DNA from: Flavobacteriaceae bacterium
Lineage (GTDB): Bacteria; Bacteroidota; Bacteroidia; Flavobacteriales; Flavobacteriaceae
Direction: 5' to 3'
DNA: 64,000 bases
Assembly: GCA_004762155.1 (NCBI GenBank)
Contig: SIHP01000004.1
Location: 124,001 to 188,000, forward strand
In this document: positions 1 to 64,000 of the stretch, piece after piece
Layout: every line of letters begins with the position of its first letter
How positions within the stretch are numbered: position 1 is the first letter of the stretch
Notes under the pieces: generated by a model
Told to the model about the DNA's origin: nothing
Database searches by the model: none
The model's input: only the letters and a program-made list of their open reading frames with translations
Made by a program: the position numbers and the translations under genes

Positions 1-1705
1 CTCCAGATTCAATCAATAAAGAATTAAATGTTACAGAAGTAGAAACTGTAGGGTAATTTGTTAAACCAGAAGGTATAATTATATCAGATGTTGTTGTTGG
101 TAGCGTATTATCTAACCAATTTGTTGATGTAGCCCAATCATTACTTGTTGCTCCTGTCCATTTTATAGTTGAAGAAAAAGGAGTATTATCTGTATTATCT
201 CTACCAGGAGAGAATAAGACAGAGTTTGATGTTATTGTAGAATGTTGAACAAACGAACCAGTTAAGTCATCTTCTCTTGCTATTGATTGATTATTTCCAG
301 CAGCAGAACCATAAGTTTCTTCTAAAATAACAATACCAGATTCATTTTTTATTGTAACAGTGTCTGAAGAGTTATTAAAACCTAATGTTCCAGTTGAAGC
401 TATTTCAACGAGCCCAGGAACTGTTGTAGGAATTCCTCCACCAAAAACTACTATAGTTTCATTAGCAGGAATAATTGTTCCATTTGTAAAAACATGTCTA
501 TCACTAACTCCATCCGCTATAATCCAACCAGAAATATCTAAGTTAGCTCCGCTAATATTATAAATTTCAACAAATTCATCATCTGTTGTATTAACAACTC
601 CATCACCGTTTGCATCACCATTTATTGCATCAGGATCAGATTGTATTTCGTTAATAACAATTGGTAAATCATCGTCTGTTACGGTAATTGTATGTTGACC
701 AATATTTATAGTTGCTGTACCAGAAGAAATTGTAAGGTTTAAAACAATTGTTTCACTAATATAATCAACATCATCGTTAATATTTAAAGATACATTCTGA
801 GAATTATCACCAGTAAAAGTTAAAGAAGTTGTGTTAAGTGTATAGTCAGCTACATCCGCAGTACTTGTAGGATCAATAGCAATACCAACAGTTACATCAG
901 CATCATAATTAGAAAGCGTTACTGGAATTGTAGTGTTAAAAGTAATATCAGTTTCAGTTTCTGAACTTGAACTTGTATCAAAACCAATAGCTGGATCTGT
1001 TGAAGGAGCTGATCCTTCAACTAATACATCATCTAACCATAATAAACCAGCTCTGGTAGATGAAAATGTAAATTCTAAACCAAAATAATCGGTAAAAGTA
1101 TAGTCAATATTACTTGCTGTACCTTCAGATATAAGATTATCAAATCCACCATCAGAATCAATTAAAACCTCCCATAAGCCTGAAGTAGATCTAGTAATTT
1201 TAATACCAGTAGTTAAATCAGCATTCCAATCTAATGTAGTAGTTATTATAGAAGAATCTACAGCACCATTTGTTACTTTCCAAAGTGTTAAAAGATCTGT
1301 TGATCCAGAAAAGTTAACACCAATAGCATAACCGTCAACAGTTGCTGAAGTTAGGTCAGATTCATTGGCTGTTAAGTAAACCCAAAATTTATTACTTCCA
1401 GATGGATCCCAATTTCCATTTTTTAAATTGAATTGCCATACAATATCTTCACTACCCATATTTATACCAGAACTAGAATGAGAGATATAACTAGTACCTG
1501 AAGTGCTACTAAGATTGTGTTTTAGTGAATTACTAGATGTTATTGGTAAGTCAGTTGAGCTTATCCAATCTCCACTTGTTCCTTCAATCCAACCCGTAAT
1601 GTTTCCATCATCAAAATTATCATTTATTACTTGACTGTATGTAAAGCCAGAGTACACAAGGAAGAGAATTAAAAATGTATTCTTTAAAAAGTAGTGTTGT
1701 TTCAT
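1..1705 (-). CDS. Partial T9SS-type surface protein with Calx-beta and lamin-tail domains (C-terminus beyond window)
   Basis: Open frame from ATG at 1705 down to the window edge, about 568 residues, with no stop. It starts with a signal peptide (MKQHYFLKNTFLILFLVYS, then YSQ). Next comes a jelly-roll-like region with many G/S/W residues, a Calx-beta-like segment (roughly residues 230-330, ending in TVTDDD), and a lamin-tail domain beginning VINEIQSDPDAINGDANGDG, with EFVEIYN and ISGWIIADG. The last visible part (IKWTGATSNDWATSTNW, then SGLTNYPTVS) matches the module in the two downstream-numbered paralogues that precedes their T9SS tail. A sorting domain is therefore expected beyond the edge but is not seen. 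Likely secreted to the cell surface; substrate unknown. The lamin-tail and Calx-beta calls are from remembered family patterns. Confidence 0.85.
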   Translation of the reverse strand, partial: MKQHYFLKNTFLILFLVYSGFTYSQVINDNFDDGNITGWIEGTSGDWISSTDLPITSSNSLKHNLSSTSGTSYISHSSSGINMGSEDIVWQFNLKNGNWDPSGSNKFWVYLTANESDLTSATVDGYAIGVNFSGSTDLLTLWKVTNGAVDSSIITTTLDWNADLTTGIKITRSTSGLWEVLIDSDGGFDNLISEGTASNIDYTFTDYFGLEFTFSSTRAGLLWLDDVLVEGSAPSTDPAIGFDTSSSSETETDITFNTTIPVTLSNYDADVTVGIAIDPTSTADVADYTLNTTSLTFTGDNSQNVSLNINDDVDYISETIVLNLTISSGTATINIGQHTITVTDDDLPIVINEIQSDPDAINGDANGDGVVNTTDDEFVEIYNISGANLDISGWIIADGVSDRHVFTNGTIIPANETIVVFGGGIPTTVPGLVEIASTGTLGFNNSSDTVTIKNESGIVILEETYGSAAGNNQSIAREDDLTGSFVQHSTITSNSVLFSPGRDNTDNTPFSSTIKWTGATSNDWATSTNWLDNTLPTTTSDIIIPSGLTNYPTVSTSVTFNSLLIESG

Positions 1706-1807
1706 GTTTAAAATTATTTGTGAATTTGAAATTATATAAATTTACGAAAAAAAATTAATGAAACTATTTATAGTATAGATCTTTACATAATAATAACATT
1801 GATAAAT

Positions 1808-1840
1808 AATAGAGCCTTAAGATTCTCTTAAGGCTCTATT
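1808..1840 (-). terminator. Strong hairpin, probable terminator of the 671-aa protein/small protein unit
   Basis: Fifteen-base inverted repeat (arms 1808-1822 and 1826-1840, loop TTC) directly downstream of the small gene remnant. The T-run on the minus strand is weak (ATTTATC), so termination efficiency is uncertain. It also lies just beyond the divergent-free upstream region of the 1705 gene. Confidence 0.6.
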
Positions 1841-1864
1841 AATAATTATTTTAGTATGTATATT

Positions 1865-2015
1865 TTAAAATCCATCACGTGGAGCTTCAGTAGAAGCAGT
1901 TTGTGCTTTTTGTGGATTTAAAACCATATAAGTTCCTAATGCGGTTAAAGCAGCATATTTACCGATTTTTTTTATGGCTTCTTTACGTGATATATCTTGT
2001 TTTTTTGTTATTCAT
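1865..2015 (-). pseudogene. Frameshifted copy of the small Tat-signal-like protein
   Basis: A paralogue of the intact small gene at 4154-4312 sits at the same place, 27 nt after the larger T9SS gene. From ATG 2015 the reading is MNNKK, then a run of seven A on the coding strand (six in the intact copy) throws the frame, giving TRYIT and a stop. After the extra A the downstream frame is perfectly preserved: QDISRKEAIKKIGKYAAL, then TALGTYMVLNPQKAQ, ending DGF and TAA. With the rest unmutated, this is a very recent frameshift, a sequencing/assembly indel in a homopolymer, or a slippage-prone gene that still yields product. Confidence 0.7.
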
Positions 2016-2042
2016 AATCGTAATATTTTTAAAAGAATAAAA

Positions 2043-4058
2043 TTATTCTATAATTATCTTTTTAGTTAATTCAACTATGTTAGATTTTAAACTAATAATA
2101 TATACACCAGCACTTAATGTAGGTAAGTTAATTTTACTAACACCATTAGAGTTAATTGACGTTTTTAAAACTTGTGTTCCAAATAAAGATGAAACTGTAA
2201 CTTTTCCTTCAGTTGTAAATCCTGCAATAGTTACTTCAGTATTAGAAGATTTATATATACTAACATTACTAATATTATTGTCTATAGTACTTAAGCTTTT
2301 AGCTTGAGTATGGATGTAATAATTTCCAATACCATTAACATCTTTGTCTAAAGTTGTTTTATAGTCTACTTCAGATAAATTTGTAAATTCTCCGTTGTCT
2401 TTATCTTCTAAATAAACTTCTAAACCATCAGGTAGATTTATACTTCCTATAGAAAAAGTAATTTCTTCACCTTGCTTTGCAATAATACCAACAGGTATTA
2501 TCATAGTATGGTGGTTTTCGTTAGGTAAAGTTTGAATAGCTAAGTTATCGCCTAAGTTTTCTGTAACCAATTGTGTAAATACAGCAAAATTATAATTAGT
2601 ATCTCCAAACATTTTAGAATCATAACCAGTATCAAAACCAGTAGTTTTTCCGTCAACATAAAAGATTTTTGTTCCGCTTTCATGAGTATTGTTTTTAATA
2701 AACAATTCAAAATTACTTATAGGCTCCTTTCTTAAAAATGTATCAGAAGATTGATGACTTTGATTAGATGTGCTAAATGTAATATTGCCTGAATTAGCTG
2801 TCTCTATAAAGAAACCTTGTGTTGGAGCAATTTCAATTGGATTTACTGAATTATAGGTGATGTAATTTGTTCCGTTCCATACCCAAATAGTTTCTTCAGA
2901 TAATAACGATGTATTAGTATCTAAAAAGGTTGCAGCATTTACATATGCTGTAAATGGATTTCCTACTAAGTTAAAATTATTTCTACTTCCATTAGAAATA
3001 GTATAACTTACGTCGGATGAATTTATACTACCGGTAAAAGAAAGTTCTGAGGCTGAACTTAATTTTACTGAAATTCCCATACCATTATTTAAAATACCTG
3101 TTGAGTTTATAGTTTTGTATTCCCAAGCAGATGTTCCATTATTTGTAAAACTTCCAATTCCAATATTAGCACCTGTTCCTGTTGCAAAATTATTATTTGA
3201 AATAAGATTAGTTATCGTTTCATTAGCTACTGGTGATGCAACCAAATGCCAATTAGTAGTGAGCTCTCTTTTGTAATTAATAACACCAGTGATATTGAAT
3301 CCATTAGTAAGTAAAGTTGCACCTGAATTTATTGTGATATTACTAATCGTTACAGATGAAGAAAGAGTAGGATAGTTACTTACAGAAGAAGGAATTGTTA
3401 TGTTAGCATTATGAGGTGGAGTTGAGTTTTCATCCCAATTCGTAGCTAAATCCCAATTGGTATTTGTTGCTCCATTCCAAGTATAGCTATAAGGAACTTT
3501 ATAAGTTGTATGAATATAAAAACGTCCTGTTTCTGTGTTTACATCAGAATGAATAAATGTATACTCTTCTTGAGATAAATTTATGAATGTATTATTTGTT
3601 TTGTCTTCTAAGTAAATGATAAGGTTTTCAGGAAAATTTTCTGAAATACTAGATATTTTAACTTCTTCGTTAGTAGAAGCTATAATACCTATTGGAATTA
3701 TCATAGTTTCATAATTTTCATTTGGTAAAGTTTGTATACTTAGCTTTCTTGTGTCGTTACCAGCAACTAATTTTGTGTAGACTCCAAAATTTTGAGAAAC
3801 ACCACCAAATATACTGCTGTCATAACCGCTATCAAAACCAGTAGTTTTATTTTCAATATAAAATACTTTGGTAGATTTTGATACAGTTTCATTTTCAATA
3901 ACTAATTCAAAATTAGCATGTGTTGTAATTTCTTTATTTAAATTTATTATAGGTAATTTACTGTTACTATTTTTTTTAGAAGTGTTTTTTACGGAGTTAA
4001 CTCCAAAAATAACAGGTAGTAACAATAATTGTACTATTAATAGTAATAAATTTTTCAT
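2043..4058 (-). CDS. T9SS type A sorting domain-containing secreted protein (671 aa)
   Basis: N-terminal signal peptide (MKNLLLLIVQLLLLPVIFGV). Two copies of a similar module, each with K(V/I)FY(I/V)xxKTTGFDxGYDS and QTLPNEN, occur at about residues 50-190 and 450-590, flanking a WNGATNTNW...NYPT segment. The C-terminus (about 595-671) is a Por-secretion tail: FTTEGKVTVSSLFG, then GVYIISLKS and a basic KKIIIE end. This marks export across the outer membrane by the type IX system, with cleavage or anchoring at the surface. The whole C-terminal 430 residues are closely similar to the 1073-aa neighbour, so the pair arose by duplication. No catalytic motif was recognised; an adhesin or structural role is inference. 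Confidence 0.9.
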   Translation of the reverse strand: MKNLLLLIVQLLLLPVIFGVNSVKNTSKKNSNSKLPIINLNKEITTHANFELVIENETVSKSTKVFYIENKTTGFDSGYDSSIFGGVSQNFGVYTKLVAGNDTRKLSIQTLPNENYETMIIPIGIIASTNEEVKISSISENFPENLIIYLEDKTNNTFINLSQEEYTFIHSDVNTETGRFYIHTTYKVPYSYTWNGATNTNWDLATNWDENSTPPHNANITIPSSVSNYPTLSSSVTISNITINSGATLLTNGFNITGVINYKRELTTNWHLVASPVANETITNLISNNNFATGTGANIGIGSFTNNGTSAWEYKTINSTGILNNGMGISVKLSSASELSFTGSINSSDVSYTISNGSRNNFNLVGNPFTAYVNAATFLDTNTSLLSEETIWVWNGTNYITYNSVNPIEIAPTQGFFIETANSGNITFSTSNQSHQSSDTFLRKEPISNFELFIKNNTHESGTKIFYVDGKTTGFDTGYDSKMFGDTNYNFAVFTQLVTENLGDNLAIQTLPNENHHTMIIPVGIIAKQGEEITFSIGSINLPDGLEVYLEDKDNGEFTNLSEVDYKTTLDKDVNGIGNYYIHTQAKSLSTIDNNISNVSIYKSSNTEVTIAGFTTEGKVTVSSLFGTQVLKTSINSNGVSKINLPTLSAGVYIISLKSNIVELTKKIIIE

Positions 4059-4110
4059 ATGAAATATAGCAAAATTGTTTTTGGAAAGGTAAAATTATTA
4101 TTTAAAAAAA

Positions 4111-4129
4111 CCTCAAGAATTTCTTGAGG
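4111..4129 (-). terminator. Rho-independent terminator after the 1073-aa protein/small protein unit
   Basis: Perfect inverted repeat CCTCAAGAA/TTCTTGAGG with a tight loop. On the minus strand it is followed by seven T (4104-4110 are A on the plus strand). It lies 25 nt after the stop of the small gene. Confidence 0.85.
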
Positions 4130-4153
4130 TTTTAGTTTACTATTTATTTTAGA

Positions 4154-4312
4154 TTAAAATCCATCACCTGGAGCTTCTGGCGAAGCAGCTTGTGCTTTTT
4201 GAGGACTTAAAATCATATAAGTACCCAATGCAGTTAATGCTGCGTATTTACCATAATTCCCAATTTTCTTAATGGCTTCTTTACGTGATATATCTTGTTT
4301 TTTGTTATTCAT
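4154..4312 (-). CDS. Small Tat-signal-like protein, 52 aa
   Basis: ATG at 4312, TAA at 4156-4154. The product starts MNNKKQDISRKEAIKKIGNY and ends SPEAPGDGF. SRKEAIKK followed by a short hydrophobic stretch (YAALTALGTYMIL) and AQAA looks like a twin-arginine-type signal with RK in place of RR, leaving a mature peptide of only about ten residues. Alternatively it is a small membrane-anchored peptide. It follows the 1073-aa T9SS gene by 27 nt and precedes a terminator, so the two are probably co-transcribed. A second copy with the same arrangement follows the 671-aa gene. Family and function not recognised. Confidence 0.75.
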   Translation of the reverse strand: MNNKKQDISRKEAIKKIGNYGKYAALTALGTYMILSPQKAQAASPEAPGDGF

Positions 4313-4339
4313 AATCGTAATGTTTTTAGAAGAATAAAA

Positions 4340-7300
4340 CTATTCTATAATTATTTTTTTAGTTAATTCACCTATGTTAGATTGTAAACTAACAATATAT
4401 ACACCAACACTTAATGTTGGTAAACTAATTTTACTAACACCATTTGAACTAATTGACGTTTTTAAAACTTGTTTACCTAATAAAGAAGAAATGCTAATAT
4501 TTGCTTCTGATGTTAAACCTGCAATAGTTAATTCACTATTAGAAGACTTATAAATACTTACATTACTAATATTATTATCTGTAGTACTTAAGCTTTTAGC
4601 TTGTGTATGAATATAATAATCTCCAATACCATTAACATCTTTGTTTAAGGTAGTTTTATAAGTTGTTTCAGATAAATTAGTAAATTCTCCAGTGTTTTTA
4701 TCTTCTAAATAAACTTCTAAACCATCTGCTAAATTTAAACTTTCTATAGAGAAAGTAATTTCTTCACCAGCCTTAGCTATAACACCAACAGGTATTACTG
4801 CTGTATTGTCTTTAGATAAAGTTTGAATCGCTAGGTTATCTCCTTCATTTTCTGAAACTAATTGAGTAAATACTGCAAAATCATATTCAGTTCCACCAAA
4901 CATTTTAGATTCATAACCATAATCATAACCAGTGGTTTTACCATCTATAAAAAATACCTTTGTAGATGTTTTCTTTTCAGTATTTTCAACAAATAACTCA
5001 AAGTTACTATTTGGTTCAGTTCTCATAAAAGTATCAGAAGACTGGTGACTTTGATTGGTGATTTCAAAGGTAACGATAGAATTAGCATTTGATTCTATGA
5101 AAAAACCTTGTGCAGGAGCAATTTCTATAGGATTAGCATTGTTATGGGTTACATATTGTGTACCATCCCAAAACCAAAATGTAGCATTATCTATAACTGA
5201 ATTACCTCCAGCTAAAGTAGCAGAGTTAATATAGCTAGTAAAAGGGTTTCCTAATAAATTAAAACTATTTCTAGCACCAATATTCACTGGTACATCATAG
5301 TCAATGGGTATTAAATTACCTGTAATTGATACATCACCAGGTGCAGCTAATTTCATTGAAACTCCTAATCCAGCAAAAATAGATCCAGTTGAAGACAAAG
5401 TAGAATATGTCCATGGACTTGTAGGACTATTATTGTCAAATGCCGCAACTCCAATATTTCCACCTGTAGTACCGCTAGCAAAGGTGTGATTTGCAATAAT
5501 ATCTTGCTGTGTTTCTCCTGAAACAGGTGCACCAACTAAATACCAATTTGTTGTAGGTAAATTTCTGCTGTAAGTTGCTTGAGCAGATACAGAAGTATTA
5601 GCAATTAAAGAGGCTCCTGAATTAATGTCGATTGTATTTACTGTAACTGAAGATGAAATTGTTGGATAATTTGTTAAACCAGTTGGAATAATTACATCAG
5701 CTGTACTATGTGGAACGGCATTTGTGTTCCAGTTTGAAGCTGTATGCCAGTCGTTACTAGTAGTTCCTGTCCAAGTAATAGTATTACTTTGTGTAATTGT
5801 TGATACATCTATATTGTTAGATGTATTAGCAGCTGTATCTTCAGCTTGTACTACAAAGTTATTAACACTGTCTGAAGTTAAGCTTACTGCAAAACTCCAA
5901 GCATTTCCAGTAACTGTAGCAGAACCTAAAGAAGTTGTGTTATCTGCAGTTCCGTTATTATCAACGTCTATATACGCATGAACTGTAACTCCATTTTCAG
6001 TATGTGTACCTGAAATTGTTTGTGTAGTAGTACTTACGATAATAACGCTTGAAGGTGAAGTAACAACAGGATCAGCTGGGTTTGTAGAATCTTCTGTAAT
6101 TGTTGGTACATCTACCTCGTTAGATGCATTAGCAGCTGTATCTTCAGCTTGTACAACAAAATTATTAGCACTGTCTGCAGTTAAGTTTACTGCAAAACTC
6201 CAAACATTCCCAATAACAGTAGCAGAACCCAAAGATGTTGTGTTATCAGCAGTTCCGTTATTGTCTGTATCAGCATAAGCATGAATTGCAACTCCATTTT
6301 CAGAATGAGTACCTGAGATTGTTTGTGTTGTTGCATTTACAGAAATTACACTTGAAGGTGAGGTAATCACAGGATCAGTAGGTGCAACGCCATCAATTAC
6401 AATTGCTTTATTAGCACCTAAAGAGTTTGCTGCACCAGGAGAAGCTAAGGTTAAAGTAGCATTACTATTACCAGCATCTTGTATACTTGTTCCAGCAGTT
6501 AGAGAATTTGTAGCTACATAATCTAAATCAACACTTTCATCACCAGATTGAACAGTATACGTAAATAAGAGTGTACTACTACCACTACCAGTTCCGTTAT
6601 AGTTAACAGTTCTATCTGTAGTACCTGTTTCTAAAGTTATTTGAGGAGTACCTGTAACGATAACATTTTCAGAGAATGTAACACTAATTATTATATCACT
6701 ACCAGCACTATATGTGCTGTTAGCAGTAAAAGAGTTTACTTCATTTACAACAGGTGCTACTGCACTTGAAATAACTGTAGTTGTATTATTACTATCAGTA
6801 GCAGTTCCGTCATCAATAACAACAGTAAAAGTTGTAGTTTCTGACGTACTAGATCTGTTATCTGTTGGGTTAAAAGACAAAGCTCTTAACTTAGCTTGTA
6901 AATCGGCTGGTGTTGTACTGCTAATTGTGTAAGGTCCTGAACCTGTTAAGTCAGTACCGGATAAGACACCTTTAGCATTATTATCTAAAGTTATAGTTGC
7001 GGATAGATTGTCACTGTCAGCATCTGTTGTTGTAATAGTTGAAAAAGGTAATAAAGTACTATTGTCATTTACGGCTTGCCCAGCAGATGTACCAGCTATT
7101 ACTGGAGCTGTGTTTGAAATTCCTTCAATAACTAAATCAAATACTATTTGACCAAAAGTAGTACCTGCAACTGTTGCAGTACCTGTATTAAAGGTAACTC
7201 CAATTCCTGAACCATGAACGGAAGATGTAACTGAAGAAACATCAACAGAAGATAGAGCTGAATTAACAGTAATGCTAGTTATTCCTGTAACTGTACCACC

Positions 7301-7561
7301 TGTAAAAGTGAAATCGAGGTCTAAATTTACAGAGCTAGAGTTTCTGAAACTAAAAATAATCTGTGTTGCATCTATGTCATAGGAAAGATCTGAACTTACT
7401 GAAAATTCACCTGGAACAGAAGGATCACCATCTACAACAGTTGTGTTCGTCCCAATTTGTGCAAATGCTACAGTTGAGTCAGCTAGAGTTTGTCCGTAGG
7501 ATAGAGGAAAGAAAAAGAGTGTGAATATGATAAAGTAAAATAAATAGGTAATTTTTTTCAT
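4340..7561 (-). CDS. T9SS type A sorting domain-containing repeat protein (1073 aa)
   Basis: Signal peptide MKKITYLFYFIIFTLFFFPL, then SYGQ. About residues 130-270 contain a cadherin-like/VCBS-type stretch (TAPVIAGTSAGQAVND, then TTTDADSDNL). Residues about 280-390 have a bacterial Ig-like pattern with SENVIVTGTPQITLETGT. Two tandem Ig-like repeats (about 393-490 and 492-590) are nearly identical, each with DPV(I/V)TSPSSV, QTISGTH, ENGV, DNNGTADNTTSLGSATV and NNFVVQAEDTAAN. A WTGTTSNDWHTASNW...NYPT segment follows, and a Por-secretion tail ends the protein (about 995-1073, GVYIVSLQS, KKIIIE). It is a large surface protein, plausibly an adhesin. No enzyme motif seen. Confidence 0.9.
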   Translation of the reverse strand: MKKITYLFYFIIFTLFFFPLSYGQTLADSTVAFAQIGTNTTVVDGDPSVPGEFSVSSDLSYDIDATQIIFSFRNSSSVNLDLDFTFTGGTVTGITSITVNSALSSVDVSSVTSSVHGSGIGVTFNTGTATVAGTTFGQIVFDLVIEGISNTAPVIAGTSAGQAVNDNSTLLPFSTITTTDADSDNLSATITLDNNAKGVLSGTDLTGSGPYTISSTTPADLQAKLRALSFNPTDNRSSTSETTTFTVVIDDGTATDSNNTTTVISSAVAPVVNEVNSFTANSTYSAGSDIIISVTFSENVIVTGTPQITLETGTTDRTVNYNGTGSGSSTLLFTYTVQSGDESVDLDYVATNSLTAGTSIQDAGNSNATLTLASPGAANSLGANKAIVIDGVAPTDPVITSPSSVISVNATTQTISGTHSENGVAIHAYADTDNNGTADNTTSLGSATVIGNVWSFAVNLTADSANNFVVQAEDTAANASNEVDVPTITEDSTNPADPVVTSPSSVIIVSTTTQTISGTHTENGVTVHAYIDVDNNGTADNTTSLGSATVTGNAWSFAVSLTSDSVNNFVVQAEDTAANTSNNIDVSTITQSNTITWTGTTSNDWHTASNWNTNAVPHSTADVIIPTGLTNYPTISSSVTVNTIDINSGASLIANTSVSAQATYSRNLPTTNWYLVGAPVSGETQQDIIANHTFASGTTGGNIGVAAFDNNSPTSPWTYSTLSSTGSIFAGLGVSMKLAAPGDVSITGNLIPIDYDVPVNIGARNSFNLLGNPFTSYINSATLAGGNSVIDNATFWFWDGTQYVTHNNANPIEIAPAQGFFIESNANSIVTFEITNQSHQSSDTFMRTEPNSNFELFVENTEKKTSTKVFFIDGKTTGYDYGYESKMFGGTEYDFAVFTQLVSENEGDNLAIQTLSKDNTAVIPVGVIAKAGEEITFSIESLNLADGLEVYLEDKNTGEFTNLSETTYKTTLNKDVNGIGDYYIHTQAKSLSTTDNNISNVSIYKSSNSELTIAGLTSEANISISSLLGKQVLKTSISSNGVSKISLPTLSVGVYIVSLQSNIGELTKKIIIE
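5790..6385 (-). repeat. Tandem duplication of an Ig-like repeat (about 295 bp units)
   Basis: Two adjacent units (about 6090-6385 and 5790-6090) inside the 1073-aa gene encode nearly identical Ig-like domains. Long stretches also match at DNA level, for example around GTTATCnGCAGTTCCGTTATT, suggesting a recent duplication. Boundaries are approximate. Confidence 0.8.
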
Positions 7562-7656
7562 GGTATTTATGTTTCGTGTTAAAATACTAAAGATAATGTT
7601 TTTTTAATTTGAATTTAAAAAAATATCTATAGTATAGTGTTCTTTATATATTAAAA

Positions 7657-7689
7657 AAAATCACCAGTAGGAATACTACAAGTGATTTT
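7657..7689 (-). terminator. Terminator of the tail-collar-fold gene
   Basis: Arms AAAATCAC (7657-7664) and GTGATTTT (7682-7689), with an inner AGTA/TACT pairing. A T-run follows on the minus strand. It lies 14 nt after the stop at 7703. Confidence 0.7.
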
Positions 7690-7702
7690 GTTAATTATTT
7701 TT

Positions 7703-8308
7703 TTAGCTTCTAGAAGGAAAAACACCTACTAAAGCAATAATGTAATTAATGGTTAAATATGGTTGCATATTATTATGCGCTTGGTTTCCTCCATTATTTA
7801 AAATTGATAAACCTGCGTTACCACTTAAGGTTTGTCCATTTACAGTTTTACCTGAGGTTTGTGGGCCAAAACTTCTTACAGTATTTGTTGCAATTCCAGA
7901 GGTGAAATTAGCAATAGCTGGAATATCACCAGCTTGAGGTGTTTCGTTTACAGCTGTTTCTGTACTTAAAAGAACATGTTGATCTGTAGTAGTAGTATTA
8001 CTAGTTAAATGATTATGAGAAGGCATTTCAAGAGTTGTTAATGTATGATATTCTTCTCCGCTTCTAGAACCTAAGTTTCTTTGAGATAATCCAGGTCCAT
8101 GACCAGAACTAATAGGTGCTCTACCACGTAAATCTGGCAAAGCAAAAGTAGTTCTTCCGTCTCCACCATAGGTTGTACCTAATAAAGAGAATAAAGCTGT
8201 GTTTTGTGCAATTGGTAATAATTGTCCGTTACATAATGCCCAACCTCTTGGTGCAAAGTTACCTCCGAACATACTAATTGATCCTAATAATGGGTCTACT
8301 GATGCCAT
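7703..8308 (-). CDS. Phage tail collar domain protein, microcystin-dependent-protein (MdpB)-like
   Basis: 201 residues, no signal peptide. The start (DPLLGSISMFGGNFAPRGWA, then CNGQLL) and the downstream GTTYGGDGRTTFALPDLRGR are the hallmark of the Tail Collar (DUF/Pfam Collar) family, found both in phage short-tail fibres and as free-standing chromosomal proteins in Bacteroidota and cyanobacteria. No other phage gene is nearby, so this is probably a chromosomal member. A TAAATTTG -7 box lies at 8354-8361 on the minus strand, and the gene is followed by its own terminator. Cellular role unknown. Confidence 0.85.
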   Translation of the reverse strand: MASVDPLLGSISMFGGNFAPRGWALCNGQLLPIAQNTALFSLLGTTYGGDGRTTFALPDLRGRAPISSGHGPGLSQRNLGSRSGEEYHTLTTLEMPSHNHLTSNTTTTDQHVLLSTETAVNETPQAGDIPAIANFTSGIATNTVRSFGPQTSGKTVNGQTLSGNAGLSILNNGGNQAHNNMQPYLTINYIIALVGVFPSRS

Positions 8309-8661
8309 AATAATGTTTTTAAAATTAATATTTGTAATAGGTTAATTGATAGTCAAATTTAATATGGAATAGGCTTTAAGAACTGGTTAAAGGTGTTAAG
8401 TGCTCTTTTTTTTGGTATAAGAGTGCTTATTTTGGTTATAGAAGTGTTTTTAAATTTAATAAAATCATTTATAGTAATTTACAATTTTGATAGTATTTTA
8501 ACATATTATTTTTATTTATCACTTTTTATTTGATCTGTTAACCTTTTTAAGATGAAATAATATTGTTTTCCCTAGGAATTAAAAAACTAATTTTTAGTTT
8601 AGAAACATTATTATCATTGAAAATGAAAAACTATATTTGTGCACTTTTAAAATAAGAATAC
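8309..8661. other. Intergenic region between divergent tail-collar gene and ychF
   Basis: 353 bp, very AT-rich, holding outward promoters only: a minus-strand -7 box at 8354-8361 and a plus-strand TATATTTG at 8632-8639. No coding or RNA signal seen. Confidence 0.6.
8632..8639 (+). promoter_or_regulatory. -7 promoter element of ychF
   Basis: TATATTTG fits the Bacteroidota TAnnTTTG -7 consensus, 22 nt before the ychF start codon. The only nearby TTG (8617-8619) is too close for an ideal -33 element. Confidence 0.5.
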
Positions 8662-9753
8662 ATGAAAGCTGGAATTGTAGGATTACCTAACGTAGGAAAA
8701 TCAACATTATTTAATTGTTTATCTAATGCTAAAGCACAAAGTGCAAATTTTCCTTTTTGTACTATAGAACCAAATATTGGTGTTGTAAATGTACCTGACA
8801 CTCGTTTAGAAAAATTAGAAGAATTAGTAAATCCAGAGAAGGTTGTACCTGCAACTGTAGAAATTGTTGATATTGCTGGTTTGGTAAAAGGAGCAAGTAA
8901 AGGAGAAGGTTTAGGGAATCAGTTTTTAGCTAATATTAGAGAAACAGATGCAATTTTACATGTGCTTCGTTGTTTTGATAATGAAAATATAATTCATGTA
9001 GATAATTCTGTTGATCCAGTAAGAGATAAAGAAACTATTGATATAGAATTACAATTAAAAGATTTAGAAACAGTTCAAAAACGTTTAGAACGTGTTAAAA
9101 GAACTGCTAAAACTGGTAATAAAGAAGCACAAGTAGAGTTGGAAATCTTATTACGTATAGAAGCTACTTTATTAGAAGGAAAGTCTGTTCGTTTTTTACC
9201 TTTTACAGAAAAAGAAGAAGAATTTGTAAAGCCATTGCAATTTATTACAGCAAAACCGGTATTGTATGTTTGTAATGTAGATGAAGGTTCTGCAGTATCT
9301 GGAAATGATTATGTAGAAAAAGTTAGAGCATCTGTAGCGCATGAAAATGCAGAAGTTATTGTATTAGCTGTAGGTACAGAAGCTGATATTAATGAATTAG
9401 AAGATTATGAAGAACGCCAAATGTTTTTAGCCGATATTGGTTTAGAAGAAGCAGGTGTTTCTCGTTTAATTCGTTCGGCATATAAGTTATTAGATTTACA
9501 AACGTATTTTACAGCAGGCGTTAAGGAAGTTAGAGCATGGACAATTCCAATTGGTTCTACTGCGCCACAAGCTGCAGGAGTTATTCATACAGATTTTGAA
9601 AAAGGATTTATTCGTGCAGAGACAACTTCTTATGAAGATTATGAAGCATTTGGTAGTGAGGCTAAAGTAAAAGAAGCTGGTAAAATGAGAGTAGAAGGAA
9701 AAGACTACATTGTAAAAGATGGAGACATTATGCATTTTAGATTTAACGTATAA
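8662..9753 (+). CDS. ychF: Redox-regulated ATPase YchF (OLA1 family)
   Basis: 363 residues, the standard family length. G1 P-loop GLPNVGKSTLFN at residues 5-17, then NFPFCTIEPN (typical YchF switch region), DIAGLVKGASKGEGLGNQFL (G3), and a C-terminal TGS-like domain (about 280-363: TYFTAGVKEVRAW and DFEKGFIRAET). A conserved ribosome-associated ATPase/GTPase. It is monocistronic, with a -7 box 22 nt upstream and a strong terminator 27 nt downstream. Confidence 0.97.
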   Translation: MKAGIVGLPNVGKSTLFNCLSNAKAQSANFPFCTIEPNIGVVNVPDTRLEKLEELVNPEKVVPATVEIVDIAGLVKGASKGEGLGNQFLANIRETDAILHVLRCFDNENIIHVDNSVDPVRDKETIDIELQLKDLETVQKRLERVKRTAKTGNKEAQVELEILLRIEATLLEGKSVRFLPFTEKEEEFVKPLQFITAKPVLYVCNVDEGSAVSGNDYVEKVRASVAHENAEVIVLAVGTEADINELEDYEERQMFLADIGLEEAGVSRLIRSAYKLLDLQTYFTAGVKEVRAWTIPIGSTAPQAAGVIHTDFEKGFIRAETTSYEDYEAFGSEAKVKEAGKMRVEGKDYIVKDGDIMHFRFNV

Positions 9754-9780
9754 ATTAAGTTATTTCTTATAATATAAAGA

Positions 9781-9807
9781 ACACCAATACTTTTAACGTA
9801 TTGGTGT
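9781..9807 (+). terminator. Terminator of ychF
   Basis: Ten-base perfect stem ACACCAATAC/GTATTGGTGT, seven-base loop, then a T-run. Confidence 0.9.
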
Positions 9808-9861
9808 TTTTTCTTTGGTATACATTATATGTATCTTTGAAAGAGATTTAAACTACATACT

Positions 9862-12069
9862 ATGAAATTTAAAAATTTATTAATGAAAACTAATGTTGAA
9901 AAAATGATTAAAATACTCGTCTTTTGTTTGGCTATTAATCTTATTTTAGCATCCTGCAAAGACGAAAAAATGAAACAAGTAGTAATACAAGCACCAATAG
10001 CTGATAAACAAGTAACAAAGTTAGAGAAGCATGGTGATGTTAGGGAAGATAATTATTTTTGGATGCGCTTAAGTGATGCGCAAAAAAAAGCCGAAGAAAA
10101 AGATAATCAAACTCAAAAAGTATACGATTATTTAAATGCTGAAAATAAATTTTATGAAGAAGAGACTTCGGAAACGAAAGATTTTCAAGAATATTTATTT
10201 GAAGAAATGAAAGGTCGTATTAAAGAAGACGATTCAAGTGTTCCTTACAAAAAAGATGGCTATTATTATATAACTCGTTATGAAACAGGACAACAGTATC
10301 CTATTTATACACGTAAAAAAGAAACATTAGAAGCTGAAGAAGAAGTTTTATTTAATGTAAATGATGAAGCAAAAGGCTATGATTATTTTCAGTTAGGAGG
10401 TTTAAATGTATCTACAGATAATAAATTAATCGCTTTTGCAACTGATACAGTAAGTAGGCGACAATATTTCATTAGAATTAAAAACTTAGAGACAGGTAAG
10501 GTCTATAAAGATGTTATAGAAAATACTACAGGTGGATCTGTTTGGGCTAATGATAATAAAACATTGTTTTATACTAAAAAAGATCCTGTAACATTAAGAA
10601 GCTCTAAAATTTACAAGCATACATTAGGTTCTGATGCTAATTTAGATGAGTTAGTTTTTGAAGAAAAAGATGAAACTTTTGGTGTTTTTGTAACCAAATC
10701 GAAATCTAAAAAATATTTAGTAATTGGTTCTTACAATACAGTATCATCTGAATATCAAATATTAGAAGCAGATAATCCAAATGGTGAGTTTAGAATTTTT
10801 CAGGCTCGTGAACGTGATTTAGAATATGATATAGCACATTACGGAGATCATTTTTATATAAAAACGAATAAAGATGATGCAACTAACTTTAAGTTAATGA
10901 GAACTCCTGAAAATAAAACAAGTAAAGAAAGTTGGGTTGATGTAATACCTCACAGAGAAGATACTTTATTTGAAGATTTTTCAATATTTAAAGAGTATTT
11001 AGTCTTAGAAGAAAGAACAGAAGGTCTAAATAAAATAAGAATAAAGCGTTGGGATAATTCAGCAGACTATTATTTACCTTTTGATGAAGAAACATATTCA
11101 GCAGGTGTTTATGCAAACCCTGATTTTGATACAAAAATTATTCGTTATTCATATAATTCAATGACAACACCTAGTTCTGTTATTGATTTTAATATGAAAG
11201 ATCAATCAAAAGAAATCAAAAAAGAACAAGAAGTTCTAGGAGGTAAGTTTGATAAAAATAATTATGTAAGCAAACGTATTTGGGTTCCTTCTCGTGATGG
11301 AAAAAAAATAGCATTGTCTATTGTACATCATAAAGATACTCAAATAAACGAGAATACGCCTATATTACAATATGCTTATGGTTCTTATGGATACACTATT
11401 AGTGATGGTTTTTCAACTACTCGTTTAAGTTTATTGGATAGAGGTTTTGTTTATGCTTTAGCACATATTCGTGGAAGCCAATATTTAGGAAGAGAATGGT
11501 ATGAAGATGGAAAAATGCTAAACAAAATTAATACGTTTAATGATTTTATAGATTGTTCTAAATATTTAATCGATAATAAATATACTTCAGCAGAACATTT
11601 ATATGCAATGGGAGGATCTGCAGGTGGATTATTAATGGGAGCAATTGTAAACATGAATCCAGAATTATATAATGGTATAATTTCAGCGGTTCCTTTTGTT
11701 GATGTTATTTCTACAATGATAGATGATAGTATTCCATTAACAACAGGAGAATATGACGAATGGGGAAATCCAAATGTTAAAAAATATTACGACTATATAA
11801 AATCATATTCACCATATGATCAAGTAAAAGCACAAGCATATCCAAACATGTTAATAACAACAGGTTTGCACGATAGTCAAGTACAGTACTGGGAACCAGC
11901 TAAATGGATTGCTAAATTACGTGACTTAAAAACAAATAATAAGCTCTTATTTTTACATACAAATATGGAAGCTGGACATGGAGGAGCATCAGGAAGATTT
12001 AATGCTTTAAAAGAAACAGCAGAAGAGTATACCTTCTTTTTATCTTTAGAGAATAAATTGGAAAAATAA
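9862..12069 (+). CDS. Prolyl oligopeptidase family (S9) lipoprotein, oligopeptidase B-like
   Basis: 735 residues. A lipobox LASC places the lipidated cysteine at residue 32 when the first ATG is used; an internal start at M15 (9904) would give a more compact signal. The region after residue 50 carries the S9A N-terminal propeller start (HGDVREDNYFWMRLSDAQ). The catalytic domain has the nucleophile motif GGSAGG, Asp in GLHDSQVQYWEP and His in AGHGGASGR, matching oligopeptidase B. Expected to cleave short peptides after basic residues in the periplasm, anchored by lipid. A TATCTTTG -7 box lies at 9832-9839. Confidence 0.93.
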   Translation: MKFKNLLMKTNVEKMIKILVFCLAINLILASCKDEKMKQVVIQAPIADKQVTKLEKHGDVREDNYFWMRLSDAQKKAEEKDNQTQKVYDYLNAENKFYEEETSETKDFQEYLFEEMKGRIKEDDSSVPYKKDGYYYITRYETGQQYPIYTRKKETLEAEEEVLFNVNDEAKGYDYFQLGGLNVSTDNKLIAFATDTVSRRQYFIRIKNLETGKVYKDVIENTTGGSVWANDNKTLFYTKKDPVTLRSSKIYKHTLGSDANLDELVFEEKDETFGVFVTKSKSKKYLVIGSYNTVSSEYQILEADNPNGEFRIFQARERDLEYDIAHYGDHFYIKTNKDDATNFKLMRTPENKTSKESWVDVIPHREDTLFEDFSIFKEYLVLEERTEGLNKIRIKRWDNSADYYLPFDEETYSAGVYANPDFDTKIIRYSYNSMTTPSSVIDFNMKDQSKEIKKEQEVLGGKFDKNNYVSKRIWVPSRDGKKIALSIVHHKDTQINENTPILQYAYGSYGYTISDGFSTTRLSLLDRGFVYALAHIRGSQYLGREWYEDGKMLNKINTFNDFIDCSKYLIDNKYTSAEHLYAMGGSAGGLLMGAIVNMNPELYNGIISAVPFVDVISTMIDDSIPLTTGEYDEWGNPNVKKYYDYIKSYSPYDQVKAQAYPNMLITTGLHDSQVQYWEPAKWIAKLRDLKTNNKLLFLHTNMEAGHGGASGRFNALKETAEEYTFFLSLENKLEK

Positions 12070-12092
12070 TATTACTTTTGCAAGGATTTAAG

Positions 12093-12117
12093 CCTGATGG
12101 AACAACAATCTATCAGG
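12093..12117 (+). terminator. Probable terminator of the S9 peptidase gene
   Basis: Stem CCTGAT/ATCAGG with a 13-nt loop, followed by TTTTCTTTT, 24 nt after the stop codon. It could instead form in the leader of the next gene. Confidence 0.6.
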
Positions 12118-12143
12118 TTTTCTTTTAAAGAAATATACTTTTA

Positions 12144-13139
12144 ATGACCCGAAATCAAAAAATATCAAATAACATATTAGAGTTAGTAGGAGAGACCCCA
12201 ATAGTAAAATTACAGAACATAACTAAAAATTTTACGGGTAATTTTTACGCTAAATTAGAAGCCTTTAATCCTGGACAATCTTCAAAAGATAGGATAGCAT
12301 TACATATTGTTGAAAATGCTGAAAAGAAAGGTTTATTAAAGCCAGGAGACACTATCGTGGAAACTACATCTGGAAATACAGGTTTTAGTTTAGCCATGAT
12401 TGCAATGGTAAAAGGCTATAAATGTATTTTAGCAGTAAGTGATAAATCTTCAAAAGATAAGATAGATATGCTTACAACATTGGGTGCAGAAGTGCATATT
12501 TGTCCAGCTAATGTTCCTGCTGATGATCCAAGATCTTATTATGAAACAGCAAAGCGTATTCATTTAGAAACACCTAATTCAATTTATATTAATCAATATT
12601 TTAACGAATTAAATATTGAAGCTCATTACTATTCAACTGGTCCAGAAATTTGGACACAAACTGAAGGTAAAATAACGCATTTAGTAGTCGCAAGTGGAAC
12701 TGGTGGAACAATATCTGGATCTGGAAGATATTTAAAAGAACAAAATCCTAATATTAAAGTTTTAGGAGTTGATGCAATAGGTTCTGTTATAAAAAAATAT
12801 CATGAAACAAGGGAATTTGATGAAAATGAAATTTCTCCTTACAAAATTGAAGGTTTAGGTAAAACTTTAATTCCTTCTGCAACGGATTTTGATGTAGTTG
12901 ATATTTATGAAAAAGTATCGGATAAAAATGCGGCCTTTAAAGCTAGGGATTTAGTAAAAGAAGAAGGTTTGTTTTGTGGATATACTTCTGGAGCTGTAAT
13001 ACAAGCTGTAGAGCAATATAACGACAAAAATATGTTTGATGAAGATAGTTTTGTAGTCGTTATTTTTCCAGATCATGGATCTCGCTATATGAATAAAGTG
13101 TATTCAGATGATTGGATGAAAGCTCAAGGTTTTCTGTAG
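12144..13139 (+). CDS. PLP-dependent cysteine synthase / cystathionine beta-synthase family protein
   Basis: 331 residues of the fold-type II PLP family. [11 protein letters not shown] carries the PLP lysine (K48), [10 protein letters not shown] binds the substrate carboxylate, and [19 protein letters not shown] binds the phosphate. GVDAIGS and [18 protein letters not shown] resemble cystathionine beta-synthase more than classical CysK (usual KDR context is GSVKDR, here SSKDR). It lacks the regulatory CBS domains. Role: sulfur amino acid synthesis from O-acetylserine or serine; the exact substrate cannot be settled from sequence. A possible -7 box TACTTTTG is at 12073-12080, upstream of the hairpin. 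Confidence 0.85.
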
Positions 13140-13146
13140 AATATTA

Positions 13147-14343
13147 CTATAATATTAGTAAATTAATATCTCTGTAAGGTAAATCAAACCAATTGGCAAT
13201 AGTTCTATTGGTTAAAATTCCATGATAAAAATAAATTCCGTTTCGTAAACTTTTATCAAAACGAGCTGCATTTTCAAAGCCACCTTCTTCAGCAATATCC
13301 AATAAATAAGGTGTAAATATATTACTGATAGAAACAGAAGCTGTTCTAGAATATCTTGAAGGTATATTAGGTACACAATAATGTATAACTCCTAATTCTG
13401 TAAATGTAGGTTTGCTATGTGTAGTTACTTTTGAAGTTTCAAAACAGCCACCACGATCTATACTTACATCTACAATAACAGAGCCTTCTTTCATTTGTTC
13501 AATCATTCCTTGAGTAACAACTACAGGTGATCTATCTTTTCCTCTAATAGCACCAATGACAACATTACAACGCATTAAAGCTTTAGCTAACGATTTTGGC
13601 TGAACTGTAGATGTATAAATAGGACTATGGACGTATTGTTGTAATTTACGAAGCTTTGTTATTGAGTTATCAAAAACTTTTACACGAGCACCAAGTCCAA
13701 TAGCAGCTTTTGCAGCAAATTCACCAACAGTTCCAGCACCTAAAATAACAACATTACTAGGTGGAACACCTCCAATATTACCTAATAATAATCCGTTTCC
13801 ACCATTAAAATTGGTCATTAATTCAGCAGCAATATGTATAGAAGCGGTGCCTGCAATTTCACTTAAAGATTTTACAATAGGAAAAACTCCATGTTCGTCT
13901 TTAATATAATCAAAAGCAATAGCAGTGATTCTCTTTTTAGCAAGTGCTTCAAAGTATTTTTTATCTTGAGTTTTTAGTTGAAGTGCTGATATTAAAAGCG
14001 ATTGCGGATTCATCAATTCAATTTCATCTAAAGATGGTGGCTCTACTTTTAAAACAATATTACATTTAAAAGCTTCCTTTACATCATACGAGATTTTTGC
14101 GCCAGCATCAGAATACTCTTTATCAGAATAATTTGCACCTTCACCTGCACCTGTCTCAACAACAATTCTATGTCCGTGAGCTACTAAAGCTGAAACAGCA
14201 TCAGGATTTAAGCTGATACGTTTTTCTTCAAAGTGAGTTTCTTTAGGTAAACCTATAAATAATTCACTTTTTTGTTTTTTTATCTCAAGCATTTCTGGTT
14301 GAGGCATCAATTGTTCTTTAGTAAAAGGAGAGAATGAACTCAT
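13147..14343 (-). CDS. ald: Alanine dehydrogenase
   Basis: 398 residues, typical of the longer Bacteroidota form. The N-terminal half has GLPKETHFEEKRISLNPD and VVETGAGEGANYSD. A Rossmann NAD motif GAGTVGEFAAKAAIGLGA follows, with IVDVSIDRGGCFETSK and GVIHYCVPNIPSRYSRTAS, conserved across Ald and transhydrogenase alpha. It catalyses L-alanine plus NAD+ to pyruvate, ammonium and NADH. It ends 7 nt from the convergent PLP enzyme and starts 9 nt after tsaE, forming a porX-tsaE-ald order on the minus strand. It links to nitrogen turnover but has no operator shared with the nitrate locus. Confidence 0.93.
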   Translation of the reverse strand: MSSFSPFTKEQLMPQPEMLEIKKQKSELFIGLPKETHFEEKRISLNPDAVSALVAHGHRIVVETGAGEGANYSDKEYSDAGAKISYDVKEAFKCNIVLKVEPPSLDEIELMNPQSLLISALQLKTQDKKYFEALAKKRITAIAFDYIKDEHGVFPIVKSLSEIAGTASIHIAAELMTNFNGGNGLLLGNIGGVPPSNVVILGAGTVGEFAAKAAIGLGARVKVFDNSITKLRKLQQYVHSPIYTSTVQPKSLAKALMRCNVVIGAIRGKDRSPVVVTQGMIEQMKEGSVIVDVSIDRGGCFETSKVTTHSKPTFTELGVIHYCVPNIPSRYSRTASVSISNIFTPYLLDIAEEGGFENAARFDKSLRNGIYFYHGILTNRTIANWFDLPYRDINLLIL

Positions 14344-14352
14344 TAGTTGGTT

Positions 14353-14757
14353 TTATAGTTGAATGTTACGTTGTCCGTTGTCTAGTAATGTAATTTTTAC
14401 TTCAACAGTTTCTAAAGGTAATAAATTTTTAACGTTTTCTGGCCATTCAATTAAACACCAATTATCACTATATAAATATTCTTCAATCCCCATGTCATAA
14501 GCTTCCTCTTCATCATTAATTCTATAAAAGTCAAAATGATATAAAGTTTCATCTTTATCCGTTAGATATTCATTAACTAAAGAAAAAGTAGGAGAACTAA
14601 CAATACCCTGTACACCTAAAACAGTACATAATTCTTTTATTAAAGTTGTTTTACCAACACCCATTTCACCATTAAAAAGAAGTATTTTGTGTTTGGCATT
14701 TGCAACTATTTCTTTTGCAATATTATTTAGTTGGTCTAAAGAATAATTTTTGTTCAT
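14353..14757 (-). CDS. tsaE: tRNA threonylcarbamoyladenosine biosynthesis ATPase TsaE
   Basis: 134 residues with Walker A GEMGVGKTTLIKEL, SSPTFSLVNEY, and YHFDFYRINDEEEAYDMGIEEYL, then the WCLIEWPENV motif of YjeE/TsaE. It supports t6A37 synthesis on ANN-decoding tRNAs with TsaBD. Translationally close to ald (9-nt gap). Confidence 0.96.
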   Translation of the reverse strand: MNKNYSLDQLNNIAKEIVANAKHKILLFNGEMGVGKTTLIKELCTVLGVQGIVSSPTFSLVNEYLTDKDETLYHFDFYRINDEEEAYDMGIEEYLYSDNWCLIEWPENVKNLLPLETVEVKITLLDNGQRNIQL

Positions 14758-14794
14758 TAAACAAAAGTAAAGAACTTTAAAAAAGTAGAAAAAA

Positions 14795-14830
14795 AATATG
14801 TCAAAAAACGTTTTTGTTTTTTGACATATT
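14795..14830 (-). terminator. Terminator of porX
   Basis: Fifteen-base arms at 14795-14809 and 14816-14830 (core ATATGTCAAAAAAC). A poly-T follows on the minus strand (14788-14796 is A-rich). Located 20 nt after the porX stop. Confidence 0.85.
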
Positions 14831-14849
14831 ATAATATTGTGAAATATTT

Positions 14850-16397
14850 TTATTTTGGATTGTAAATACTACAAGGTATAATCATTTCTTCTAAAGATAT
14901 TCCTCCGTGTTGATAGGTGTTTCTGAAGTACTTAACGAAGTGATTAAAATTATTAGGATACGCAAAGAACAAGTCTTCTTTTGCAAAAATAAAAGGACTA
15001 TTAATTGTTATACTAGGTAAAAATATGTCTTTAGGATTTTTAACAGCATAAACATCTTTATCTTCATAGGATAAACTTCTACCTGTTTTGTATCTTAAGT
15101 TGGCACTTATGTTTTTATCACCAATAACTTTGGTTGGATTTTTACAGTTTATAGTACCATGATCAGTAGTAATAATTAATTTCTGACCCAAAACTCTAGC
15201 TTTTTGAACAATCTCAAACAAAGCAGAATTTTTAAACCAGCTTAAGGTTAAAGATCTGTATGCCTTGTCATCTCCAGCTAGTTCTTTAATAACTTCCATT
15301 TCAGTTTTCGCATGTGATAACATATCAACAAAATTATATACAACAACTGTTAAGTCGTTTTGTTTTGTTCCATTATAATTATCTGCTAACTCTTTACCAC
15401 TTTTTAATGATGTAATTTTATAATACTCATGATTAATATCTAAATTTAAACGTTTTATTTGTGTTGTTAAAAATTCAGACTCAAATAGATTTTTACCTCC
15501 TTCATCAATATCATTTCTCCAATATTCTGGATACATTTTTTCCATTTCAGAAGGCATTAAACCAGAGAAAATTGCATTTCTAGCATATTGTGTAGCAGTA
15601 GGTAAAATACTTAAATAAGAAAACTCTTCTTCCTTTTTATAGTGGTTGTTTATTAAAGGCTCTAAAATTCTGTATTGATCGTAACGAAGATTATCAATAA
15701 CAACCCATAAAACTCCTTGTTCTTTACTTAAATTAGGTGCAACATAATCTTTAAATAAGGTATGAGAAAATGTAGGTTTGTCATCAGCAGTTAACCAATC
15801 TTGATAATTCTTTTTAACAAATTTAAAAAACTGAGAATTAGCTTCTGATTTCTGACTCTCTAAAATACTTAACATTCCTGTGTCGTTAATATTTTCCAAT
15901 TCAAGTTCCCAATGAATTAATTTTTTATATAAATTAACCCATTCATCATAAGAATTTACCATAGATAAATCCATTGATATTTTTCTAAATTCTTGTTGAT
16001 AATTAGAGGTCGTTTTTTCAGATATTAATCTAGAATGATCTAAATTCTTTTTTAAACTTAATAATATTTGACTTGGATTTACTGGCTTTATTAAATAGTC
16101 AGCAATTTTAGATCCAATAGCACCTTCCATTATATATTCTTCTTCACTTTTTGTAATCATAACAACAGGTAAAGTAGCATTCTTTTGCTTAATTTCTAAC
16201 AATGTCTCTAAACCAGTAAGACCAGGCATATTTTCATCTAAAAATATAATGTCAAAATTTTTATCATCTATTATTTCTATAGCATCTGCACCATTGGTAC
16301 AAGTAGTAACTTCATAGTTTTTTTGTTGTAAAAAAATTATATGTGGTTTTAATAAATCAATTTCATCATCAACCCAAAGAATATCTATTTTTTTCAT
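14850..16397 (-). CDS. porX: PorX: response regulator fused to PglZ/alkaline-phosphatase-like domain
   Basis: 515 residues, matching PorX of Porphyromonas gingivalis (about 518). The N-terminal CheY-like receiver has acidic pocket D10-D11 and phospho-acceptor D54 in FLDENMPG, with KPVNPSQ near residue 104. The C-terminal alkaline-phosphatase-superfamily PglZ domain contains VVIDNLRYDQYR, LPTATQYARNAIFSG, YNFVDMLSH and ITTDHGTINC. With the PorY kinase it controls type IX secretion genes in P. gingivalis; its phosphodiesterase activity is on cyclic or linear oligonucleotides in published work. Here it fits the T9SS cargo genes at 1-7561. It should not be taken for a BREX PglZ. Confidence 0.95.
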   Translation of the reverse strand: MKKIDILWVDDEIDLLKPHIIFLQQKNYEVTTCTNGADAIEIIDDKNFDIIFLDENMPGLTGLETLLEIKQKNATLPVVMITKSEEEYIMEGAIGSKIADYLIKPVNPSQILLSLKKNLDHSRLISEKTTSNYQQEFRKISMDLSMVNSYDEWVNLYKKLIHWELELENINDTGMLSILESQKSEANSQFFKFVKKNYQDWLTADDKPTFSHTLFKDYVAPNLSKEQGVLWVVIDNLRYDQYRILEPLINNHYKKEEEFSYLSILPTATQYARNAIFSGLMPSEMEKMYPEYWRNDIDEGGKNLFESEFLTTQIKRLNLDINHEYYKITSLKSGKELADNYNGTKQNDLTVVVYNFVDMLSHAKTEMEVIKELAGDDKAYRSLTLSWFKNSALFEIVQKARVLGQKLIITTDHGTINCKNPTKVIGDKNISANLRYKTGRSLSYEDKDVYAVKNPKDIFLPSITINSPFIFAKEDLFFAYPNNFNHFVKYFRNTYQHGGISLEEMIIPCSIYNPK

Positions 16398-16491
16398 ATG
16401 ATTTTCGTGTTTATAACAAAGTAACGCTTAAAAAGTAGTAACCTTGTATTAGCAAAAGCTAAAAATACGTTAATAAATCTAGCAAGTTTAT

Positions 16492-16521
16492 TTGGTTTTG
16501 TATTAAATGCGCTTATTTTTG
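16492..16521 (+). promoter_or_regulatory. Promoter of the HD phosphohydrolase gene
   Basis: TTG (-33) at 16492-16494 and TATTTTTG (-7) at 16514-16521, spacer 19 nt, inside the 17-23 range for Bacteroidota. The -7 lies about 23 nt before the TTG start codon at 16545, so the out-of-frame ATG at 16507 is not the start. Confidence 0.65.
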
Positions 16522-16544
16522 TTAAAAATCAAAAGTTAATAGTA

Positions 16545-17783
16545 TTGAATATTTTAAAAAAGAACAAATTAAAAATTTTAAATGATCCTATTTACGGATT
16601 TATAAAAATACCAAATTCACTTATTTTTGATATAATAGAACATCGTTATTTTCAAAGATTACGTAGAGTAACTCAAATGGGTTTATCCTATTTAGTTTAT
16701 CCTGGAGCAAATCACACACGTTTTCATCATGCTATTGGCTGTATGCATTTAATGCAAAAAGCTGTTTTAGTGTTGCGTAGCAAAAATATAGAAATATCAA
16801 AAGAAGAAGCAAATGCATTATACATTGCTATTTTATTGCATGATATTGGTCATGGTGCTTTTTCACACGCTTTAGAGCATAGTATAGTTAATGGTATTTC
16901 TCATGAAGAAATATCATTATTATTCATGAAAAAACTAAACGAAGAATTTGATGGTAAGTTAAGTTTGGCTATTGCAGTTTTTGAAGGTAAATATCATAGG
17001 AAATTTTTTAATCAGTTAATTTCTAGCCAACTTGATATTGATCGTTTAGACTATTTAAAAAGAGATAGTTTTTATACAGGAGTTACCGAAGGTAATGTTT
17101 CATCAGACCGATTAATAACCATGATGAATGTTAAAGATGATGAACTAGTTATTGAACAAAAAGGAATTTATTCTGTAGAAAATTTTTTAATAGCTCGCAG
17201 ATTAATGTATTGGCAAGTATACTTGCATAAAACATGTTTGGTAGCAGAATCAACATTAGTAAAAGTTTTAAAAAGAGCTAAAGATTTATCTAAAAAAGGA
17301 ATTAAATTACCTGCAACAGGTACTTTACAATATTTCTTACAAAATGCTGTTTCAAAAGATAACTTTACAGATGAGATTTTAGAAATTTTTTCTAAATTGG
17401 ATGATTATGATGTTTTATCTGCGATAAAAGAATGGACTTTTAATGAAGATTTTATTTTATCATCTTTATCTAAGATGATTATTAATAGAAATTTATTGAA
17501 AATAGAACTTCAAGAAAAAACATTTACCAAGAAACATTATGAAGGGATTTTAAGAGACGTAAAAAAAGAATTAAAATTAAGTAAAGAAGATTTACATTAT
17601 TTTGTTTTTACAGATGTTATTGAAAATCAAGCGTATAATATTAGGAAGCCAATTAAAATTTTAACTAAAAAAGATAAATTAAAAGACATAGCAAAAGCAT
17701 CAGATCAATTAAATGTCTCGGCACTTTCTAAGCCAGTGGTGAAACATTACTTTTGTTATCCAAAGAATTTTTTAACGAATTAA
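16545..17783 (+). CDS. HD domain phosphohydrolase (dGTPase-like family)
   Basis: 412 residues from a TTG start. No in-frame ATG occurs before residue 45, but the conserved family start (KLKILNDPIYGFIKIPN) lies only seven codons in, and the promoter upstream supports it. HD metal motif: NHTRFHHAIG and LLHDIGHGAFSHALEH, then QLDIDRLDYLKRDSFYTG, as in the YdhJ/HD family widespread in Bacteroidota. It probably hydrolyses nucleotides; substrate unknown. It precedes lpxD by 45 nt in a conserved order, arguing for housekeeping rather than defence. Confidence 0.88.
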   Translation: MNILKKNKLKILNDPIYGFIKIPNSLIFDIIEHRYFQRLRRVTQMGLSYLVYPGANHTRFHHAIGCMHLMQKAVLVLRSKNIEISKEEANALYIAILLHDIGHGAFSHALEHSIVNGISHEEISLLFMKKLNEEFDGKLSLAIAVFEGKYHRKFFNQLISSQLDIDRLDYLKRDSFYTGVTEGNVSSDRLITMMNVKDDELVIEQKGIYSVENFLIARRLMYWQVYLHKTCLVAESTLVKVLKRAKDLSKKGIKLPATGTLQYFLQNAVSKDNFTDEILEIFSKLDDYDVLSAIKEWTFNEDFILSSLSKMIINRNLLKIELQEKTFTKKHYEGILRDVKKELKLSKEDLHYFVFTDVIENQAYNIRKPIKILTKKDKLKDIAKASDQLNVSALSKPVVKHYFCYPKNFLTN

Positions 17784-17814
17784 GTTGTTCGTTTATCTTT
17801 AAACAAAAAATAAT

Positions 17815-17822
17815 TACTTTTG
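17815..17822 (+). promoter_or_regulatory. -7 promoter element before lpxD
   Basis: TACTTTTG matches TAnnTTTG, ending 6 nt before the lpxD ATG, so the transcript would be nearly leaderless. TTG at 17785-17787 is 27 nt away, a little far for -33. Confidence 0.4.
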
Positions 17823-17828
17823 TAGTCA

Positions 17829-18869
17829 ATGAAATTTACAGCAAAACAAATAGCGGATATTTTAGAAGGTGTAGTTATAGGTAACTCTAATGTTGCAGTA
17901 ACTAAGATTTCTAAAATTGAAGAAGGAGACGAAGGTTCGCTTACGTTTTTATCAAATTTAAAATATCAACCGTTTATATATACAACAAAAGCATCTGTAG
18001 TTATTGTAAACAAAACTTTTGAACCTGAAAAAGAAATAGCAACTACACTTATAAAAGTAGAGGATGCTTATAGTTCATTTTCAAAGTTATTAGAGTTTTA
18101 TAATCAAGCAAAAAATAATAAACAAGGTAGAGAAAAACCATGTTTTATTTCAGAAAGTGCAACTATTGGTGAAAATGAATATATTGGAGCTTTTAGTTAT
18201 ATAGGAGAAAATGTGAAGCTAGGTAAAAATGTAAAGATTTATCCTAATTCATATATTGGTGATGATGTTGTTATAGGTGATAATTCAAGAGTTTTTGCAG
18301 GAGTAAAAATATATGCAGATACTATTATAGGTACTAATTGTACTATTCATTCAGGATCAGTAATTGGTTCTGATGGATTTGGTTTTGCACCTGATAAAAA
18401 TGGAGAATTTCAAGCCATTCCGCAAATAGGAAATGTTATTATAGAAGATAATGTAGATATTGGAGCTAATTCTACAATAGATAGAGCTACAATGGGATCT
18501 ACTATTATAAGAAAAGGAGTAAAATTAGACAATCAAATTCAAATAGCTCATAATTCAGAAATTGGTAAGAACACGGTAATAGCATCTCAAACTGGTGTTG
18601 CTGGTTCTACAAAGGTAGGAGAGCATTGTATGATTGGAGGACAGGTTGGTATAGCAGGTCATTTAAATTTAGGAAATAACCTACAAATACAAGCACAGTC
18701 TGGTATTAGTAAGAATTTAAAAGATGGTTTAAAAGTTCAAGGCTCTCCGGCCTTTGCTTATGGAGATTTTTTTAAGTCATATGTGCTTTTTAAAAATTTA
18801 CCAAAAATAACATCAGCATTAAATAAAATAGAAAAGGAGTTTAATACTCAAAAACCAAACGATGAGTAA
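17829..18869 (+). CDS. lpxD: UDP-3-O-(3-hydroxyacyl)glucosamine N-acyltransferase LpxD
   Basis: 346 residues. The N-terminal uridine-binding domain (about 1-100, [18 protein letters not shown]) precedes a left-handed beta-helix of hexapeptide repeats (110-320) with the [20 protein letters not shown] segment and the catalytic-His context QIAHNSEIG. Third step of lipid A synthesis. Its stop overlaps the start of lpxC/fabZ by 8 nt, so the two are translationally coupled. Confidence 0.96.
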
Positions 18870-20256
18870 CAAACAAAAAACAATACAACAAGAAATTACA
18901 TTATCTGGTGTAGGATTGCACACAGGTAATCAAGTTACAATGACTTTTAAACCTGCAGCTGCAAATCATGGTTATGCATTTAAACGTGTAGATTTAGAAG
19001 GAGAACCTATCATTGAAGCAAAAGCAGAATATGTTACCAATACACAGCGTGGTACTAATATGGAAAAAAATGGAGTTCAAATACAAACTTCAGAACATGT
19101 TTTAGCTGCTGCAGTAGGATTAGGAATTGACAACCTTTTAATAGAAGTTAATGCTTCTGAACCACCTATAATGGATGGTTCTTCTAAGTTTTTTATAAAA
19201 GCTTTAGAAGAAGCAGGTATCGTAGAATTAGAAGCAGAAGTAAAGGAATATGTTGTTAAAGAAATAATTTCATATAAAGACGAAGCAACTGGAAGTGAAA
19301 TTATTTTAATGCCTGCAGATGAGTATCAAGTAACTACAATGGTAGATTTTGGGACTAAAATTTTAGGTACTCAAAATGCAACGTTAAATACAATTTCAGA
19401 TTTTAAAGAAGAAATTTCTTCAGCAAGAACATTTAGTTTTTTGCATGAAATAGAAATGTTATTAGAACATAACTTAATTAAAGGTGGCGATTTAAATAAT
19501 GCTATTGTCTATGTTGATAAAGAATTATCAGAAGGTACAATGCAAAAATTAAAGAAAGCTTTTAATAAAGATGATATTAAAGTGCAATCAAATGGAATTT
19601 TAGATAATTTAGAATTACACTGGGCAAATGAGGCAGCAAGACATAAATTATTAGATGTTATTGGTGATTTAGCTTTAACAGGTACCCGAATTAGAGGGAA
19701 AGTAATTGCAAATAAACCAGGGCATTTAATAAATACTAATTTCGCGAAAAAGCTTGCGAAAATCATAAAACAAGAGAAGCGTAATAACGTACCTTTTTAT
19801 GATTTAAATCAACCACCATTAATGGATATCCATCAAATTATGGATATTCTACCACATCGCCCACCATTTCTATTAATAGATAGAATTATTGAACTTTCAC
19901 CTACACATGTAGTAGGAATGAAGAATGTAACAATGAATGAAGGTTTTTTTGTAGGACATTTCCCAGGAGCACCTGTAATGCCAGGAGTTTTACAAGTAGA
20001 AGCAATGGCACAATGTGGAGGGGTTTTGGTATTAAGTACTGTTCCTGATCCTGAAAATTATTTAACTTATTTCATGAAAATGGATAATGTTAAATTTAAG
20101 CGAAAAGTGTTACCAGGAGATACGCTTACATTTAAATCGGAGTTAATAACACCAATACGTAGAGGAATATGTCATATGCAATCCTATGCTTATGCAAACG
20201 GTAAATTAGTTGCAGAAGCTGAATTAATGGCACAAATAACAAGAATTAGTAATTAA
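18862..20256 (+). CDS. lpxC/fabZ: Bifunctional LpxC deacetylase / FabZ dehydratase
   Basis: 464 residues, a fusion standard in Bacteroidota. The LpxC part (1 to about 305) begins [14 protein letters not shown], with zinc ligands in TSEHVLAA and [14 protein letters not shown] (HxxxD). The FabZ part (about 310-464) has [14 protein letters not shown] and the catalytic His/Glu in [20 protein letters not shown]. LpxC commits UDP-acyl-GlcNAc to lipid A; FabZ dehydrates 3-hydroxyacyl-ACP. Keeping both on one chain balances lipid A and phospholipid flux (known inference for the family). Confidence 0.97.
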
Positions 20257-20265
20257 TATATACAC

Positions 20266-21051
20266 ATGAATCAACCCCTAGCATACGTCCATCCACAAGC
20301 AAAAATAGCTCGTAATGTAGTTATAGAACCTTTTACAACAATACATAATAATGTAGAAATTGGTTCTGGTACTTGGATTGGTTCTAATGTTACTATAATG
20401 GAAGGAGCACGTATAGGTAAAAACTGTCGTATTTTTCCAGGTGCTGTAATTTCAGCAATTCCTCAAGATTTAAAATTTGATGATGAAGAGACAACAGTTC
20501 AAATTGGAGACAATGTAACCATTAGAGAATGTGTAACCATTAATAGAGGAACTTCAGATAGAATGAAAACTGTTATTGGTAACAATTGTTTAATCATGGC
20601 GTATTGTCATATTGCACATGATTCTTTTGTTGGTGATAATTGTATTTTTTCAAATAATTCTACTTTAGCTGGCCATGTAACTATAGGAGATAATGTAATT
20701 CTTGCAGGAATGGTTGCAGTGCATCAATTTGCTTCTGTTGGAAATCATGCTTTTGTTACAGGAGGTTCTTTAGTACGTAAAGATGTTCCTCCATATGTAA
20801 AAGCTGCAAGAGAGCCTTTATCTTATGTTGGTATTAATTCGGTAGGTTTACGTAGAAGAGGTTATACTACAGAAAAAATAAGAGAAATTCAAAATATATA
20901 CAGAATTCTATTTCAAAAAAACTATAACAATTCACAAGCAATTGCTATAATTGAAGCAGAATTAGAAGCAACTTCAGAGCGCGATGAAATAATTCAGTTT
21001 ATTAAAAACTCTCATCGTGGTATTATGAAAGGGTATTACAAAGCAAATTAA
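20266..21051 (+). CDS. lpxA: Acyl-ACP-UDP-N-acetylglucosamine O-acyltransferase LpxA
   Basis: 261 residues. Starts YVHPQAKIARNVVIEPFTTI; hexapeptide beta-helix with AISAIPQDLKFDDE-like start (VISAIPQDLKFDDEETTVQIG), active-site His in AYCHIAHDSFVGDN, and the C-terminal VGLRRRGYTTEKI helix region. First step of lipid A synthesis. It follows lpxC/fabZ by 9 nt. Confidence 0.97.
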   Translation: MNQPLAYVHPQAKIARNVVIEPFTTIHNNVEIGSGTWIGSNVTIMEGARIGKNCRIFPGAVISAIPQDLKFDDEETTVQIGDNVTIRECVTINRGTSDRMKTVIGNNCLIMAYCHIAHDSFVGDNCIFSNNSTLAGHVTIGDNVILAGMVAVHQFASVGNHAFVTGGSLVRKDVPPYVKAAREPLSYVGINSVGLRRRGYTTEKIREIQNIYRILFQKNYNNSQAIAIIEAELEATSERDEIIQFIKNSHRGIMKGYYKAN

Positions 21052-21060
21052 TTATAGAAA

Positions 21061-21097
21061 TTAAATTGTTGAGAAAGTTAATAAATCAACAATTTAA
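21061..21097 (+). repeat. Inverted repeat between lpxA and efp
   Basis: Twelve-base perfect arms (TTAAATTGTTGA at 21061-21072 and its complement at 21086-21097) with a 13-nt loop. No T-run follows, so it is not a convincing terminator. It could be a leader hairpin of efp or an operator. Confidence 0.6.
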
Positions 21098-21119
21098 ATA
21101 AATAAAAAATAAACATATA

Positions 21120-21686
21120 ATGGCTACAACATCAGATATTAAAAACGGATTATGCATGAGATATAACAACGACATTTATAAGGTTGTTGAATTTTTACAT
21201 GTAAAACCAGGAAAAGGACCTGCATTTGTAAGAACTAAATTAAAAAGTGTTACTAGTGGTAAAGTAATAGACAATACGTTTCCATCTGGAAGAAAAATAG
21301 ATGATGTTAGAGTTGAAACGCATAAATTCCAATATCTATACAAAGAAGGTGAGACTTATCATTTTATGAACCAAGTAGATTATAGTCAAATTACTTTAGA
21401 GAAAAATGCTTTAGATTCACCAGACTTAATGAAAGAAGGAGAAGTGGTAACAATTCTTATTAATTCTGAAGATGAGATGCCTTTATCTGTTGATATGCCA
21501 GCAAGTGTAATTTTAGAAGTAACACATACTGAACCTGGAGTTAAAGGAAATACAGCTACTAACGCAACAAAACCAGCTACTATGGAATCTGGAGCAATAG
21601 TAAATGTGCCTCTTTTTATAAATGAAGGAGATAAAGTTAAAGTAGAGACGACCAAAGGTACTTACCAAGAACGCGTTAAAGAATAA
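21120..21686 (+). CDS. efp: Elongation factor P
   Basis: 188 residues with three OB-like domains. The start MATTSDIKNGLCMRYNNDIY and HVKPGKGPAFVRTKLK (conserved modification-loop lysine K34 context PGKGPAF) identify EF-P. The C-terminus has ATMESGAIVNVPLFINEGDKV. It relieves ribosome stalling at proline runs. A strong terminator follows 11 nt after the stop. Confidence 0.97.
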   Translation: MATTSDIKNGLCMRYNNDIYKVVEFLHVKPGKGPAFVRTKLKSVTSGKVIDNTFPSGRKIDDVRVETHKFQYLYKEGETYHFMNQVDYSQITLEKNALDSPDLMKEGEVVTILINSEDEMPLSVDMPASVILEVTHTEPGVKGNTATNATKPATMESGAIVNVPLFINEGDKVKVETTKGTYQERVKE

Positions 21687-21696
21687 CAAATAAATT

Positions 21697-21714
21697 ATCC
21701 CGCTTTTGCGGGAT
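21697..21714 (+). terminator. Terminator of efp
   Basis: ATCCCGC/GCGGGAT, TTTT loop, then TTCTTTTTT. Confidence 0.92.
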
Positions 21715-21725
21715 TTCTTTTTTAT

Positions 21726-22646
21726 ATGAAATTTAAACAATCACAAACTTTACAGCAGATAGCTACTCTTTTAAATGTTGAATTCGTTGGGGAAGCTAGT
21801 TTTCCTATAACAGGGATTAATGAAATTCATGTAGTTGAAAAAGGAGATATTGTTTTTGTAGATCATCCTAAATATTATAATAAAGCTTTAAACTCAAATG
21901 CAACTACTATTTTAATTAATAAAGATGTTGCTTGTCCTGATGGTAAAACCTTATTAATTTCAGATGATCCTTTTAGAGATTTTAATAAAATAACGAAACA
22001 TTTTAATCCTTTTATAGCATCAAAGAGTGTAATAGCAGAAAGTGCCATTATAGGAGAAGGATCAATCATTCAACCAAATGCTTTTATAGGTGAAAATGTA
22101 GTAATTGGGAAGAATTGTATTATTCATGCTAATGTAAGTATTAACAATGATTGTATTTTAGGTGATAATGTAATTGTTCAATCGAATTCGGTATTAGGTA
22201 GTGATGCTTTTTATTATAAAAAGCGTCCAGAAGGTTATGATAGATTAATCTCTGGAGGTCGAGTAATTTTAGAAGACGATGTAGAAATAGGAGCTTGTTG
22301 TACAATAGATAGAGGAGTTACTGGAGATACAACTTTAGGAGCTGGTACTAAAATAGACAACCATGTGCAAATTGGACACGATACTCTAATAGGTAAAAAA
22401 TGTTTAATAGCAGCATTAACAGCTGTTGCAGGTTGTGTTGTTATAGAAGATGAAGTAACTGTTTGGGGACAAGTTGGTATCTCTAGCGGAATAAGTATTG
22501 AAACAGGAACAGTTTTAATGGCTAAAACTGGCGTTATGAAATCCTTAAAAAAAGGGGTTTATTGGGGCTCTCCATCACAAGAATACCGAAAAAAAATGCG
22601 TGAAATTATACATTTAAAAAATATAACTGATAAAGATAAAAAGTAA
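21726..22646 (+). CDS. LpxD-like hexapeptide acyltransferase (second paralogue)
   Basis: 306 residues. The N-terminal UDP-sugar-binding-like part (about 1-95) is followed by hexapeptide repeats (IGEGSIIQPNAFIGENVVIG and GAGTKIDNHVQIGHDTLIG), with the catalytic-His context IGHD. It is annotated widely as a second LpxD in Flavobacteriia, shorter and more divergent than the one at 17829. Whether it acylates a lipid A precursor or another sugar nucleotide is not clear. It starts 11 nt after the efp terminator, so it may depend on read-through. Confidence 0.85.
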   Translation: MKFKQSQTLQQIATLLNVEFVGEASFPITGINEIHVVEKGDIVFVDHPKYYNKALNSNATTILINKDVACPDGKTLLISDDPFRDFNKITKHFNPFIASKSVIAESAIIGEGSIIQPNAFIGENVVIGKNCIIHANVSINNDCILGDNVIVQSNSVLGSDAFYYKKRPEGYDRLISGGRVILEDDVEIGACCTIDRGVTGDTTLGAGTKIDNHVQIGHDTLIGKKCLIAALTAVAGCVVIEDEVTVWGQVGISSGISIETGTVLMAKTGVMKSLKKGVYWGSPSQEYRKKMREIIHLKNITDKDKK

Positions 22647-22657
22647 GGTAATTTTAA

Positions 22658-22688
22658 TTGTAATACAACAATTAAAAAACTATTTTTG
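22658..22688 (+). promoter_or_regulatory. Promoter of sucD
   Basis: TTG at 22658-22660 (-33) and TATTTTTG at 22681-22688 (-7), spacer 20 nt: a textbook Bacteroidota promoter. It excludes a start at the TTG of 22686 and points to ATG 22719. Confidence 0.75.
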
Positions 22689-22718
22689 CTTGTCTTAAAA
22701 AATAAAAATAACAAACCT

Positions 22719-23594
22719 ATGAGTGTTTTAGTAAATAAAGATTCGAAAATTATAGTACAAGGTTTTACTGGTAGTGAAGGAACTTTCCATGCTGGTCAAA
22801 TGATAGATTACGGTACCAATGTTGTTGGTGGTGTAACTCCAGGTAAAGGAGGTCAAGAGCATTTAGGAAAACCAGTTTTTAACACAGTTGATGAAGCTGT
22901 TCAAAAAGCAGGAGCAGATACTTCTATTATTTTTGTACCACCAGCTTTTGCTGCAGATGCTGTATTTGAAGCTGCTGAAGCAGGAATTAAAGTAATTATT
23001 TGTATTACTGAAGGAATTCCTACAGCAGATATGGTAAAAGTAAAGGCTTATGTAGATTCTTTAGAAGACTGTACATTAGTAGGTCCAAACTGTCCAGGTG
23101 TAATTACTCCTGGAGAGGCTAAAGTTGGTATTATGCCAGGATTTATCTTTAAAAAAGGTAAAGTAGGTATTGTATCTAAATCAGGTACATTAACTTATGA
23201 AGCTGCTGATCAAGTTGTAAAACAAGGATACGGAATTACTACTGCAATTGGTATTGGAGGAGATCCTATTATTGGAACAACTACAAAAGAAGCAGTTGAG
23301 TTATTAATGAATGATGATGAAACTGAAGCAATTGTTATGATTGGTGAAATTGGTGGTAATTTAGAAGCTGAAGCTGCTAAATGGATTAAAGCTGATGGTA
23401 ACCGTAAGCCAGTTGTTGGTTTTATAGCAGGACAAACTGCACCAGCAGGTAGAACAATGGGACATGCAGGAGCAATTGTAGGAGGAGAAGATGATACTGC
23501 ACAAGCTAAAATGGCAATATTAGCAGCTAATGGAATTCACGTTGTTGAATCTCCAGCTAAAATTGGTGAAATGGTAGCTAAAGTGTTAGCTTAA
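22719..23594 (+). CDS. sucD: Succinate-CoA ligase (ADP-forming) alpha subunit
   Basis: 291 residues from ATG 22719 ([20 protein letters not shown]). The longer in-frame start at 22686 falls inside the -7 box and is rejected. CoA-binding Rossmann domain with [20 protein letters not shown]. The phosphohistidine lies in [20 protein letters not shown] (His of GHAGAI). TCA-cycle step: succinyl-CoA to succinate with NTP formation; sucC is not in the window. Monocistronic between its promoter and a strong terminator. Confidence 0.96.
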
Positions 23595-23647
23595 AATTAA
23601 ATCAAACATAAGAAACTTTAAAAAAGTTCCTTATTATCATAATAAAA

Positions 23648-23675
23648 ATCCATCGAATTTGTAAATTCGATGGAT
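23648..23675 (+). terminator. Terminator of sucD
   Basis: Thirteen-base perfect arms (core ATCCATCGAATTT) extended by A/T pairs on both sides, with a T-run after. It would also work on the opposite strand. Confidence 0.9.
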
Positions 23676-23700
23676 TTTTATTTTAAAAAAACTACAAATT

Positions 23701-26670
23701 ATGAAAAAAATGAAATTGCTAATTGTTTGTTTATTATTAACACTAACATATAGCTGTAAAAAAGAAAAAACTTCAAAAGATGAAGTTAAAACAGTATCTG
23801 CAAAAGATACAAATGGGTTCACTTATGAAGAAGTAACGAATGATCCAACAGGTTTGCGCTTGTATACTTTAGAAAATGGATTAAAAGTGTATTTAAGTAA
23901 AAATACTGATGAGCCAAAAATTCAAACTTATATTGCTGTAAGAGCAGGTTCTAATTACGATCCAAAAGAATCTACTGGATTGGCTCATTATTTAGAGCAT
24001 ATGTTATTTAAAGGAACCGATAAAATGGGGACTTCAGATTGGGAAAAAGAGAAAGAATACCTAAATAAAATATCGGATTTATACGAAAAGCATAGAGTTG
24101 AAAAAGATGCTGAAAAGAAAAAAGAAATTTATAAAGAAATTGATGCTGTTTCTTTAGAAGCTTCTAATTATTCAGTGGCTAATGAATATGATAAAATTAC
24201 TGGTTCTTTGGGCGCTACAGGTACTAATGCGTATACTTCTTTTGAACAAACAGTTTATACAAATAAAATACCTGCAAATGAGTTAAATAAGTGGTTAAGT
24301 TTAGAGTCTGAACGTTTTAGTACACTTGTTTTACGTTTGTTTCATACTGAATTGGAAGCTGTTTTTGAAGAGTTTAATAGAGGTCAGGATAATGATAGAT
24401 GGAAATCATACTTTTCAATTTTAGAAAGCTTATTTCCAAATCATCCTTATGGGCAACAAACTACTATTGGTAAGGCTGAACATTTGAAAAATCCATCAAT
24501 GGTAGATATTCATAATTATTTCAACAAATATTATGTACCAAATAATATGGCAATTGTTTTAGTTGGAGATTTAGACTTTGATGGAACTATTAAAAATGTT
24601 AATGACACTTTTGGAAAGTATAAAAAGAAAGAATTAACACATCCTGTTTTACCTAAAGAAACAGAAATAACTAAGCCAATTATAGCTGAAGTTTTTGGAC
24701 CAACAGCGGAAAGTATTTCTTTAGCTTTTCGTTCTAAAGCAATTAATACTAAAGAAGAAAAGTTAGTAGCATTATGCGATATGATTTTAGCAAATGGTAA
24801 TGCGGGTTTAATCGATTTAAACTTAAATCAAAAACAAGTAGTACAAAATGCTAGTTGTTATCCTACGTTTTTAAATGATTACGGTTATCATACTTTTACC
24901 GGTACTCCAAAAGCAGGACAAACATTAGATGAAGTAAAAGGTTTATTGTTAGGAGAGTTAGAAAAACTTAAGAAAGGAGAATTTGATGATTGGATGATTG
25001 AAGCTGTTGTTAATGATTTAAAATTAAGTCAAACTAAAAGGTATGAAAATAATAGTGCATTAGCAGATGTTTATGTAGATGCTTTTATTTATCATCAAAA
25101 TTGGGAAGACAGAGTATCTTTTTTAAATGAATTAAAAAAAATTAAAAAAGAAGAGTTGGTTACTTTTGCTAATGAGTTTTATAAAGATAATTATGCAGTT
25201 ACATACAAAAGAAAAGGGGAAGATAAAAGTATTGTAAAAGTTGAAAATCCAGGTATAACTCCTATAAATTTAAATAGAGATAAAAGTTCAACATTTATTA
25301 CAGAATTTAATAAAAAAGAATCTACACCTTTAGAACCTAAGTTTATAGATTATAAAAGCGCTATAAAAGAGTTAGAAACTAACAACGGAATAAAAGTGTC
25401 TTATGTAGAAAATGAAATTAATGATCTTTTCGATTTGAATATCATTTTTGATATGGGAAAAGATAACAACAAAAAATTAAGTTTAGCTGCTGGTTATCTA
25501 GAGTATATTGGTACTGATAAATATTCTGCTGAAGAAATTAAAAAGGAGTTTTATAAATTAGGAGTAGAGTATTATGTTAGAGCTCAAGATGATAAAACCT
25601 ATGTAGGTTTAAAAGGATTGAAAGAAAATTTACCTAAAGGTTTAGAATTATTAGAACATTTATGGGATAATGCTAAAGAAGATAAAATAGCATATGACAA
25701 ATATGTAGAGAAAATATTTAAAGGTAGAGAAGATGGTAAAACACAAAAAGGGAATATTTTGTGGGGAGGTTTAATGAATTATGGAATGTATGGAGAAGAC
25801 TCAAGGTTACGTGATATTATGCAAATGGATGAATTAAAAACTATTGATCCAAAAGAGCTAGTTAATATTATTAAAGACCTAAAAAATTACAAGCAACGTA
25901 TTTTTTATTATGGAAAAGATATTAATACCGCTGTATCTTCATTGAATACACATCATAAATTATATGGAGAACTTAAAGATTATCCTGAAGCCAAAGAATA
26001 TGTTAAAAAAGAAACAGGTGGAAATGTGTTTTTCACAAATTATGAAATGGTGCAAACAGAATTACTGTTTCTAGCAAAAGGAGATGCTTTTTCTCCAGAA
26101 AACCTAGCATCATCAAGATTATTTAACACCTATTTTGGAAGTGGTTTATCTTCAATTGTTTTTCAAGAAATACGTGAAAGTAAATCATTAGCATATTCTG
26201 CTTATGCAGGATATAGTAATCCTAGAAAAAAAGATGATGAAAGCTTCGTATATGCATATGTTGGCACTCAAGCTAATAAATTATCTCAAGCTGTAGATGC
26301 TATGATGGATTTGATGAATGATATGCCAGAAGCAGAAAAGCAATTTAAAGCAGCTAAGGAGTCAACGTTAAAGAAAATAGCTGCGGAAAGAATTACCAAA
26401 TCTAATATATTCTGGTCTTTTGAACGATTAAAAAAATTAGGTATCGATAATGATAATCGTGAAGAAATGTATAATACAATCAAAAATATGACGATTAAAG
26501 ACTTAAAAAAGTTTTTTGATGAGAGTATTAAAGGAGAATCTTATAATGTTATGGTATTAGGTAATAAAAAAGATTTAGACGTAAAATCATTACAGAAATT
26601 AGGGAAAATAAAAGAATTAGATGTAGATTATTTATTTAATTATGTTTCAAAACAAAATGTAAAACAATAA
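23701..26670 (+). CDS. M16 family zinc metallopeptidase, lipoprotein (tandem insulinase domains)
   Basis: 989 residues. Lipobox LTYSC gives lipidated C19. The active-site inverted motif HxxEH is H96-Y-L-E99-H100 (GLAHYLEHMLFKGT), with the downstream Glu expected in LEAVFEEFNRGQ. Two M16 halves: an active N-terminal one (about 45-500) and an inactive C-terminal one (about 540-980). Pitrilysin-like, expected to degrade peptides in the periplasm. Starts 25 nt after the sucD terminator. Confidence 0.94.
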   Translation: MKKMKLLIVCLLLTLTYSCKKEKTSKDEVKTVSAKDTNGFTYEEVTNDPTGLRLYTLENGLKVYLSKNTDEPKIQTYIAVRAGSNYDPKESTGLAHYLEHMLFKGTDKMGTSDWEKEKEYLNKISDLYEKHRVEKDAEKKKEIYKEIDAVSLEASNYSVANEYDKITGSLGATGTNAYTSFEQTVYTNKIPANELNKWLSLESERFSTLVLRLFHTELEAVFEEFNRGQDNDRWKSYFSILESLFPNHPYGQQTTIGKAEHLKNPSMVDIHNYFNKYYVPNNMAIVLVGDLDFDGTIKNVNDTFGKYKKKELTHPVLPKETEITKPIIAEVFGPTAESISLAFRSKAINTKEEKLVALCDMILANGNAGLIDLNLNQKQVVQNASCYPTFLNDYGYHTFTGTPKAGQTLDEVKGLLLGELEKLKKGEFDDWMIEAVVNDLKLSQTKRYENNSALADVYVDAFIYHQNWEDRVSFLNELKKIKKEELVTFANEFYKDNYAVTYKRKGEDKSIVKVENPGITPINLNRDKSSTFITEFNKKESTPLEPKFIDYKSAIKELETNNGIKVSYVENEINDLFDLNIIFDMGKDNNKKLSLAAGYLEYIGTDKYSAEEIKKEFYKLGVEYYVRAQDDKTYVGLKGLKENLPKGLELLEHLWDNAKEDKIAYDKYVEKIFKGREDGKTQKGNILWGGLMNYGMYGEDSRLRDIMQMDELKTIDPKELVNIIKDLKNYKQRIFYYGKDINTAVSSLNTHHKLYGELKDYPEAKEYVKKETGGNVFFTNYEMVQTELLFLAKGDAFSPENLASSRLFNTYFGSGLSSIVFQEIRESKSLAYSAYAGYSNPRKKDDESFVYAYVGTQANKLSQAVDAMMDLMNDMPEAEKQFKAAKESTLKKIAAERITKSNIFWSFERLKKLGIDNDNREEMYNTIKNMTIKDLKKFFDESIKGESYNVMVLGNKKDLDVKSLQKLGKIKELDVDYLFNYVSKQNVKQ

Positions 26671-26697
26671 TTAAGAATTTCTAATTAAATAAAAAAA

Positions 26698-26724
26698 ACT
26701 CGTAAAACATGTTGTTTTACGAGT
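26698..26724 (+). terminator. Bidirectional terminator between the M16 gene and the porin gene
   Basis: Twelve-base stem ACTCGTAAAACA/TGTTTTACGAGT, loop TGT. T-run on the plus strand and A-run (26690-26697) on the other side, so it can serve the convergent nrt-porin operon too. Confidence 0.9.
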
Positions 26725-26810
26725 TTTTTATTCAATGTTTTTAATTGATTATATCGTTTAAAATATAAATCTTTGATAACAAAGAGACACTTTTAAATAG
26801 TATAATAATT

Positions 26811-28058
26811 TTATTTACCTGTTAAAAATTTTGGTTTGATAATTAACATTGCCCAAGCCCAGTTTTGAAAACTTTTAGCATCAACATTACCTGCAGGATT
26901 AGGATAATCATCACTCTCAAAGAATTGTGAATACCCAGCTACTAATTTAAAACCTTTAAACTTTTTAGCTACCACTAAATCAATTTCTTGACCAAGAGAA
27001 TTTTTATTATTAGATTCTTCTGTAAAGTTGTGTCCTTTTAAAGTAAAATTGTAACCACTACCTAATTTAAATTTAGCACCTAAGTTTAAATCTACTAAAC
27101 CATTACCTATTGCATGATTCCCAACATAAAAACGGTCCATTAATCCATTAAATTTATGGTTTGTACCATATAATGGAAAGAAACCAGGACCATTATCTCC
27201 AGCTCCTGAAATAATTTCTGCACCACCAAGTAAAGTTACTTTATCACTTGCTTTATAAGTAAGATCTAAACCTACTAAATAAGCACTTTCAACTGGTATA
27301 TCAATAGCACCATTTACTCTATCACCATCTTGAATATACGCGTTAGCAGATACTCCAAATTTTCCAAACTTTCCTTTTGCATGTATACCTGCAGTAATTA
27401 AACCAGACTTATTCTCATCTCCATTTTGATAAATAGTTCCTAACAATAAACCACTTAAACTTACATTACCAAATTTTTTGTTGGCATGTATAAAACCTAA
27501 TTCTCTATAAGTGAAATTTGTAGCATTGTCATAAATATTGTCTCCTAAAGTATTTAATGCATAACCTGCATCTAATTTGAATCCTTCAGTTTTGTATTTA
27601 AAAACACCAACATCATGAGTTCTTGCTTGTTGAGCCCAACCTAAACCACCAAGGATTCTTTGGTCATCATAAGATAAAGGTTGTCTACCTAATTTAAATC
27701 TCCATTTGTCAGATAGTTTTAAATCAGCCCAAGCTTCTTGAATTCTAAAATTACCATTTCCTTCAGCTGAAATTTGTTCTCTATCTCCAAAATTAAAAAC
27801 TTCTTGAACTCCTATATATAAATTATATGTTTCAGTGGTATATGAACTATTTAAAGCGACTCTAACAGATGTTCCTAAATATGGTGTTGTTCCTTCACGC
27901 CCAGATGTATTACCTGCATCACCTGACTGATATTTATAATTAAATCCATTTCCAAATAATTCAGTTCTTGGTCTAAATTCACCTTCTAAGGTAAATTGTG
28001 CATTTGCAAATTGAACAATCAATGCAAAAACGATAAGTAGTTTATTTTGTTTTTTCAT
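26811..28058 (-). CDS. Outer-membrane porin, alginate-export-like family, in the nitrate transport operon
   Basis: 415 residues. Signal peptide MKKQNKLLIVFALIVQFANA, then QFTLEGEFRPRTELF. Repeated amphipathic strands ending in aromatic residues (for example KWRFKLGRQPLSYDDQRILG and FKLVAGYSQFFES) fit the 18-strand Alginate_exp porin family. Last gene of the nrtA operon (51-nt gap from the ATPase, no terminator between). Co-transcription suggests it admits nitrate/nitrite through the outer membrane; that substrate is inference. Confidence 0.88.
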   Translation of the reverse strand: MKKQNKLLIVFALIVQFANAQFTLEGEFRPRTELFGNGFNYKYQSGDAGNTSGREGTTPYLGTSVRVALNSSYTTETYNLYIGVQEVFNFGDREQISAEGNGNFRIQEAWADLKLSDKWRFKLGRQPLSYDDQRILGGLGWAQQARTHDVGVFKYKTEGFKLDAGYALNTLGDNIYDNATNFTYRELGFIHANKKFGNVSLSGLLLGTIYQNGDENKSGLITAGIHAKGKFGKFGVSANAYIQDGDRVNGAIDIPVESAYLVGLDLTYKASDKVTLLGGAEIISGAGDNGPGFFPLYGTNHKFNGLMDRFYVGNHAIGNGLVDLNLGAKFKLGSGYNFTLKGHNFTEESNNKNSLGQEIDLVVAKKFKGFKLVAGYSQFFESDDYPNPAGNVDAKSFQNWAWAMLIIKPKFLTGK

Positions 28059-28109
28059 TTTTTCTAGTTTTAAATTATTGTGTAATTTTTAGTTGTATAT
28101 AAATTATTT

Positions 28110-28922
28110 TTAATGTTCTAAGAAATCAATTAAATGTTTTCTGTATTTGTAATAATCATCGTGCTCTAATATTGCCTTTCTAGATCTTGGTCTCTCAAAA
28201 TCAATAGCTAAAACATCTCCAATTTTAGCACTAGGTCCACTCGTCATCATTACAACTCTATCCGCTAAAAAGATAGCTTCATCTACATCATGAGTAATCA
28301 TTACTGCTGTAATTTTTTCTTTATTCCAAACATCAATTAGTACATCTTGTAATTGACCTCTGGTTAACGAATCTAGCATTCCAAAAGGTTCATCTAGTAA
28401 CAAAACCTTAGGTTTTATAGCAAACGCTCTAGCAATACCAACACGTTGTTGTTCACCTTGAGAAATTTCCGAGGCTCTTTTATTTAAAGAACTATCCATA
28501 CCTACTTTGTGTAGGTAATATTTACAGATATCTTCTTTTTGTTTTTTTGTGGCATCTGGATATGCTTTTTTAACGCCTAACATTACATTCTCAAATGTTG
28601 TTAGCCAAGGCATTAAACTTGGTGATTGAAAAATAACACCTCTATCTGGTCCAGGTCCTTTAATACTTGAACCTAAAACTTTTATTTTACCATCGCTTAT
28701 TGGGTTTAAACCAGCAATCATTGAAAGCATCGTTGTTTTTCCACATCCAGAGTGGCCAATAATGGTAATAAATTCTTCTTTTCGTATTTGTAAATCTAAA
28801 TTTTCTAGTACTACATAATCTCCTTTTGGAGTAGGGTATACCTTTTTTAAGTTCTCTAAATCTAACATAACATCGTTAGAAGGAAACTTTTCCATTTTAT
28901 AATGTTCTTTTACTACACTCAT
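28110..28922 (-). CDS. nrtD: ABC transporter ATP-binding protein, nitrate type (NrtD-like)
   Basis: 270 residues. Walker A GHSGCGKTT, signature SQGEQQRVGIARA, Walker B LLLDEPFGMLD, H-loop TAVMITHDVDEAIFLADRV. The phrase MTSGPSAKIGDVLAIDFERPRSR is typical of NrtD/TauB relatives in nitrate operons. Energises nitrate/nitrite uptake at the inner membrane together with the second ATPase 19 nt upstream. Gene letter follows common use and is not certain. Confidence 0.88.
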   Translation of the reverse strand: MSVVKEHYKMEKFPSNDVMLDLENLKKVYPTPKGDYVVLENLDLQIRKEEFITIIGHSGCGKTTMLSMIAGLNPISDGKIKVLGSSIKGPGPDRGVIFQSPSLMPWLTTFENVMLGVKKAYPDATKKQKEDICKYYLHKVGMDSSLNKRASEISQGEQQRVGIARAFAIKPKVLLLDEPFGMLDSLTRGQLQDVLIDVWNKEKITAVMITHDVDEAIFLADRVVMMTSGPSAKIGDVLAIDFERPRSRKAILEHDDYYKYRKHLIDFLEH

Positions 28923-28941
28923 TTCTCTTACATTTTAAAGG

Positions 28942-29787
28942 TTACCATCTATAATCTCTTGGCTGAATATCTGGAAGCTCATAAACAACATCACTTGTTG
29001 TAGCAGCTTGTTCTTCACCTAGATCCATTAAATAGGCAATAATTTCATTACGTGTTTTTTTGTATTCATCATTGTCATTTAAAGTTGTTTTATCTCTAGG
29101 TCTTTCTATATTCACTTTAAATTCTGGTCCTAATGTTGCATTTGGACCTGGTTTTAAAGGAATAATTCTGTCTGCCATATAAACAGCTTCATCAACATCG
29201 TTTGTAATTAATAAGGCGGTACGTTTATTCGTTTCCCAAATACGTAAAATTTCATCTTGTAAGTTACCTCTTGTTAACGCATCTAATGCGCCTAAAGGTT
29301 CGTCCATTATAATCATTTCTGGATCCATTACTAAAGCTCTAGCTACAGATACTCTTTGTCGCATTCCACCTGATAATTCTTTAGGGAATTTATTAATAGC
29401 ATGAGTTAAACCAACCATTTCAACAAAGTTTTTAACTTTTGTAGCAACTTCTTCTTTTGATTCTTTAGGAAAAGCTTCTTTAGCCGCCATTTCTATATTG
29501 CTAAAAACAGATAACCATGGAAGTAATGAATAGTTTTGAAAGATTACACCACGTTCATGACTGGTATCTTCTACCTTTTCTCCTTTGAAAAGAACTTCTC
29601 CTTCAGTTGGTTTTAATAAACCATTAATAAGGTTTACTAAGGTTGTTTTTCCACTACCTGAAAATCCAACAATAGCAACAAATTCTCCTTCTTCAATTGT
29701 TAAGTTTATATTGTCAAGAATTTCACCTTTATATTCTTTATCAGGACTGTATGTCTTGTATATATTTTTTAATTCTAAAATAGCCAT
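28942..29787 (-). CDS. nrtC: ABC transporter ATP-binding protein, nitrate type (NrtC-like, no solute-binding domain)
   Basis: 281 residues. Walker A GFSGSGKTTLVNLINGL, signature LSGGMRQRVSVARALVMDPE, Walker B IIMDEPLGALDALTR, H-loop (ITNDVDEAVYMADRI) with N in place of the usual H. Cyanobacterial NrtC carries an extra NrtA-like C-terminal domain; this one ends at the ATPase. With NrtD it would form a hetero-ATPase pair; the asparagine switch residue hints that one of the two sites is weak. Confidence 0.87.
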   Translation of the reverse strand: MAILELKNIYKTYSPDKEYKGEILDNINLTIEEGEFVAIVGFSGSGKTTLVNLINGLLKPTEGEVLFKGEKVEDTSHERGVIFQNYSLLPWLSVFSNIEMAAKEAFPKESKEEVATKVKNFVEMVGLTHAINKFPKELSGGMRQRVSVARALVMDPEMIIMDEPLGALDALTRGNLQDEILRIWETNKRTALLITNDVDEAVYMADRIIPLKPGPNATLGPEFKVNIERPRDKTTLNDNDEYKKTRNEIIAYLMDLGEEQAATTSDVVYELPDIQPRDYRW

Positions 29788-29824
29788 AATTACTCAGTTT
29801 TAATAGTGTTAAATTGAACTTATT

Positions 29825-31060
29825 TTAGATAGTTTCTTTCTCAAAAGAAATTAAATTTTGAATAAATAACATTATTCTATCTAATGCGAAACCAATTAAA
29901 CCAATAATAAACATGGCAACAATAATTTTTGCATTAGAATCGTTTGCACCATTTTGAAATTCTTCCCAAACAAATGATCCTAAACCTGGTGATTGTGCTA
30001 ATAATTCAATAGCAATTAATACCATCCAAGCCACAGATAACGTAATTCTTAAACCTGTAAAAATTAAAGGAAGTGAAGCTGGAAGTATTACTTTAAATAT
30101 TTTTTGAAAGTTTCCTAATTTTAAAACCTTAGCTACATTAATATAATCTGTATCTACAGAAGCAACTCCCATAGCAGTATTTACTAATGTTGCCCACATT
30201 GAACATAAACCTACTGAAATAAAGGAAATAATAAAAGAACTGTCTCCTTCTGAATTTCTTAATAAAGTTGTAACAATCATTGTAACTAATAATAGCCAAA
30301 CTACTGGAGATACTGGTTTAAATATTTGAATAATCCAGTTAACAGAAGTTCTTAAAGTTGGACTTAAACCTGTAATAATTCCAATAGGAACAGCAATTAA
30401 TAAGGCTAATAAAAAACCAGCAAATACTGTTTTTAAACTTGTAACAACTTGATCTACAAATGAAGGTCTACCTGTATAAACTATTGCGTTTTTACCATCT
30501 GCTACTCTTTGTTCATTTAATTTAGCTGTTTTTTCTTTAAAAGCTTTTTTATCAGCTCTTACAATTTTATAGTCTACCCATAAAGTGTAAAAAGCATTTT
30601 TTGTTTGTTTTGGAGATGGCAATGTAACTGGTACTTCTTTTTTTTCATCAGAAGATAATCCATAATTGATGTCATAAGTTCCCTTATCATTTTTTAAAGC
30701 TACAGCATGTATATTAGCTTCTGAAAGTTTTTTAAGATCTTCTATATCATCAGATATAATAAATTGTCCATCTAATTTGTCTTTTGCAGATATAATAATA
30801 TTCTTAATTCTTTCTGCTTCTGCATCTCCACCAACTTCTCTTGCTTTTTCTATTTTAGAGTCTGCAAGACTGTTATATAGAGAATTTGCACCAATATTCC
30901 ATAATAACAAGAAAGCAAAAATAGATAATATTGGAGCTCCAATTTTATTGAAAGTTTCTTTGGTGTTTTTTTTAGTTTCTTCACCAGAGATTAACCTAAT
31001 TAAAGGTTCTAAAAAACCAAAACCAATAAATCGTATAACTTTTATAATAGAGTCTTTCAT
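29825..31060 (-). CDS. nrtB: Nitrate ABC transporter permease, NrtB-like, with long N-terminal extension
   Basis: 411 residues. The permease core (about 205-411) shows LKTVFAGFLLALLIAVPIGI, SPVVWLLLVTMIVTTLLRNS and the EAA-loop-like KVLKLGNFQKIFKVILPASL, then ITLSVAWMVLIAIELLA. NrtB proteins are usually near 280-320 residues. Here an extra section after a first TM (about 42-62) spans residues 65-200, rich in K/E (KIEKAREVGGDAEAERIKN), and likely sits in the periplasm. First of three overlapping-function genes after nrtA. Confidence 0.88.
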   Translation of the reverse strand: MKDSIIKVIRFIGFGFLEPLIRLISGEETKKNTKETFNKIGAPILSIFAFLLLWNIGANSLYNSLADSKIEKAREVGGDAEAERIKNIIISAKDKLDGQFIISDDIEDLKKLSEANIHAVALKNDKGTYDINYGLSSDEKKEVPVTLPSPKQTKNAFYTLWVDYKIVRADKKAFKEKTAKLNEQRVADGKNAIVYTGRPSFVDQVVTSLKTVFAGFLLALLIAVPIGIITGLSPTLRTSVNWIIQIFKPVSPVVWLLLVTMIVTTLLRNSEGDSSFIISFISVGLCSMWATLVNTAMGVASVDTDYINVAKVLKLGNFQKIFKVILPASLPLIFTGLRITLSVAWMVLIAIELLAQSPGLGSFVWEEFQNGANDSNAKIIVAMFIIGLIGFALDRIMLFIQNLISFEKETI

Positions 31061-31120
31061 CTCTTTTGAATTTTATGTTTGTTTGTGAGTGAGTGTGTTT
31101 GTGATGTGTTTGTTGTTTTT

Positions 31121-31152
31121 AAACAACAGGAGAAAAATTTCTCCTGCTGTTT
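31121..31152 (-). promoter_or_regulatory. Intercistronic hairpin between nrtA and nrtB
   Basis: Fifteen-base arms (31121-31135 and 31138-31152, core CAGGAGAAA/TTTCTCCTG) with one mismatch. On the minus strand it is not followed by T residues, so it is unlikely to stop transcription. It probably protects the nrtA mRNA 3' end so that binding protein is made in excess of permease; this role is inference from similar operons. Confidence 0.6.
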
Positions 31153-31180
31153 GATCATAAAACAAATGATTTAAAAAGAA

Positions 31181-32566
31181 CTATTTTTCTTTATTACCAA
31201 TTTTAAAAGAATTGATATATCCTAAAGGATCTTTAGCGTCATACTTATTACCATCGATAAAATCTGTAGTAGCAGGTTTGTATCCGTCTGTTGTAGGTAT
31301 GTCTGTAGCTGCTATTTTACCTTCAGTTACTAGTATATCTGCTGCTTTTTTCCAAATATCAGGTCTGTATATCTCTTTAGCTTTATCATGGTACCATTCA
31401 GCTGGTTTTGCATCAGGAATTTGTCCCCATCTTCTCATTTGAGTTAAAAACCAAATCGCATCAGAATAAAATGGATATGTTGCATTATAACGATAGAATA
31501 CGTTAAAATCAGGCATTGCTCTTTTATCTCCTTTTTCAAATTCAAAAGTACCAGTCATCGAATTTGCTAATACAGCTTCTGGAGCACCTACATATTGAGG
31601 TTTAGATAATATTTTTACGGCTTCAGCTCTGTTACCTGGTTCATCTAACCATTTTCCAGCTCTAATTAAAGCTTTAGTTATAGCAACAGATGTGTTAGGA
31701 TATTTTTCAGTAAACTCTTTAGTCATTACAAATACTTTCTCAGGATTATTTTTCCAAATATCATAGTTTGTAGTAACTGGAACTCCAATGCCTTTAGAAA
31801 CAGCTTGTTGATTCCACGGTTCACCTACACAGTAACCATAAATAGTTCCGGCTTCTAATGTAGCTGGCATTTGTGGTGGAGGAGTTACAGACAATAAAAC
31901 ATCAGCACCAATTTGTCCTTGAATATTATCAGCAGAATACATACCAGGATTGATTCCAGATGCAGCTAACCAATATCTAATTTCATAATTATGTGTTGAT
32001 ACAGGAAATACCATTCCCATTTTAAATGCTTTACCTTCATTTTTATAATCATCAATTACAGGTTTTAAAGCTTCAGCACTAATAGGATGAATAGGTTTTC
32101 CGTTCTCATCTTTTTTAACATGAGGTTTCATTCCTTCCCATACTTTATTAGAAACAGTAATACCATTACCATTTAAATCCATAGAAAAAGGAGTAACTAA
32201 TTCTGCTTGACGACCAAAACCTGCTTGTGCTGCAATTGGTTGTCCTGCCAACATGTGTGAACCATCTAGTTGACCATCAATTACACGATCTAAGATATTT
32301 TTCCAGTTAGATTGTGCTTCAACAGAAACGAATAAACCTTCATCTTCAAAAAACCCTTTTTCCTTAGCAATAGCCAAAGGAGCCATGTCAGTTAATTTGA
32401 TAAAACCAAATTTCAATTGTGGTTTTTCTATATCTAAAGTCTTTGCAGGTGCTGTTTTAGTAGTTGTTTCTTTTATTTTTTCCTTTTTTGTTTCTTTCCC
32501 TCCACATGCTAATAGAAGTAATGAAAAAGAAAACAATAATGATGTTTTTGTAATTAATGATTTCAT
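31181..32566 (-). CDS. nrtA: Nitrate/nitrite-binding lipoprotein NrtA
   Basis: 461 residues. Lipobox LLLAC, lipidated C21, followed by a K/T-rich linker. The CmpA/NrtA fold begins near residue 48 ([30 protein letters not shown]), then [45 protein letters not shown] and [19 protein letters not shown], all family hallmarks. Binds nitrate or nitrite at the periplasmic face. First gene of nrtABCD-porin, under a 20-bp palindrome 21 nt before the start. Confidence 0.94.
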
Positions 32567-32587
32567 TTGTAATAGTTTTAAATTTTT

Positions 32588-32607
32588 AATAAGTATTAAT
32601 ACTTATT
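32588..32607 (-). promoter_or_regulatory. Nitrate-locus operator, nrtA copy
   Basis: AATAAGTATTAATACTTATT is a perfect 20-bp palindrome containing TAAGTA-N4-TACTTA at 32590-32605. The proximal TAAGTA edge is 23 nt from the nrtA start. A TATATTTG -7 box on the minus strand (32614-32621) lies just upstream, placing the operator at about +1 to +20 if that box is used. Confidence 0.8.
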
Positions 32608-32609
32608 TT

Positions 32610-32955
32610 CATACAAATATATAAGTAGATGTAATTCTATTATATGCAAATAGAATTATAAAAATATCTTTTTTAAACATCATTAAACATGCGAAAAAGC
32701 ATAAGAAAAGTATAAGAAACTGTTTTTTAAGTATATGTAAATACGTATAAATTAGTAATGTGTTTTTAAGTACGTATTTTTTTACTTTTAAATGATAAAT
32801 TGTAATTAAAAAATAGTCAATTAAAATAAAATTAAAACCATTAACTTCTTTATAGTTTTAATTAATCTCCTTTAGAGCATGTATTATGTTTAAATAAATA
32901 ATTGTCTGCTTATTTTAAGTATTTGAGTGAAGTTGTTTATACTATACATCATATA
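32610..32955 (-). promoter_or_regulatory. Long AT-rich upstream region of nrtA with recurring TACGTA/TAAGTA half sites
   Basis: No gene fits here. TAAGTA occurs at 32728-32733, 32767-32772 and 32916-32921, and TACGTA in ATACGTAT near 32741-32748 and GTACGTAT near 32770-32777. They are half sites or a different palindrome; TACGTA also occurs upstream of the globin and nirB genes. Whether they bind the same regulator cannot be told. Confidence 0.35.
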
Positions 32956-32991
32956 AAAAGAGAAGATATTTTTAATAAATACCTTCTCTTT
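32956..32991 (-). terminator. Terminator of the globin-cytochrome operon
   Basis: Arms around AGAGAAG and CTTCTCT, with further A/T pairing and one mismatch, followed on the minus strand by CTTTTTAT. Located 22 nt after the pentahaem cytochrome stop; it separates this operon from nrtA. Confidence 0.8.
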
Positions 32992-33012
32992 AATGAATAT
33001 AGGAATATTAGT

Positions 33013-33720
33013 TTATTTAATAAGTTTGTTTAACCAGTCGGCTTCAGATAAACCTTTATGTTTTTTGTCATTTCCATAAGGATCTTTTCCTCCTTTAAAA
33101 TAATCTTTTATAGCAGTTAAAGGTATAGTATCACTTAATTTTTCTGGAACGGCATACTTATGATTTCCATGAAAATCATGACACTGTAAGCATGTAGACC
33201 AATTTTGTTTACTGATTAATGTTTCATGATCTATATCTAAAGGGTCGTCTTCAACTACTAAATCTTGATGGCAATTCATACAATAATCACCAGTATTTAT
33301 AGTAACACGAGCTCCATGATGTTCTGAATGACAAGTAATACAAGTAGTTGCATCAATATTTTTAATAGCTTCGTTAAAACGTGGTTCTGAGAAACGATAA
33401 ATAGGATGTCTATCATTTGGTCTGTCATGACATTCTAAGCAATTATTTGCACTAACATCTTTTGTCCCAAAATCTACACTAGCTTTTCTTACACCAACAC
33501 CATATGATATGTTTGATTGAATTTGTTGTAATAAATTACCTTTTGCATTTGCATGACAAGTTATACAAGAAAGATCTTCATGGCCATTATTCATTGGTCC
33601 AATAGAAACATATTGTTCTGTACTTTTTAAAGTAAAAAAATAAAAAACACCAATTCCGGTAATTAAACCTATTATGATTCCTGAAAATTGTCTCTTTCTT
33701 AATGGATTGATTTTAAACAT
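33013..33720 (-). CDS. Membrane-anchored pentahaem c-type cytochrome
   Basis: 235 residues. Uncleaved N-terminal helix (FSGIIIGLITGIGVFYFF, residues 12-29), then five CxxCH haem sites at 52-56, 94-98, 127-131, 147-151 and 177-181. Extra histidines (H47, H105, H134, H135, H165) can give bis-His coordination, as in NrfH/NapC/cytochrome c3-like shuttles. The tail after 190 is haem-free. Periplasmic electron carrier. Last gene of an operon with globin, haem lipoprotein, 4-TM protein and flavin reductase; electron acceptor not evident. Confidence 0.88.
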   Translation of the reverse strand: MFKINPLRKRQFSGIIIGLITGIGVFYFFTLKSTEQYVSIGPMNNGHEDLSCITCHANAKGNLLQQIQSNISYGVGVRKASVDFGTKDVSANNCLECHDRPNDRHPIYRFSEPRFNEAIKNIDATTCITCHSEHHGARVTINTGDYCMNCHQDLVVEDDPLDIDHETLISKQNWSTCLQCHDFHGNHKYAVPEKLSDTIPLTAIKDYFKGGKDPYGNDKKHKGLSEADWLNKLIK

Positions 33721-33736
33721 AAAAGCAACTTTATAG

Positions 33737-34765
33737 TTATATTTCTAGAATAATTTTTTCGCTTAATGGATAACTTATACATGTTAATATGCTACCTTCA
33801 TTAACTTCTTTTTCTGGTAAAAAATGACCTTCAGTCATTTTTATTTCTCCTTCAATACATTTAGCTTTACAAGCTGCACACATTCCAGATCTACAAGAGT
33901 AAGGGATTACAATATTATCAAACATGGCTTGTTGTAATATTGTGGTATCACCTTTAACCTTTATTTGATGTTCTTTTCCAGCGTGTTTAATACTAACACT
34001 ACTCATTAAGTCTTTACCAGAAAGTTTTATTTCTGGAAGTTTAAATACTTCTACGGTTATTTTTTCACGACTGATTCCGTTGTCTCTAAGAATTTCTTTA
34101 ACTTTTTCCATGTAACCAAACGGTCCACAGATCATGTACTTATGATTATCATATTTTAAACCTCTATTTTCAAAAATAGAATTCAATAATTTTTTTGTTA
34201 GGAAGCCAGAATGATATTTGTCTTTTCTTGAGTTTTCAGATGATATTACATGTTCTACAAATAGATTATTAGGATATTCGTTTTGTAGTGTTAAAATTTC
34301 ATGATAAAAAATAATAGATTCTATATTCTGATTTGCATAAACCAGTAATATTTTAGAGTTTTTTTCCTTTGTTAAAATTGATTTTAAAATAGAAAAAATA
34401 GGAGTGATACCACTACCACCAGCAAATAAAACGTATTGAGTTTGTTTCTTTTCTTCTGGTTGAATAAAAAAAGAACCCATTGGTTCATCAACAACTAGTT
34501 TGGTGCCAATAGTTAAAGAATCATGAATATAATTTGAAACTAATCCTTTTTCTACACGTTTAATAGTAATTTTTAAGTCTTTATCAGTGTAAGGATTACT
34601 ACTAAAGGAATATGCTCTTTTGTGAACTTTATCTTTTATAGGTACATGAATAGTTAAAAACTGTCCTGGTTTATAGCTTAATTTTTTAAAGATATTTCCG
34701 TTTTTAAAACTAATACTTAAAGCATCGTCTGTTTCTTTGATTATGTCTTTTACTAATAATTTCAT
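33737..34765 (-). CDS. FAD/NAD(P)H reductase with C-terminal plant-type [2Fe-2S] domain
   Basis: 342 residues. FAD domain (1 to about 105) with RAYSFSSNPY (RxYS flavin motif), NAD domain (about 110-235) with FAGGSGITPIFSIL and MICGPFGYMEKV, and a [2Fe-2S] domain (about 250-342) with CRSGMCAACKAKC (Cx4Cx2C) and the fourth ligand in ILTCISYP. Same order as PaaE/Hmp-like oxidoreductases. It takes electrons from NAD(P)H in the cytoplasm. Neighbours offer a globin (recalling flavohaemoglobin) and a membrane di-haem candidate (recalling ferric reductase/NOX), so either may be its partner. 16-nt gap to the cytochrome, 38 to the membrane protein. Confidence 0.9.
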   Translation of the reverse strand: MKLLVKDIIKETDDALSISFKNGNIFKKLSYKPGQFLTIHVPIKDKVHKRAYSFSSNPYTDKDLKITIKRVEKGLVSNYIHDSLTIGTKLVVDEPMGSFFIQPEEKKQTQYVLFAGGSGITPIFSILKSILTKEKNSKILLVYANQNIESIIFYHEILTLQNEYPNNLFVEHVISSENSRKDKYHSGFLTKKLLNSIFENRGLKYDNHKYMICGPFGYMEKVKEILRDNGISREKITVEVFKLPEIKLSGKDLMSSVSIKHAGKEHQIKVKGDTTILQQAMFDNIVIPYSCRSGMCAACKAKCIEGEIKMTEGHFLPEKEVNEGSILTCISYPLSEKIILEI

Positions 34766-34803
34766 TTTGAGAGCGTGTAATGTTGTTTAGGGCTTTGGTT
34801 TTT

Positions 34804-35283
34804 TTATTTATAATAAAAAACCATGGTAATATGAAAAAACATAATAATTGTAACTATTATAGAGAATGCTACGTGAGCTATCATCCAACCTTTAAATAAT
34901 AGATTGTTATTACTCTTAATAATATCTAAGTTTATATAACCTAATAAAGTATTTGCAAAAAAGATGTAGGATAAAAGAAGCAAATATCCATAACCTAAAT
35001 TTATACTATGTATATAAAATAAAATAGGACTAATGGCTCCTAACCATTTATGTATTAGATTCATTTTTAATGCATATTTTCTTAACTTGGGAATGATTCT
35101 AGTATAGGTTAATACCCATTGAAATGATATAAAAATAGCCAAACCTAAGCCAGACCATCTTTTGTACATTTGTTTTTGTTGAAGCTGTGAAAGCCAGTTC
35201 CACTCTAAATCAAAAAAGAACTGTATAAAAAAAAGTAGGAGTAAGGTTAAGCCTAAAAAGCTAGATTTATTGGTTGTTTTCAT
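34804..35283 (-). CDS. Four-helix membrane protein, candidate di-haem b electron carrier
   Basis: 159 residues with about four hydrophobic helices (10-25, 46-62, 80-112, 130-157). Four histidines only: H78 and H92 on one stretch, H137 and H151 on another, each pair 14 apart. This H-x13-H pattern on two helices is how ferric reductase, NOX and cytochrome b proteins hold two b haems stacked across the membrane. I did not recognise a named family. Position between a cytoplasmic flavin/[2Fe-2S] reductase and periplasmic c-type cytochromes fits transmembrane electron transfer; haem binding is inference. Confidence 0.75.
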   Translation of the reverse strand: MKTTNKSSFLGLTLLLLFFIQFFFDLEWNWLSQLQQKQMYKRWSGLGLAIFISFQWVLTYTRIIPKLRKYALKMNLIHKWLGAISPILFYIHSINLGYGYLLLLSYIFFANTLLGYINLDIIKSNNNLLFKGWMIAHVAFSIIVTIIMFFHITMVFYYK

Positions 35284-35414
35284 ATATTAATGTACATGAA
35301 ATTTAAAGTTTGTTTTGGTTAAGTAATTTGCCCATAGCTTTGGTTTAATATCGAAACAGCTATGGACATAATTACAAAACACTCTCAAACAAAAAAATCA
35401 ATTTTTTATAGTAG

Positions 35415-36236
35415 TTATTTACTTACAACTAAATGTTTCATAGTTTCATATGATGATAATTTTTTAACGCTGTCTAAAAATACTTCTGCGCTAGGTAAAA
35501 AATTACCTTCTTCTGGCCATTTTTTGCCTATTTCAGGTTTGTCACTTTCTTTAAATTCACCAATTTCTTTTAAATACTGCTTGTAAATATCTACAGTACC
35601 GTCTGCATATGATTTTAATACATCAACTGTTTCTTTATAGGTTAAAGAATCTTTAGGGTATTGCCAAGTAGTTGCTCCCATAACATCACCTAGTTCCCAG
35701 TCTGTCTTTGGCGATTGTTTATGGTCGTTATGACAAGAAACACATGCTCCAGCACCAGCTAAATCAGCAAACATTGCTGTATGTAGTTTTTGTTCTTCGT
35801 CATAAAAAAATTGAGGCTTTTGATCAACTTTAATTTTTTCAAATAGATTAGCTTGCTTTCCTATGAACTTATTTGCAGCATTTACGGGATAATCAGATCC
35901 TAAGTATAAACCTAAAGGAACAGGACTTTTCTTTATGCTGGTAGCTACACCTCTTAAAAATAAGGCAGGTAATGGACCTGCTTCAATATCATCTTTTCTC
36001 CAGTCTTCATCAAATTTCATCCCTTGTTTTTTTCCTTTACCTACAATTGCTTTTGTATATAAAGTTCTTGTTACATCATTTTCTTTGGCTACCATTTCTA
36101 AAACTTCACCAACAGCAAATACTTTTGATTCTTTACCAACAGTTGAAGTTTCTTCAGGAACTCCACCACAAGAGGTTAATAATTTACTCGCTAATATGGT
36201 GAATGTTAAAAGTGAAAGTTTGTTTAGTTTTTTCAT
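35415..36236 (-). CDS. Tll0287/DUF3365-like mono-haem lipoprotein
   Basis: 273 residues. Lipobox LLTSC, lipidated C23. A PAS-like Tll0287 (DUF3365) fold is suggested by residues 35-160 (ALPALFLRGVA-like GPLPALFLRGVATSIKKS and LYLGSDYPVNAANKF). One CVSCH haem motif at 165-169, then NDHKQSPKTDWELGDVMGA, typical of the family. Such proteins are periplasmic haem carriers or sensors. 15-nt gap from the globin gene, but 131 nt to the 4-TM gene. Confidence 0.85.
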   Translation of the reverse strand: MKKLNKLSLLTFTILASKLLTSCGGVPEETSTVGKESKVFAVGEVLEMVAKENDVTRTLYTKAIVGKGKKQGMKFDEDWRKDDIEAGPLPALFLRGVATSIKKSPVPLGLYLGSDYPVNAANKFIGKQANLFEKIKVDQKPQFFYDEEQKLHTAMFADLAGAGACVSCHNDHKQSPKTDWELGDVMGATTWQYPKDSLTYKETVDVLKSYADGTVDIYKQYLKEIGEFKESDKPEIGKKWPEEGNFLPSAEVFLDSVKKLSSYETMKHLVVSK

Positions 36237-36251
36237 GTTGTTGTTATTTTA

Positions 36252-36665
36252 TTAATAAGAAGCATCAATCATAACCTTAGCCATGGTAGTATAAGTAGTT
36301 GTCCAAGCATCTTTAATTTCTGGAGTAAATTCATCACCAAGACCAGCTGAAAGTGTACCAAGTAATGCAGCACCAACAGTATCATAATGAGAAGCTTCAA
36401 CTTTATAATCTACATGTCGTTTTCCTAATCCTTCTAAAACAGGTATTAATGCAGGTAAATTACTTAGTCCGGCTACTGCAGCTCCAAGCATAGTCATTAA
36501 TTTATTTCCTTGTTCTTTCATAGAACTATCACTATTAGGAAATAAAGGTTTTAATTTGGGGTCTAATTCAAAGAGTTTTGAATAAAATATTTCTGCGGCT
36601 GTACCAGCAATTGGTTTTACTTTTTCAAATGAATTTTGTACAAGTGTGATAGTTTTTTGTTCCAT
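36252..36665 (-). CDS. Single-domain globin with flavohaemoglobin-type haem pocket
   Basis: 137 residues. Aligning by eye with Vitreoscilla haemoglobin gives B10 Tyr28 (IFYSKLF), E7 Gln52 (MKEQGNKL), F8 proximal His84 (GKRHVDYKV) and Tyr94 (SHYDTVG), the same pocket as flavohaemoglobin. No reductase domain is attached, but a separate FAD/2Fe-2S reductase is in the same operon. NO dioxygenation (NO plus O2 to nitrate) or oxygen supply are the likely roles. First gene of its operon, under the TAAGTA-N4-TACTTA operator 28 nt upstream. Confidence 0.9.
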   Translation of the reverse strand: MEQKTITLVQNSFEKVKPIAGTAAEIFYSKLFELDPKLKPLFPNSDSSMKEQGNKLMTMLGAAVAGLSNLPALIPVLEGLGKRHVDYKVEASHYDTVGAALLGTLSAGLGDEFTPEIKDAWTTTYTTMAKVMIDASY

Positions 36666-36693
36666 ATTAATAATAAATTTCGTTACATAATTG

Positions 36694-36709
36694 TAAGTAT
36701 TACTACTTA
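36694..36709 (-). promoter_or_regulatory. Nitrate-locus operator, globin copy
   Basis: TAAGTA-TTAC-TACTTA, six-base perfect arms, 28 nt before the globin start. No good TAnnTTTG box lies next to it. TACGTA is at 36726-36731, further upstream. Confidence 0.8.
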
Positions 36710-36807
36710 GTTGTAAGCAAATTTATACGTAATGGATTAAATTAATTATGCGAATTAACAGTAAAGAAAATATTTTATAGCATATAATAAATTATTATTA
36801 TAACTAA

Positions 36808-36834
36808 AAAAACATGTTTATAAAACATGTTTTT
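36808..36834 (-). terminator. Terminator of the FNR-like regulator gene
   Basis: Twelve-base arms AAAAACATGTTT/AAACATGTTTTT around a three-base loop, with A residues giving a T-run on the minus strand. Located 27 nt after the stop at 36862, so the regulator does not read into the globin operon. Confidence 0.85.
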
Positions 36835-36861
36835 GATTGTATTGTGCTAAGTAATATGTTT

Positions 36862-37584
36862 TTAGGTATCTAAAAAGTAATTATGTTCCTTTATTTCTTT
36901 TTTAAGTAGATCTAAATTATTAATACCTATTTTTTTTCCTTTAGCTGTTATTAGTTTTTCTTTTTTTAATAATGAAAAAACTCGTATTACTTGTTGTTCA
37001 GTAGTTCCAGCATAATCTGCATATTCACGTCTACTCAAAGGTAAATTTAAAAAACTATTCAAATTACCAAATTTTCTGTGTACATACAATAAAGTATCTA
37101 TTACACGTTCACGAACTGTCATTTGAGAAATAGATTTTACTTTAGATTCACTCCTGTTAAGTTCATTGGCATAAAAAAGCATCATATCGTACCCGAATTT
37201 TGAACTTTTAAAAAGAGCATCTTGTAAAGCATCTTTAGAAAAATAACATAAAATAGTTTCTTGTAAAACCGTTGCTCCAATAGAGTAGTATTCTTGAGTT
37301 CCAAAACCTCTATGACCAATGATTTCTCCTTCTTTAGCAAAACGAACAATTTGTTCTCTACCATTTATACCCGTTCTAAATACTTTTACAGAACCTTTTA
37401 AAATAAAAAATAATCCATTTACAGGTGTACCTTCAATAATAAATTGTTGTCCTTTTTTTAATTTTAAAGTATTCTTATTTTTAGTAAATGTTGGATCAGA
37501 AAAGTTTGATAAATTATTTTTAATCAGGCAATTTTCATTTAAACAATCATTACAAGAAAAAGAGAGGTTTGCATTTTGTCTCAT
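36862..37584 (-). CDS. Crp/Fnr family regulator with FNR-type cysteines
   Basis: 240 residues. N-terminal cysteines C11, C14 and C19 (CNDCLNENC), then a cyclic-nucleotide-like barrel (40-125) with C113 at the position of E. coli FNR C122 (QETILCYF). Four ligands in this layout indicate a [4Fe-4S] cluster sensing O2 or NO. Dimer helix about 130-160 and winged HTH (about 170-235, LSRREYADYAGTTEQQVIRV). In the recognition helix the FNR E209/S212/R213 positions read Q/I/R, so the half site is unlikely to be TTGAT. Own promoter and terminator. Best candidate, with the NarL-like protein, for reading the locus operator. Confidence 0.88.
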   Translation of the reverse strand: MRQNANLSFSCNDCLNENCLIKNNLSNFSDPTFTKNKNTLKLKKGQQFIIEGTPVNGLFFILKGSVKVFRTGINGREQIVRFAKEGEIIGHRGFGTQEYYSIGATVLQETILCYFSKDALQDALFKSSKFGYDMMLFYANELNRSESKVKSISQMTVRERVIDTLLYVHRKFGNLNSFLNLPLSRREYADYAGTTEQQVIRVFSLLKKEKLITAKGKKIGINNLDLLKKEIKEHNYFLDT

Positions 37585-37643
37585 ATTTTATATTTGTTTT
37601 AGATGAAAATAAAGGTTAAATTAATTTAGTTGTTATTAATTAT

Positions 37644-37674
37644 CAAAATTATGTATTTGGCTTATTTAACCCAA
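37644..37674 (-). promoter_or_regulatory. Promoter of the FNR-like gene
   Basis: On the minus strand TTG at 37674-37672 (-33) and TAATTTTG at 37651-37644 (-7), spacer 20 nt. It begins inside the end of the upstream rubredoxin gene. No locus operator overlaps it. Confidence 0.65.
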
Positions 37675-39095
37675 ACTTTTTTTTCAAAATTACTTTTCGG
37701 TGCTTCACATAAAGAACAATGATAAGAATCTGGTAAATCGTTAAAGGATGTTCCTACTAAAACTCCTTGAGTAACATCTCCATAAGTTTCATTATAAACA
37801 GTTAAACACTCGGTACATTGGTATATTTCTAATTCTGTAACTTCTTTTTTTGATTCATGTGATGAATTATCGTCTATTTCATTACCAAGTTGTTCAAAAT
37901 AAAGTTGACTTAATTCCATTAATAAACCAGGGAGTTCTACTTTATCTACATCCTGCACATGCATTATATATTCCCGAGTATTTGGATCGAAATTTTTAGC
38001 ATATAAGAGATTGTAAGTATCTCTAATAACAAAATCATTTAAGTTTTCTGGTTGCTTGTTTTTTTCAATAACTATAGATGTAAAATTATATTTATCAATA
38101 CCTCTATTAGTGATACCAAATGTTAAGCCATAGGTGCTAATATCATTTTGGTCGAAATTGGTTACTAAGTATTTTTTTAAATTTAATGCATCTTTATCAT
38201 CTACTGGTAAATCCCAATTTAATTCTAGCATAGAATGACGAACATTTATACCATATTTACCTAAAAATTTTTCCCATTTTAATTTTGTTTCAATAGGTAT
38301 ACCTTTTACAATAAAAGATTTCCATGGAGTAATTGATATTTTACCAATTTTATTTTCAGCACATAATTCGCACATGGCTTTCAAAAAACTTAAATCATAT
38401 CTATTATTTCTCCAATATAAACCTAACCAATATTTTCCACCTCCAATTCTATTCATTCCTTCGTAATATGGAAAAGGATCAAAAGGTACTTCTAAAGGTT
38501 TGTTTACAGTTCTATTATTAGTATCAATAGCATCATTAACTAATTGAAATATTGTTTCTGTATCTTCAGGTTCTTCAATTAAAATATTTTCTATTGCTTT
38601 TTCCACTTTATCCATGTCCCAACTATAAATTAAAGCAGGATACATTTGTGTTTTCTTCCAATCTGGTAATCTTATATATAAATACCAATAATCTTCATTT
38701 TCTGAAGCGATAAAGTTAATATGACCAGAAAATAAAGGAACCAAACGTTGTTTAGGGTCTGTTATATTAACACGTAACTTAAGATCGTATTTAAATTGCT
38801 CAATTACATATAAATAACGTGAACTTGTTAACCAAGATGTGTTTGGAAAAATATCTGAAGAAACATAAGATGAAACCAAGTTATGTGTGTCTTTTTCTCT
38901 AGGGTTGATAATCCTAAGTTTATCAAACTGTTTAAGTTTTTCGTCATCAATTTCTTCAGGAAAAATAATATCTTGTCTTGATCCAAATGAAATAGTGTCT
39001 AAACCTAAACTTTCAGCAGCTTCACAAATATAATTAAGTTCTCCTGGAGATAAAACACCACCATTTATTATAATTCTGTTTAAGTCTCTTCTCAT
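37662..39095 (-). CDS. Rubredoxin-domain protein on nitrite/sulfite-reductase half domains
   Basis: 477 residues. The C-terminus (about 422-477) is a rubredoxin: YQCTECLTVYNE and YHCSLCEAPKS (two CxxC), with GTSFNDLP. The rest has two regions resembling NIR_SIR ferredoxin-like half domains: about 8-45 (NGGVLSPGELNYICEAAESL, ending GSRQDIIF) and about 225-275 (ending KISITPWKSFIVKGI). It lacks the Cx5C/Cx3C sirohaem-cluster cysteines, so it cannot be a sirohaem reductase itself. Its ATG overlaps the nitrate reductase stop by 4 nt, so a role in electron delivery to, or assembly of, that enzyme is inferred. Confidence 0.82.
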   Translation of the reverse strand: MRRDLNRIIINGGVLSPGELNYICEAAESLGLDTISFGSRQDIIFPEEIDDEKLKQFDKLRIINPREKDTHNLVSSYVSSDIFPNTSWLTSSRYLYVIEQFKYDLKLRVNITDPKQRLVPLFSGHINFIASENEDYWYLYIRLPDWKKTQMYPALIYSWDMDKVEKAIENILIEEPEDTETIFQLVNDAIDTNNRTVNKPLEVPFDPFPYYEGMNRIGGGKYWLGLYWRNNRYDLSFLKAMCELCAENKIGKISITPWKSFIVKGIPIETKLKWEKFLGKYGINVRHSMLELNWDLPVDDKDALNLKKYLVTNFDQNDISTYGLTFGITNRGIDKYNFTSIVIEKNKQPENLNDFVIRDTYNLLYAKNFDPNTREYIMHVQDVDKVELPGLLMELSQLYFEQLGNEIDDNSSHESKKEVTELEIYQCTECLTVYNETYGDVTQGVLVGTSFNDLPDSYHCSLCEAPKSNFEKKVWVK

Positions 39096-42000
39096 GATAC
39101 TAAAGCATTACTGTTACTAAGAATTTCTTTTACTTCTGTTTTACAACTTCCACAACCTAAACCAGCACCTGTTTTGTTACATAATTCTGTGAAATCTGTA
39201 CAACCACCTTTAATCATTTCTTCAATATTACCTTCGCCTACTTGACTACAAGAACATACTAATTTACCTAATACAGGTTCAGCATTGGAAGAACCTCTTA
39301 ATAGTGTTTCGCGTTTATCGGCCATTTCAATTTTACTCTCAATCATGCCTTTAAACTCAGCAAATTCATTTTTATCGCCCATTAAAACAGCTCCTATTAA
39401 AAGATCGTCTTTAACAATACATTTTTTGTAATATCGCTTTTTTAGGTCTGTAAAAATAATTTCTTCATAGCTGTCATCATTTTCTGGAACTTCAATGTTT
39501 CCAATGCTACAAAGATTAAGATCATTAAATTTTAAAATATTCATTAAAACAGATCCATCGTAGGCACTACTAACATCTCCAGCTAAAAAGTTAGCTAATA
39601 TATTTGCTTGTTCTTCTGCTGCAGAAGTAATACCAAACAACTGATTATTGTATTCAGCAATTTCTCCAATAGCAAAAATATCTGGATCAGATGATTGTAA
39701 ATGTTGGTTAACTTTAACACCACGTCTACAAACCAAACCATTTTCTCTAGCAATTTCTATATTTGGTATGGTACCAATAGCATATACAATTGCATTTGCT
39801 GTTAAAAATTTACCACTTTTTAGAGTGATGTTTAAGTCACCTGTATCTTCATCATCAAAAACAGTATTTACTTCATTATCAAAATAAATTTGAATTCCAC
39901 GTTCTTGAACATCTAAAGCTAAAAGTTTACTAGAAATTTGATCTAATTGGCGTTCCATTAATCGAGAAGCACGTTGTACTATAGTAATTTTAACGTTTTT
40001 ATGCTTCATAGCAGCAGCAAGTTCTAAACCTAATAAACCACCACCAACAATAACTACATGTTGTTGTTCAGGAGGTAAACCAGTTTCATCTAAGTAGTTT
40101 TTAAAACTATCAGCATCACTTTTATTACGCATTGTAAAACGTCCAGGTAAATCTATTTGAACATCTTGAGGTATAAAAGCACGACTACCAGTTGCTAGAA
40201 TTAATTTAGTAAAAGTATGTGTGTCTTTATTACTATCAGTAACTATTTTATTTTTTTTATCAATTTTATTGATAAGAGTTTCTGGATGTAATGTAACATT
40301 TAGTTTGGCTAATTCTTGTTGTTTTATTTTTAGTAATTCTTCCCAAGTTAATTCTTCTGTAACATATTCAGGAAGTAAAACTCTATTGTAGAATAGATTA
40401 GGTTCTTTAGAGAAAACATGAATCTCATCTTGTTGATTAAATTCTCTATAGTTTTGAATAAATCTAAAAGCGGCAGCACCAGCACCAACAACTACAATTT
40501 TATCAGTTGATTTTTTATATTTATTAACAGCTACTCTTGTAAATTTAAAATCAGGTTCTTTTGACTGTGGATCTAGATGTGTGTTTGTTAAATTATTTGC
40601 TCTGTTTAAGTCGCTTTGTAATTGTTTTCCCCAATGCATTGGTAAAAAGACAACTCCTTTTTTTATTGCATCGGTAATTTTAGCACGAACTCTAACAATA
40701 CCATTTTCTCCTTTTATTTCTGTAATATCTCCATTTTCAATTTTATACAAAAATGCATCTACAGGATTAATTTCTAAAACAGGAGTAGGGTAGTGTGTAT
40801 TTAATCTAGATACCTTACCAGTTTTAGTCATGGTATGCCATTGATCTCTAACACGGCCTGTAGTTAAAATTAAAGGATATTTTCCGTTTGGAAGCGTTGA
40901 TGTGTTTTTAATACCTTTAGGTAAATTAAATATAGCCTTTTTTGATGGCGTATAGAATTGTTTATCTTCAAAAAGTCTAGCTGTACCTTTATGTCTATAA
41001 TCAGAAACTGGCCACTGGAAAGTTCCTTCATTCTTTAACCTTTCATAATTTAAAAAAGAAACATCAATGTTTGTTCCTTTGGTCATAGAAGCGTATTCTG
41101 CATAAATTTCCTCTGTACTATTGTAATTAAAACCTCTAAAGCCCATTCTTTGTGCAAAATCACATAATATTTCAACATCAGGTCTTGCTTCTCCAGGAGC
41201 ATCTACTTGTTTAGGTAAGTAAGAAATACGACGTTCTGAGTTTGTCATTGTTCCTTCTTTTTCTAACCAACCTGCAGCTGGTAAAACTAAATCTGCATAT
41301 GCAACAGTATCTGATTTAAAAGAGACATCTTGAACAATTACAAATTTAGAATTTTTCATGGCACGTTCAATTCTGTGTGAATTAGGTAAGCTAACTAATG
41401 GATTTGTACAAACAATCCATATTGCTTTTAACTCACCAGATTCTAGAGCATCAAACATTTGTGTGGCAGTAAAGCCTGGTTTAGGAGATATTTTATCTAC
41501 ACCCCAAAATTGAGCAACCTCACTTCGGTGTTCAGGGTTTAATAGATTTTTATGTACAGCTAATAAATTTGCCATTCCACCGACTTCTCGTCCGCCCATT
41601 GCGTTTGGTTGTCCCGTTAATGAAAACGGTCCAGAACCAGGTTTACCTACTTGTCCGGTAATTAAAGATAAATTTAATAAAGCAAAGTTTTTATCGGTAC
41701 CAATCATGCTTTGATTAAGCCCCATTGCCCACATACTAATGAATCCTTTAGAAACACCTATATATTCAGCTGCTAACTTTATTTCTTTTTCTGAAACACC
41801 ACATAATTTTGAAGCTTCTTTTATTGAAGTATCAAATATTTGTTCTTTATATTGATCAAAACCTTCTGTATGGTTTTTTATAAATTCTTTATCTATTAAC
41901 CCTTTTTCAAACAATACTCTACCAATTGCATTGTAAAGTATAATGTCTGTTCCTGGTAGTAATTGAAGATGTAAATCTGCAAAATTTGCAGAATCTGTTT

Positions 42001-42616
42001 TTCTTGGATCAATTACTATAATTTTTACATCAGGGTTTTGTTCTTTATGTTGCTCAATTCTTCTAAAAAGAATTGGATGACACCATGCTGGATTTGCACC
42101 TGTTATTAAAAAACAGTCAGCTAATTCAATGTCAGCATAAGAAATTGGTACACTATCTTCACCAAAAGTTTTTTTGTAACCAACAACTGCAGAACTCATA
42201 CATAAACGAGAGTTTGTGTCTATGTTATTTGTGCCTAAAAAACCTTTAGTTAATTTATTTGCTATATAATATTCTTCTGTTAAACTTTGTCCCGATACAT
42301 AAAAACCAACGCTATCAGGACCATATTTTTTAATAATTGATTTAAAAACACTTGCTGCTCTATCTAATGCATCATCCCAACTAACTCGTTCACGAGGATG
42401 CGATCTGCTCCAACGCATTTCAGGGTATAAAATTCTGTCAGAAGTATCATTTACAACATAGTGTAAATTCATACCTTTAGAACAAAGCATTCCTTTATTT
42501 ACAGGGTGATCTTTATCTCCTTCTACAAAAACTTTATTATTGATATCTTTTTTAACAATAATTCCGCAGCCAACACCACAATATGAACAGGTAGTTTTTA
42601 TTTCGTTTTTAAACAT
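39092..42616 (-). CDS. nasA: Single-chain assimilatory nitrate reductase: molybdopterin + FAD/NAD + BFD [2Fe-2S]
   Basis: 1174 residues. N-terminal [4Fe-4S] ligands C10, C13, C17 and C45; molybdopterin domains to about 690 (CLFITGANPAWCHPILFRR-like DCFLITGANPAWCHPI, GQPNAMGGREVGG, VTTGRVRDQWHTMTKTG-like). A NirB-like FAD/NAD oxidoreductase occupies about 703-1110 (KIVVVGAGAAAFRFI, VVIVGGGLLGLELA, DIFAIGEIAEY). A BFD-like [2Fe-2S] domain ends it (about 1120-1170: CSCSQVGEG, GLGCGSCKTE). In Klebsiella and Bacillus the catalytic and flavin parts are separate (NasA/NasC, NasC/NasB). Cytoplasmic nitrate to nitrite using NAD(P)H. Confidence 0.94.
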   Translation of the reverse strand: MFKNEIKTTCSYCGVGCGIIVKKDINNKVFVEGDKDHPVNKGMLCSKGMNLHYVVNDTSDRILYPEMRWSRSHPRERVSWDDALDRAASVFKSIIKKYGPDSVGFYVSGQSLTEEYYIANKLTKGFLGTNNIDTNSRLCMSSAVVGYKKTFGEDSVPISYADIELADCFLITGANPAWCHPILFRRIEQHKEQNPDVKIIVIDPRKTDSANFADLHLQLLPGTDIILYNAIGRVLFEKGLIDKEFIKNHTEGFDQYKEQIFDTSIKEASKLCGVSEKEIKLAAEYIGVSKGFISMWAMGLNQSMIGTDKNFALLNLSLITGQVGKPGSGPFSLTGQPNAMGGREVGGMANLLAVHKNLLNPEHRSEVAQFWGVDKISPKPGFTATQMFDALESGELKAIWIVCTNPLVSLPNSHRIERAMKNSKFVIVQDVSFKSDTVAYADLVLPAAGWLEKEGTMTNSERRISYLPKQVDAPGEARPDVEILCDFAQRMGFRGFNYNSTEEIYAEYASMTKGTNIDVSFLNYERLKNEGTFQWPVSDYRHKGTARLFEDKQFYTPSKKAIFNLPKGIKNTSTLPNGKYPLILTTGRVRDQWHTMTKTGKVSRLNTHYPTPVLEINPVDAFLYKIENGDITEIKGENGIVRVRAKITDAIKKGVVFLPMHWGKQLQSDLNRANNLTNTHLDPQSKEPDFKFTRVAVNKYKKSTDKIVVVGAGAAAFRFIQNYREFNQQDEIHVFSKEPNLFYNRVLLPEYVTEELTWEELLKIKQQELAKLNVTLHPETLINKIDKKNKIVTDSNKDTHTFTKLILATGSRAFIPQDVQIDLPGRFTMRNKSDADSFKNYLDETGLPPEQQHVVIVGGGLLGLELAAAMKHKNVKITIVQRASRLMERQLDQISSKLLALDVQERGIQIYFDNEVNTVFDDEDTGDLNITLKSGKFLTANAIVYAIGTIPNIEIARENGLVCRRGVKVNQHLQSSDPDIFAIGEIAEYNNQLFGITSAAEEQANILANFLAGDVSSAYDGSVLMNILKFNDLNLCSIGNIEVPENDDSYEEIIFTDLKKRYYKKCIVKDDLLIGAVLMGDKNEFAEFKGMIESKIEMADKRETLLRGSSNAEPVLGKLVCSCSQVGEGNIEEMIKGGCTDFTELCNKTGAGLGCGSCKTEVKEILSNSNALVS

Positions 42617-42677
42617 TATTTAATATGTTTTACAGGAATTAAACGGTTATTATAATTATAAAAATAAATTTTTATAA

Positions 42678-44111
42678 TTAAGCTTGCACTTTTATAGGTG
42701 TTAATTTATCAACATCAACAGTACTTTCGTTAATGCTTTCATCTATTTTATTTTCTTCTTTAGAAAAACGGATGGTTAAAGCCAAAAAACCAACTAAAAC
42801 AACCATTATACCAATAATAAAGTAACCACTCGATACTGCACTTGAAGCAGCAGCAGATTGTGCCGTGCTAATTGCTTCAGCACCTAATCCTTCATTGGCC
42901 AATATAGCAGCTTTTTCTGCTGTTGCTGATTTAGATTTTAATAAAAATGCAGCTAAAAAAGCACCTACATTACCACCAGCTCCAACAATACCAGAAACAG
43001 AACCTATTGCTTTTTTGTTAATAAAGGGTACTACAGAAAAAGTAGCTCCTTCAGCCATTTGAACTGATAAACTAAATAATATTAAGAAAACAAAACCTAC
43101 ACTAATACTTGTAATTGTAGAAAAGGTTATTAAAACAAAACCTTGTATAACTAAGATAAATGCAAGAAATAAAACTCGACCTTTTAATCCTTTCAGTTTT
43201 CCAAATTTATCACCAAAATAGCCACCTAAAGTTCTTGCAAAAATATTCATTAAAGCAAATGATAATACAATATTACCAGCTGTTATTCTCTTCAGTTGAA
43301 ATGTGTTTTGTAAATAGTCATCCATAGTTCCATAAACGGTAAGTTCTATACCGAAACAAGCTGCATAAACAAAAAATAAAATCCAAGTTCTATAATCTTT
43401 TAAAACAGTTAAGAAACCTACTTCTTCTTTTTTAGCAGTAACCATTTCTCCTTTAGCTTTTAAATCTTTAAAATTTCCTTTAGGAGTATCTTGCGTGAAA
43501 AAATAATAAACAACTCCCATTAAAAAACAAATAACTCCAGCGACTATCATTGAATATCTCCAAGCATTAGCGTCTTCTACACCAAACCCAACAACAATGG
43601 CAGCAATGATTGGCATACCTAAACGATTTGCTCCACCACCTAAATTACCCCAACCTGCTGATGTTGCATTTGCAGTACCAACAATATTAGAATCAAACAT
43701 TAAAGAAGTATGAACTTGTGTAATAACAAAAGCTGCACCAATAAAACCAATAAATAATCTACATATTAAAAATTGAAGAGGAGTTTGTACCAATCCACAT
43801 AATATAACAGGAATTGCACCTAGCATTAGTAACCATGTATAACACAATCTTGGACCATATTTATCACATAGTTTACCAATAAGTAACCTAGCAAAAACGG
43901 TACCTGATACAGCCAATATTATTGAATTCCATTTTTGTTCTGGAGACAGACCTAGGTCTTTAACAACATCAGGCATAAATGGAACGATTCCAAACCATGC
44001 AAAGAAACAAAGAAAGAATGATATCGCTGTAATCCAAAATGTACGTATTTGTACAGTTTTAAAATCTAATAAATTTAGTTTTGTAGCTTTGAGTGTTTCA
44101 GAATTTACCAT
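42678..44111 (-). CDS. narK: NarK-type nitrate/nitrite MFS transporter
   Basis: 477 residues, about 12 TM helices. The family signatures are clear: FFLCFFAWFGIVPFMPDV, RLLIGKLCDKYGPRLCYTW with the conserved substrate Arg in RLFIGF, the nitrate signature GWGNLGGGANRLGMPI, and GIVGAGGNVGAFLAAFLL. Brings nitrate across the inner membrane; the second uptake route next to NrtABCD. First of the narK-nasA-rubredoxin operon (61-nt gap to nasA), under the locus operator. Confidence 0.95.
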   Translation of the reverse strand: MVNSETLKATKLNLLDFKTVQIRTFWITAISFFLCFFAWFGIVPFMPDVVKDLGLSPEQKWNSIILAVSGTVFARLLIGKLCDKYGPRLCYTWLLMLGAIPVILCGLVQTPLQFLICRLFIGFIGAAFVITQVHTSLMFDSNIVGTANATSAGWGNLGGGANRLGMPIIAAIVVGFGVEDANAWRYSMIVAGVICFLMGVVYYFFTQDTPKGNFKDLKAKGEMVTAKKEEVGFLTVLKDYRTWILFFVYAACFGIELTVYGTMDDYLQNTFQLKRITAGNIVLSFALMNIFARTLGGYFGDKFGKLKGLKGRVLFLAFILVIQGFVLITFSTITSISVGFVFLILFSLSVQMAEGATFSVVPFINKKAIGSVSGIVGAGGNVGAFLAAFLLKSKSATAEKAAILANEGLGAEAISTAQSAAASSAVSSGYFIIGIMVVLVGFLALTIRFSKEENKIDESINESTVDVDKLTPIKVQA

Positions 44112-44128
44112 AATAATTATTTATGTAA

Positions 44129-44154
44129 CAAAATTAAGTATAAATACTTAATTT
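44129..44154 (-). promoter_or_regulatory. narK promoter -7 box and nitrate-locus operator
   Basis: Eleven-base perfect arms (44131-44141 and 44144-44154) around AA; core TAAGTA-TAAA-TACTTA at 44135-44150. A TAATTTTG -7 box (44129-44136, minus strand) overlaps its proximal edge by two bases, so a bound protein would sit between -33 and -7. A further TAAGTAAGTA lies at 44163-44172. Confidence 0.85.
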
Positions 44155-44228
44155 AAGGTTTGTAAGTAAGTATTATTTTGAGAAATATGGCATTGCTAAT
44201 TCTTGAAGTATATAATTAAGAATGTAAT

Positions 44229-44257
44229 AAAAACAGCTTTTTTAAAAAGCTGTTTTT
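44229..44257 (-). terminator. Terminator of the nirBD-regulator operon
   Basis: Fourteen-base arms around AACAGCTTTTT/AAAAAGCTGTT with a run of A giving U residues on the minus strand. Located 32 nt after the NarL-like stop. Confidence 0.85.
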
Positions 44258-44288
44258 TTATTTATTAATAATTTTGGTAAATTGTTTT

Positions 44289-44960
44289 TTAGTTAAGGTT
44301 ATGTTCTTTAGCCTTATTACTTAGTTCCAAAAGGTTTTTAACTTTAAGTTTTTTCATTAAATTAAAACGATGTACTTCAGCTGTACGCTTACTAATATTT
44401 AACTCTTCGGCAATGTCTTTGTTGTTTTTTAATTCTAAAACTAAAGATAAAATTTGTTTTTCTCTTTTGGTAAGTTTAAAAAGATTTTCATCATTGTTTT
44501 TAGAGTTTTCAATAGGAGAATTTGTAGAATTAGTACCGCTAATGAAATTATTCATTATAATAGTAGAAACATCTCCTGTAAAATACTTACCTCCATTTGA
44601 TATTTTATGTAAAGCTTTTAAAAACTCTTCTTTACTGGCTCCTTTTAATAAATAACCATCTGCTCCAGCTTGAATAGCTTTAACTACATATTCTTCTGAA
44701 TCATGCATGGATAATACTAAAGTTTTAATATCAGTATATTTTTTATTTACTTCAGTAACAACCTCAATACCATTTAATTCAGGCATTCTAATATCTACAA
44801 TTAAAATATTTGGTTTATTGTTAGCTATAACATCTAAAGCTTCTTTACCATTAGAAGCTTCATCAATAACTATAATGTCAGATTGATCTTCTAAAAGTGC
44901 CTTTATTCCGTTTCTTACCAATACATGATCATCAGCTAAAACAACTTGTATTTTCTCCAT
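44289..44960 (-). CDS. NarL/LuxR-type response regulator
   Basis: 223 residues. Receiver domain with D10-D11 pocket, phospho-acceptor D56 (ILIVDIRMPE) and K105-region LLKGASKEE. Linker, then GerE/LuxR HTH (about 155-220: LTKREKQILSLVLELKNNKD, ISKRTAEVHRFNLMKKL). Partner of the HisKA_3 kinase two genes upstream. NarL-type proteins bind TACYYMT heptamers; TACTTAT in the nrtA operator fits that heptamer, though in divergent rather than convergent arrangement. 46-nt gap from ridA. Confidence 0.92.
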   Translation of the reverse strand: MEKIQVVLADDHVLVRNGIKALLEDQSDIIVIDEASNGKEALDVIANNKPNILIVDIRMPELNGIEVVTEVNKKYTDIKTLVLSMHDSEEYVVKAIQAGADGYLLKGASKEEFLKALHKISNGGKYFTGDVSTIIMNNFISGTNSTNSPIENSKNNDENLFKLTKREKQILSLVLELKNNKDIAEELNISKRTAEVHRFNLMKKLKVKNLLELSNKAKEHNLN

Positions 44961-45006
44961 AGTATAAATTTAATATTGTGTAAAAATAAATAAATTTACG
45001 TAATAA

Positions 45007-45396
45007 CTACGTATTGTTTGCTTTTAAAGCAGTTACTTGAATTTCAATTTTCATTTTTTTATCAGCAAGACCAGCAGAAAACATTGTTGCAGCAGGTTTT
45101 ATATTGCCTAAGTATTTTTTTAATATTGGCCAACATTTTTCAAAATCGTTTGCATCAGGAAGTATATATGTAATTCTAACGATGTCAGTCAAGCTGGCTT
45201 TTGCTTTTTCTAAAGTATCTTTAATGTTAATGAAACATTGCTCAGTTTGTTCAACAATATTTTCGCTAATAACCATTGTATTATAATTATACCCAGTTGT
45301 TCCGGAAACAAAAACCCAATTATCTTGTACAACTGCTCTGGAATAACCAATTTCTGTTTCAAAAGTGGAACCAGTACTAATTAATTTTTTAGACAT
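45007..45396 (-). CDS. RidA family (YjgF/YER057c/UK114) protein
   Basis: 129 residues. Starts near GSTFETEIGYSRAVVQDNWV, then VSGTTGYN, LTDIVRITYILPDANDF and KPAATMFSAGLADKKMKIEI. RidA deaminates reactive 2-aminoacrylate-type imines; other subfamilies have other substrates. The canonical catalytic Arg context (TRxxV) reads DIVRITYIL. Sits between the sensor kinase and response regulator of the nirBD operon (gaps of 11 and 46 nt), an unusual place; may protect PLP enzymes when nitrogen flux rises, which is inference. Confidence 0.9.
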   Translation of the reverse strand: MSKKLISTGSTFETEIGYSRAVVQDNWVFVSGTTGYNYNTMVISENIVEQTEQCFINIKDTLEKAKASLTDIVRITYILPDANDFEKCWPILKKYLGNIKPAATMFSAGLADKKMKIEIQVTALKANNT

Positions 45397-45407
45397 TATT
45401 ATATAAT

Positions 45408-47225
45408 TTATCTAGTTAGAGGTATATTTAATGTTATTCTCGTTCCATTATCAATTTCTGAATTCAAGAAAAGTCTTCCATTTATATATGTAATTCGTTC
45501 TCGCATAAAAGTCATACCCATTCCACCATCACTATTTTTAATATTTTTAATTTTAGATGGGTCAAAACCTTTACCATCATCATCTATAACAATACTAAGT
45601 ATCTCTGAACTATGTGATAAGGAAACTATAATATGACTTGATTCTGCGTATTTTATAGCATTATTAATAGCTTCTTGAACTATTCTATAAATATTTATTT
45701 CTGTTAGAGAATCTAAGCGTTGTTTAAAATCTGTTTTATTAATAAAAAGAATTTCTTTAGAAGTAAGTCTCCCTAGTTCTAATGTTAGTTTATTTAAGGC
45801 TGGAACAATACCATAATCGGATAATTCAGGTGGAGTTAAATTAAAAGTAGCAGTTCTTACTCCTTTAATAATATTTGTTGTTAATTCTTTTAAATGCTCA
45901 ACTTTAGCTGCTGTTTTTGTAATATCAGAACTATCAATACTCTCTAAATTATATTTTAAACCAGTAAGCATTTGTCCAATTCCATCATGAACATCTTTTG
46001 CTATACGATTTTGTTCTTTTTCTTGATTTTCAATAATTTTACTAGAAATTATCTTTTGCTGACTCATTTTTTCTTCAAAACGCTGTTTTGTTAAATGCTC
46101 TATTTCAATTTGCGCAGCTTTTCTAGAGGTGATGTCTGAAGCTATGATTAATAATTCAGATCTTTCTTGATTTGAATTAAAAGGAATTACAGTCATTTCG
46201 AGCCAGATAGGCTTCTCCTTATTTTTACTAGCTTTAACTTCTCCTTGCCAACCAGTTTTTCTGTTTTCAATAATTATATTTTCAATAATTGATTGTTCTG
46301 TTTTATTAACTGAAAGTACTTCAGGAAAACTATCAGTATTACTAAGATTTGTATAATTAAATAATTGAGAGAATTTTTTCCCCATATGAACTATATCACC
46401 ACTTTGAGTAGTTCTTGCAAACAATAAACTTTGATCCATTGCATGGTTTAATGCTCTTAATTCTTTTATAGATTTTTCCATAGCAATACTTAACTCATCT
46501 GCTTCAAAAGCCATTTTTTTAGCTTTTTTTTCAGCTTTTAATAATTCTGATAGTGTATTTTTTACTGTTTTTGCTGTTGGCCAAAAAATAAAAATAAATT
46601 CACCTAGTAGAATAGAAAGTGTAAGTGTCATTAAAAAGACTTCTAAATTACGAAGCCAAGCAACTTTTTCATCAGCTTCAGAATCATATTGATTTACTAT
46701 TTTATCCATCATTAAAAGAAAATCATTTTCATTTTCTTTTACTTTATTAATATGATTTTCAATAGATTTAAAAGATAAGTTTGGTTGACTTTCTAAAGCA
46801 TTTATTATAGCATTAGCATTTACATTAATAGTATTGAATGATATATTTAAAGTATCAAACATTTGAGAGATAAGTGTACTATTATTCCCAGGTAAACCTA
46901 ATACTTTACTACCATTTTGAAGTGCATTATGTGATACCTGCCAAAGTGATAAAGTTTCTCTTATTTTATGAGTAAGAATTTCTCTGTTGTTACTATTTTC
47001 TTCTTTAGTTAGAGATACAATTTCTTTTGTTAATTTTTGACTTAACATACGTTGCCTTCCTGCAACATTAATAACTGTTGAGTCGCTTTCTTGAGAGTTT
47101 AAGTGTTTACGTATTAGTAATTGGCTAACGACAACAGATAGCGCAATAGTACTTAAAGCTATTATGTAAAGTCTACTTAACTTTTCAAAAGTATCTTGAT
47201 CTACTGAGTGACTATTTTTAGTCAT
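45408..47225 (-). CDS. NarX-like sensor histidine kinase with PilJ-type sensor, PAS and HisKA_3
   Basis: 605 residues. TM1 about 17-38, periplasmic helix bundle to about 190, TM2 about 195-215. Just after TM1 is VINVAGRQRMLSQKLTKEIV, the PilJ/NarX P-box-like sequence used for nitrate/nitrite binding in NarX-type sensors. A coiled linker leads to a PAS domain (about 265-375), then HisKA_3 with phospho-His in AKDVHDGIGQMLTGL, and an HATPase end (DDDGKGFDPSKI, GGMGMTFMRERI). Likely senses nitrate or nitrite and phosphorylates the NarL-like regulator. Confidence 0.92.
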   Translation of the reverse strand: MTKNSHSVDQDTFEKLSRLYIIALSTIALSVVVSQLLIRKHLNSQESDSTVINVAGRQRMLSQKLTKEIVSLTKEENSNNREILTHKIRETLSLWQVSHNALQNGSKVLGLPGNNSTLISQMFDTLNISFNTINVNANAIINALESQPNLSFKSIENHINKVKENENDFLLMMDKIVNQYDSEADEKVAWLRNLEVFLMTLTLSILLGEFIFIFWPTAKTVKNTLSELLKAEKKAKKMAFEADELSIAMEKSIKELRALNHAMDQSLLFARTTQSGDIVHMGKKFSQLFNYTNLSNTDSFPEVLSVNKTEQSIIENIIIENRKTGWQGEVKASKNKEKPIWLEMTVIPFNSNQERSELLIIASDITSRKAAQIEIEHLTKQRFEEKMSQQKIISSKIIENQEKEQNRIAKDVHDGIGQMLTGLKYNLESIDSSDITKTAAKVEHLKELTTNIIKGVRTATFNLTPPELSDYGIVPALNKLTLELGRLTSKEILFINKTDFKQRLDSLTEINIYRIVQEAINNAIKYAESSHIIVSLSHSSEILSIVIDDDGKGFDPSKIKNIKNSDGGMGMTFMRERITYINGRLFLNSEIDNGTRITLNIPLTR

Positions 47226-47236
47226 AAAATTTTTGA

Positions 47237-47821
47237 TTAAGCAAGAGCTTGTTTCACCAATGATAAACTTTTTTCTGAAAATTTAAGTTTTAAAGCTTCA
47301 GCATGACCATTTTTAGACATTTTTTTCCAAGTTTTTTGAAGGATATCTATTACTTTTTCATCAGTATGTTTTGCTGCAAATTCTTCAAAATAATAATCTA
47401 AAAAAACCAAACAGATAACATCTTCTATAATTTGACTTTCTTCATTTTTCTTAATCAGTTTTTTATTGATTAAAATAGAAACTCTTTTGGTAAATTCTTC
47501 TTCATATCCTACATCTTTTAAAATATCTGTAGTAATTTCAGCATGCATTTTTTTTAAGGTTTCACGCCATTTTAAATAACCAATTCTATCCATTGGATAT
47601 TCTTTTCTACCTATTTCCCAACGGCAAATGTGTTGTGCACGTGCAGCAATTTGCAATGCTCTGGATGCATTAGGCTTAAATTGCAATAACTTTTGAGACA
47701 TCCTTTGAGAGTATAATAACTCTTTTGGAAAGCTTAATCCATTGCTTTCATATGTGTTAGGGTCTTTTGAGTTTTTTTGATCAATTAATGCTATTGCAGT
47801 TTCAAAACGTGTTGGCTTCAT
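47237..47821 (-). CDS. DUF4202 domain-containing protein
   Basis: 194 residues, no signal or TM. Start RFETAIALIDQKNSKDPNTY, then LLYSQRMSQKLLQFKPNA, ARAQHICRWEIGRKEYPMDR, WRETLKKMHAEI and VICLVFLDYYFEEF. Matches DUF4202 as remembered; conserved H/E/D residues hint at an HD-like metal site, function unknown. Placed between nirD (18-nt gap) and the kinase (11-nt gap), so it belongs to the nitrite reductase operon. Confidence 0.88.
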   Translation of the reverse strand: MKPTRFETAIALIDQKNSKDPNTYESNGLSFPKELLYSQRMSQKLLQFKPNASRALQIAARAQHICRWEIGRKEYPMDRIGYLKWRETLKKMHAEITTDILKDVGYEEEFTKRVSILINKKLIKKNEESQIIEDVICLVFLDYYFEEFAAKHTDEKVIDILQKTWKKMSKNGHAEALKLKFSEKSLSLVKQALA

Positions 47822-47839
47822 TTATTTTTAGTGTGTATG

Positions 47840-48217
47840 TTACTCCGAAAAGCCAATATACACATTTTCTCCATCAATCTTAACAGGGTAGGTAGCAATA
47901 GCGTCTAAATCACCATTTAAATTTTCTCCATTTTCTAATGAAAATATTTTTTTATGCAATGGACAAGCAACCATTGGTGTTCCTTTATGATCACCAATCA
48001 TACCTCTACTTAATACCATTTCTTGCTTTTCTGGAGATAAGTTTTGGCAAGCATACCAAGTACCTAACCTTTCGAAATTGAATACTGCTATTTGTAAATC
48101 TTTATATTTTACACAAGCGCCACCATCTTTAGGAAATGCAGATATAGGTGCTGCTTTAAACCATGATTTTACGTCTTCTGGTTTTACTGTTTTATATTTG
48201 TCTAGAATTTCTCCCAT
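47840..48217 (-). CDS. nirD: Nitrite reductase small subunit NirD
   Basis: 125 residues, Rieske-like fold. DGGACVKYKDLQIAVFNFER, EMVLSRGMIGDHKG and MVACPLHKKIFSLENG are NirD hallmarks. One Cys-His pair only (CPLH) remains, so like other NirD proteins it should not bind a Rieske cluster. Cytoplasmic partner of NirB, 33 nt upstream. Confidence 0.95.
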   Translation of the reverse strand: MGEILDKYKTVKPEDVKSWFKAAPISAFPKDGGACVKYKDLQIAVFNFERLGTWYACQNLSPEKQEMVLSRGMIGDHKGTPMVACPLHKKIFSLENGENLNGDLDAIATYPVKIDGENVYIGFSE

Positions 48218-48250
48218 AATAAGTACTTTAATAATTTTTAGGTGTGTTGA

Positions 48251-50773
48251 TTAATTCCATTGTTCTGGCATCTTTTGATCTCTCATCGGAACAAAAACTA
48301 AGTTATCATCTTCCTCTTCACTATTTACAAAGTGGTTGAAACGTTTCATTGTTTCAGGGTCGTTAATAGCTTGTGTCCATTCACACTCAAACTTATTAAC
48401 TAAAGTTTGCATTTCATTATCTAAATCTTTAGCAATTCCTAAAGAATCTTCAATAATAACTTCTTTTAAATATTCCATACCTCCTTCTAAACGATCTTGC
48501 CAAGCAGCAGTACGTTGTAATGGTTTTGCAGTACGCATATAGAACATTAGATATCTATCTATATATTTGATTACAGTATCGTTGTCTATTTGTTCTGCAA
48601 ATAATTCAGCATGACGAGGCGTTGCTCCACCGTTTCCTCCAAGATATAAGTTCCATCCACCATCTACAGCAATTAAACCAAAATCTTTACCACGTGCTTC
48701 TGCACATTCACGGATACAACCAGAAACTCCACCTTTTATTTTATGAGGGGCACGAATACCTCTATATCTATTTTCTAATTCAATACCAAAACTTACACTT
48801 TCGTCCATTCCGTAACGACACCAAGTAGAACCAACACACGTTTTTACAGTACGTAAAGATTTACCATAAGCATGACCACTTTCAAATCCATGAGAAATTA
48901 ATTCTTTCCAAATTACAGGAAGTTGATTTAAGGTTGCTCCAAATAAATCGATACGAACTCCACCTGTGACTTTTGTATATAAATCGTATTTTTTAGCTAT
49001 TTGACCAAGTGCTATTAATTTATCTGGAGTAATTTCTCCACCAGGAATACGAGGTACAACTGAATATGTTCCGTTACGTTGAATATTGGCTAAATACCTA
49101 TCATTAGAATCTTGAATAGCATATTCTTTATTTGCTGTATCTGCATTAATACTTGCCAATAATGATGCTACTAATGGTTTACATAATTCACATCCATGTC
49201 CACCAGTTCCATGATTATCTAGTACTTCATCAAATTTAGTATATCCTTTTACTTGGATAATTTTATATAAATCTTGTCTGCTGTGTTCAAAGTGATCACA
49301 TACGCCTTCTTTAACTACAATACCTAAAGATTTTAATGTTGAATTGGTTAAATCAGCAATCATAGGCTTACAACCACCACAACCTGTACCTGCTTTTGTG
49401 CAACTAACAACACCAGCTAAATCTGTAGCTTCACCGCTTTCAATAGCACTACAAATTTGACCTTTGGTAACACTTTCACAAGAACATACTTGAGCTTCAT
49501 CTGGCAAATCCATCACATCACCAAAAGAAGCACCACCATCACCAGCAGGTAAGATTAATTGTGCGGGATCTTCAGGAATCTTCATTCCATTCAAATATAT
49601 TTGGTGTAGCATACTGTAATCAGATGCATCACCAACTAAAATACCTCCTAATAAGGATTTTCCATCAAGACTTACGTTGATTCTTTTATATAAATATTGT
49701 GTTTTATTTTCAAATATTATTGAATGTCCTTTAGAAGCAGGCATAAAAGGTTCTCCAAAACTTGCTACATCTACACCAATTAATTTTAATTTAGTAGACA
49801 TGTCAATTTCAGCAGGCATTAAGCTTTCTTCTTCACCCATGATTTGATCCACTGCAATACCAGCCATATCATAACCAGGAGCAACTAATCCATAAATCAT
49901 TTGGTTATATAAAGCTACTTCTCCAATGGCAAAAATATCTGGATCTGTGGTTTGCATTTTATTGTTTACCACAATACCGCCACGAGTACCCATTTCTAAA
50001 TCACATGTCTTGGCTAATTCATCCCTTGGACGAATACCTGCGGAGATAATTAACATATCAACATCTAACTTATCATCCTCTCCAAATTCCATACCTGTAA
50101 TATGGTCATCACCTAAAATTTGATTGGTAGCTTTGCTTAAGTGTATATTTAAACCAATAGATTCTAATTTTAATTGTAATACTTGACTACTTCTAGAATC
50201 TAATTGTCTTGGCATTAATTTAGGTGCAAATTCAACTATATGAGGTTCTAATCCCATATCCATTGCAGCTTTACCTGCTTCTAAACCTAATAAACCACCA
50301 CCTAAAACAGCTGCCCTTGCATTTGATTTTTCTTTATTAAGTTTATCAGCGTATGCCAACATTCCTTCTAAATCTTCAATAGTTCTATAAACAAAAACAC
50401 CTTCCTTTTCTGAACCTTTAATTGGAGGAACAAAAGCAGAAGACCCGGTTGCTAATACTAAATAATCATAAGAATATTCGTTGTCATTAGCACCTGTTAT
50501 GGTTTTTTTTGCTCTATGAATATCATTAATACGTACATTAGTAATAAGTTCTATATTATTTTCTTTATACCAAGACCTAGGAGCCATTTCTAATGCTTTT
50601 GCATCTTGGTTTTCAAAGAATTCACTTAAATGAACTCTGTCGTATGCAGGTCTAGGTTCTTCACCGAAAACAATAATTTTATAATTTTCACTTCCTTCTT
50701 TAGCGACAAATTTTTCACAAAATTTATAACCAACCATTCCGTTACCTACAACAATAATTTTTTTCATGATCAC
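48251..50773 (-). CDS. nirB: NADH-dependent assimilatory nitrite reductase large subunit NirB
   Basis: 840 residues. FAD (VVGNGMVGYKFCEKF) and NAD (LGGGLLGLEAGKAA) domains, DIFAIGEVALYNQ, a BFD-like [2Fe-2S] site (CSCESVTKGQ, GTGCGGCKP), a second degenerate one (GGHGCELCKP), then NIR_SIR domains with sirohaem/[4Fe-4S] cysteines in TCVGSTWCRYG (Cx5C) and SGCIRECAEARG (Cx3C). Reduces nitrite to ammonium with NAD(P)H. ATG at 50773 or 50767 (MKKIIV) are equally plausible. First gene of a six-gene operon with its own two-component system. Confidence 0.96.
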   Translation of the reverse strand: MIMKKIIVVGNGMVGYKFCEKFVAKEGSENYKIIVFGEEPRPAYDRVHLSEFFENQDAKALEMAPRSWYKENNIELITNVRINDIHRAKKTITGANDNEYSYDYLVLATGSSAFVPPIKGSEKEGVFVYRTIEDLEGMLAYADKLNKEKSNARAAVLGGGLLGLEAGKAAMDMGLEPHIVEFAPKLMPRQLDSRSSQVLQLKLESIGLNIHLSKATNQILGDDHITGMEFGEDDKLDVDMLIISAGIRPRDELAKTCDLEMGTRGGIVVNNKMQTTDPDIFAIGEVALYNQMIYGLVAPGYDMAGIAVDQIMGEEESLMPAEIDMSTKLKLIGVDVASFGEPFMPASKGHSIIFENKTQYLYKRINVSLDGKSLLGGILVGDASDYSMLHQIYLNGMKIPEDPAQLILPAGDGGASFGDVMDLPDEAQVCSCESVTKGQICSAIESGEATDLAGVVSCTKAGTGCGGCKPMIADLTNSTLKSLGIVVKEGVCDHFEHSRQDLYKIIQVKGYTKFDEVLDNHGTGGHGCELCKPLVASLLASINADTANKEYAIQDSNDRYLANIQRNGTYSVVPRIPGGEITPDKLIALGQIAKKYDLYTKVTGGVRIDLFGATLNQLPVIWKELISHGFESGHAYGKSLRTVKTCVGSTWCRYGMDESVSFGIELENRYRGIRAPHKIKGGVSGCIRECAEARGKDFGLIAVDGGWNLYLGGNGGATPRHAELFAEQIDNDTVIKYIDRYLMFYMRTAKPLQRTAAWQDRLEGGMEYLKEVIIEDSLGIAKDLDNEMQTLVNKFECEWTQAINDPETMKRFNHFVNSEEEDDNLVFVPMRDQKMPEQWN

Positions 50774-50785
50774 GTATTTGAATCA

Positions 50786-50807
50786 CAAATATAAGTAATT
50801 GTACTTA
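50786..50807 (-). promoter_or_regulatory. nirB promoter -7 box and nitrate-locus operator
   Basis: TAAGTA-ATTG-TACTTA at 50792-50807. TATATTTG -7 box on the minus strand at 50793-50786 overlaps its edge by two bases, the same geometry as narK. TACGTA follows at 50817-50822. Confidence 0.85.
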
Positions 50808-50829
50808 GTTTTTTTATACGTAGTTGATT

Positions 50830-51294
50830 TAATTGTTGATAAAAAGTAATTATTAAGTATTTCTCAAATATAGACCTGTTTTTTACATTTTAAATAAAAT
50901 ATAATTTATTTGTAACTTTATTTTTTTTTGAAAAACATAAGTATTTTTATAATAAAAGTAAGTTGATGACTACATACAATTATAAAAAGATGCCTTTATT
51001 TAATATAAAATGTTAAATATTAACGAAATAAAAACTATAATTTGTGAAATAAGAAATTGTTTTTATTTCATAAGTTTGATCCATTTATTATTTTTTGTTT
51101 AAAAAATGATTAATTATATTATCAATATTAAGTTTTAAATTATTTATTATTCGTAAAAAAACAATTGAAATTAAATGTTTTTTTACGAATAATTTAATTT
51201 ATGTCAAGTGAGATATAAAAAAATCAATATTAATATAATGTATAAACCATGCTTTTTTAGTATTTTTACAACAGAATAAAACGATACTATAATA
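50830..51294. other. Intergenic region between divergent nirB and E2 gene
   Basis: AT-rich, no credible ORF. Apart from the nirB control sites it holds one strong hairpin at 51146-51193 (listed separately). No tRNA or rRNA pattern seen. Confidence 0.5.
51146..51193. repeat. Strong 18-bp hairpin in the nirB-E2 intergenic region
   Basis: Perfect 18-base arms (51146-51163 and 51176-51193; core TTATTCGTAAAAAAACA) around a 12-nt loop. Both neighbouring genes start, rather than end, here, so it is not their terminator. It could end an unlisted small RNA, fold in a long E2 leader, or be a small mobile inverted-repeat relic. Confidence 0.7.
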
Positions 51295-52608
51295 ATGGGG
51301 AGATTTGAGCTTAAATTACCAAAAATGGGAGAGAGTGTTGCTGAAGCAACAATAACGTCATGGTTAAAAGAAGTAGGAGATACTATAGATATGGATGATA
51401 CTATTGTTGAAGTTGCTACAGATAAAGTTGATAGTGAGGTTCCTAGTGAGGTAGAAGGTAAGTTAGTTGAGATTTTAGCAAATGTAAATGATGTTGTTAA
51501 TGTTGGACAAACAATAGCTATTATTGAAACAGAAGGTGATACAATAGTAGAATTATCATCAACAAAAGATGATGATATTAACACAAATGAAGCTGTAATT
51601 GAAGTAGAAAAGACTATAGAAAAAGCTACAGATATAATAAGTAAACCACTTGACATTACTTCAAGTGATCGTTTTTATTCTCCTTTGGTAAAAAATATTG
51701 CGCAAACTGAAAGTATATCTATTGAAGACCTAGATACTATTAAAGGTACGGGTAAAAGTGGTAGAGTTACTAAAACAGATATCCTACTTTATTTAGAAAA
51801 CAGAAATAATAACACATCTATTACAAGTAAAAAAAGCAAAGAAGTTACAACAACAGTTACTCCAATAAAGAAAGAACAAGCTCCACTAACTCTTAATGGT
51901 ACTGATGAGTTAATAGAAATGAGTAGAATGGGGAAGTTAATAGCCAAACATATGGTTGACTCTGTTCAAACTGCTGCTCACGTACAATCGTTTATAGAAA
52001 TAGATGTAACTAATATAGTTAATTGGAGAATTAAAAATAAAGATGCATATTTAAAAAGAGAAGGTGAAAAATTAACTTTTACACCAATTTTTATGCAAGC
52101 TGTTGCTCAAACAGTTAAAAAATATCCATTAATTAATATTTCTTTTGATGGTGAAAAAATAATAAAAAGAGGAAATATCAATTTAGGTATGGCAGCAGCT
52201 TTACCAGATGGAAATTTAATTGTACCTGTTATAAAAAATGCAGATCAATTAAATTTAGTAGGAATGACTAAACAGGTAAATGATTTAGCGCAAAGAGCAA
52301 GAGGCAATAAATTAAAACCAGACGAAATACAAAACGGAACGTATACTGTAACAAATGTAGGTAGCTTTGGAAGTATTACAGGTACACCAATAATTAACCA
52401 ACCACAAGTTGCTATTTTAGCATTAGGAGCTATTGTTAAGAAGCCATCAGTTATTGAAACACCAGATGGAGACTTTATAGGAATTCGTCATAAAATGATA
52501 GTATCTCATTCTTATGATCATAGAGTTGTAAATGGAGCCTTAGGAGGTATGTTTATAAAAACACTAAAAGAAATATTAGAAGCTTGGGATGTAAATCAAG
52601 ATTTTTAA
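51295..52608 (+). CDS. 2-oxo acid dehydrogenase E2 (dihydrolipoyl acyltransferase)
   Basis: 437 residues. Lipoyl domain (2-78) with the lipoyl lysine in EVATDKVDSEV, E3-binding domain about 130-165 (FYSPLVKNIAQ, IKGTGKSGRVTKTDIL), acyltransferase core 200-437. The catalytic motif reads DHRVVNG, with Asn where most E2 have DG; this is a variant seen in Bacteroidota branched-chain-type E2. Likely for branched-chain or other 2-oxo acids; no E1 or E3 gene is nearby. Confidence 0.92.
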   Translation: MGRFELKLPKMGESVAEATITSWLKEVGDTIDMDDTIVEVATDKVDSEVPSEVEGKLVEILANVNDVVNVGQTIAIIETEGDTIVELSSTKDDDINTNEAVIEVEKTIEKATDIISKPLDITSSDRFYSPLVKNIAQTESISIEDLDTIKGTGKSGRVTKTDILLYLENRNNNTSITSKKSKEVTTTVTPIKKEQAPLTLNGTDELIEMSRMGKLIAKHMVDSVQTAAHVQSFIEIDVTNIVNWRIKNKDAYLKREGEKLTFTPIFMQAVAQTVKKYPLINISFDGEKIIKRGNINLGMAAALPDGNLIVPVIKNADQLNLVGMTKQVNDLAQRARGNKLKPDEIQNGTYTVTNVGSFGSITGTPIINQPQVAILALGAIVKKPSVIETPDGDFIGIRHKMIVSHSYDHRVVNGALGGMFIKTLKEILEAWDVNQDF

Positions 52609-52616
52609 AAATAAAA

Positions 52617-52639
52617 AAGCGAAGTTTTTAACTTCGCTT
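52617..52639 (+). terminator. Bidirectional terminator, E2 and GNAT genes
   Basis: Ten-base arms AAGCGAAGTT/AACTTCGCTT, TTT loop, poly-A before and poly-T after. It serves both convergent genes. Confidence 0.9.
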
Positions 52640-52641
52640 TT

Positions 52642-53313
52642 TTATTTACTATCAAAATTTCTCCATGTTATCTTATGATGACTTACATAACCAAGTTTTT
52701 CATAAAGCCGTATTGCATTTATGTTGTCTTCAGCAACATGTAAAATAGCTGTTTTATTTTGTTCTAAAATATGTTTTGATGTATGTGCTACCAATTGTTT
52801 AGCATATCCGTTACCTGTATATTCTGGATGTGTAACAACAGCACTAACTTCAATAAATGTGTTAGACTGTAATCTCTCTCCTGTTAGAGCTACAAGTTTA
52901 TTATTTTTAAAAATACCATAGTAATTTCCCATAGTAAACGTTAACTTTTTATAATAACCAGGCATTACCAACCAAACTAGATCATAAACCTCATTTATGT
53001 GATTAGGAGTTAATTTAATGATGGTATCATTATATTTTGGTTCATTTAATGTTTCTAATATCATTTGATTACAAATTACTTCTCTTGTTAATGTAATTGG
53101 ATTATTAAAAAAAGGTTTTTCCCCTACAACAAAAAAGTTTTCAGTTAATCTAGAATATTCATTAATTGCATTTTTAGATTTATCTAACTCTGTAAATGCT
53201 CCAAACGGACATATTTCAGGATTATAAAATTTCATTCCTTTATAATTAATAGCTAAATGTTGATGAGTTTCATTTAAAGCTGACCAAACTGGATTATTAA
53301 ATTTTTTATTCAT
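52642..53313 (-). CDS. GNAT family N-acetyltransferase
   Basis: 223 residues. C-terminal GNAT fold: YYGIFKNNKLVALTGERL, VSAVVTHPEYTGNGYAKQLV (acetyl-CoA loop, here TGNGYA), and AILHVAEDNINAIRLYEKLG. The N-terminal 100 residues are a less conserved extra section, as in the FR47-type group. Substrate unknown. Confidence 0.88.
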   Translation of the reverse strand: MNKKFNNPVWSALNETHQHLAINYKGMKFYNPEICPFGAFTELDKSKNAINEYSRLTENFFVVGEKPFFNNPITLTREVICNQMILETLNEPKYNDTIIKLTPNHINEVYDLVWLVMPGYYKKLTFTMGNYYGIFKNNKLVALTGERLQSNTFIEVSAVVTHPEYTGNGYAKQLVAHTSKHILEQNKTAILHVAEDNINAIRLYEKLGYVSHHKITWRNFDSK

Positions 53314-53336
53314 AAGTATTTAATAATAAAATTTTA

Positions 53337-54227
53337 TTATAAAGTATATATATCTTTTAAGGCATCAGTTAAATTATTAAACTTAAACTGATATTGTTTT
53401 GTTATTTTTTTTGAAGAAACACGAGAACCTTTAAGTAAAATAATAGCCAATTCCCCCAATATCAATTTTAAAACAAAACTAGGAGCATGAATAGGTAATA
53501 CTAGTTTTTTTAAAACCTTGGCTAAAGCTTTTGTAAAAGAACTATTAGTATCCTCGTTTGGAGCAACGGTATTAAAAATACCTTTAAAATTATTGTCTTC
53601 TATAGCTTTTATAAAAAGGTTAGATAAATCTTCAATATGAATCCAAGGCATAAATTGTTTACCAGTACCTAATATTGATAAAAATAGGGGAGTATTCATT
53701 TTTTTTAAAGCTCCTCCTTTTTTACTTAATACAACTCCAGTACGAAGAATTGTAACTGGTATATTTATTGATTCAAATTGTTCTGCTGCATTTTCCCATG
53801 CTACACAAATTTTAGAAATAAAATCATTTTTTGGAGCATCTGTTTCTGTAAAAATTATGTTTGATGTTATTCCTCCATAGTAGCCAATTCCTGATGCTGA
53901 GATAAACCCTTTTAAAGGTATGTTAAATTCCTTAGTTTTCTTAAATAATAGGTTAGCAGAATCAACTCTACTATTTATTAATATTTTTTTTCTTTTGTTT
54001 GTCCATCTTTTTTCTACAATACCAGCACCAGCTAAATGAATTATATATGAGGTGTTTTTTAATGCTTTTTCATCAATATAATCATTAGAAATATCCCATT
54101 TATATTCATTTTCTTGTTTAGGGTTTCTAGATAAAATTGCTACTTCATAACCTTTAGCTTTTAATTCTTTTGATAAATGCTTACCAACTAATCCTGTTCC
54201 GCCTGTAATTAATATTTTGGTCATCAT
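53337..54227 (-). CDS. TIGR01777 family NAD(P)-dependent epimerase
   Basis: 296 residues. SDR Rossmann start ILITGGTGLVGKHLSKEL, HLAGAGIVEKRWTNKRKK, SASGIGYYGG, ILRTGVVLSKKGGALKKM and FMPWIHIEDLSNLF, all typical of the TIGR01777/YfcH family (SulA-like). Role in the cell not established. Co-directional with the GNAT gene, 23 nt apart. Confidence 0.93.
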   Translation of the reverse strand: MMTKILITGGTGLVGKHLSKELKAKGYEVAILSRNPKQENEYKWDISNDYIDEKALKNTSYIIHLAGAGIVEKRWTNKRKKILINSRVDSANLLFKKTKEFNIPLKGFISASGIGYYGGITSNIIFTETDAPKNDFISKICVAWENAAEQFESINIPVTILRTGVVLSKKGGALKKMNTPLFLSILGTGKQFMPWIHIEDLSNLFIKAIEDNNFKGIFNTVAPNEDTNSSFTKALAKVLKKLVLPIHAPSFVLKLILGELAIILLKGSRVSSKKITKQYQFKFNNLTDALKDIYTL

Positions 54228-54264
54228 TTATGATAATTTAAAGATTAAGAGTTTAAATATAAAA

Positions 54265-54294
54265 AATCCGTAACCATTTTAGTAGTTACGGATT
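54265..54294 (-). terminator. Terminator of the DUF5117 protease gene
   Basis: Ten-base arms AATCCGTAAC/GTTACGGATT, ten-base loop, T-run on the minus strand (54261-54266 is A). Confidence 0.88.
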
Positions 54295-54317
54295 CATTAT
54301 TATGAAAAGAAATTTAA

Positions 54318-56918
54318 TTATTTAATTTCTTTCATAATATTAGTTATTAATGTTTTTAAACTGTTCTTATGTGCTTTTGTAGCAATGTCTCCAGTTCCAT
54401 TATTAACCCACGTTTTTATATTTTTTAAATTATATAAAGCCATAGATTTAGCAGAATTTGTATAGTTTCTACTCGTTTTACCATTTAAAATACTAATTAA
54501 CTTTTTAGTATACTCAGTTTGTAAGTTTTGTCTGAATGAATTTACAGTTCCGTAAATATCAGCTTTAAAAATGGCGTTGTTTAAATCTGTCATAAAAGCA
54601 GATAATTTATATTGATTTCCATATAATTCAGAATCAGAAATACGTTGCAATGTATTTCGATGTAAGATATGTGCCAAAATTCTTTTTTGGTAATCTAAAA
54701 CTTGTGCATGTATTTTAGGATCTTCAGGACCTCTAAAGAAATTATATCCACGTCTTTGACGGGCTAAATAATTATATAAACCTTGTGGAGTTTTAAATGC
54801 ATTTGGAGCAAAAACATAATCTTTTAATGCTTTCATTGCTCTTTTTTGATCTGTATAACTTACAGGAGTGTATGGTTTTACACTAGAGTCTTGACCAACC
54901 ATTGCTCTTTCTACATAAACACCACCAATAAAACGAGAAATAACATCACCAGCTCTTACTGCTTGTGAATTTAAAATATAATATGCTTGTCTCATTTCTT
55001 CATAAGATTTACCATCTTTAGCAAAACGAGTTTTAACATCTTTCATCATTAAATTTACCAACTTAAAACGGTTGATAGAATATGTAATTTGATCGTTAGA
55101 TAAATCTCCAGTCATTACTCTTGGATCAATAGCTTTACCAGGAGAACGCATATCATCTGCATCATTACCAAAAGTTAATTCTGGTTTTGTAGATTGATTT
55201 AATAAAGCATTCATTTCAGCTTCATTATTAAAATCCTGATATCCAAATTGGATAGCCCAAACATCATAAGGTCCAACAGCCATATCATAATATAAACCTT
55301 GTTTAGTTCTATCGTTTGTAAGGTTGATTCCAGCATAATCCATTACTGAACCTGTTAAACATTTTCCATCAATAAAATTAGCATCTGCTAATTGTTCAGG
55401 TGAAAATAATTGACTTGCTTTCATATTATGGTTTAAGCCCAATGTATGACCAACTTCATGCATGATTAAAGATTTCATACCTTGTTCTTTCATACCTTTC
55501 ATTTCTAGATCAGAAGCACCAGTAGCTGCTAAAACAATTTTACCAAACATACTGTTTTCATGCATTATATGACCTTTAGAGCATAACAAGTGGTTTTCTT
55601 CATTTTCAAAAAAGTCTTCATTATTTTCAGAATCATAATTTGCAGCATTTGAAAAAATTCTATCATATATTACTCTATTTGTAAAATGAACATATTCTAA
55701 CATTATATCAGCACCTAAGATTTCACCAGTTCTTGGATTTACAAAACTAGGTCCGTAACCACCAAAAGGAGGATTTGGAGAAGAAGTCCAACGTAAAACA
55801 TTATAACGTACATCGCCAGCATCCCAATCTGCATCATCTGGCTGTACTTTTACAACCATAGCATTTTTAAAACCTGCTTTTTCAAAAGCAACATTCCATG
55901 CTAAAACACCTTCTTTAATAGTCTCTCTAAATTCAATAGGAGTTGTGTTTTCAATCCACCAAGTAATTGGAGTTATTGGTTCAGAAATTGCTAAACTAGG
56001 ATCTTTTTTAATTAATTTCCAACGATGAATAAAATCTCTGTAATTTAAAACATCTGTAGTTGTCATATTGTCAGTATTGGTTAAAAAATAACCAACACGC
56101 GGATCATCCATTCTTGTTTTATAATCATCAGCGGGCATGTTCATAAACGTGTGAAATGTTTTTATAGACACATTTCTTCCATCTGTAACATCATTACCAC
56201 CTCCATTTAAAACAGATGGATTTGTATACACATATTCTGTTTTAATATTGGTGTTTTCTGGATAGTTTTTAATGCTATTAATTTTCGACTTATTCTTATC
56301 CAATTTCCCTAACTTAAAAGAAAAAGGAGATCTACCAGGTCTACTAGGTGCTTTAACACGAGTTAAGGTTTCTGATAAAAATAATTTAGTTGCATCAATT
56401 AAATATTCTTTTGTTTCTTTATTGGTTGCAAGTATTTTTGTAGTAGCTAAATTTGCATCGCTAATATTGGCTTTTGCGGATTTAGATATAGCATTATTCT
56501 TATCAAAATAAAAAGAAGTATTTGGAACAATAAATTCTATTTTATTAAAGTGCTTTTTAATATTTACAATACGAGAACCTCTGTAAGAACCTCTAAAAGT
56601 TCTTAAAGCAGCAATTCCATCTGCAATCTGAGAAAAATAAATATAATCTTTATTTAACTGGTTTTCTTTTACTAACATTTTTACAGAACCAGTAATTGTA
56701 TCTTGATAAACGGTAAAAAGACCTTCGATTTTTTTAGAACTTTTAGTAAGCTCTTTTATTGTTTTTTCTTTAGATTTTGGTTTTTTCTTTTCAGCTACAG
56801 CTTCAGTTTTTTCTTTGTTTTTTTTCTTTTTTTTTCGTTGTGCATCTGCATCTTGTATTCCTATAAAAACAAAAGAAATAATAAAAGCAAATAACACTTT
56901 GTAGTGTCTAGCGTACAT
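54318..56918 (-). CDS. Zinc-dependent metalloprotease (DUF5117/DUF5118 family)
   Basis: 866 residues, signal peptide (YKVLFAFIISFVFIGIQDADA), then a Lys-rich stretch (RKKKKKNKEKTEAV). Zinc site HEVGHTLGLNHN (HExxHxxGxxH, metzincin type) at about 500 and a following Met-turn-like SVMDYAG. The DUF5117 segment starts near EGLFTVYQDTITGSVKMLVK. Large secreted or periplasmic protease common in Bacteroidota, substrate unknown. Single gene with a -7 box TAACTTTG at 56944-56951 on the minus strand. Confidence 0.92.
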   Translation of the reverse strand: MYARHYKVLFAFIISFVFIGIQDADAQRKKKKKNKEKTEAVAEKKKPKSKEKTIKELTKSSKKIEGLFTVYQDTITGSVKMLVKENQLNKDYIYFSQIADGIAALRTFRGSYRGSRIVNIKKHFNKIEFIVPNTSFYFDKNNAISKSAKANISDANLATTKILATNKETKEYLIDATKLFLSETLTRVKAPSRPGRSPFSFKLGKLDKNKSKINSIKNYPENTNIKTEYVYTNPSVLNGGGNDVTDGRNVSIKTFHTFMNMPADDYKTRMDDPRVGYFLTNTDNMTTTDVLNYRDFIHRWKLIKKDPSLAISEPITPITWWIENTTPIEFRETIKEGVLAWNVAFEKAGFKNAMVVKVQPDDADWDAGDVRYNVLRWTSSPNPPFGGYGPSFVNPRTGEILGADIMLEYVHFTNRVIYDRIFSNAANYDSENNEDFFENEENHLLCSKGHIMHENSMFGKIVLAATGASDLEMKGMKEQGMKSLIMHEVGHTLGLNHNMKASQLFSPEQLADANFIDGKCLTGSVMDYAGINLTNDRTKQGLYYDMAVGPYDVWAIQFGYQDFNNEAEMNALLNQSTKPELTFGNDADDMRSPGKAIDPRVMTGDLSNDQITYSINRFKLVNLMMKDVKTRFAKDGKSYEEMRQAYYILNSQAVRAGDVISRFIGGVYVERAMVGQDSSVKPYTPVSYTDQKRAMKALKDYVFAPNAFKTPQGLYNYLARQRRGYNFFRGPEDPKIHAQVLDYQKRILAHILHRNTLQRISDSELYGNQYKLSAFMTDLNNAIFKADIYGTVNSFRQNLQTEYTKKLISILNGKTSRNYTNSAKSMALYNLKNIKTWVNNGTGDIATKAHKNSLKTLITNIMKEIK

Positions 56919-57198
56919 TTTGTGTGAATTAAAATTATAAAAACAAAGTTACTTTTTGATATCTTAAAAAGATGTTAAGGTTATTGTTAAAAATTACATT
57001 TATAACAGCTTAAATATGTGTTTTTACTGATTTTGATAAAAATGAACAGATAAAAGATATATGTTTTATTGATAGTTGAAAATTAAAAATGTGTTTTCTG
57101 TTTATAATTATATAGCTAAAATATTTAATAGATTATAATTAATATATTTTGTGTAGTTTTTTGTTACAAATTATAATTTTTAAGTTAGATGGAAACAA
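56919..57198. other. Intergenic region upstream of the protease gene
   Basis: About 280 bp of AT-rich sequence with only the protease -7 box (56944-56951) recognisable. No gene or RNA seen. Confidence 0.5.
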
Positions 57199-57232
57199 AA
57201 AAGCAACAATTATCTTTCTAATTGTTGCTTTT
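57199..57232 (-). terminator. Terminator of queE
   Basis: Fourteen-base arms AAAAGCAACAATTA/TAATTGTTGCTTTT, six-base loop. On the minus strand it runs into T residues. 26 nt after the queE stop. Confidence 0.88.
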
Positions 57233-57258
57233 GTAATTTCTACTTAAGTAATATAAAC

Positions 57259-57891
57259 TTAAGGTATATTTAAGTATTTATGTGTTTGTAATGATATTTT
57301 CCATTTAGGATCATTCATTACATAATTTATTATTAATGGTGTCATTTTTTCTTTTTTACTCCATTCTGGTTGCAGATATAATTTACAATTATTGCCAACC
57401 TTTGCAGCTTGTTCTTCAGCAAATTCAAAATCATTTTTATTATGAATGATCATTTTTAACTCGTTTGCTTCTTGGTAACAACGTTGTGTAGGTAATTTTG
57501 TTTTTTTAGGTGATAAACAAAACCAATCCCAAATACCAGAAAATTCATAAGCTCCAGAAGTTTCTATATGTGTTTTAATTCCTTTATTTTGTAATTGTTC
57601 TGTTATATAATCCAAACTCCACATTAAAGGTTCTCCACCAGTAATAACAACAGTTTCTGCATATTTTTTAGCATTATCAACAATCAAATCAGTGTGAGTT
57701 GGTGGATGTAAATTTGCATCCCAACTTTCTTTAACATCGCACCAATGACAACCAACATCACAACCACCAATTCGTATAAAATACGCAGCAGTTCCTGTAT
57801 GTGCTCCTTCTCCTTGTATCGTATAAAACTCTTCCATTAACGGAAGCATTTTACCTAAATCTATTAACGCTTGTACTTCTTTTTTCAACAT
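57259..57891 (-). CDS. queE: 7-carboxy-7-deazaguanine synthase QueE
   Basis: 210 residues from ATG 57891; an in-frame ATG at 57918 lies upstream of a TATCTTTG -7 box (57906-57899) and is disfavoured. EEFYTIQGEGAHTG and the radical-SAM cluster CDVGCHWCDVKESWD (Cx3Cx2C), then TGGEPLMW. Converts carboxytetrahydropterin to CDG in queuosine synthesis. Other que genes are not in the window. Confidence 0.94.
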   Translation of the reverse strand: MLKKEVQALIDLGKMLPLMEEFYTIQGEGAHTGTAAYFIRIGGCDVGCHWCDVKESWDANLHPPTHTDLIVDNAKKYAETVVITGGEPLMWSLDYITEQLQNKGIKTHIETSGAYEFSGIWDWFCLSPKKTKLPTQRCYQEANELKMIIHNKNDFEFAEEQAAKVGNNCKLYLQPEWSKKEKMTPLIINYVMNDPKWKISLQTHKYLNIP

Positions 57892-57974
57892 AAGTCTGCA
57901 AAGATAGTCAACATTCATTTTTAATTACTATTTTTCATTATTTTTACGTGATTTTATCAATTTAAGCTGAAAAT

Positions 57975-59495
57975 ATGAGCAAAAAGGAAGCGTTTTTTAA
58001 TTTTATAAATCAAGGTTATACTTCTAAAGGAGACTTTATTACACTAGGTGCTGGAATGTTAGGTGAAGAAACTGTAACAAATGCTTTGGTAAATATTCCT
58101 TTAAAAACCTTAAACCGTCATGGATTAATAGCTGGGGCAACAGGTACAGGAAAAACAAAAACATTACAAGTTTTAGCAGAAAACATGTCTGAAAAAGGAA
58201 TTCCTGTATTATTAATGGATGTAAAAGGAGATTTAAGTGGTTTAGCACAACCAAGTCCAGGGCATCCTAAAATTGATGAACGCCATAAAAATATTGGTAT
58301 TCCATTTGATGCTACTAAATTTCCTGTTGAAATTTTATCAATATCTGAACAAGAAGGTGTTCGTTTAAGAGCTACAATATCTGAATTTGGACCAGTATTA
58401 TTATCGAGAATTTTAGATTTAACAGAAACACAAAGTGGTATTGTTGCTATTATTTTTAAGTATTGTGATGATAATCAATATCCTTTATTAGATTTAAAAG
58501 ATTTTAAAAAAATGTTGCAGTTTATTACTGCGGAAGGAAAAGAAGAAATAGCATCGGAATACGGACGAATTTCTACTGCAAGTACTGGTGCTATATTGCG
58601 TAAAGTAATTGAAATAGAACAACAAGGAGGAGAGCTGTTTTTTGGAGAAAAATCTTTTGAAGTAGATGATTTAACGCGTGTTGATGAAAATGGTAGAGGA
58701 GTAATATCTATATTAAGGTTAACAGATATTCAAGACAAACCAAAATTGTTTTCAACATTTATGTTACAATTATTGGCTGAAGTATATGAAACATTTCCAG
58801 AACAAGGAGATAGTGGAAGACCAGAGTTAATTATTTTTATAGATGAAGCGCATTTGGTTTTTGATGAAGCTTCTAAAGCTTTATTAAGTCAAATAGAAAG
58901 TATTGTTAAATTAATTCGTTCTAAAGGAATTGGTTTGTATTTTGTAACCCAAAATCCAGATGATGTTCCTGAAGATGTTTTAGCACAATTGGGATTAAAA
59001 ATACAACATGCTTTACGTGCATTCACAGCAAAAGATAGAAAAGCGATTAAATTAGCTTCAGAAAACTATCCAGATTCTGAGTATTATGATACTAAAGAAG
59101 TATTAACTCAATTAGGAATTGGTGAAGCTTTAGTAACAGTACTAAATGAAAAAGGAATTCCAACTCCGTTGGCAAGAACCATGTTACGTGCTCCAATGAG
59201 TAGAATGGATATTTTAACAAGTAAAGAAATTAAAGAAGTTTTAGATAACTCTAAACTGATACCTAAATATAATAAAGAAGTTGATAGAGAAAGTGCTTAT
59301 GAAATACTTAATAAAAAAATAATAAGTATTAATAAAGAAAAAACAGAAGAAGAAGATAGAAAGGAAAAAGAAAAAGTACGCAAGAGAACTACAACAACAA
59401 GAAGTAGAAGTACACGTCAAAATCCTGTTATTAAAGTATTAACAAGTGCAACTTTTATTAGAGCTGTATTTGGTATTTTAAAGAAAGTATTATAA
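57975..59495 (+). CDS. DUF853/YjgR family HerA-like ATPase
   Basis: 506 residues. Walker A GATGTGKTKTLQVLAENM, DVKGDLSGLAQPSPGHPKI, Walker B (ELIIFIDEAHLVFDEASKAL), and GLYFVTQNPDDVPEDVLAQL, all hallmarks of the YjgR/DUF853 family related to HerA/FtsK. The C-terminal 40 residues are basic and low complexity (KRTTTTRSRSTRQ). No nuclease partner (NurA/Sir2) is next to it, so a defence role is not supported; function unknown. Confidence 0.92.
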   Translation: MSKKEAFFNFINQGYTSKGDFITLGAGMLGEETVTNALVNIPLKTLNRHGLIAGATGTGKTKTLQVLAENMSEKGIPVLLMDVKGDLSGLAQPSPGHPKIDERHKNIGIPFDATKFPVEILSISEQEGVRLRATISEFGPVLLSRILDLTETQSGIVAIIFKYCDDNQYPLLDLKDFKKMLQFITAEGKEEIASEYGRISTASTGAILRKVIEIEQQGGELFFGEKSFEVDDLTRVDENGRGVISILRLTDIQDKPKLFSTFMLQLLAEVYETFPEQGDSGRPELIIFIDEAHLVFDEASKALLSQIESIVKLIRSKGIGLYFVTQNPDDVPEDVLAQLGLKIQHALRAFTAKDRKAIKLASENYPDSEYYDTKEVLTQLGIGEALVTVLNEKGIPTPLARTMLRAPMSRMDILTSKEIKEVLDNSKLIPKYNKEVDRESAYEILNKKIISINKEKTEEEDRKEKEKVRKRTTTTRSRSTRQNPVIKVLTSATFIRAVFGILKKVL

Positions 59496-59538
59496 ACTAA
59501 ATCAAATAAAATAACGTTTAATAAGAAATATATAATAA

Positions 59539-60099
59539 ATGAAGAAAGTTTTAAAACCAATTTTAATAGTTTTAGTTGCTGTTTTATTAGTGAAATGTAG
59601 TAATAATAAATATACAATTGCCAAAGGAAAGGTTGGTGAAATAACTACTAAAACAACAGTTAAAGATATAAACACAATATTTAAAAACGATTCTATTGTA
59701 AAGATACTTAGTGAAGGAGCAAAGGGTAATAACTATTTTCAAGATGATGATGAGTATTTAATTTTTGAAAAAGGAGGGAAGCATTTACTAACTATTGTAC
59801 CAAAAGAGCAATTAGACGAAAGTTCTACATTAAAAAGTATACAAGTTTTTGATAGTCGTTATAAAACTGAAACTGGTTTAAATGTAAACTCTACTTTTAA
59901 CGAAATAAATGCCAATGTTAAGATAAGTAAAGTGGAAACATCAATTTTATCAGCAACTTTATTTATTGATGAATTAAATACAACGATTACTATTGATAAA
60001 GAAGAATTAGGTTTAAAACAAATAGGAATGCAAAAAGTTAGTATTGAACAAATACCAGATTTAGCAAAAATAAAATCTTTTATAGTTTGGTTTAACTAA
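59539..60099 (+). CDS. Lipoprotein of unknown function
   Basis: 186 residues. Lipobox LLVKC with lipidated C20, then mixed alpha/beta sequence with TTVKDINTIFKNDSIVKIL, DDDEYLIFEKGGKHLLTIVP and TGLNVNSTFNEINANVKIS. Not recognised. Follows the DUF853 gene by 43 nt without a terminator, so possibly co-transcribed. Confidence 0.8.
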   Translation: MKKVLKPILIVLVAVLLVKCSNNKYTIAKGKVGEITTKTTVKDINTIFKNDSIVKILSEGAKGNNYFQDDDEYLIFEKGGKHLLTIVPKEQLDESSTLKSIQVFDSRYKTETGLNVNSTFNEINANVKISKVETSILSATLFIDELNTTITIDKEELGLKQIGMQKVSIEQIPDLAKIKSFIVWFN

Positions 60100-60190
60100 A
60101 AAAACATAATGAAACAGTTTAAAAAATAATTAAGTTTTAAATTAGTTTAAGAAACGGAATTTGTAATTAATTTATGAATTTTGAATATAA

Positions 60191-60221
60191 AAAAAGCCTA
60201 GATTAAAATTCTAGGCTTTTT
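60191..60221 (+). terminator. Bidirectional terminator
   Basis: Twelve-base arms AAAAAGCCTAGA/TCTAGGCTTTTT, seven-base loop. Lies between the convergent lipoprotein and thioredoxin-like genes. Confidence 0.9.
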
Positions 60222-60230
60222 TATGATAAC

Positions 60231-60755
60231 TTAATTTAAAGCTGAAATAAATGAATTTTCAATCATATTTATTTTAATTTCTGTAAATTTTGAAGTATCT
60301 CTAATAATTTCAATAAAATCATTAATACCTTCTTTTGTATTTGGATACCCAATGTTACTTCTATCATCTTTAAATGAAGTAGCAGCATAGTTTCCAGTAT
60401 CATCTAAAATATACCAAAAAGGAAATTTTATTTCTTTACAGTTATTTTCACTAAACGTTTTCATTGGATTAGAGCAATTAACATACTCATATGTTTTTTC
60501 TTTTGGAATCTCAATATTAACTATAATATAATTAGAGTTAAATATTGATTGAAAAACATCATCTTCCATTTGTTTTTTCATGTTTTTACTAAATTTACAT
60601 TCAGTAGAAAAATAATTTACAAAAACTTGTTTATTTTCTTCCTTAGCTGTTTCTAAAGCATCATTAATAATACTTTCATTAGAACTATTTTGTTGTTGTG
60701 AATACGAAAAATTGAAAATAAATACGAATAAAAATAAGTATATAAACTTGTACAT
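60231..60755 (-). CDS. Secreted thioredoxin-fold protein with a single active-site cysteine
   Basis: 174 residues. Signal peptide MYKFIYLFLFVFIFNFSYS, then a thioredoxin-like start (ALETAKEENKQVFVNYFSTE). The active-site motif is CKFS, with Ser in place of the resolving Cys; the cis-Pro loop is FPFWYILDDTG. Two further cysteines (VNCSNP, NNCKEI) may form a disulfide. Resembles thioredoxin_7/DUF255-type proteins; a normal disulfide reductase role is unlikely. Confidence 0.8.
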   Translation of the reverse strand: MYKFIYLFLFVFIFNFSYSQQQNSSNESIINDALETAKEENKQVFVNYFSTECKFSKNMKKQMEDDVFQSIFNSNYIIVNIEIPKEKTYEYVNCSNPMKTFSENNCKEIKFPFWYILDDTGNYAATSFKDDRSNIGYPNTKEGINDFIEIIRDTSKFTEIKINMIENSFISALN

Positions 60756-60950
60756 AATGTGGGGGGTTGGTTATTATGTAGTTAAGATACGTAAAACATT
60801 GCTAAATAGCAAGTTAATAGCTTACATAAAAACGTATTAATTTCAATTAACATATGTTAATTAATGAAATTAACTAAATATTGTAATTAATAAAGGTATT
60901 TTTTATTTAAATATTTAATGGCTACAAATATATATTACAAGAATTTTTAT

Positions 60951-61946
60951 TTAAAAATATTTTGGAATTAATATTTTTAGCTTATTTAATGTCTCCTCTA
61001 CAGTTAAACTACTCATTCCTCCAGAGGCATTTGCATGACCACCTCCATTAAAATGTTCCATTGCTAAAATATTTACAGGGTTGTCTTCTCCTTTTGATCG
61101 GAAAGAAATTTTCATAATTCCATCTCGTTCAGTAAAAACAATCGCCGCTTTCATTCCTTTTATTGAAAGTATTAAGTTTGCTAAACCATCTGTATCACCT
61201 TTTATGTATCCGTACTCAGCCAATTCTTCTTTAGATAGCCCAATAATACCAACATGCTTGTCATATAAAATTTCTAATTTTTGACTCATAGCATAACCTT
61301 GTAAGCGCAAACGACTTTCTGTATTATTATCACTTAATTTTTCATGAATTAAATGATGTTCAACTCCAGCTGTTAAAAGTTTGGCTAAAATCTCATGTGT
61401 ACGAGGTTTTACAGAATTAAATCTAAAACTACCAGTATCTGTTAATATACCTAAGTATAAAGGTGTTCCTATTTTTGAATCTAACAAATCTAAATGACCA
61501 GATTGTTCTATGAGTTCTACAATTAATTGAGAAGTAGAGCATACATCAGTTTTAGAAACAGTTACATCTGGAAACTCTTCAGGATTCAAGTGATGATCAA
61601 TCATTATTTTTTTAGAAGTTGCTTCTTCTAACAAAGGTTTCATATCATCACCTAAACGACTTGTTGCATTATAATCTAAACAGAAAATTAAATCTGCTTT
61701 TTCCATTTCTCTAGTTACTTCTTCGGGATTTTCATCCATTAAAAGAATAGGAGAGGTGTTTAACCAATATAAAAACTCAGGGGCTTTATCTGGATGACAA
61801 ATAACAGCTGATTTACCTAATTTTTCTATAAAATGTAGTAAACCCAAAGATGATCCAATGGAATCTCCATCAGCAGATCTATGTGCTGTAATAACGATAT
61901 TAGAAGCTTTTTTAATTTCAGCTTCAATTTGTTGGTATATATTCAT
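60951..61946 (-). CDS. nrnA: DHH family oligoribonuclease / pAp phosphatase NrnA
   Basis: 331 residues. DHH domain: VITAHRSADGDSIGSSLGL, FCLDYNATSRLGD, MIDHHLNPEEF, GILTDTGSFRF. DHHA1 end: HFNGGGHANASGGM. Degrades nanoRNA and 3'-phosphoadenosine phosphate, the latter a by-product of sulfate assimilation. Confidence 0.94.
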   Translation of the reverse strand: MNIYQQIEAEIKKASNIVITAHRSADGDSIGSSLGLLHFIEKLGKSAVICHPDKAPEFLYWLNTSPILLMDENPEEVTREMEKADLIFCLDYNATSRLGDDMKPLLEEATSKKIMIDHHLNPEEFPDVTVSKTDVCSTSQLIVELIEQSGHLDLLDSKIGTPLYLGILTDTGSFRFNSVKPRTHEILAKLLTAGVEHHLIHEKLSDNNTESRLRLQGYAMSQKLEILYDKHVGIIGLSKEELAEYGYIKGDTDGLANLILSIKGMKAAIVFTERDGIMKISFRSKGEDNPVNILAMEHFNGGGHANASGGMSSLTVEETLNKLKILIPKYF

Positions 61947-61979
61947 TTGATGTTTATATGGCTATATTAGGATATAAAA

Positions 61980-62008
61980 AAGCTTTAAAATTTAATGTTT
62001 TAAAGCTT
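61980..62008 (-). terminator. Hairpin, probable bidirectional terminator upstream of nrnA
   Basis: Eleven-base arms AAGCTTTAAAA/TTTTAAAGCTT, seven-base loop, T-run on both strands. On the minus strand it would end transcripts coming from the decayed coding remnant. Confidence 0.65.
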
Positions 62009-62107
62009 CTTTTTAATTTTAGGTAAAGATACAATCCTTTTTAGTACACTTTTTAATTGTTAGAATTTTATATAAAAAGAAAATAATTATTATTCAATAC
62101 TTCTTTT

Positions 62108-62330
62108 TTAATAACCAACCAAAACAGGCTTTGTATCTTCATTTAATCCAATTTTGTCGATTTTTAAAGCATGTAGATTAATTACAAATTGGTGTAAGCC
62201 ATGACATTTTTGAAGTACAATGACCTCTATATCATGATATTCAATGATTACTGATGTTTTAAATTCCTCTTTTAGGTATTAAATTCAATGAAATGTTTTC
62301 TGCATTTGAAACTAATTCATTGATATAGAA
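62108..62330 (-). pseudogene. Decayed coding remnant between nrnA and the hydrolase
   Basis: Minus-strand frame ending at stop 62108 reads about 56 codons with no ATG (core IIEYHDIEVIVLQKCHGLHQ, then LHALKIDKIGLNEDTKPVLV). Upstream, in another frame, about 62262-62330 reads YINELVSNAENISLNLIP before a stop; joining the two needs one frameshift near 62265. Composition looks coding, but no family was recognised. The rest of 61947-62453 shows nothing else. Confidence 0.35.
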
Positions 62331-62453
62331 TATATACATCAATATTATTAATTAACGATAGCTGTTTTTTGTTCAATAAATATTAGATGTTATTTTTTTA
62401 TTTCTATCATTATATAAGTATTTACAAAAGTTTATTTTTATGATGTCATAATT

Positions 62454-63443
62454 TTAAATATCACTTTTAATTAAAAACTCTAAAATTAGTAAGGCAATAT
62501 CTCTTGTTTTCTCTTCTGCCGCAAAATGACCTGCATCTAATAAATGTAATTTAGCATTAGGCAAATCTCTTAAATACGCTTTAGCACCATTAGCATTAAA
62601 CTTTAAATCTTTTCCGCCCCAAGTAATTAATGTTTTTGGCTGCGTTTCTTTTAGCATTTTTTGCCAAGTAGGGTAGGCTAGTAAATTGGTATAATAGTCT
62701 TGAAACAATTGAACTTGTATATTTCTATCAGAAGGAGTTTGTAAAAAAGATAGATCATGTGTCCAAGCATCAGGACTTTGGATATTATAATTAGTTGAAT
62801 CAAGGTCAAATAAATACTGTTTATTTATAGTAACATCTTTACTAGTGATATTATATAAAAAATCAAGTTGTTTTTGAGATGTATCTTGTTGTGCATTTTT
62901 AAAAAAAGCTTGTCTTTTAGGAGTTAAACCATCTAAATATGCATTTGCATTTTGTATAATTAAGGCTTTAATCCTTTTTGGGTTTTTCATCATCATTCTG
63001 TAACCAACAGGAGCACCAAAGTCTTGCATGTACATTACATAATCTTTGATGTTTAAGGCATTGATTAATTTTTCAGAATAATCTGCTAACAAATCAAAAG
63101 TATATTTTGTTGTTTCAGAGTTTGGTCGAGCTGAATACCCAGAACCTAAATTATCAGGAGCAATAACATGATAATGTGTTGCTAACATCGGAATTAAATT
63201 TCTGTAAGAATGAGAAGATGATGGATAACCATGTAATAAAACAATTGTTGGTTTGTTTTTGTCTCCAGCTTCTCTATAAAACATTTTTTCACCTTCAATA
63301 TTTATATAATTATATGTTGTAGGTGGCGGTAAAAAGAATTTATTTTCTGCTGTTTGACTTTCAGAATTAGCGACATTTTGTTGTTTATTTGAATTACAAT
63401 TGAAAAAAGCAAAACAAACAAACATTAGTAGTAATTGTTTCAT
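62454..63443 (-). CDS. Alpha/beta hydrolase lipoprotein, haloalkane-dehalogenase/epoxide-hydrolase-like
   Basis: 329 residues. Lipidated C16 (FFNC). Oxyanion motif LHGYPSSSHSYRNLIPML, APDNLGSGYSARP, and the nucleophile elbow MYMQDFGAPVGYR with Asp (as in haloalkane dehalogenases and epoxide hydrolases) instead of Ser. Acid loop TLITWGGKDLKF, catalytic His in LLDAGHFAAEE. Substrate unknown. A close paralogue lies just upstream (to the window edge), so this is a tandem pair. Confidence 0.9.
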   Translation of the reverse strand: MKQLLLMFVCFAFFNCNSNKQQNVANSESQTAENKFFLPPPTTYNYINIEGEKMFYREAGDKNKPTIVLLHGYPSSSHSYRNLIPMLATHYHVIAPDNLGSGYSARPNSETTKYTFDLLADYSEKLINALNIKDYVMYMQDFGAPVGYRMMMKNPKRIKALIIQNANAYLDGLTPKRQAFFKNAQQDTSQKQLDFLYNITSKDVTINKQYLFDLDSTNYNIQSPDAWTHDLSFLQTPSDRNIQVQLFQDYYTNLLAYPTWQKMLKETQPKTLITWGGKDLKFNANGAKAYLRDLPNAKLHLLDAGHFAAEEKTRDIALLILEFLIKSDI

Positions 63444-63492
63444 AAATAATAAATTATTAGCAAAGTAAGGTAAATATTTATTAATGGATCTA

Positions 63493-64000
63493 TTATGATT
63501 TTATATTTTTATACATAAAATTCCTGATTTTTTCGATAATTAAATCAGCATCTTCTTCTAATGCAAAATGCCCAGTATTATAGATGTTATAATCTATATT
63601 TTTAACATCCTTCTTAAAAGCTTCGGCACCACTTTCAGGAAAAAAAGCATCGTTCTTACCCCAAACTACTAATAATGGTGGTTGATTATCCCGTAAATAT
63701 TTTTGCCATTTTGGATATAACTTAATGTTATTTTGATAATCATAAAATAAATCTAAATTAATAGCGTGTGCATTAGGTCTTGATAATCTTAAATAATCTA
63801 AATGCCATGTATCCGGATTTATATTTTCTTCATTTCTAACTCCATGTGTGTATTGCCATTTTAATCCATCTAAAGAAAACACAGGTAATAAAGCTTTCTC
63901 TGTTGCTGTATTTCTATTTTTCCATAAAGGTCTTACACTTGCCCATCCTTTACCTAAACCTTCTTCGTATACATTTCCGTTTTGAGTAATGATTGCCGTA
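63493..64000 (-). CDS. Partial alpha/beta hydrolase (N-terminus beyond window)
   Basis: Reading frame open from the window edge (residues start TAIITQNGNVYEEGLGKGWA) to stop at 63493, about 168 codons. The C-terminal half is clearly homologous to the 329-aa neighbour: LFYDYQNNIKLYPKWQKYL, LLVVWGKNDAFFPESGAEAF, and catalytic His in NTGHFALEED. An internal GTG (63882) is not the true start. The nucleophile lies outside the window. Confidence 0.88.
   Translation of the reverse strand, partial: TAIITQNGNVYEEGLGKGWASVRPLWKNRNTATEKALLPVFSLDGLKWQYTHGVRNEENINPDTWHLDYLRLSRPNAHAINLDLFYDYQNNIKLYPKWQKYLRDNQPPLLVVWGKNDAFFPESGAEAFKKDVKNIDYNIYNTGHFALEEDADLIIEKIRNFMYKNIKS

Follow-up and report, generated by a model that had tools for sequence, protein, structure and literature searches.

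Gene content and promoter of the cassette

The window, a 64-kb stretch of Flavobacteriaceae DNA, carries five consecutive minus-strand open reading frames (ORFs) that form a cassette encoding GLB, TLL, TM4, FNR and PEN. These are listed below with the neighbouring regulatory features and nitrate genes; ORFs were called mechanically with start sites as called, and the names nrtA, nrtB, narK and nirB and the ATPase assignments are presumptive.

28110..32566, minus strand: nitrate ABC uptake genes (nrtA, nrtB and two for ATPases), predicted to be co-regulated with the adjacent cassette
32590..32605, unstranded: operator before nrtA
32614..32621, minus strand: nrtA -7 box, TATATTTG
33013..33720, minus strand: PEN, membrane-anchored pentahaem cytochrome c, 235 aa, five CxxCH
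33737..34765, minus strand: FNR, NAD(P)H reductase with FAD, NAD and plant-type [2Fe-2S] domains, 342 aa (PF00970, PF00175, PF00111)
34804..35283, minus strand: TM4, ferric-reductase-like membrane protein, putative di-haem, 159 aa, four invariant His
35415..36236, minus strand: TLL, Tll0287-like (haem Cache) mono-haem c lipoprotein, 273 aa (PF11845)
36252..36665, minus strand: GLB, single-domain globin, 137 aa (Pfam PF00042, 70 bits)
36694..36709, unstranded: operon operator, TAAGTA-N4-TACTTA, just 3' of the -7 box
36718..36725, minus strand: -7 promoter box of the five-gene operon, TAAATTTG, matching TAnnTTTG
36748..36761, minus strand: putative activator dyad, CTG-N8-CAT, with its centre ~29 nt 5' of the -7 box
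36862..37584, minus strand: Crp/Fnr-family regulator with FNR-like Cys C11, C14, C19 and C113 (Pfam cNMP_binding and HTH_Crp_2)
44135..44150, unstranded: operator before narK
50792..50807, unstranded: operator before nirB

An earlier note on this DNA had proposed an operator shared between the cassette and nitrate genes, and this is borne out by four perfect TAMGTAN4TACKTA sites in the window (0.02 expected), which precede the globin gene, nrtA, narK and nirB. Of 50 operator-bearing globin promoters, 45 have a box matching TAnnTTTG, which we take to be the -7 consensus, starting -28 to -22 relative to the operator centre (shuffled mean 0.4). The dyad, putatively the activator site of the promoter, is likewise kept in the promoter consensus for 45 globin and 47 nrtA genes. 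The cassette and nrtA have this promoter layout in common, with the dyad reduced to its CAT half in the nrtA promoter of the window; no -7 box at this distance was found in moeA (9) or double-globin (7) promoters. Regulators of the FNR type that bind a [4Fe-4S] cluster have three N-terminal cysteines and one central cysteine, and the regulator encoded beside the cassette has the same pattern: among 55 copies, 98% keep C11, C14 and C19 and 87% keep C113. Its gene is the immediate 5' neighbour of the globin gene at 53 of the 70 loci (the window and 69 relatives) and, in the window, has no operator in front of it. The location of a Crp/Fnr-type operator just 3' of the -7 box suggests that the FNR-like regulator may repress the cassette and nitrate uptake until released.

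A putative split membrane redox chain and its partners

GLB lacks a recognisable export signal. Its best PDB relatives include 3s1i and, in fourth place, Vitreoscilla haemoglobin (1vhb). Its conserved residues are Y28 (62/62), Q52, H84 and Y94 (60/62 each), the first three of which presumably correspond to TyrB10, GlnE7 and HisF8, the flavohaemoglobin-type pocket. FNR comprises FAD_binding_6, NAD_binding_1 and Fer2 domains and its cysteines C291, C296, C299 and C329 are conserved in the 70 copies. The best-scoring models are PaaE (230.9 bits) and PRK10684 NADH oxidoreductase (172.6 bits), both below their cut-offs, followed by flavohaemoprotein (138.9 bits). The proposal that the operon represents a flavohaemoglobin taken apart has weaker support: Hmp and the operon share the residues of the globin pocket and an FAD/NAD reductase, but here these are encoded as separate ORFs of 137 and 342 aa rather than one chain, and the reductase carries an additional [2Fe-2S] domain at its C-terminus, which flavohaemoglobins are not known to have. 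It also follows the membrane chain, since FNR keeps company with the TM4 and PEN genes in 10 Aquimarina loci lacking an upstream globin, and the window's genome encodes a separate, flavohaemoglobin-sized globin-domain ORF of 403 aa elsewhere. We rejected GLB as a simple flavohaemoglobin replacement as such ORFs occur in 3 of 11 cassette genomes (including that of the window) and 2 of 13 cassette-less genomes with NrtA, which is no difference.

The earlier note had assigned four transmembrane segments to TM4, which has to be corrected as an AlphaFold2 model built from 70 alignment rows (mean pLDDT 86.7, replacing an 11-row model at 72.4) predicts five, with long helices at residues 6-23, 38-60, 65-92, 100-121 and 127-157. 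Its two H-x13-H pairs (H78/H92 and H137/H151), by comparison, were identified correctly and are invariant in 70/70 copies. They correspond in spacing (13-14 residues, on two helices) to the haem ligands of SpNOX (H69/H129 and H83/H142), and TM4 residues 34-159 superpose on SpNOX 26-150 in the VIA structural comparison. Of 70 TM4 members, 57 have a Ferric_reduct (PF01794) match at E<=0.1 (best E 1.9e-6), the window copy scoring 18.8 bits, below the cut-off of 28. No PDB match was obtained with the TM4 model in Foldseek at E<=0.001 or with the TM4 alignment in a PDB profile search. VIA gave TM4 a Z of 7.3 to 8qt6, with 36 entries ranked above, many of them unrelated helical bundles; the haem proteins in this list (the designed di-haem 4D2, superoxide oxidase, b561, cytochrome b and SpNOX) are mixed with unrelated bundles such as talin, so its rows are supportive only.

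With four invariant histidines at SpNOX ligand positions, the reading of the cassette as a NOX or ferric-reductase chain taken apart, also put forward in the earlier note, appears well supported at the level of sequence. Like SpNOX, or MsrQ with Fre, the cassette has histidine pairs on two helices, which would hold two haems, and an FNR-type reductase predicted on the inside, so that electrons would pass outward. MsrQ and Fre likewise constitute a ferric-reductase-domain (FRD)/reductase pair split into separate proteins, MsrQ having no fusion (PMC5676040). The cassette differs from NOX/FRD proteins, in which six helices are fused to the FAD/NAD domain, in its five predicted helices, its own reductase gene with a [2Fe-2S] domain and its dedicated pentahaem and haem lipoprotein partners.

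As the earlier note had it, PEN is a pentahaem cytochrome, with five CxxCH motifs in 69/69 copies and, for the window copy, matches to multihaem cytochrome c Pfam families. Further invariant histidines are H47, H105, H134, H165, H184 and H187 (alignment of 32 of 69 copies, which had no match in a PDB profile search). A role as NrfH quinol dehydrogenase was rejected (TIGR03153, 27.4 bits against a cut-off of 134.2). PEN looks like a pure electron carrier, and therefore no catalytic NO site is evident outside the membrane.

TLL matches the Tll0287-like Pfam family over its cut-off (28.7 against 24.1 bits), as do all 31 members scanned, and no other Pfam domain was found on this free lipoprotein. 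An alignment of 31 of 70 copies found no match in a PDB profile search. The CxxCH motif is present in 70/70 copies, and C165 and C168 of this motif and the invariant lipobox C23 are the only conserved cysteines (exactly three per copy in 55 of 70, four or six in 15), leaving no conserved candidate for the axial Cys ligand of the redox, stand-alone haem-Cache type. Slow NO release has been measured for one signalling member of the PF11845 family, whereas stand-alone domains were more redox-like with weak NO binding, and are left at "likely redox-related" in this 2026 preprint (PMC12889525). Because removal of the axial Cys from a stand-alone protein still did not give slow NO release (PMC12889525), the missing conserved Cys in TLL proves little. 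TLL resembles Tll0287/DUF3365 proteins (PMC12889525) in its PF11845 match and single CxxCH, but is a lipoprotein with ~80 residues past the Pfam match and no conserved axial Cys, encoded with membrane electron chain genes. The cassette would also offer a defined system for probing the role of stand-alone haem-Cache proteins.

Conservation and distribution with nitrate genes

The five-gene operon described in the earlier note is real and conserved, as a comparison of 70 loci shows. The TLL–TM4–FNR–PEN core is contiguous in 69 of 70, the last breaking off at a contig end, which eliminates a chance run of unrelated genes. A globin lies 5' of the core in 59 loci, or 60 counting one that ends at a contig end (L094). 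The ten Aquimarina loci without it have a small haem c protein 3' of the core, followed in seven by a gene pair that Pfam identifies as ResB and cytochrome c assembly (L087 tested); a tandem double globin is located downstream in seven of the ten. Counting both positions, 5' of the core and a few genes 3' of it, 67 loci (60 + 7) have a globin, and the other three (L080, L086 and L088), two of them at contig ends, have none within the fetched stretch. Distance correlations were 0.75-0.86 among core genes and 0.58-0.72 between globin and core. The relatives were gathered by a TM4-based pattern scan that cassettes without TM4 would escape, so 149 family genomes were also scanned with PEN and globin to cover these; some of the 69 loci belong to genomes also present in other scans, including this one. 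Neighbour counts rest on labelled genes only; labels are our presumptive assignments except for NapA, NapB-like protein, NrfH, NrfA, NrfD, ResB and CcsA, for each of which one example was checked. A separate PilJ-domain protein family (family 37) occurs in 5 of 70 loci.

TM4 was found in 11 of 149 family genomes, PEN in the same 11 and a close single-domain globin in these plus one. All 11 are among the 24 genomes with NrtA (Fisher p 1.8e-10), and nrtA directly follows PEN in 38 of 70 loci. Together with the common promoter signals this supports the tie to nitrate that the earlier note had drawn, and the link is strong. The five-gene set, whose function is so far undescribed, is carried by many nitrate-using marine flavobacteria. 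Thirteen of the 24 NrtA genomes lack it, so the cassette is dispensable for nitrate use. Near nrtA in these 13, none of the five genes has left a visible remnant, a clean absence at the same spot in near relatives that amounts to a natural deletion experiment. The distribution is patchy, with TM4 matches in 0 of 3 other sampled genomes of the window's genus. TM4 and PEN profiles run against 395 phylum-wide genomes matched only the window's own genome. The single TM4 sequence gave seven further matches in these 395, all weak (E 0.002-0.01), and found no relative in a contig scan in which the alignment-based search did. A labelled nitrate or cofactor gene is absent nearby in 7 of 70 loci, and L075, L082, L092 and L093 have a globin beside the core with no labelled nitrate or molybdenum-cofactor gene in the fetched stretch. 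G035 encodes a related globin (62%) without TM4 or PEN.

Proposed function and alternatives

We tentatively interpret the cassette as an accessory module that protects nitrate-using Flavobacteriaceae from nitrogen oxides, a reading to which we give slightly less than even weight. What speaks for it in the sequence is conservation of the cassette with nitrate-uptake promoter signals and the combination of GLB with apparent membrane redox chain genes. The electron path set out in the earlier note is plausible given the operon and the NOX/ferric-reductase likeness: FNR would draw electrons from NAD(P)H via FAD and then [2Fe-2S], passing them to the inner (H78/H137) and then outer (H92/H151) haem of TM4 and on to the presumed bis-His pentahaem PEN and TLL on the outer side of the inner membrane; NO or nitrite-derived species may be reduced or bound there. 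Cytosolic GLB would remove NO formed as a by-product of nitrate or nitrite reduction, and probably be re-reduced by the same FNR. That TLL itself is an enzyme acting on NO or nitrite-derived species, fed by FNR–TM4–PEN in tandem with the cytosolic globin, is doubtful. We found no description in the literature of a one-operon NO defence on both sides of the membrane. In nitrate-assimilating Bradyrhizobium, a globin and a flavoreductase shield cells from NO (PMC4724949). The narK-bjgb-flp-nasC operon of that organism similarly joins genes of nitrate uptake and assimilation to those of a single-domain globin and of an NAD(P)H flavoreductase, with removal of NO from nitrate reduction as the proposed job, but its four genes include no membrane di-haem protein, pentahaem cytochrome or haem c lipoprotein (PMC4724949), and nasC and narK are in separate units in the window. 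If the protection module is correct, a NOX-like chain split into three proteins plus a globin would join the known bacterial ways of managing NO.

A rather unlikely alternative is that the operon serves two functions, the globin scavenging NO and TLL-TM4-FNR-PEN doing another job outside the inner membrane, such as supplying reductant to haem c proteins or damaged periplasmic proteins. The four-gene core is indeed tighter than the globin, the ten Aquimarina cores without upstream globin adjoin a small haem c gene and in seven cases the ResB/cytochrome c assembly-type pair, and the split MsrQ/Fre pair is said to feed a periplasmic repair enzyme (PMC5676040). However, 67 of 70 loci retain a globin before or just downstream of the core, and the cassette-less NrtA genomes lack a remnant of any of the five genes near nrtA.

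NrfA is an ammonia-forming nitrite reductase, and among the 24 NrtA genomes 8 of the 11 cassette carriers have it above its cut-off, against 0 of the 13 others (sub-cut-off matches in G000 and the cassette-less G132); a second NapA-like match, named NapA by NCBIfam in the one tested (G017), occurs in 8 of 11 versus 2 of 13, both comparisons ignoring phylogeny. In 18 of 70 loci (9 + 9) the regulator gene is closely preceded by a nap-type or nrf-type cluster. The NrfA and NapA-like counts also speak for the protection module. All of these associations would be expected if the cassette instead fed electrons from NAD(P)H to the periplasmic reductases NapA and NrfA, but we consider this unlikely since the window's genome has a full cassette and neither NrfA nor NirK over cut-off nor a second NapA-like match, G110 has only NirK, and the L051 nap cluster brings Fe-S and NrfD proteins of its own, as the L050 nrf cluster does NrfH. 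Under the protection module, the NO source in the window's genome would therefore be assimilatory.

Very unlikely, in our view, is a sensory complex in which TLL is an extracytoplasmic NO or redox sensor poised by the TM4-PEN chain: NO sensors exist in the haem-Cache family (PMC12889525) and TLL has no conserved axial Cys, but it is a free lipoprotein without a second Pfam domain, and family clustering of labelled ORFs placed no kinase or chemoreceptor gene with the core in most loci. Equally improbable is a ferric (or cupric) reductase or superoxide-forming NOX serving the iron need of nitrate assimilation or redox balance, which draws on the likeness of TM4 to ferric-reductase/NOX domains, but ferric reductases, to our knowledge, have no invariant pentahaem carrier and the promoter signals are those common to nitrate genes.

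Composition and conservation of the cassette

Five ORFs make up the cassette, with a Crp/Fnr-family regulator gene upstream and, downstream, nitrate uptake genes that we take to be of the nrtABCD type:

36665 down to 33013, minus strand: GLB (single-domain globin), TLL (mono-haem c Tll0287-like lipoprotein), TM4 (small ferric-reductase/NOX-like membrane protein), FNR (FAD/NAD/[2Fe-2S] reductase) and PEN (pentahaem cytochrome c), in this order

A scan with a TM4 alignment, keeping one genome per species, collected 69 loci, which together with the window gives 70; the record titles of 68 bear names of genera presumably belonging to the Flavobacteriaceae and one reads 'Bacteroidia bacterium'. The core genes TLL-TM4-FNR-PEN are contiguous in 69 of the 70 loci, and the remaining one (L094) stops at a contig end inside an ORF with two haem motifs that resembles the start of PEN. 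The complete order GLB-TLL-TM4-FNR-PEN was found in 59/70 loci, with L094 likewise starting with a globin, and the successive genes are separated by median gaps of 20, 57, 8 and 10 nt. The co-occurrence and order of the five genes, which an earlier note proposed to check in relatives, are conserved. Among the 49 loci with all seven genes, pairwise distances of FNR, TM4, TLL, PEN and the regulator correlate with one another (r 0.71-0.86), those of the globin correlate with the core at r 0.58-0.72, and those of nrtA at r 0.51-0.56, a looser tie than that of the globin. This supports FNR, TM4, TLL, PEN and the regulator as one evolving unit to which the globin is tied more loosely.

We found no description of the cassette in the open-licence literature, judged on titles and abstract openings; related sources are a preprint on the haem-Cache domain, the family of TLL (PMC12889525), and a Bradyrhizobium paper (PMC4724949). 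The cassette is real and conserved, and undescribed within the literature searched; on present evidence it combines known kinds of protein in a new way rather than introducing new chemistry.

The globin is absent in front of the core in 10 Aquimarina loci and retained ahead of it in another, L077. All 10 loci have an added small haem-c protein, and a ResB and cytochrome c assembly gene pair is present in 7 of them (Pfam names from L087). A protein of 291-296 aa with two globin domains (Pfam checked on L087) is encoded downstream on the other strand in 7 of the 10:

L082, 13936-14820: tandem double globin
L085, 13895-14779: tandem double globin
L087, 13893-14783: tandem double globin
L089, L090, L092 and L093: tandem double globin

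These double globins carry a Trp-containing C-terminal tail.

Association with nitrate and nitrite genes

Within the fetched stretches, 60/70 loci contain a labelled nitrate or nitrite gene, 3 contain only molybdenum-cofactor genes and 7 contain neither. In an even sample of 149 Flavobacteriaceae genomes, TM4 was identified in 11 genomes. The PEN profile matches the same 11, and these together with G035 encode a close single-domain globin. NrtA is present in 24/149 genomes including all 11 with the cassette (Fisher p 1.8e-10), and this, together with the operator shared with nrtA, narK and nirB, upholds the tie to nitrate genes proposed in the earlier note. The cassette belongs with nitrate genes, though not absolutely, and is patchy, since TM4 has no match in three further genomes sampled from the window's genus. 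The G035 globin (G035:C7:31892-32287) is 62% identical, and no TM4 or PEN was found in its 1.6-Mb family genome.

All 24 NrtA genomes encode a NasC-like protein. In 9 of the 13 lacking the cassette the regulator and nrtA are directly adjacent, and no remnants of the five genes were found in the fetched stretches of these 13, indicating that the cassette forms an optional block whose position is fixed. The cassette is also associated with genes for ammonifying nitrite reduction: among the 24 NrtA genomes, NrfA scored over the cut-off in 8/11 with the cassette versus 0/13 without (p 2.2e-4, kinship ignored). A second NapA-like hit was obtained in 8/11 versus 2/13 (p 0.011, kinship ignored). Corresponding counts are 2/11 and 2/13 for NirK over the cut-off, and 3/11 and 2/13 for a flavohaemoglobin-sized globin ORF.

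Elsewhere in the window, a protein that combines a nitrite/sulfite-reductase half-domain with a C-terminal rubredoxin domain (37662-39095) adjoins a NasC-like fusion protein (39092-42616), and a DUF4202 protein (47237-47821; 254.6 bits) lies within the nitrate cluster, between the sensor kinase and nirBD. A flavobacterial nap cluster (L051, 1718-5547) encodes NapA together with two tetrahaem proteins, one of them NapB-like, an Fe-S protein and an NrfD/DsrP-type membrane protein, a set unlike the NapC/NapGH one of proteobacteria; the same families recur in L019, L022-L024 and L026.

Promoters and the regulator

Four copies of the operator TAMGTAN4TACKTA lie in the window (0.02 expected), before GLB, nrtA, narK and nirB. 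The operator precedes 50/62 globin ORFs as well as the double-globin gene in 7/7 Aquimarina loci. In 45/50 GLB promoters with an operator (shuffled mean 0.4) and in 47/53 such nrtA promoters (shuffled mean 0.6), the motif TAnnTTTG, which we take to be the Bacteroidota-type -7 box, begins 22-28 nt ahead of the operator centre. This puts the operator immediately downstream of the probable transcription start. In the regulator, narK and nirB promoters the box begins 6 nt past the operator centre (21/32, 10/15 and 9/14, respectively), so that the operator spans the core promoter. Both arrangements are suggestive of repression, which O2 or NO could possibly release, given that the regulator carries FNR-like cysteines.

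Another conserved element common to the GLB and nrtA promoters is the dyad (A/C)TG-N8-CAT, whose centre lies ~29 nt before the -7 box. Relative to the presumed start this is near -40, an activator position, and the dyad is a putative activator site. A candidate binder is the pair formed by a PilJ-domain histidine kinase (window 45408-47225) and a LuxR-type response regulator (44289-44960). The N-terminal PilJ domain of the kinase presumably carries a NarX-like P-box, and the two are possibly a nitrate-sensing pair.

Haem-ligand patterns and the putative electron path

The Ferric_reduct match of the window TM4 is weak (18.8 bits, cut-off 28), and 57/70 TM4 homologues match this family at E<=0.1 (best 1.9e-6). 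An AlphaFold2 model built from 70 rows (mean pLDDT 86.7) has five long helices rather than the four transmembrane segments initially assigned, while the two histidine pairs recognized at the same time stand: H78 and H92 on helix three and H137 and H151 on helix five are invariant in 70/70 TM4. From the distribution of positive residues, H78 and H137 are predicted to face the cytosol. The four positions parallel the haem ligands on TM3 and TM5 of S. pneumoniae NOX, which are H69/H129 for the inner and H83/H142 for the outer haem (PMC11564096). A VIA alignment placed residues 34-159 of the TM4 model on 26-150 of the SpNOX chain, and the offset of these ranges sets the four histidines within ~1 residue of the SpNOX ligands, by arithmetic from ranges and not from residue pairs. 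As the Z score of 7.3 is within the range of common bundles, the likeness to NOX rests on the histidine pattern.

FNR residues for FAD, NAD and the four-Cys [2Fe-2S] cluster are conserved. PEN has five CxxCH motifs and six further invariant histidines, sufficient for five bis-His haems, and hence is predicted to be an electron carrier. In TLL, the only conserved cysteines are those of the lipobox and the CxxCH motif. Electrons would run along the chain in a presumed direction with TLL as its putative end point, FNR may be linked to the globin, and NO would be the candidate substrate. GLB retains Tyr28, Gln52, His84 and Tyr94; nearly all GLB copies have Ser or Ala in place of the Glu found close to the end of the globin domain in flavohaemoglobins.
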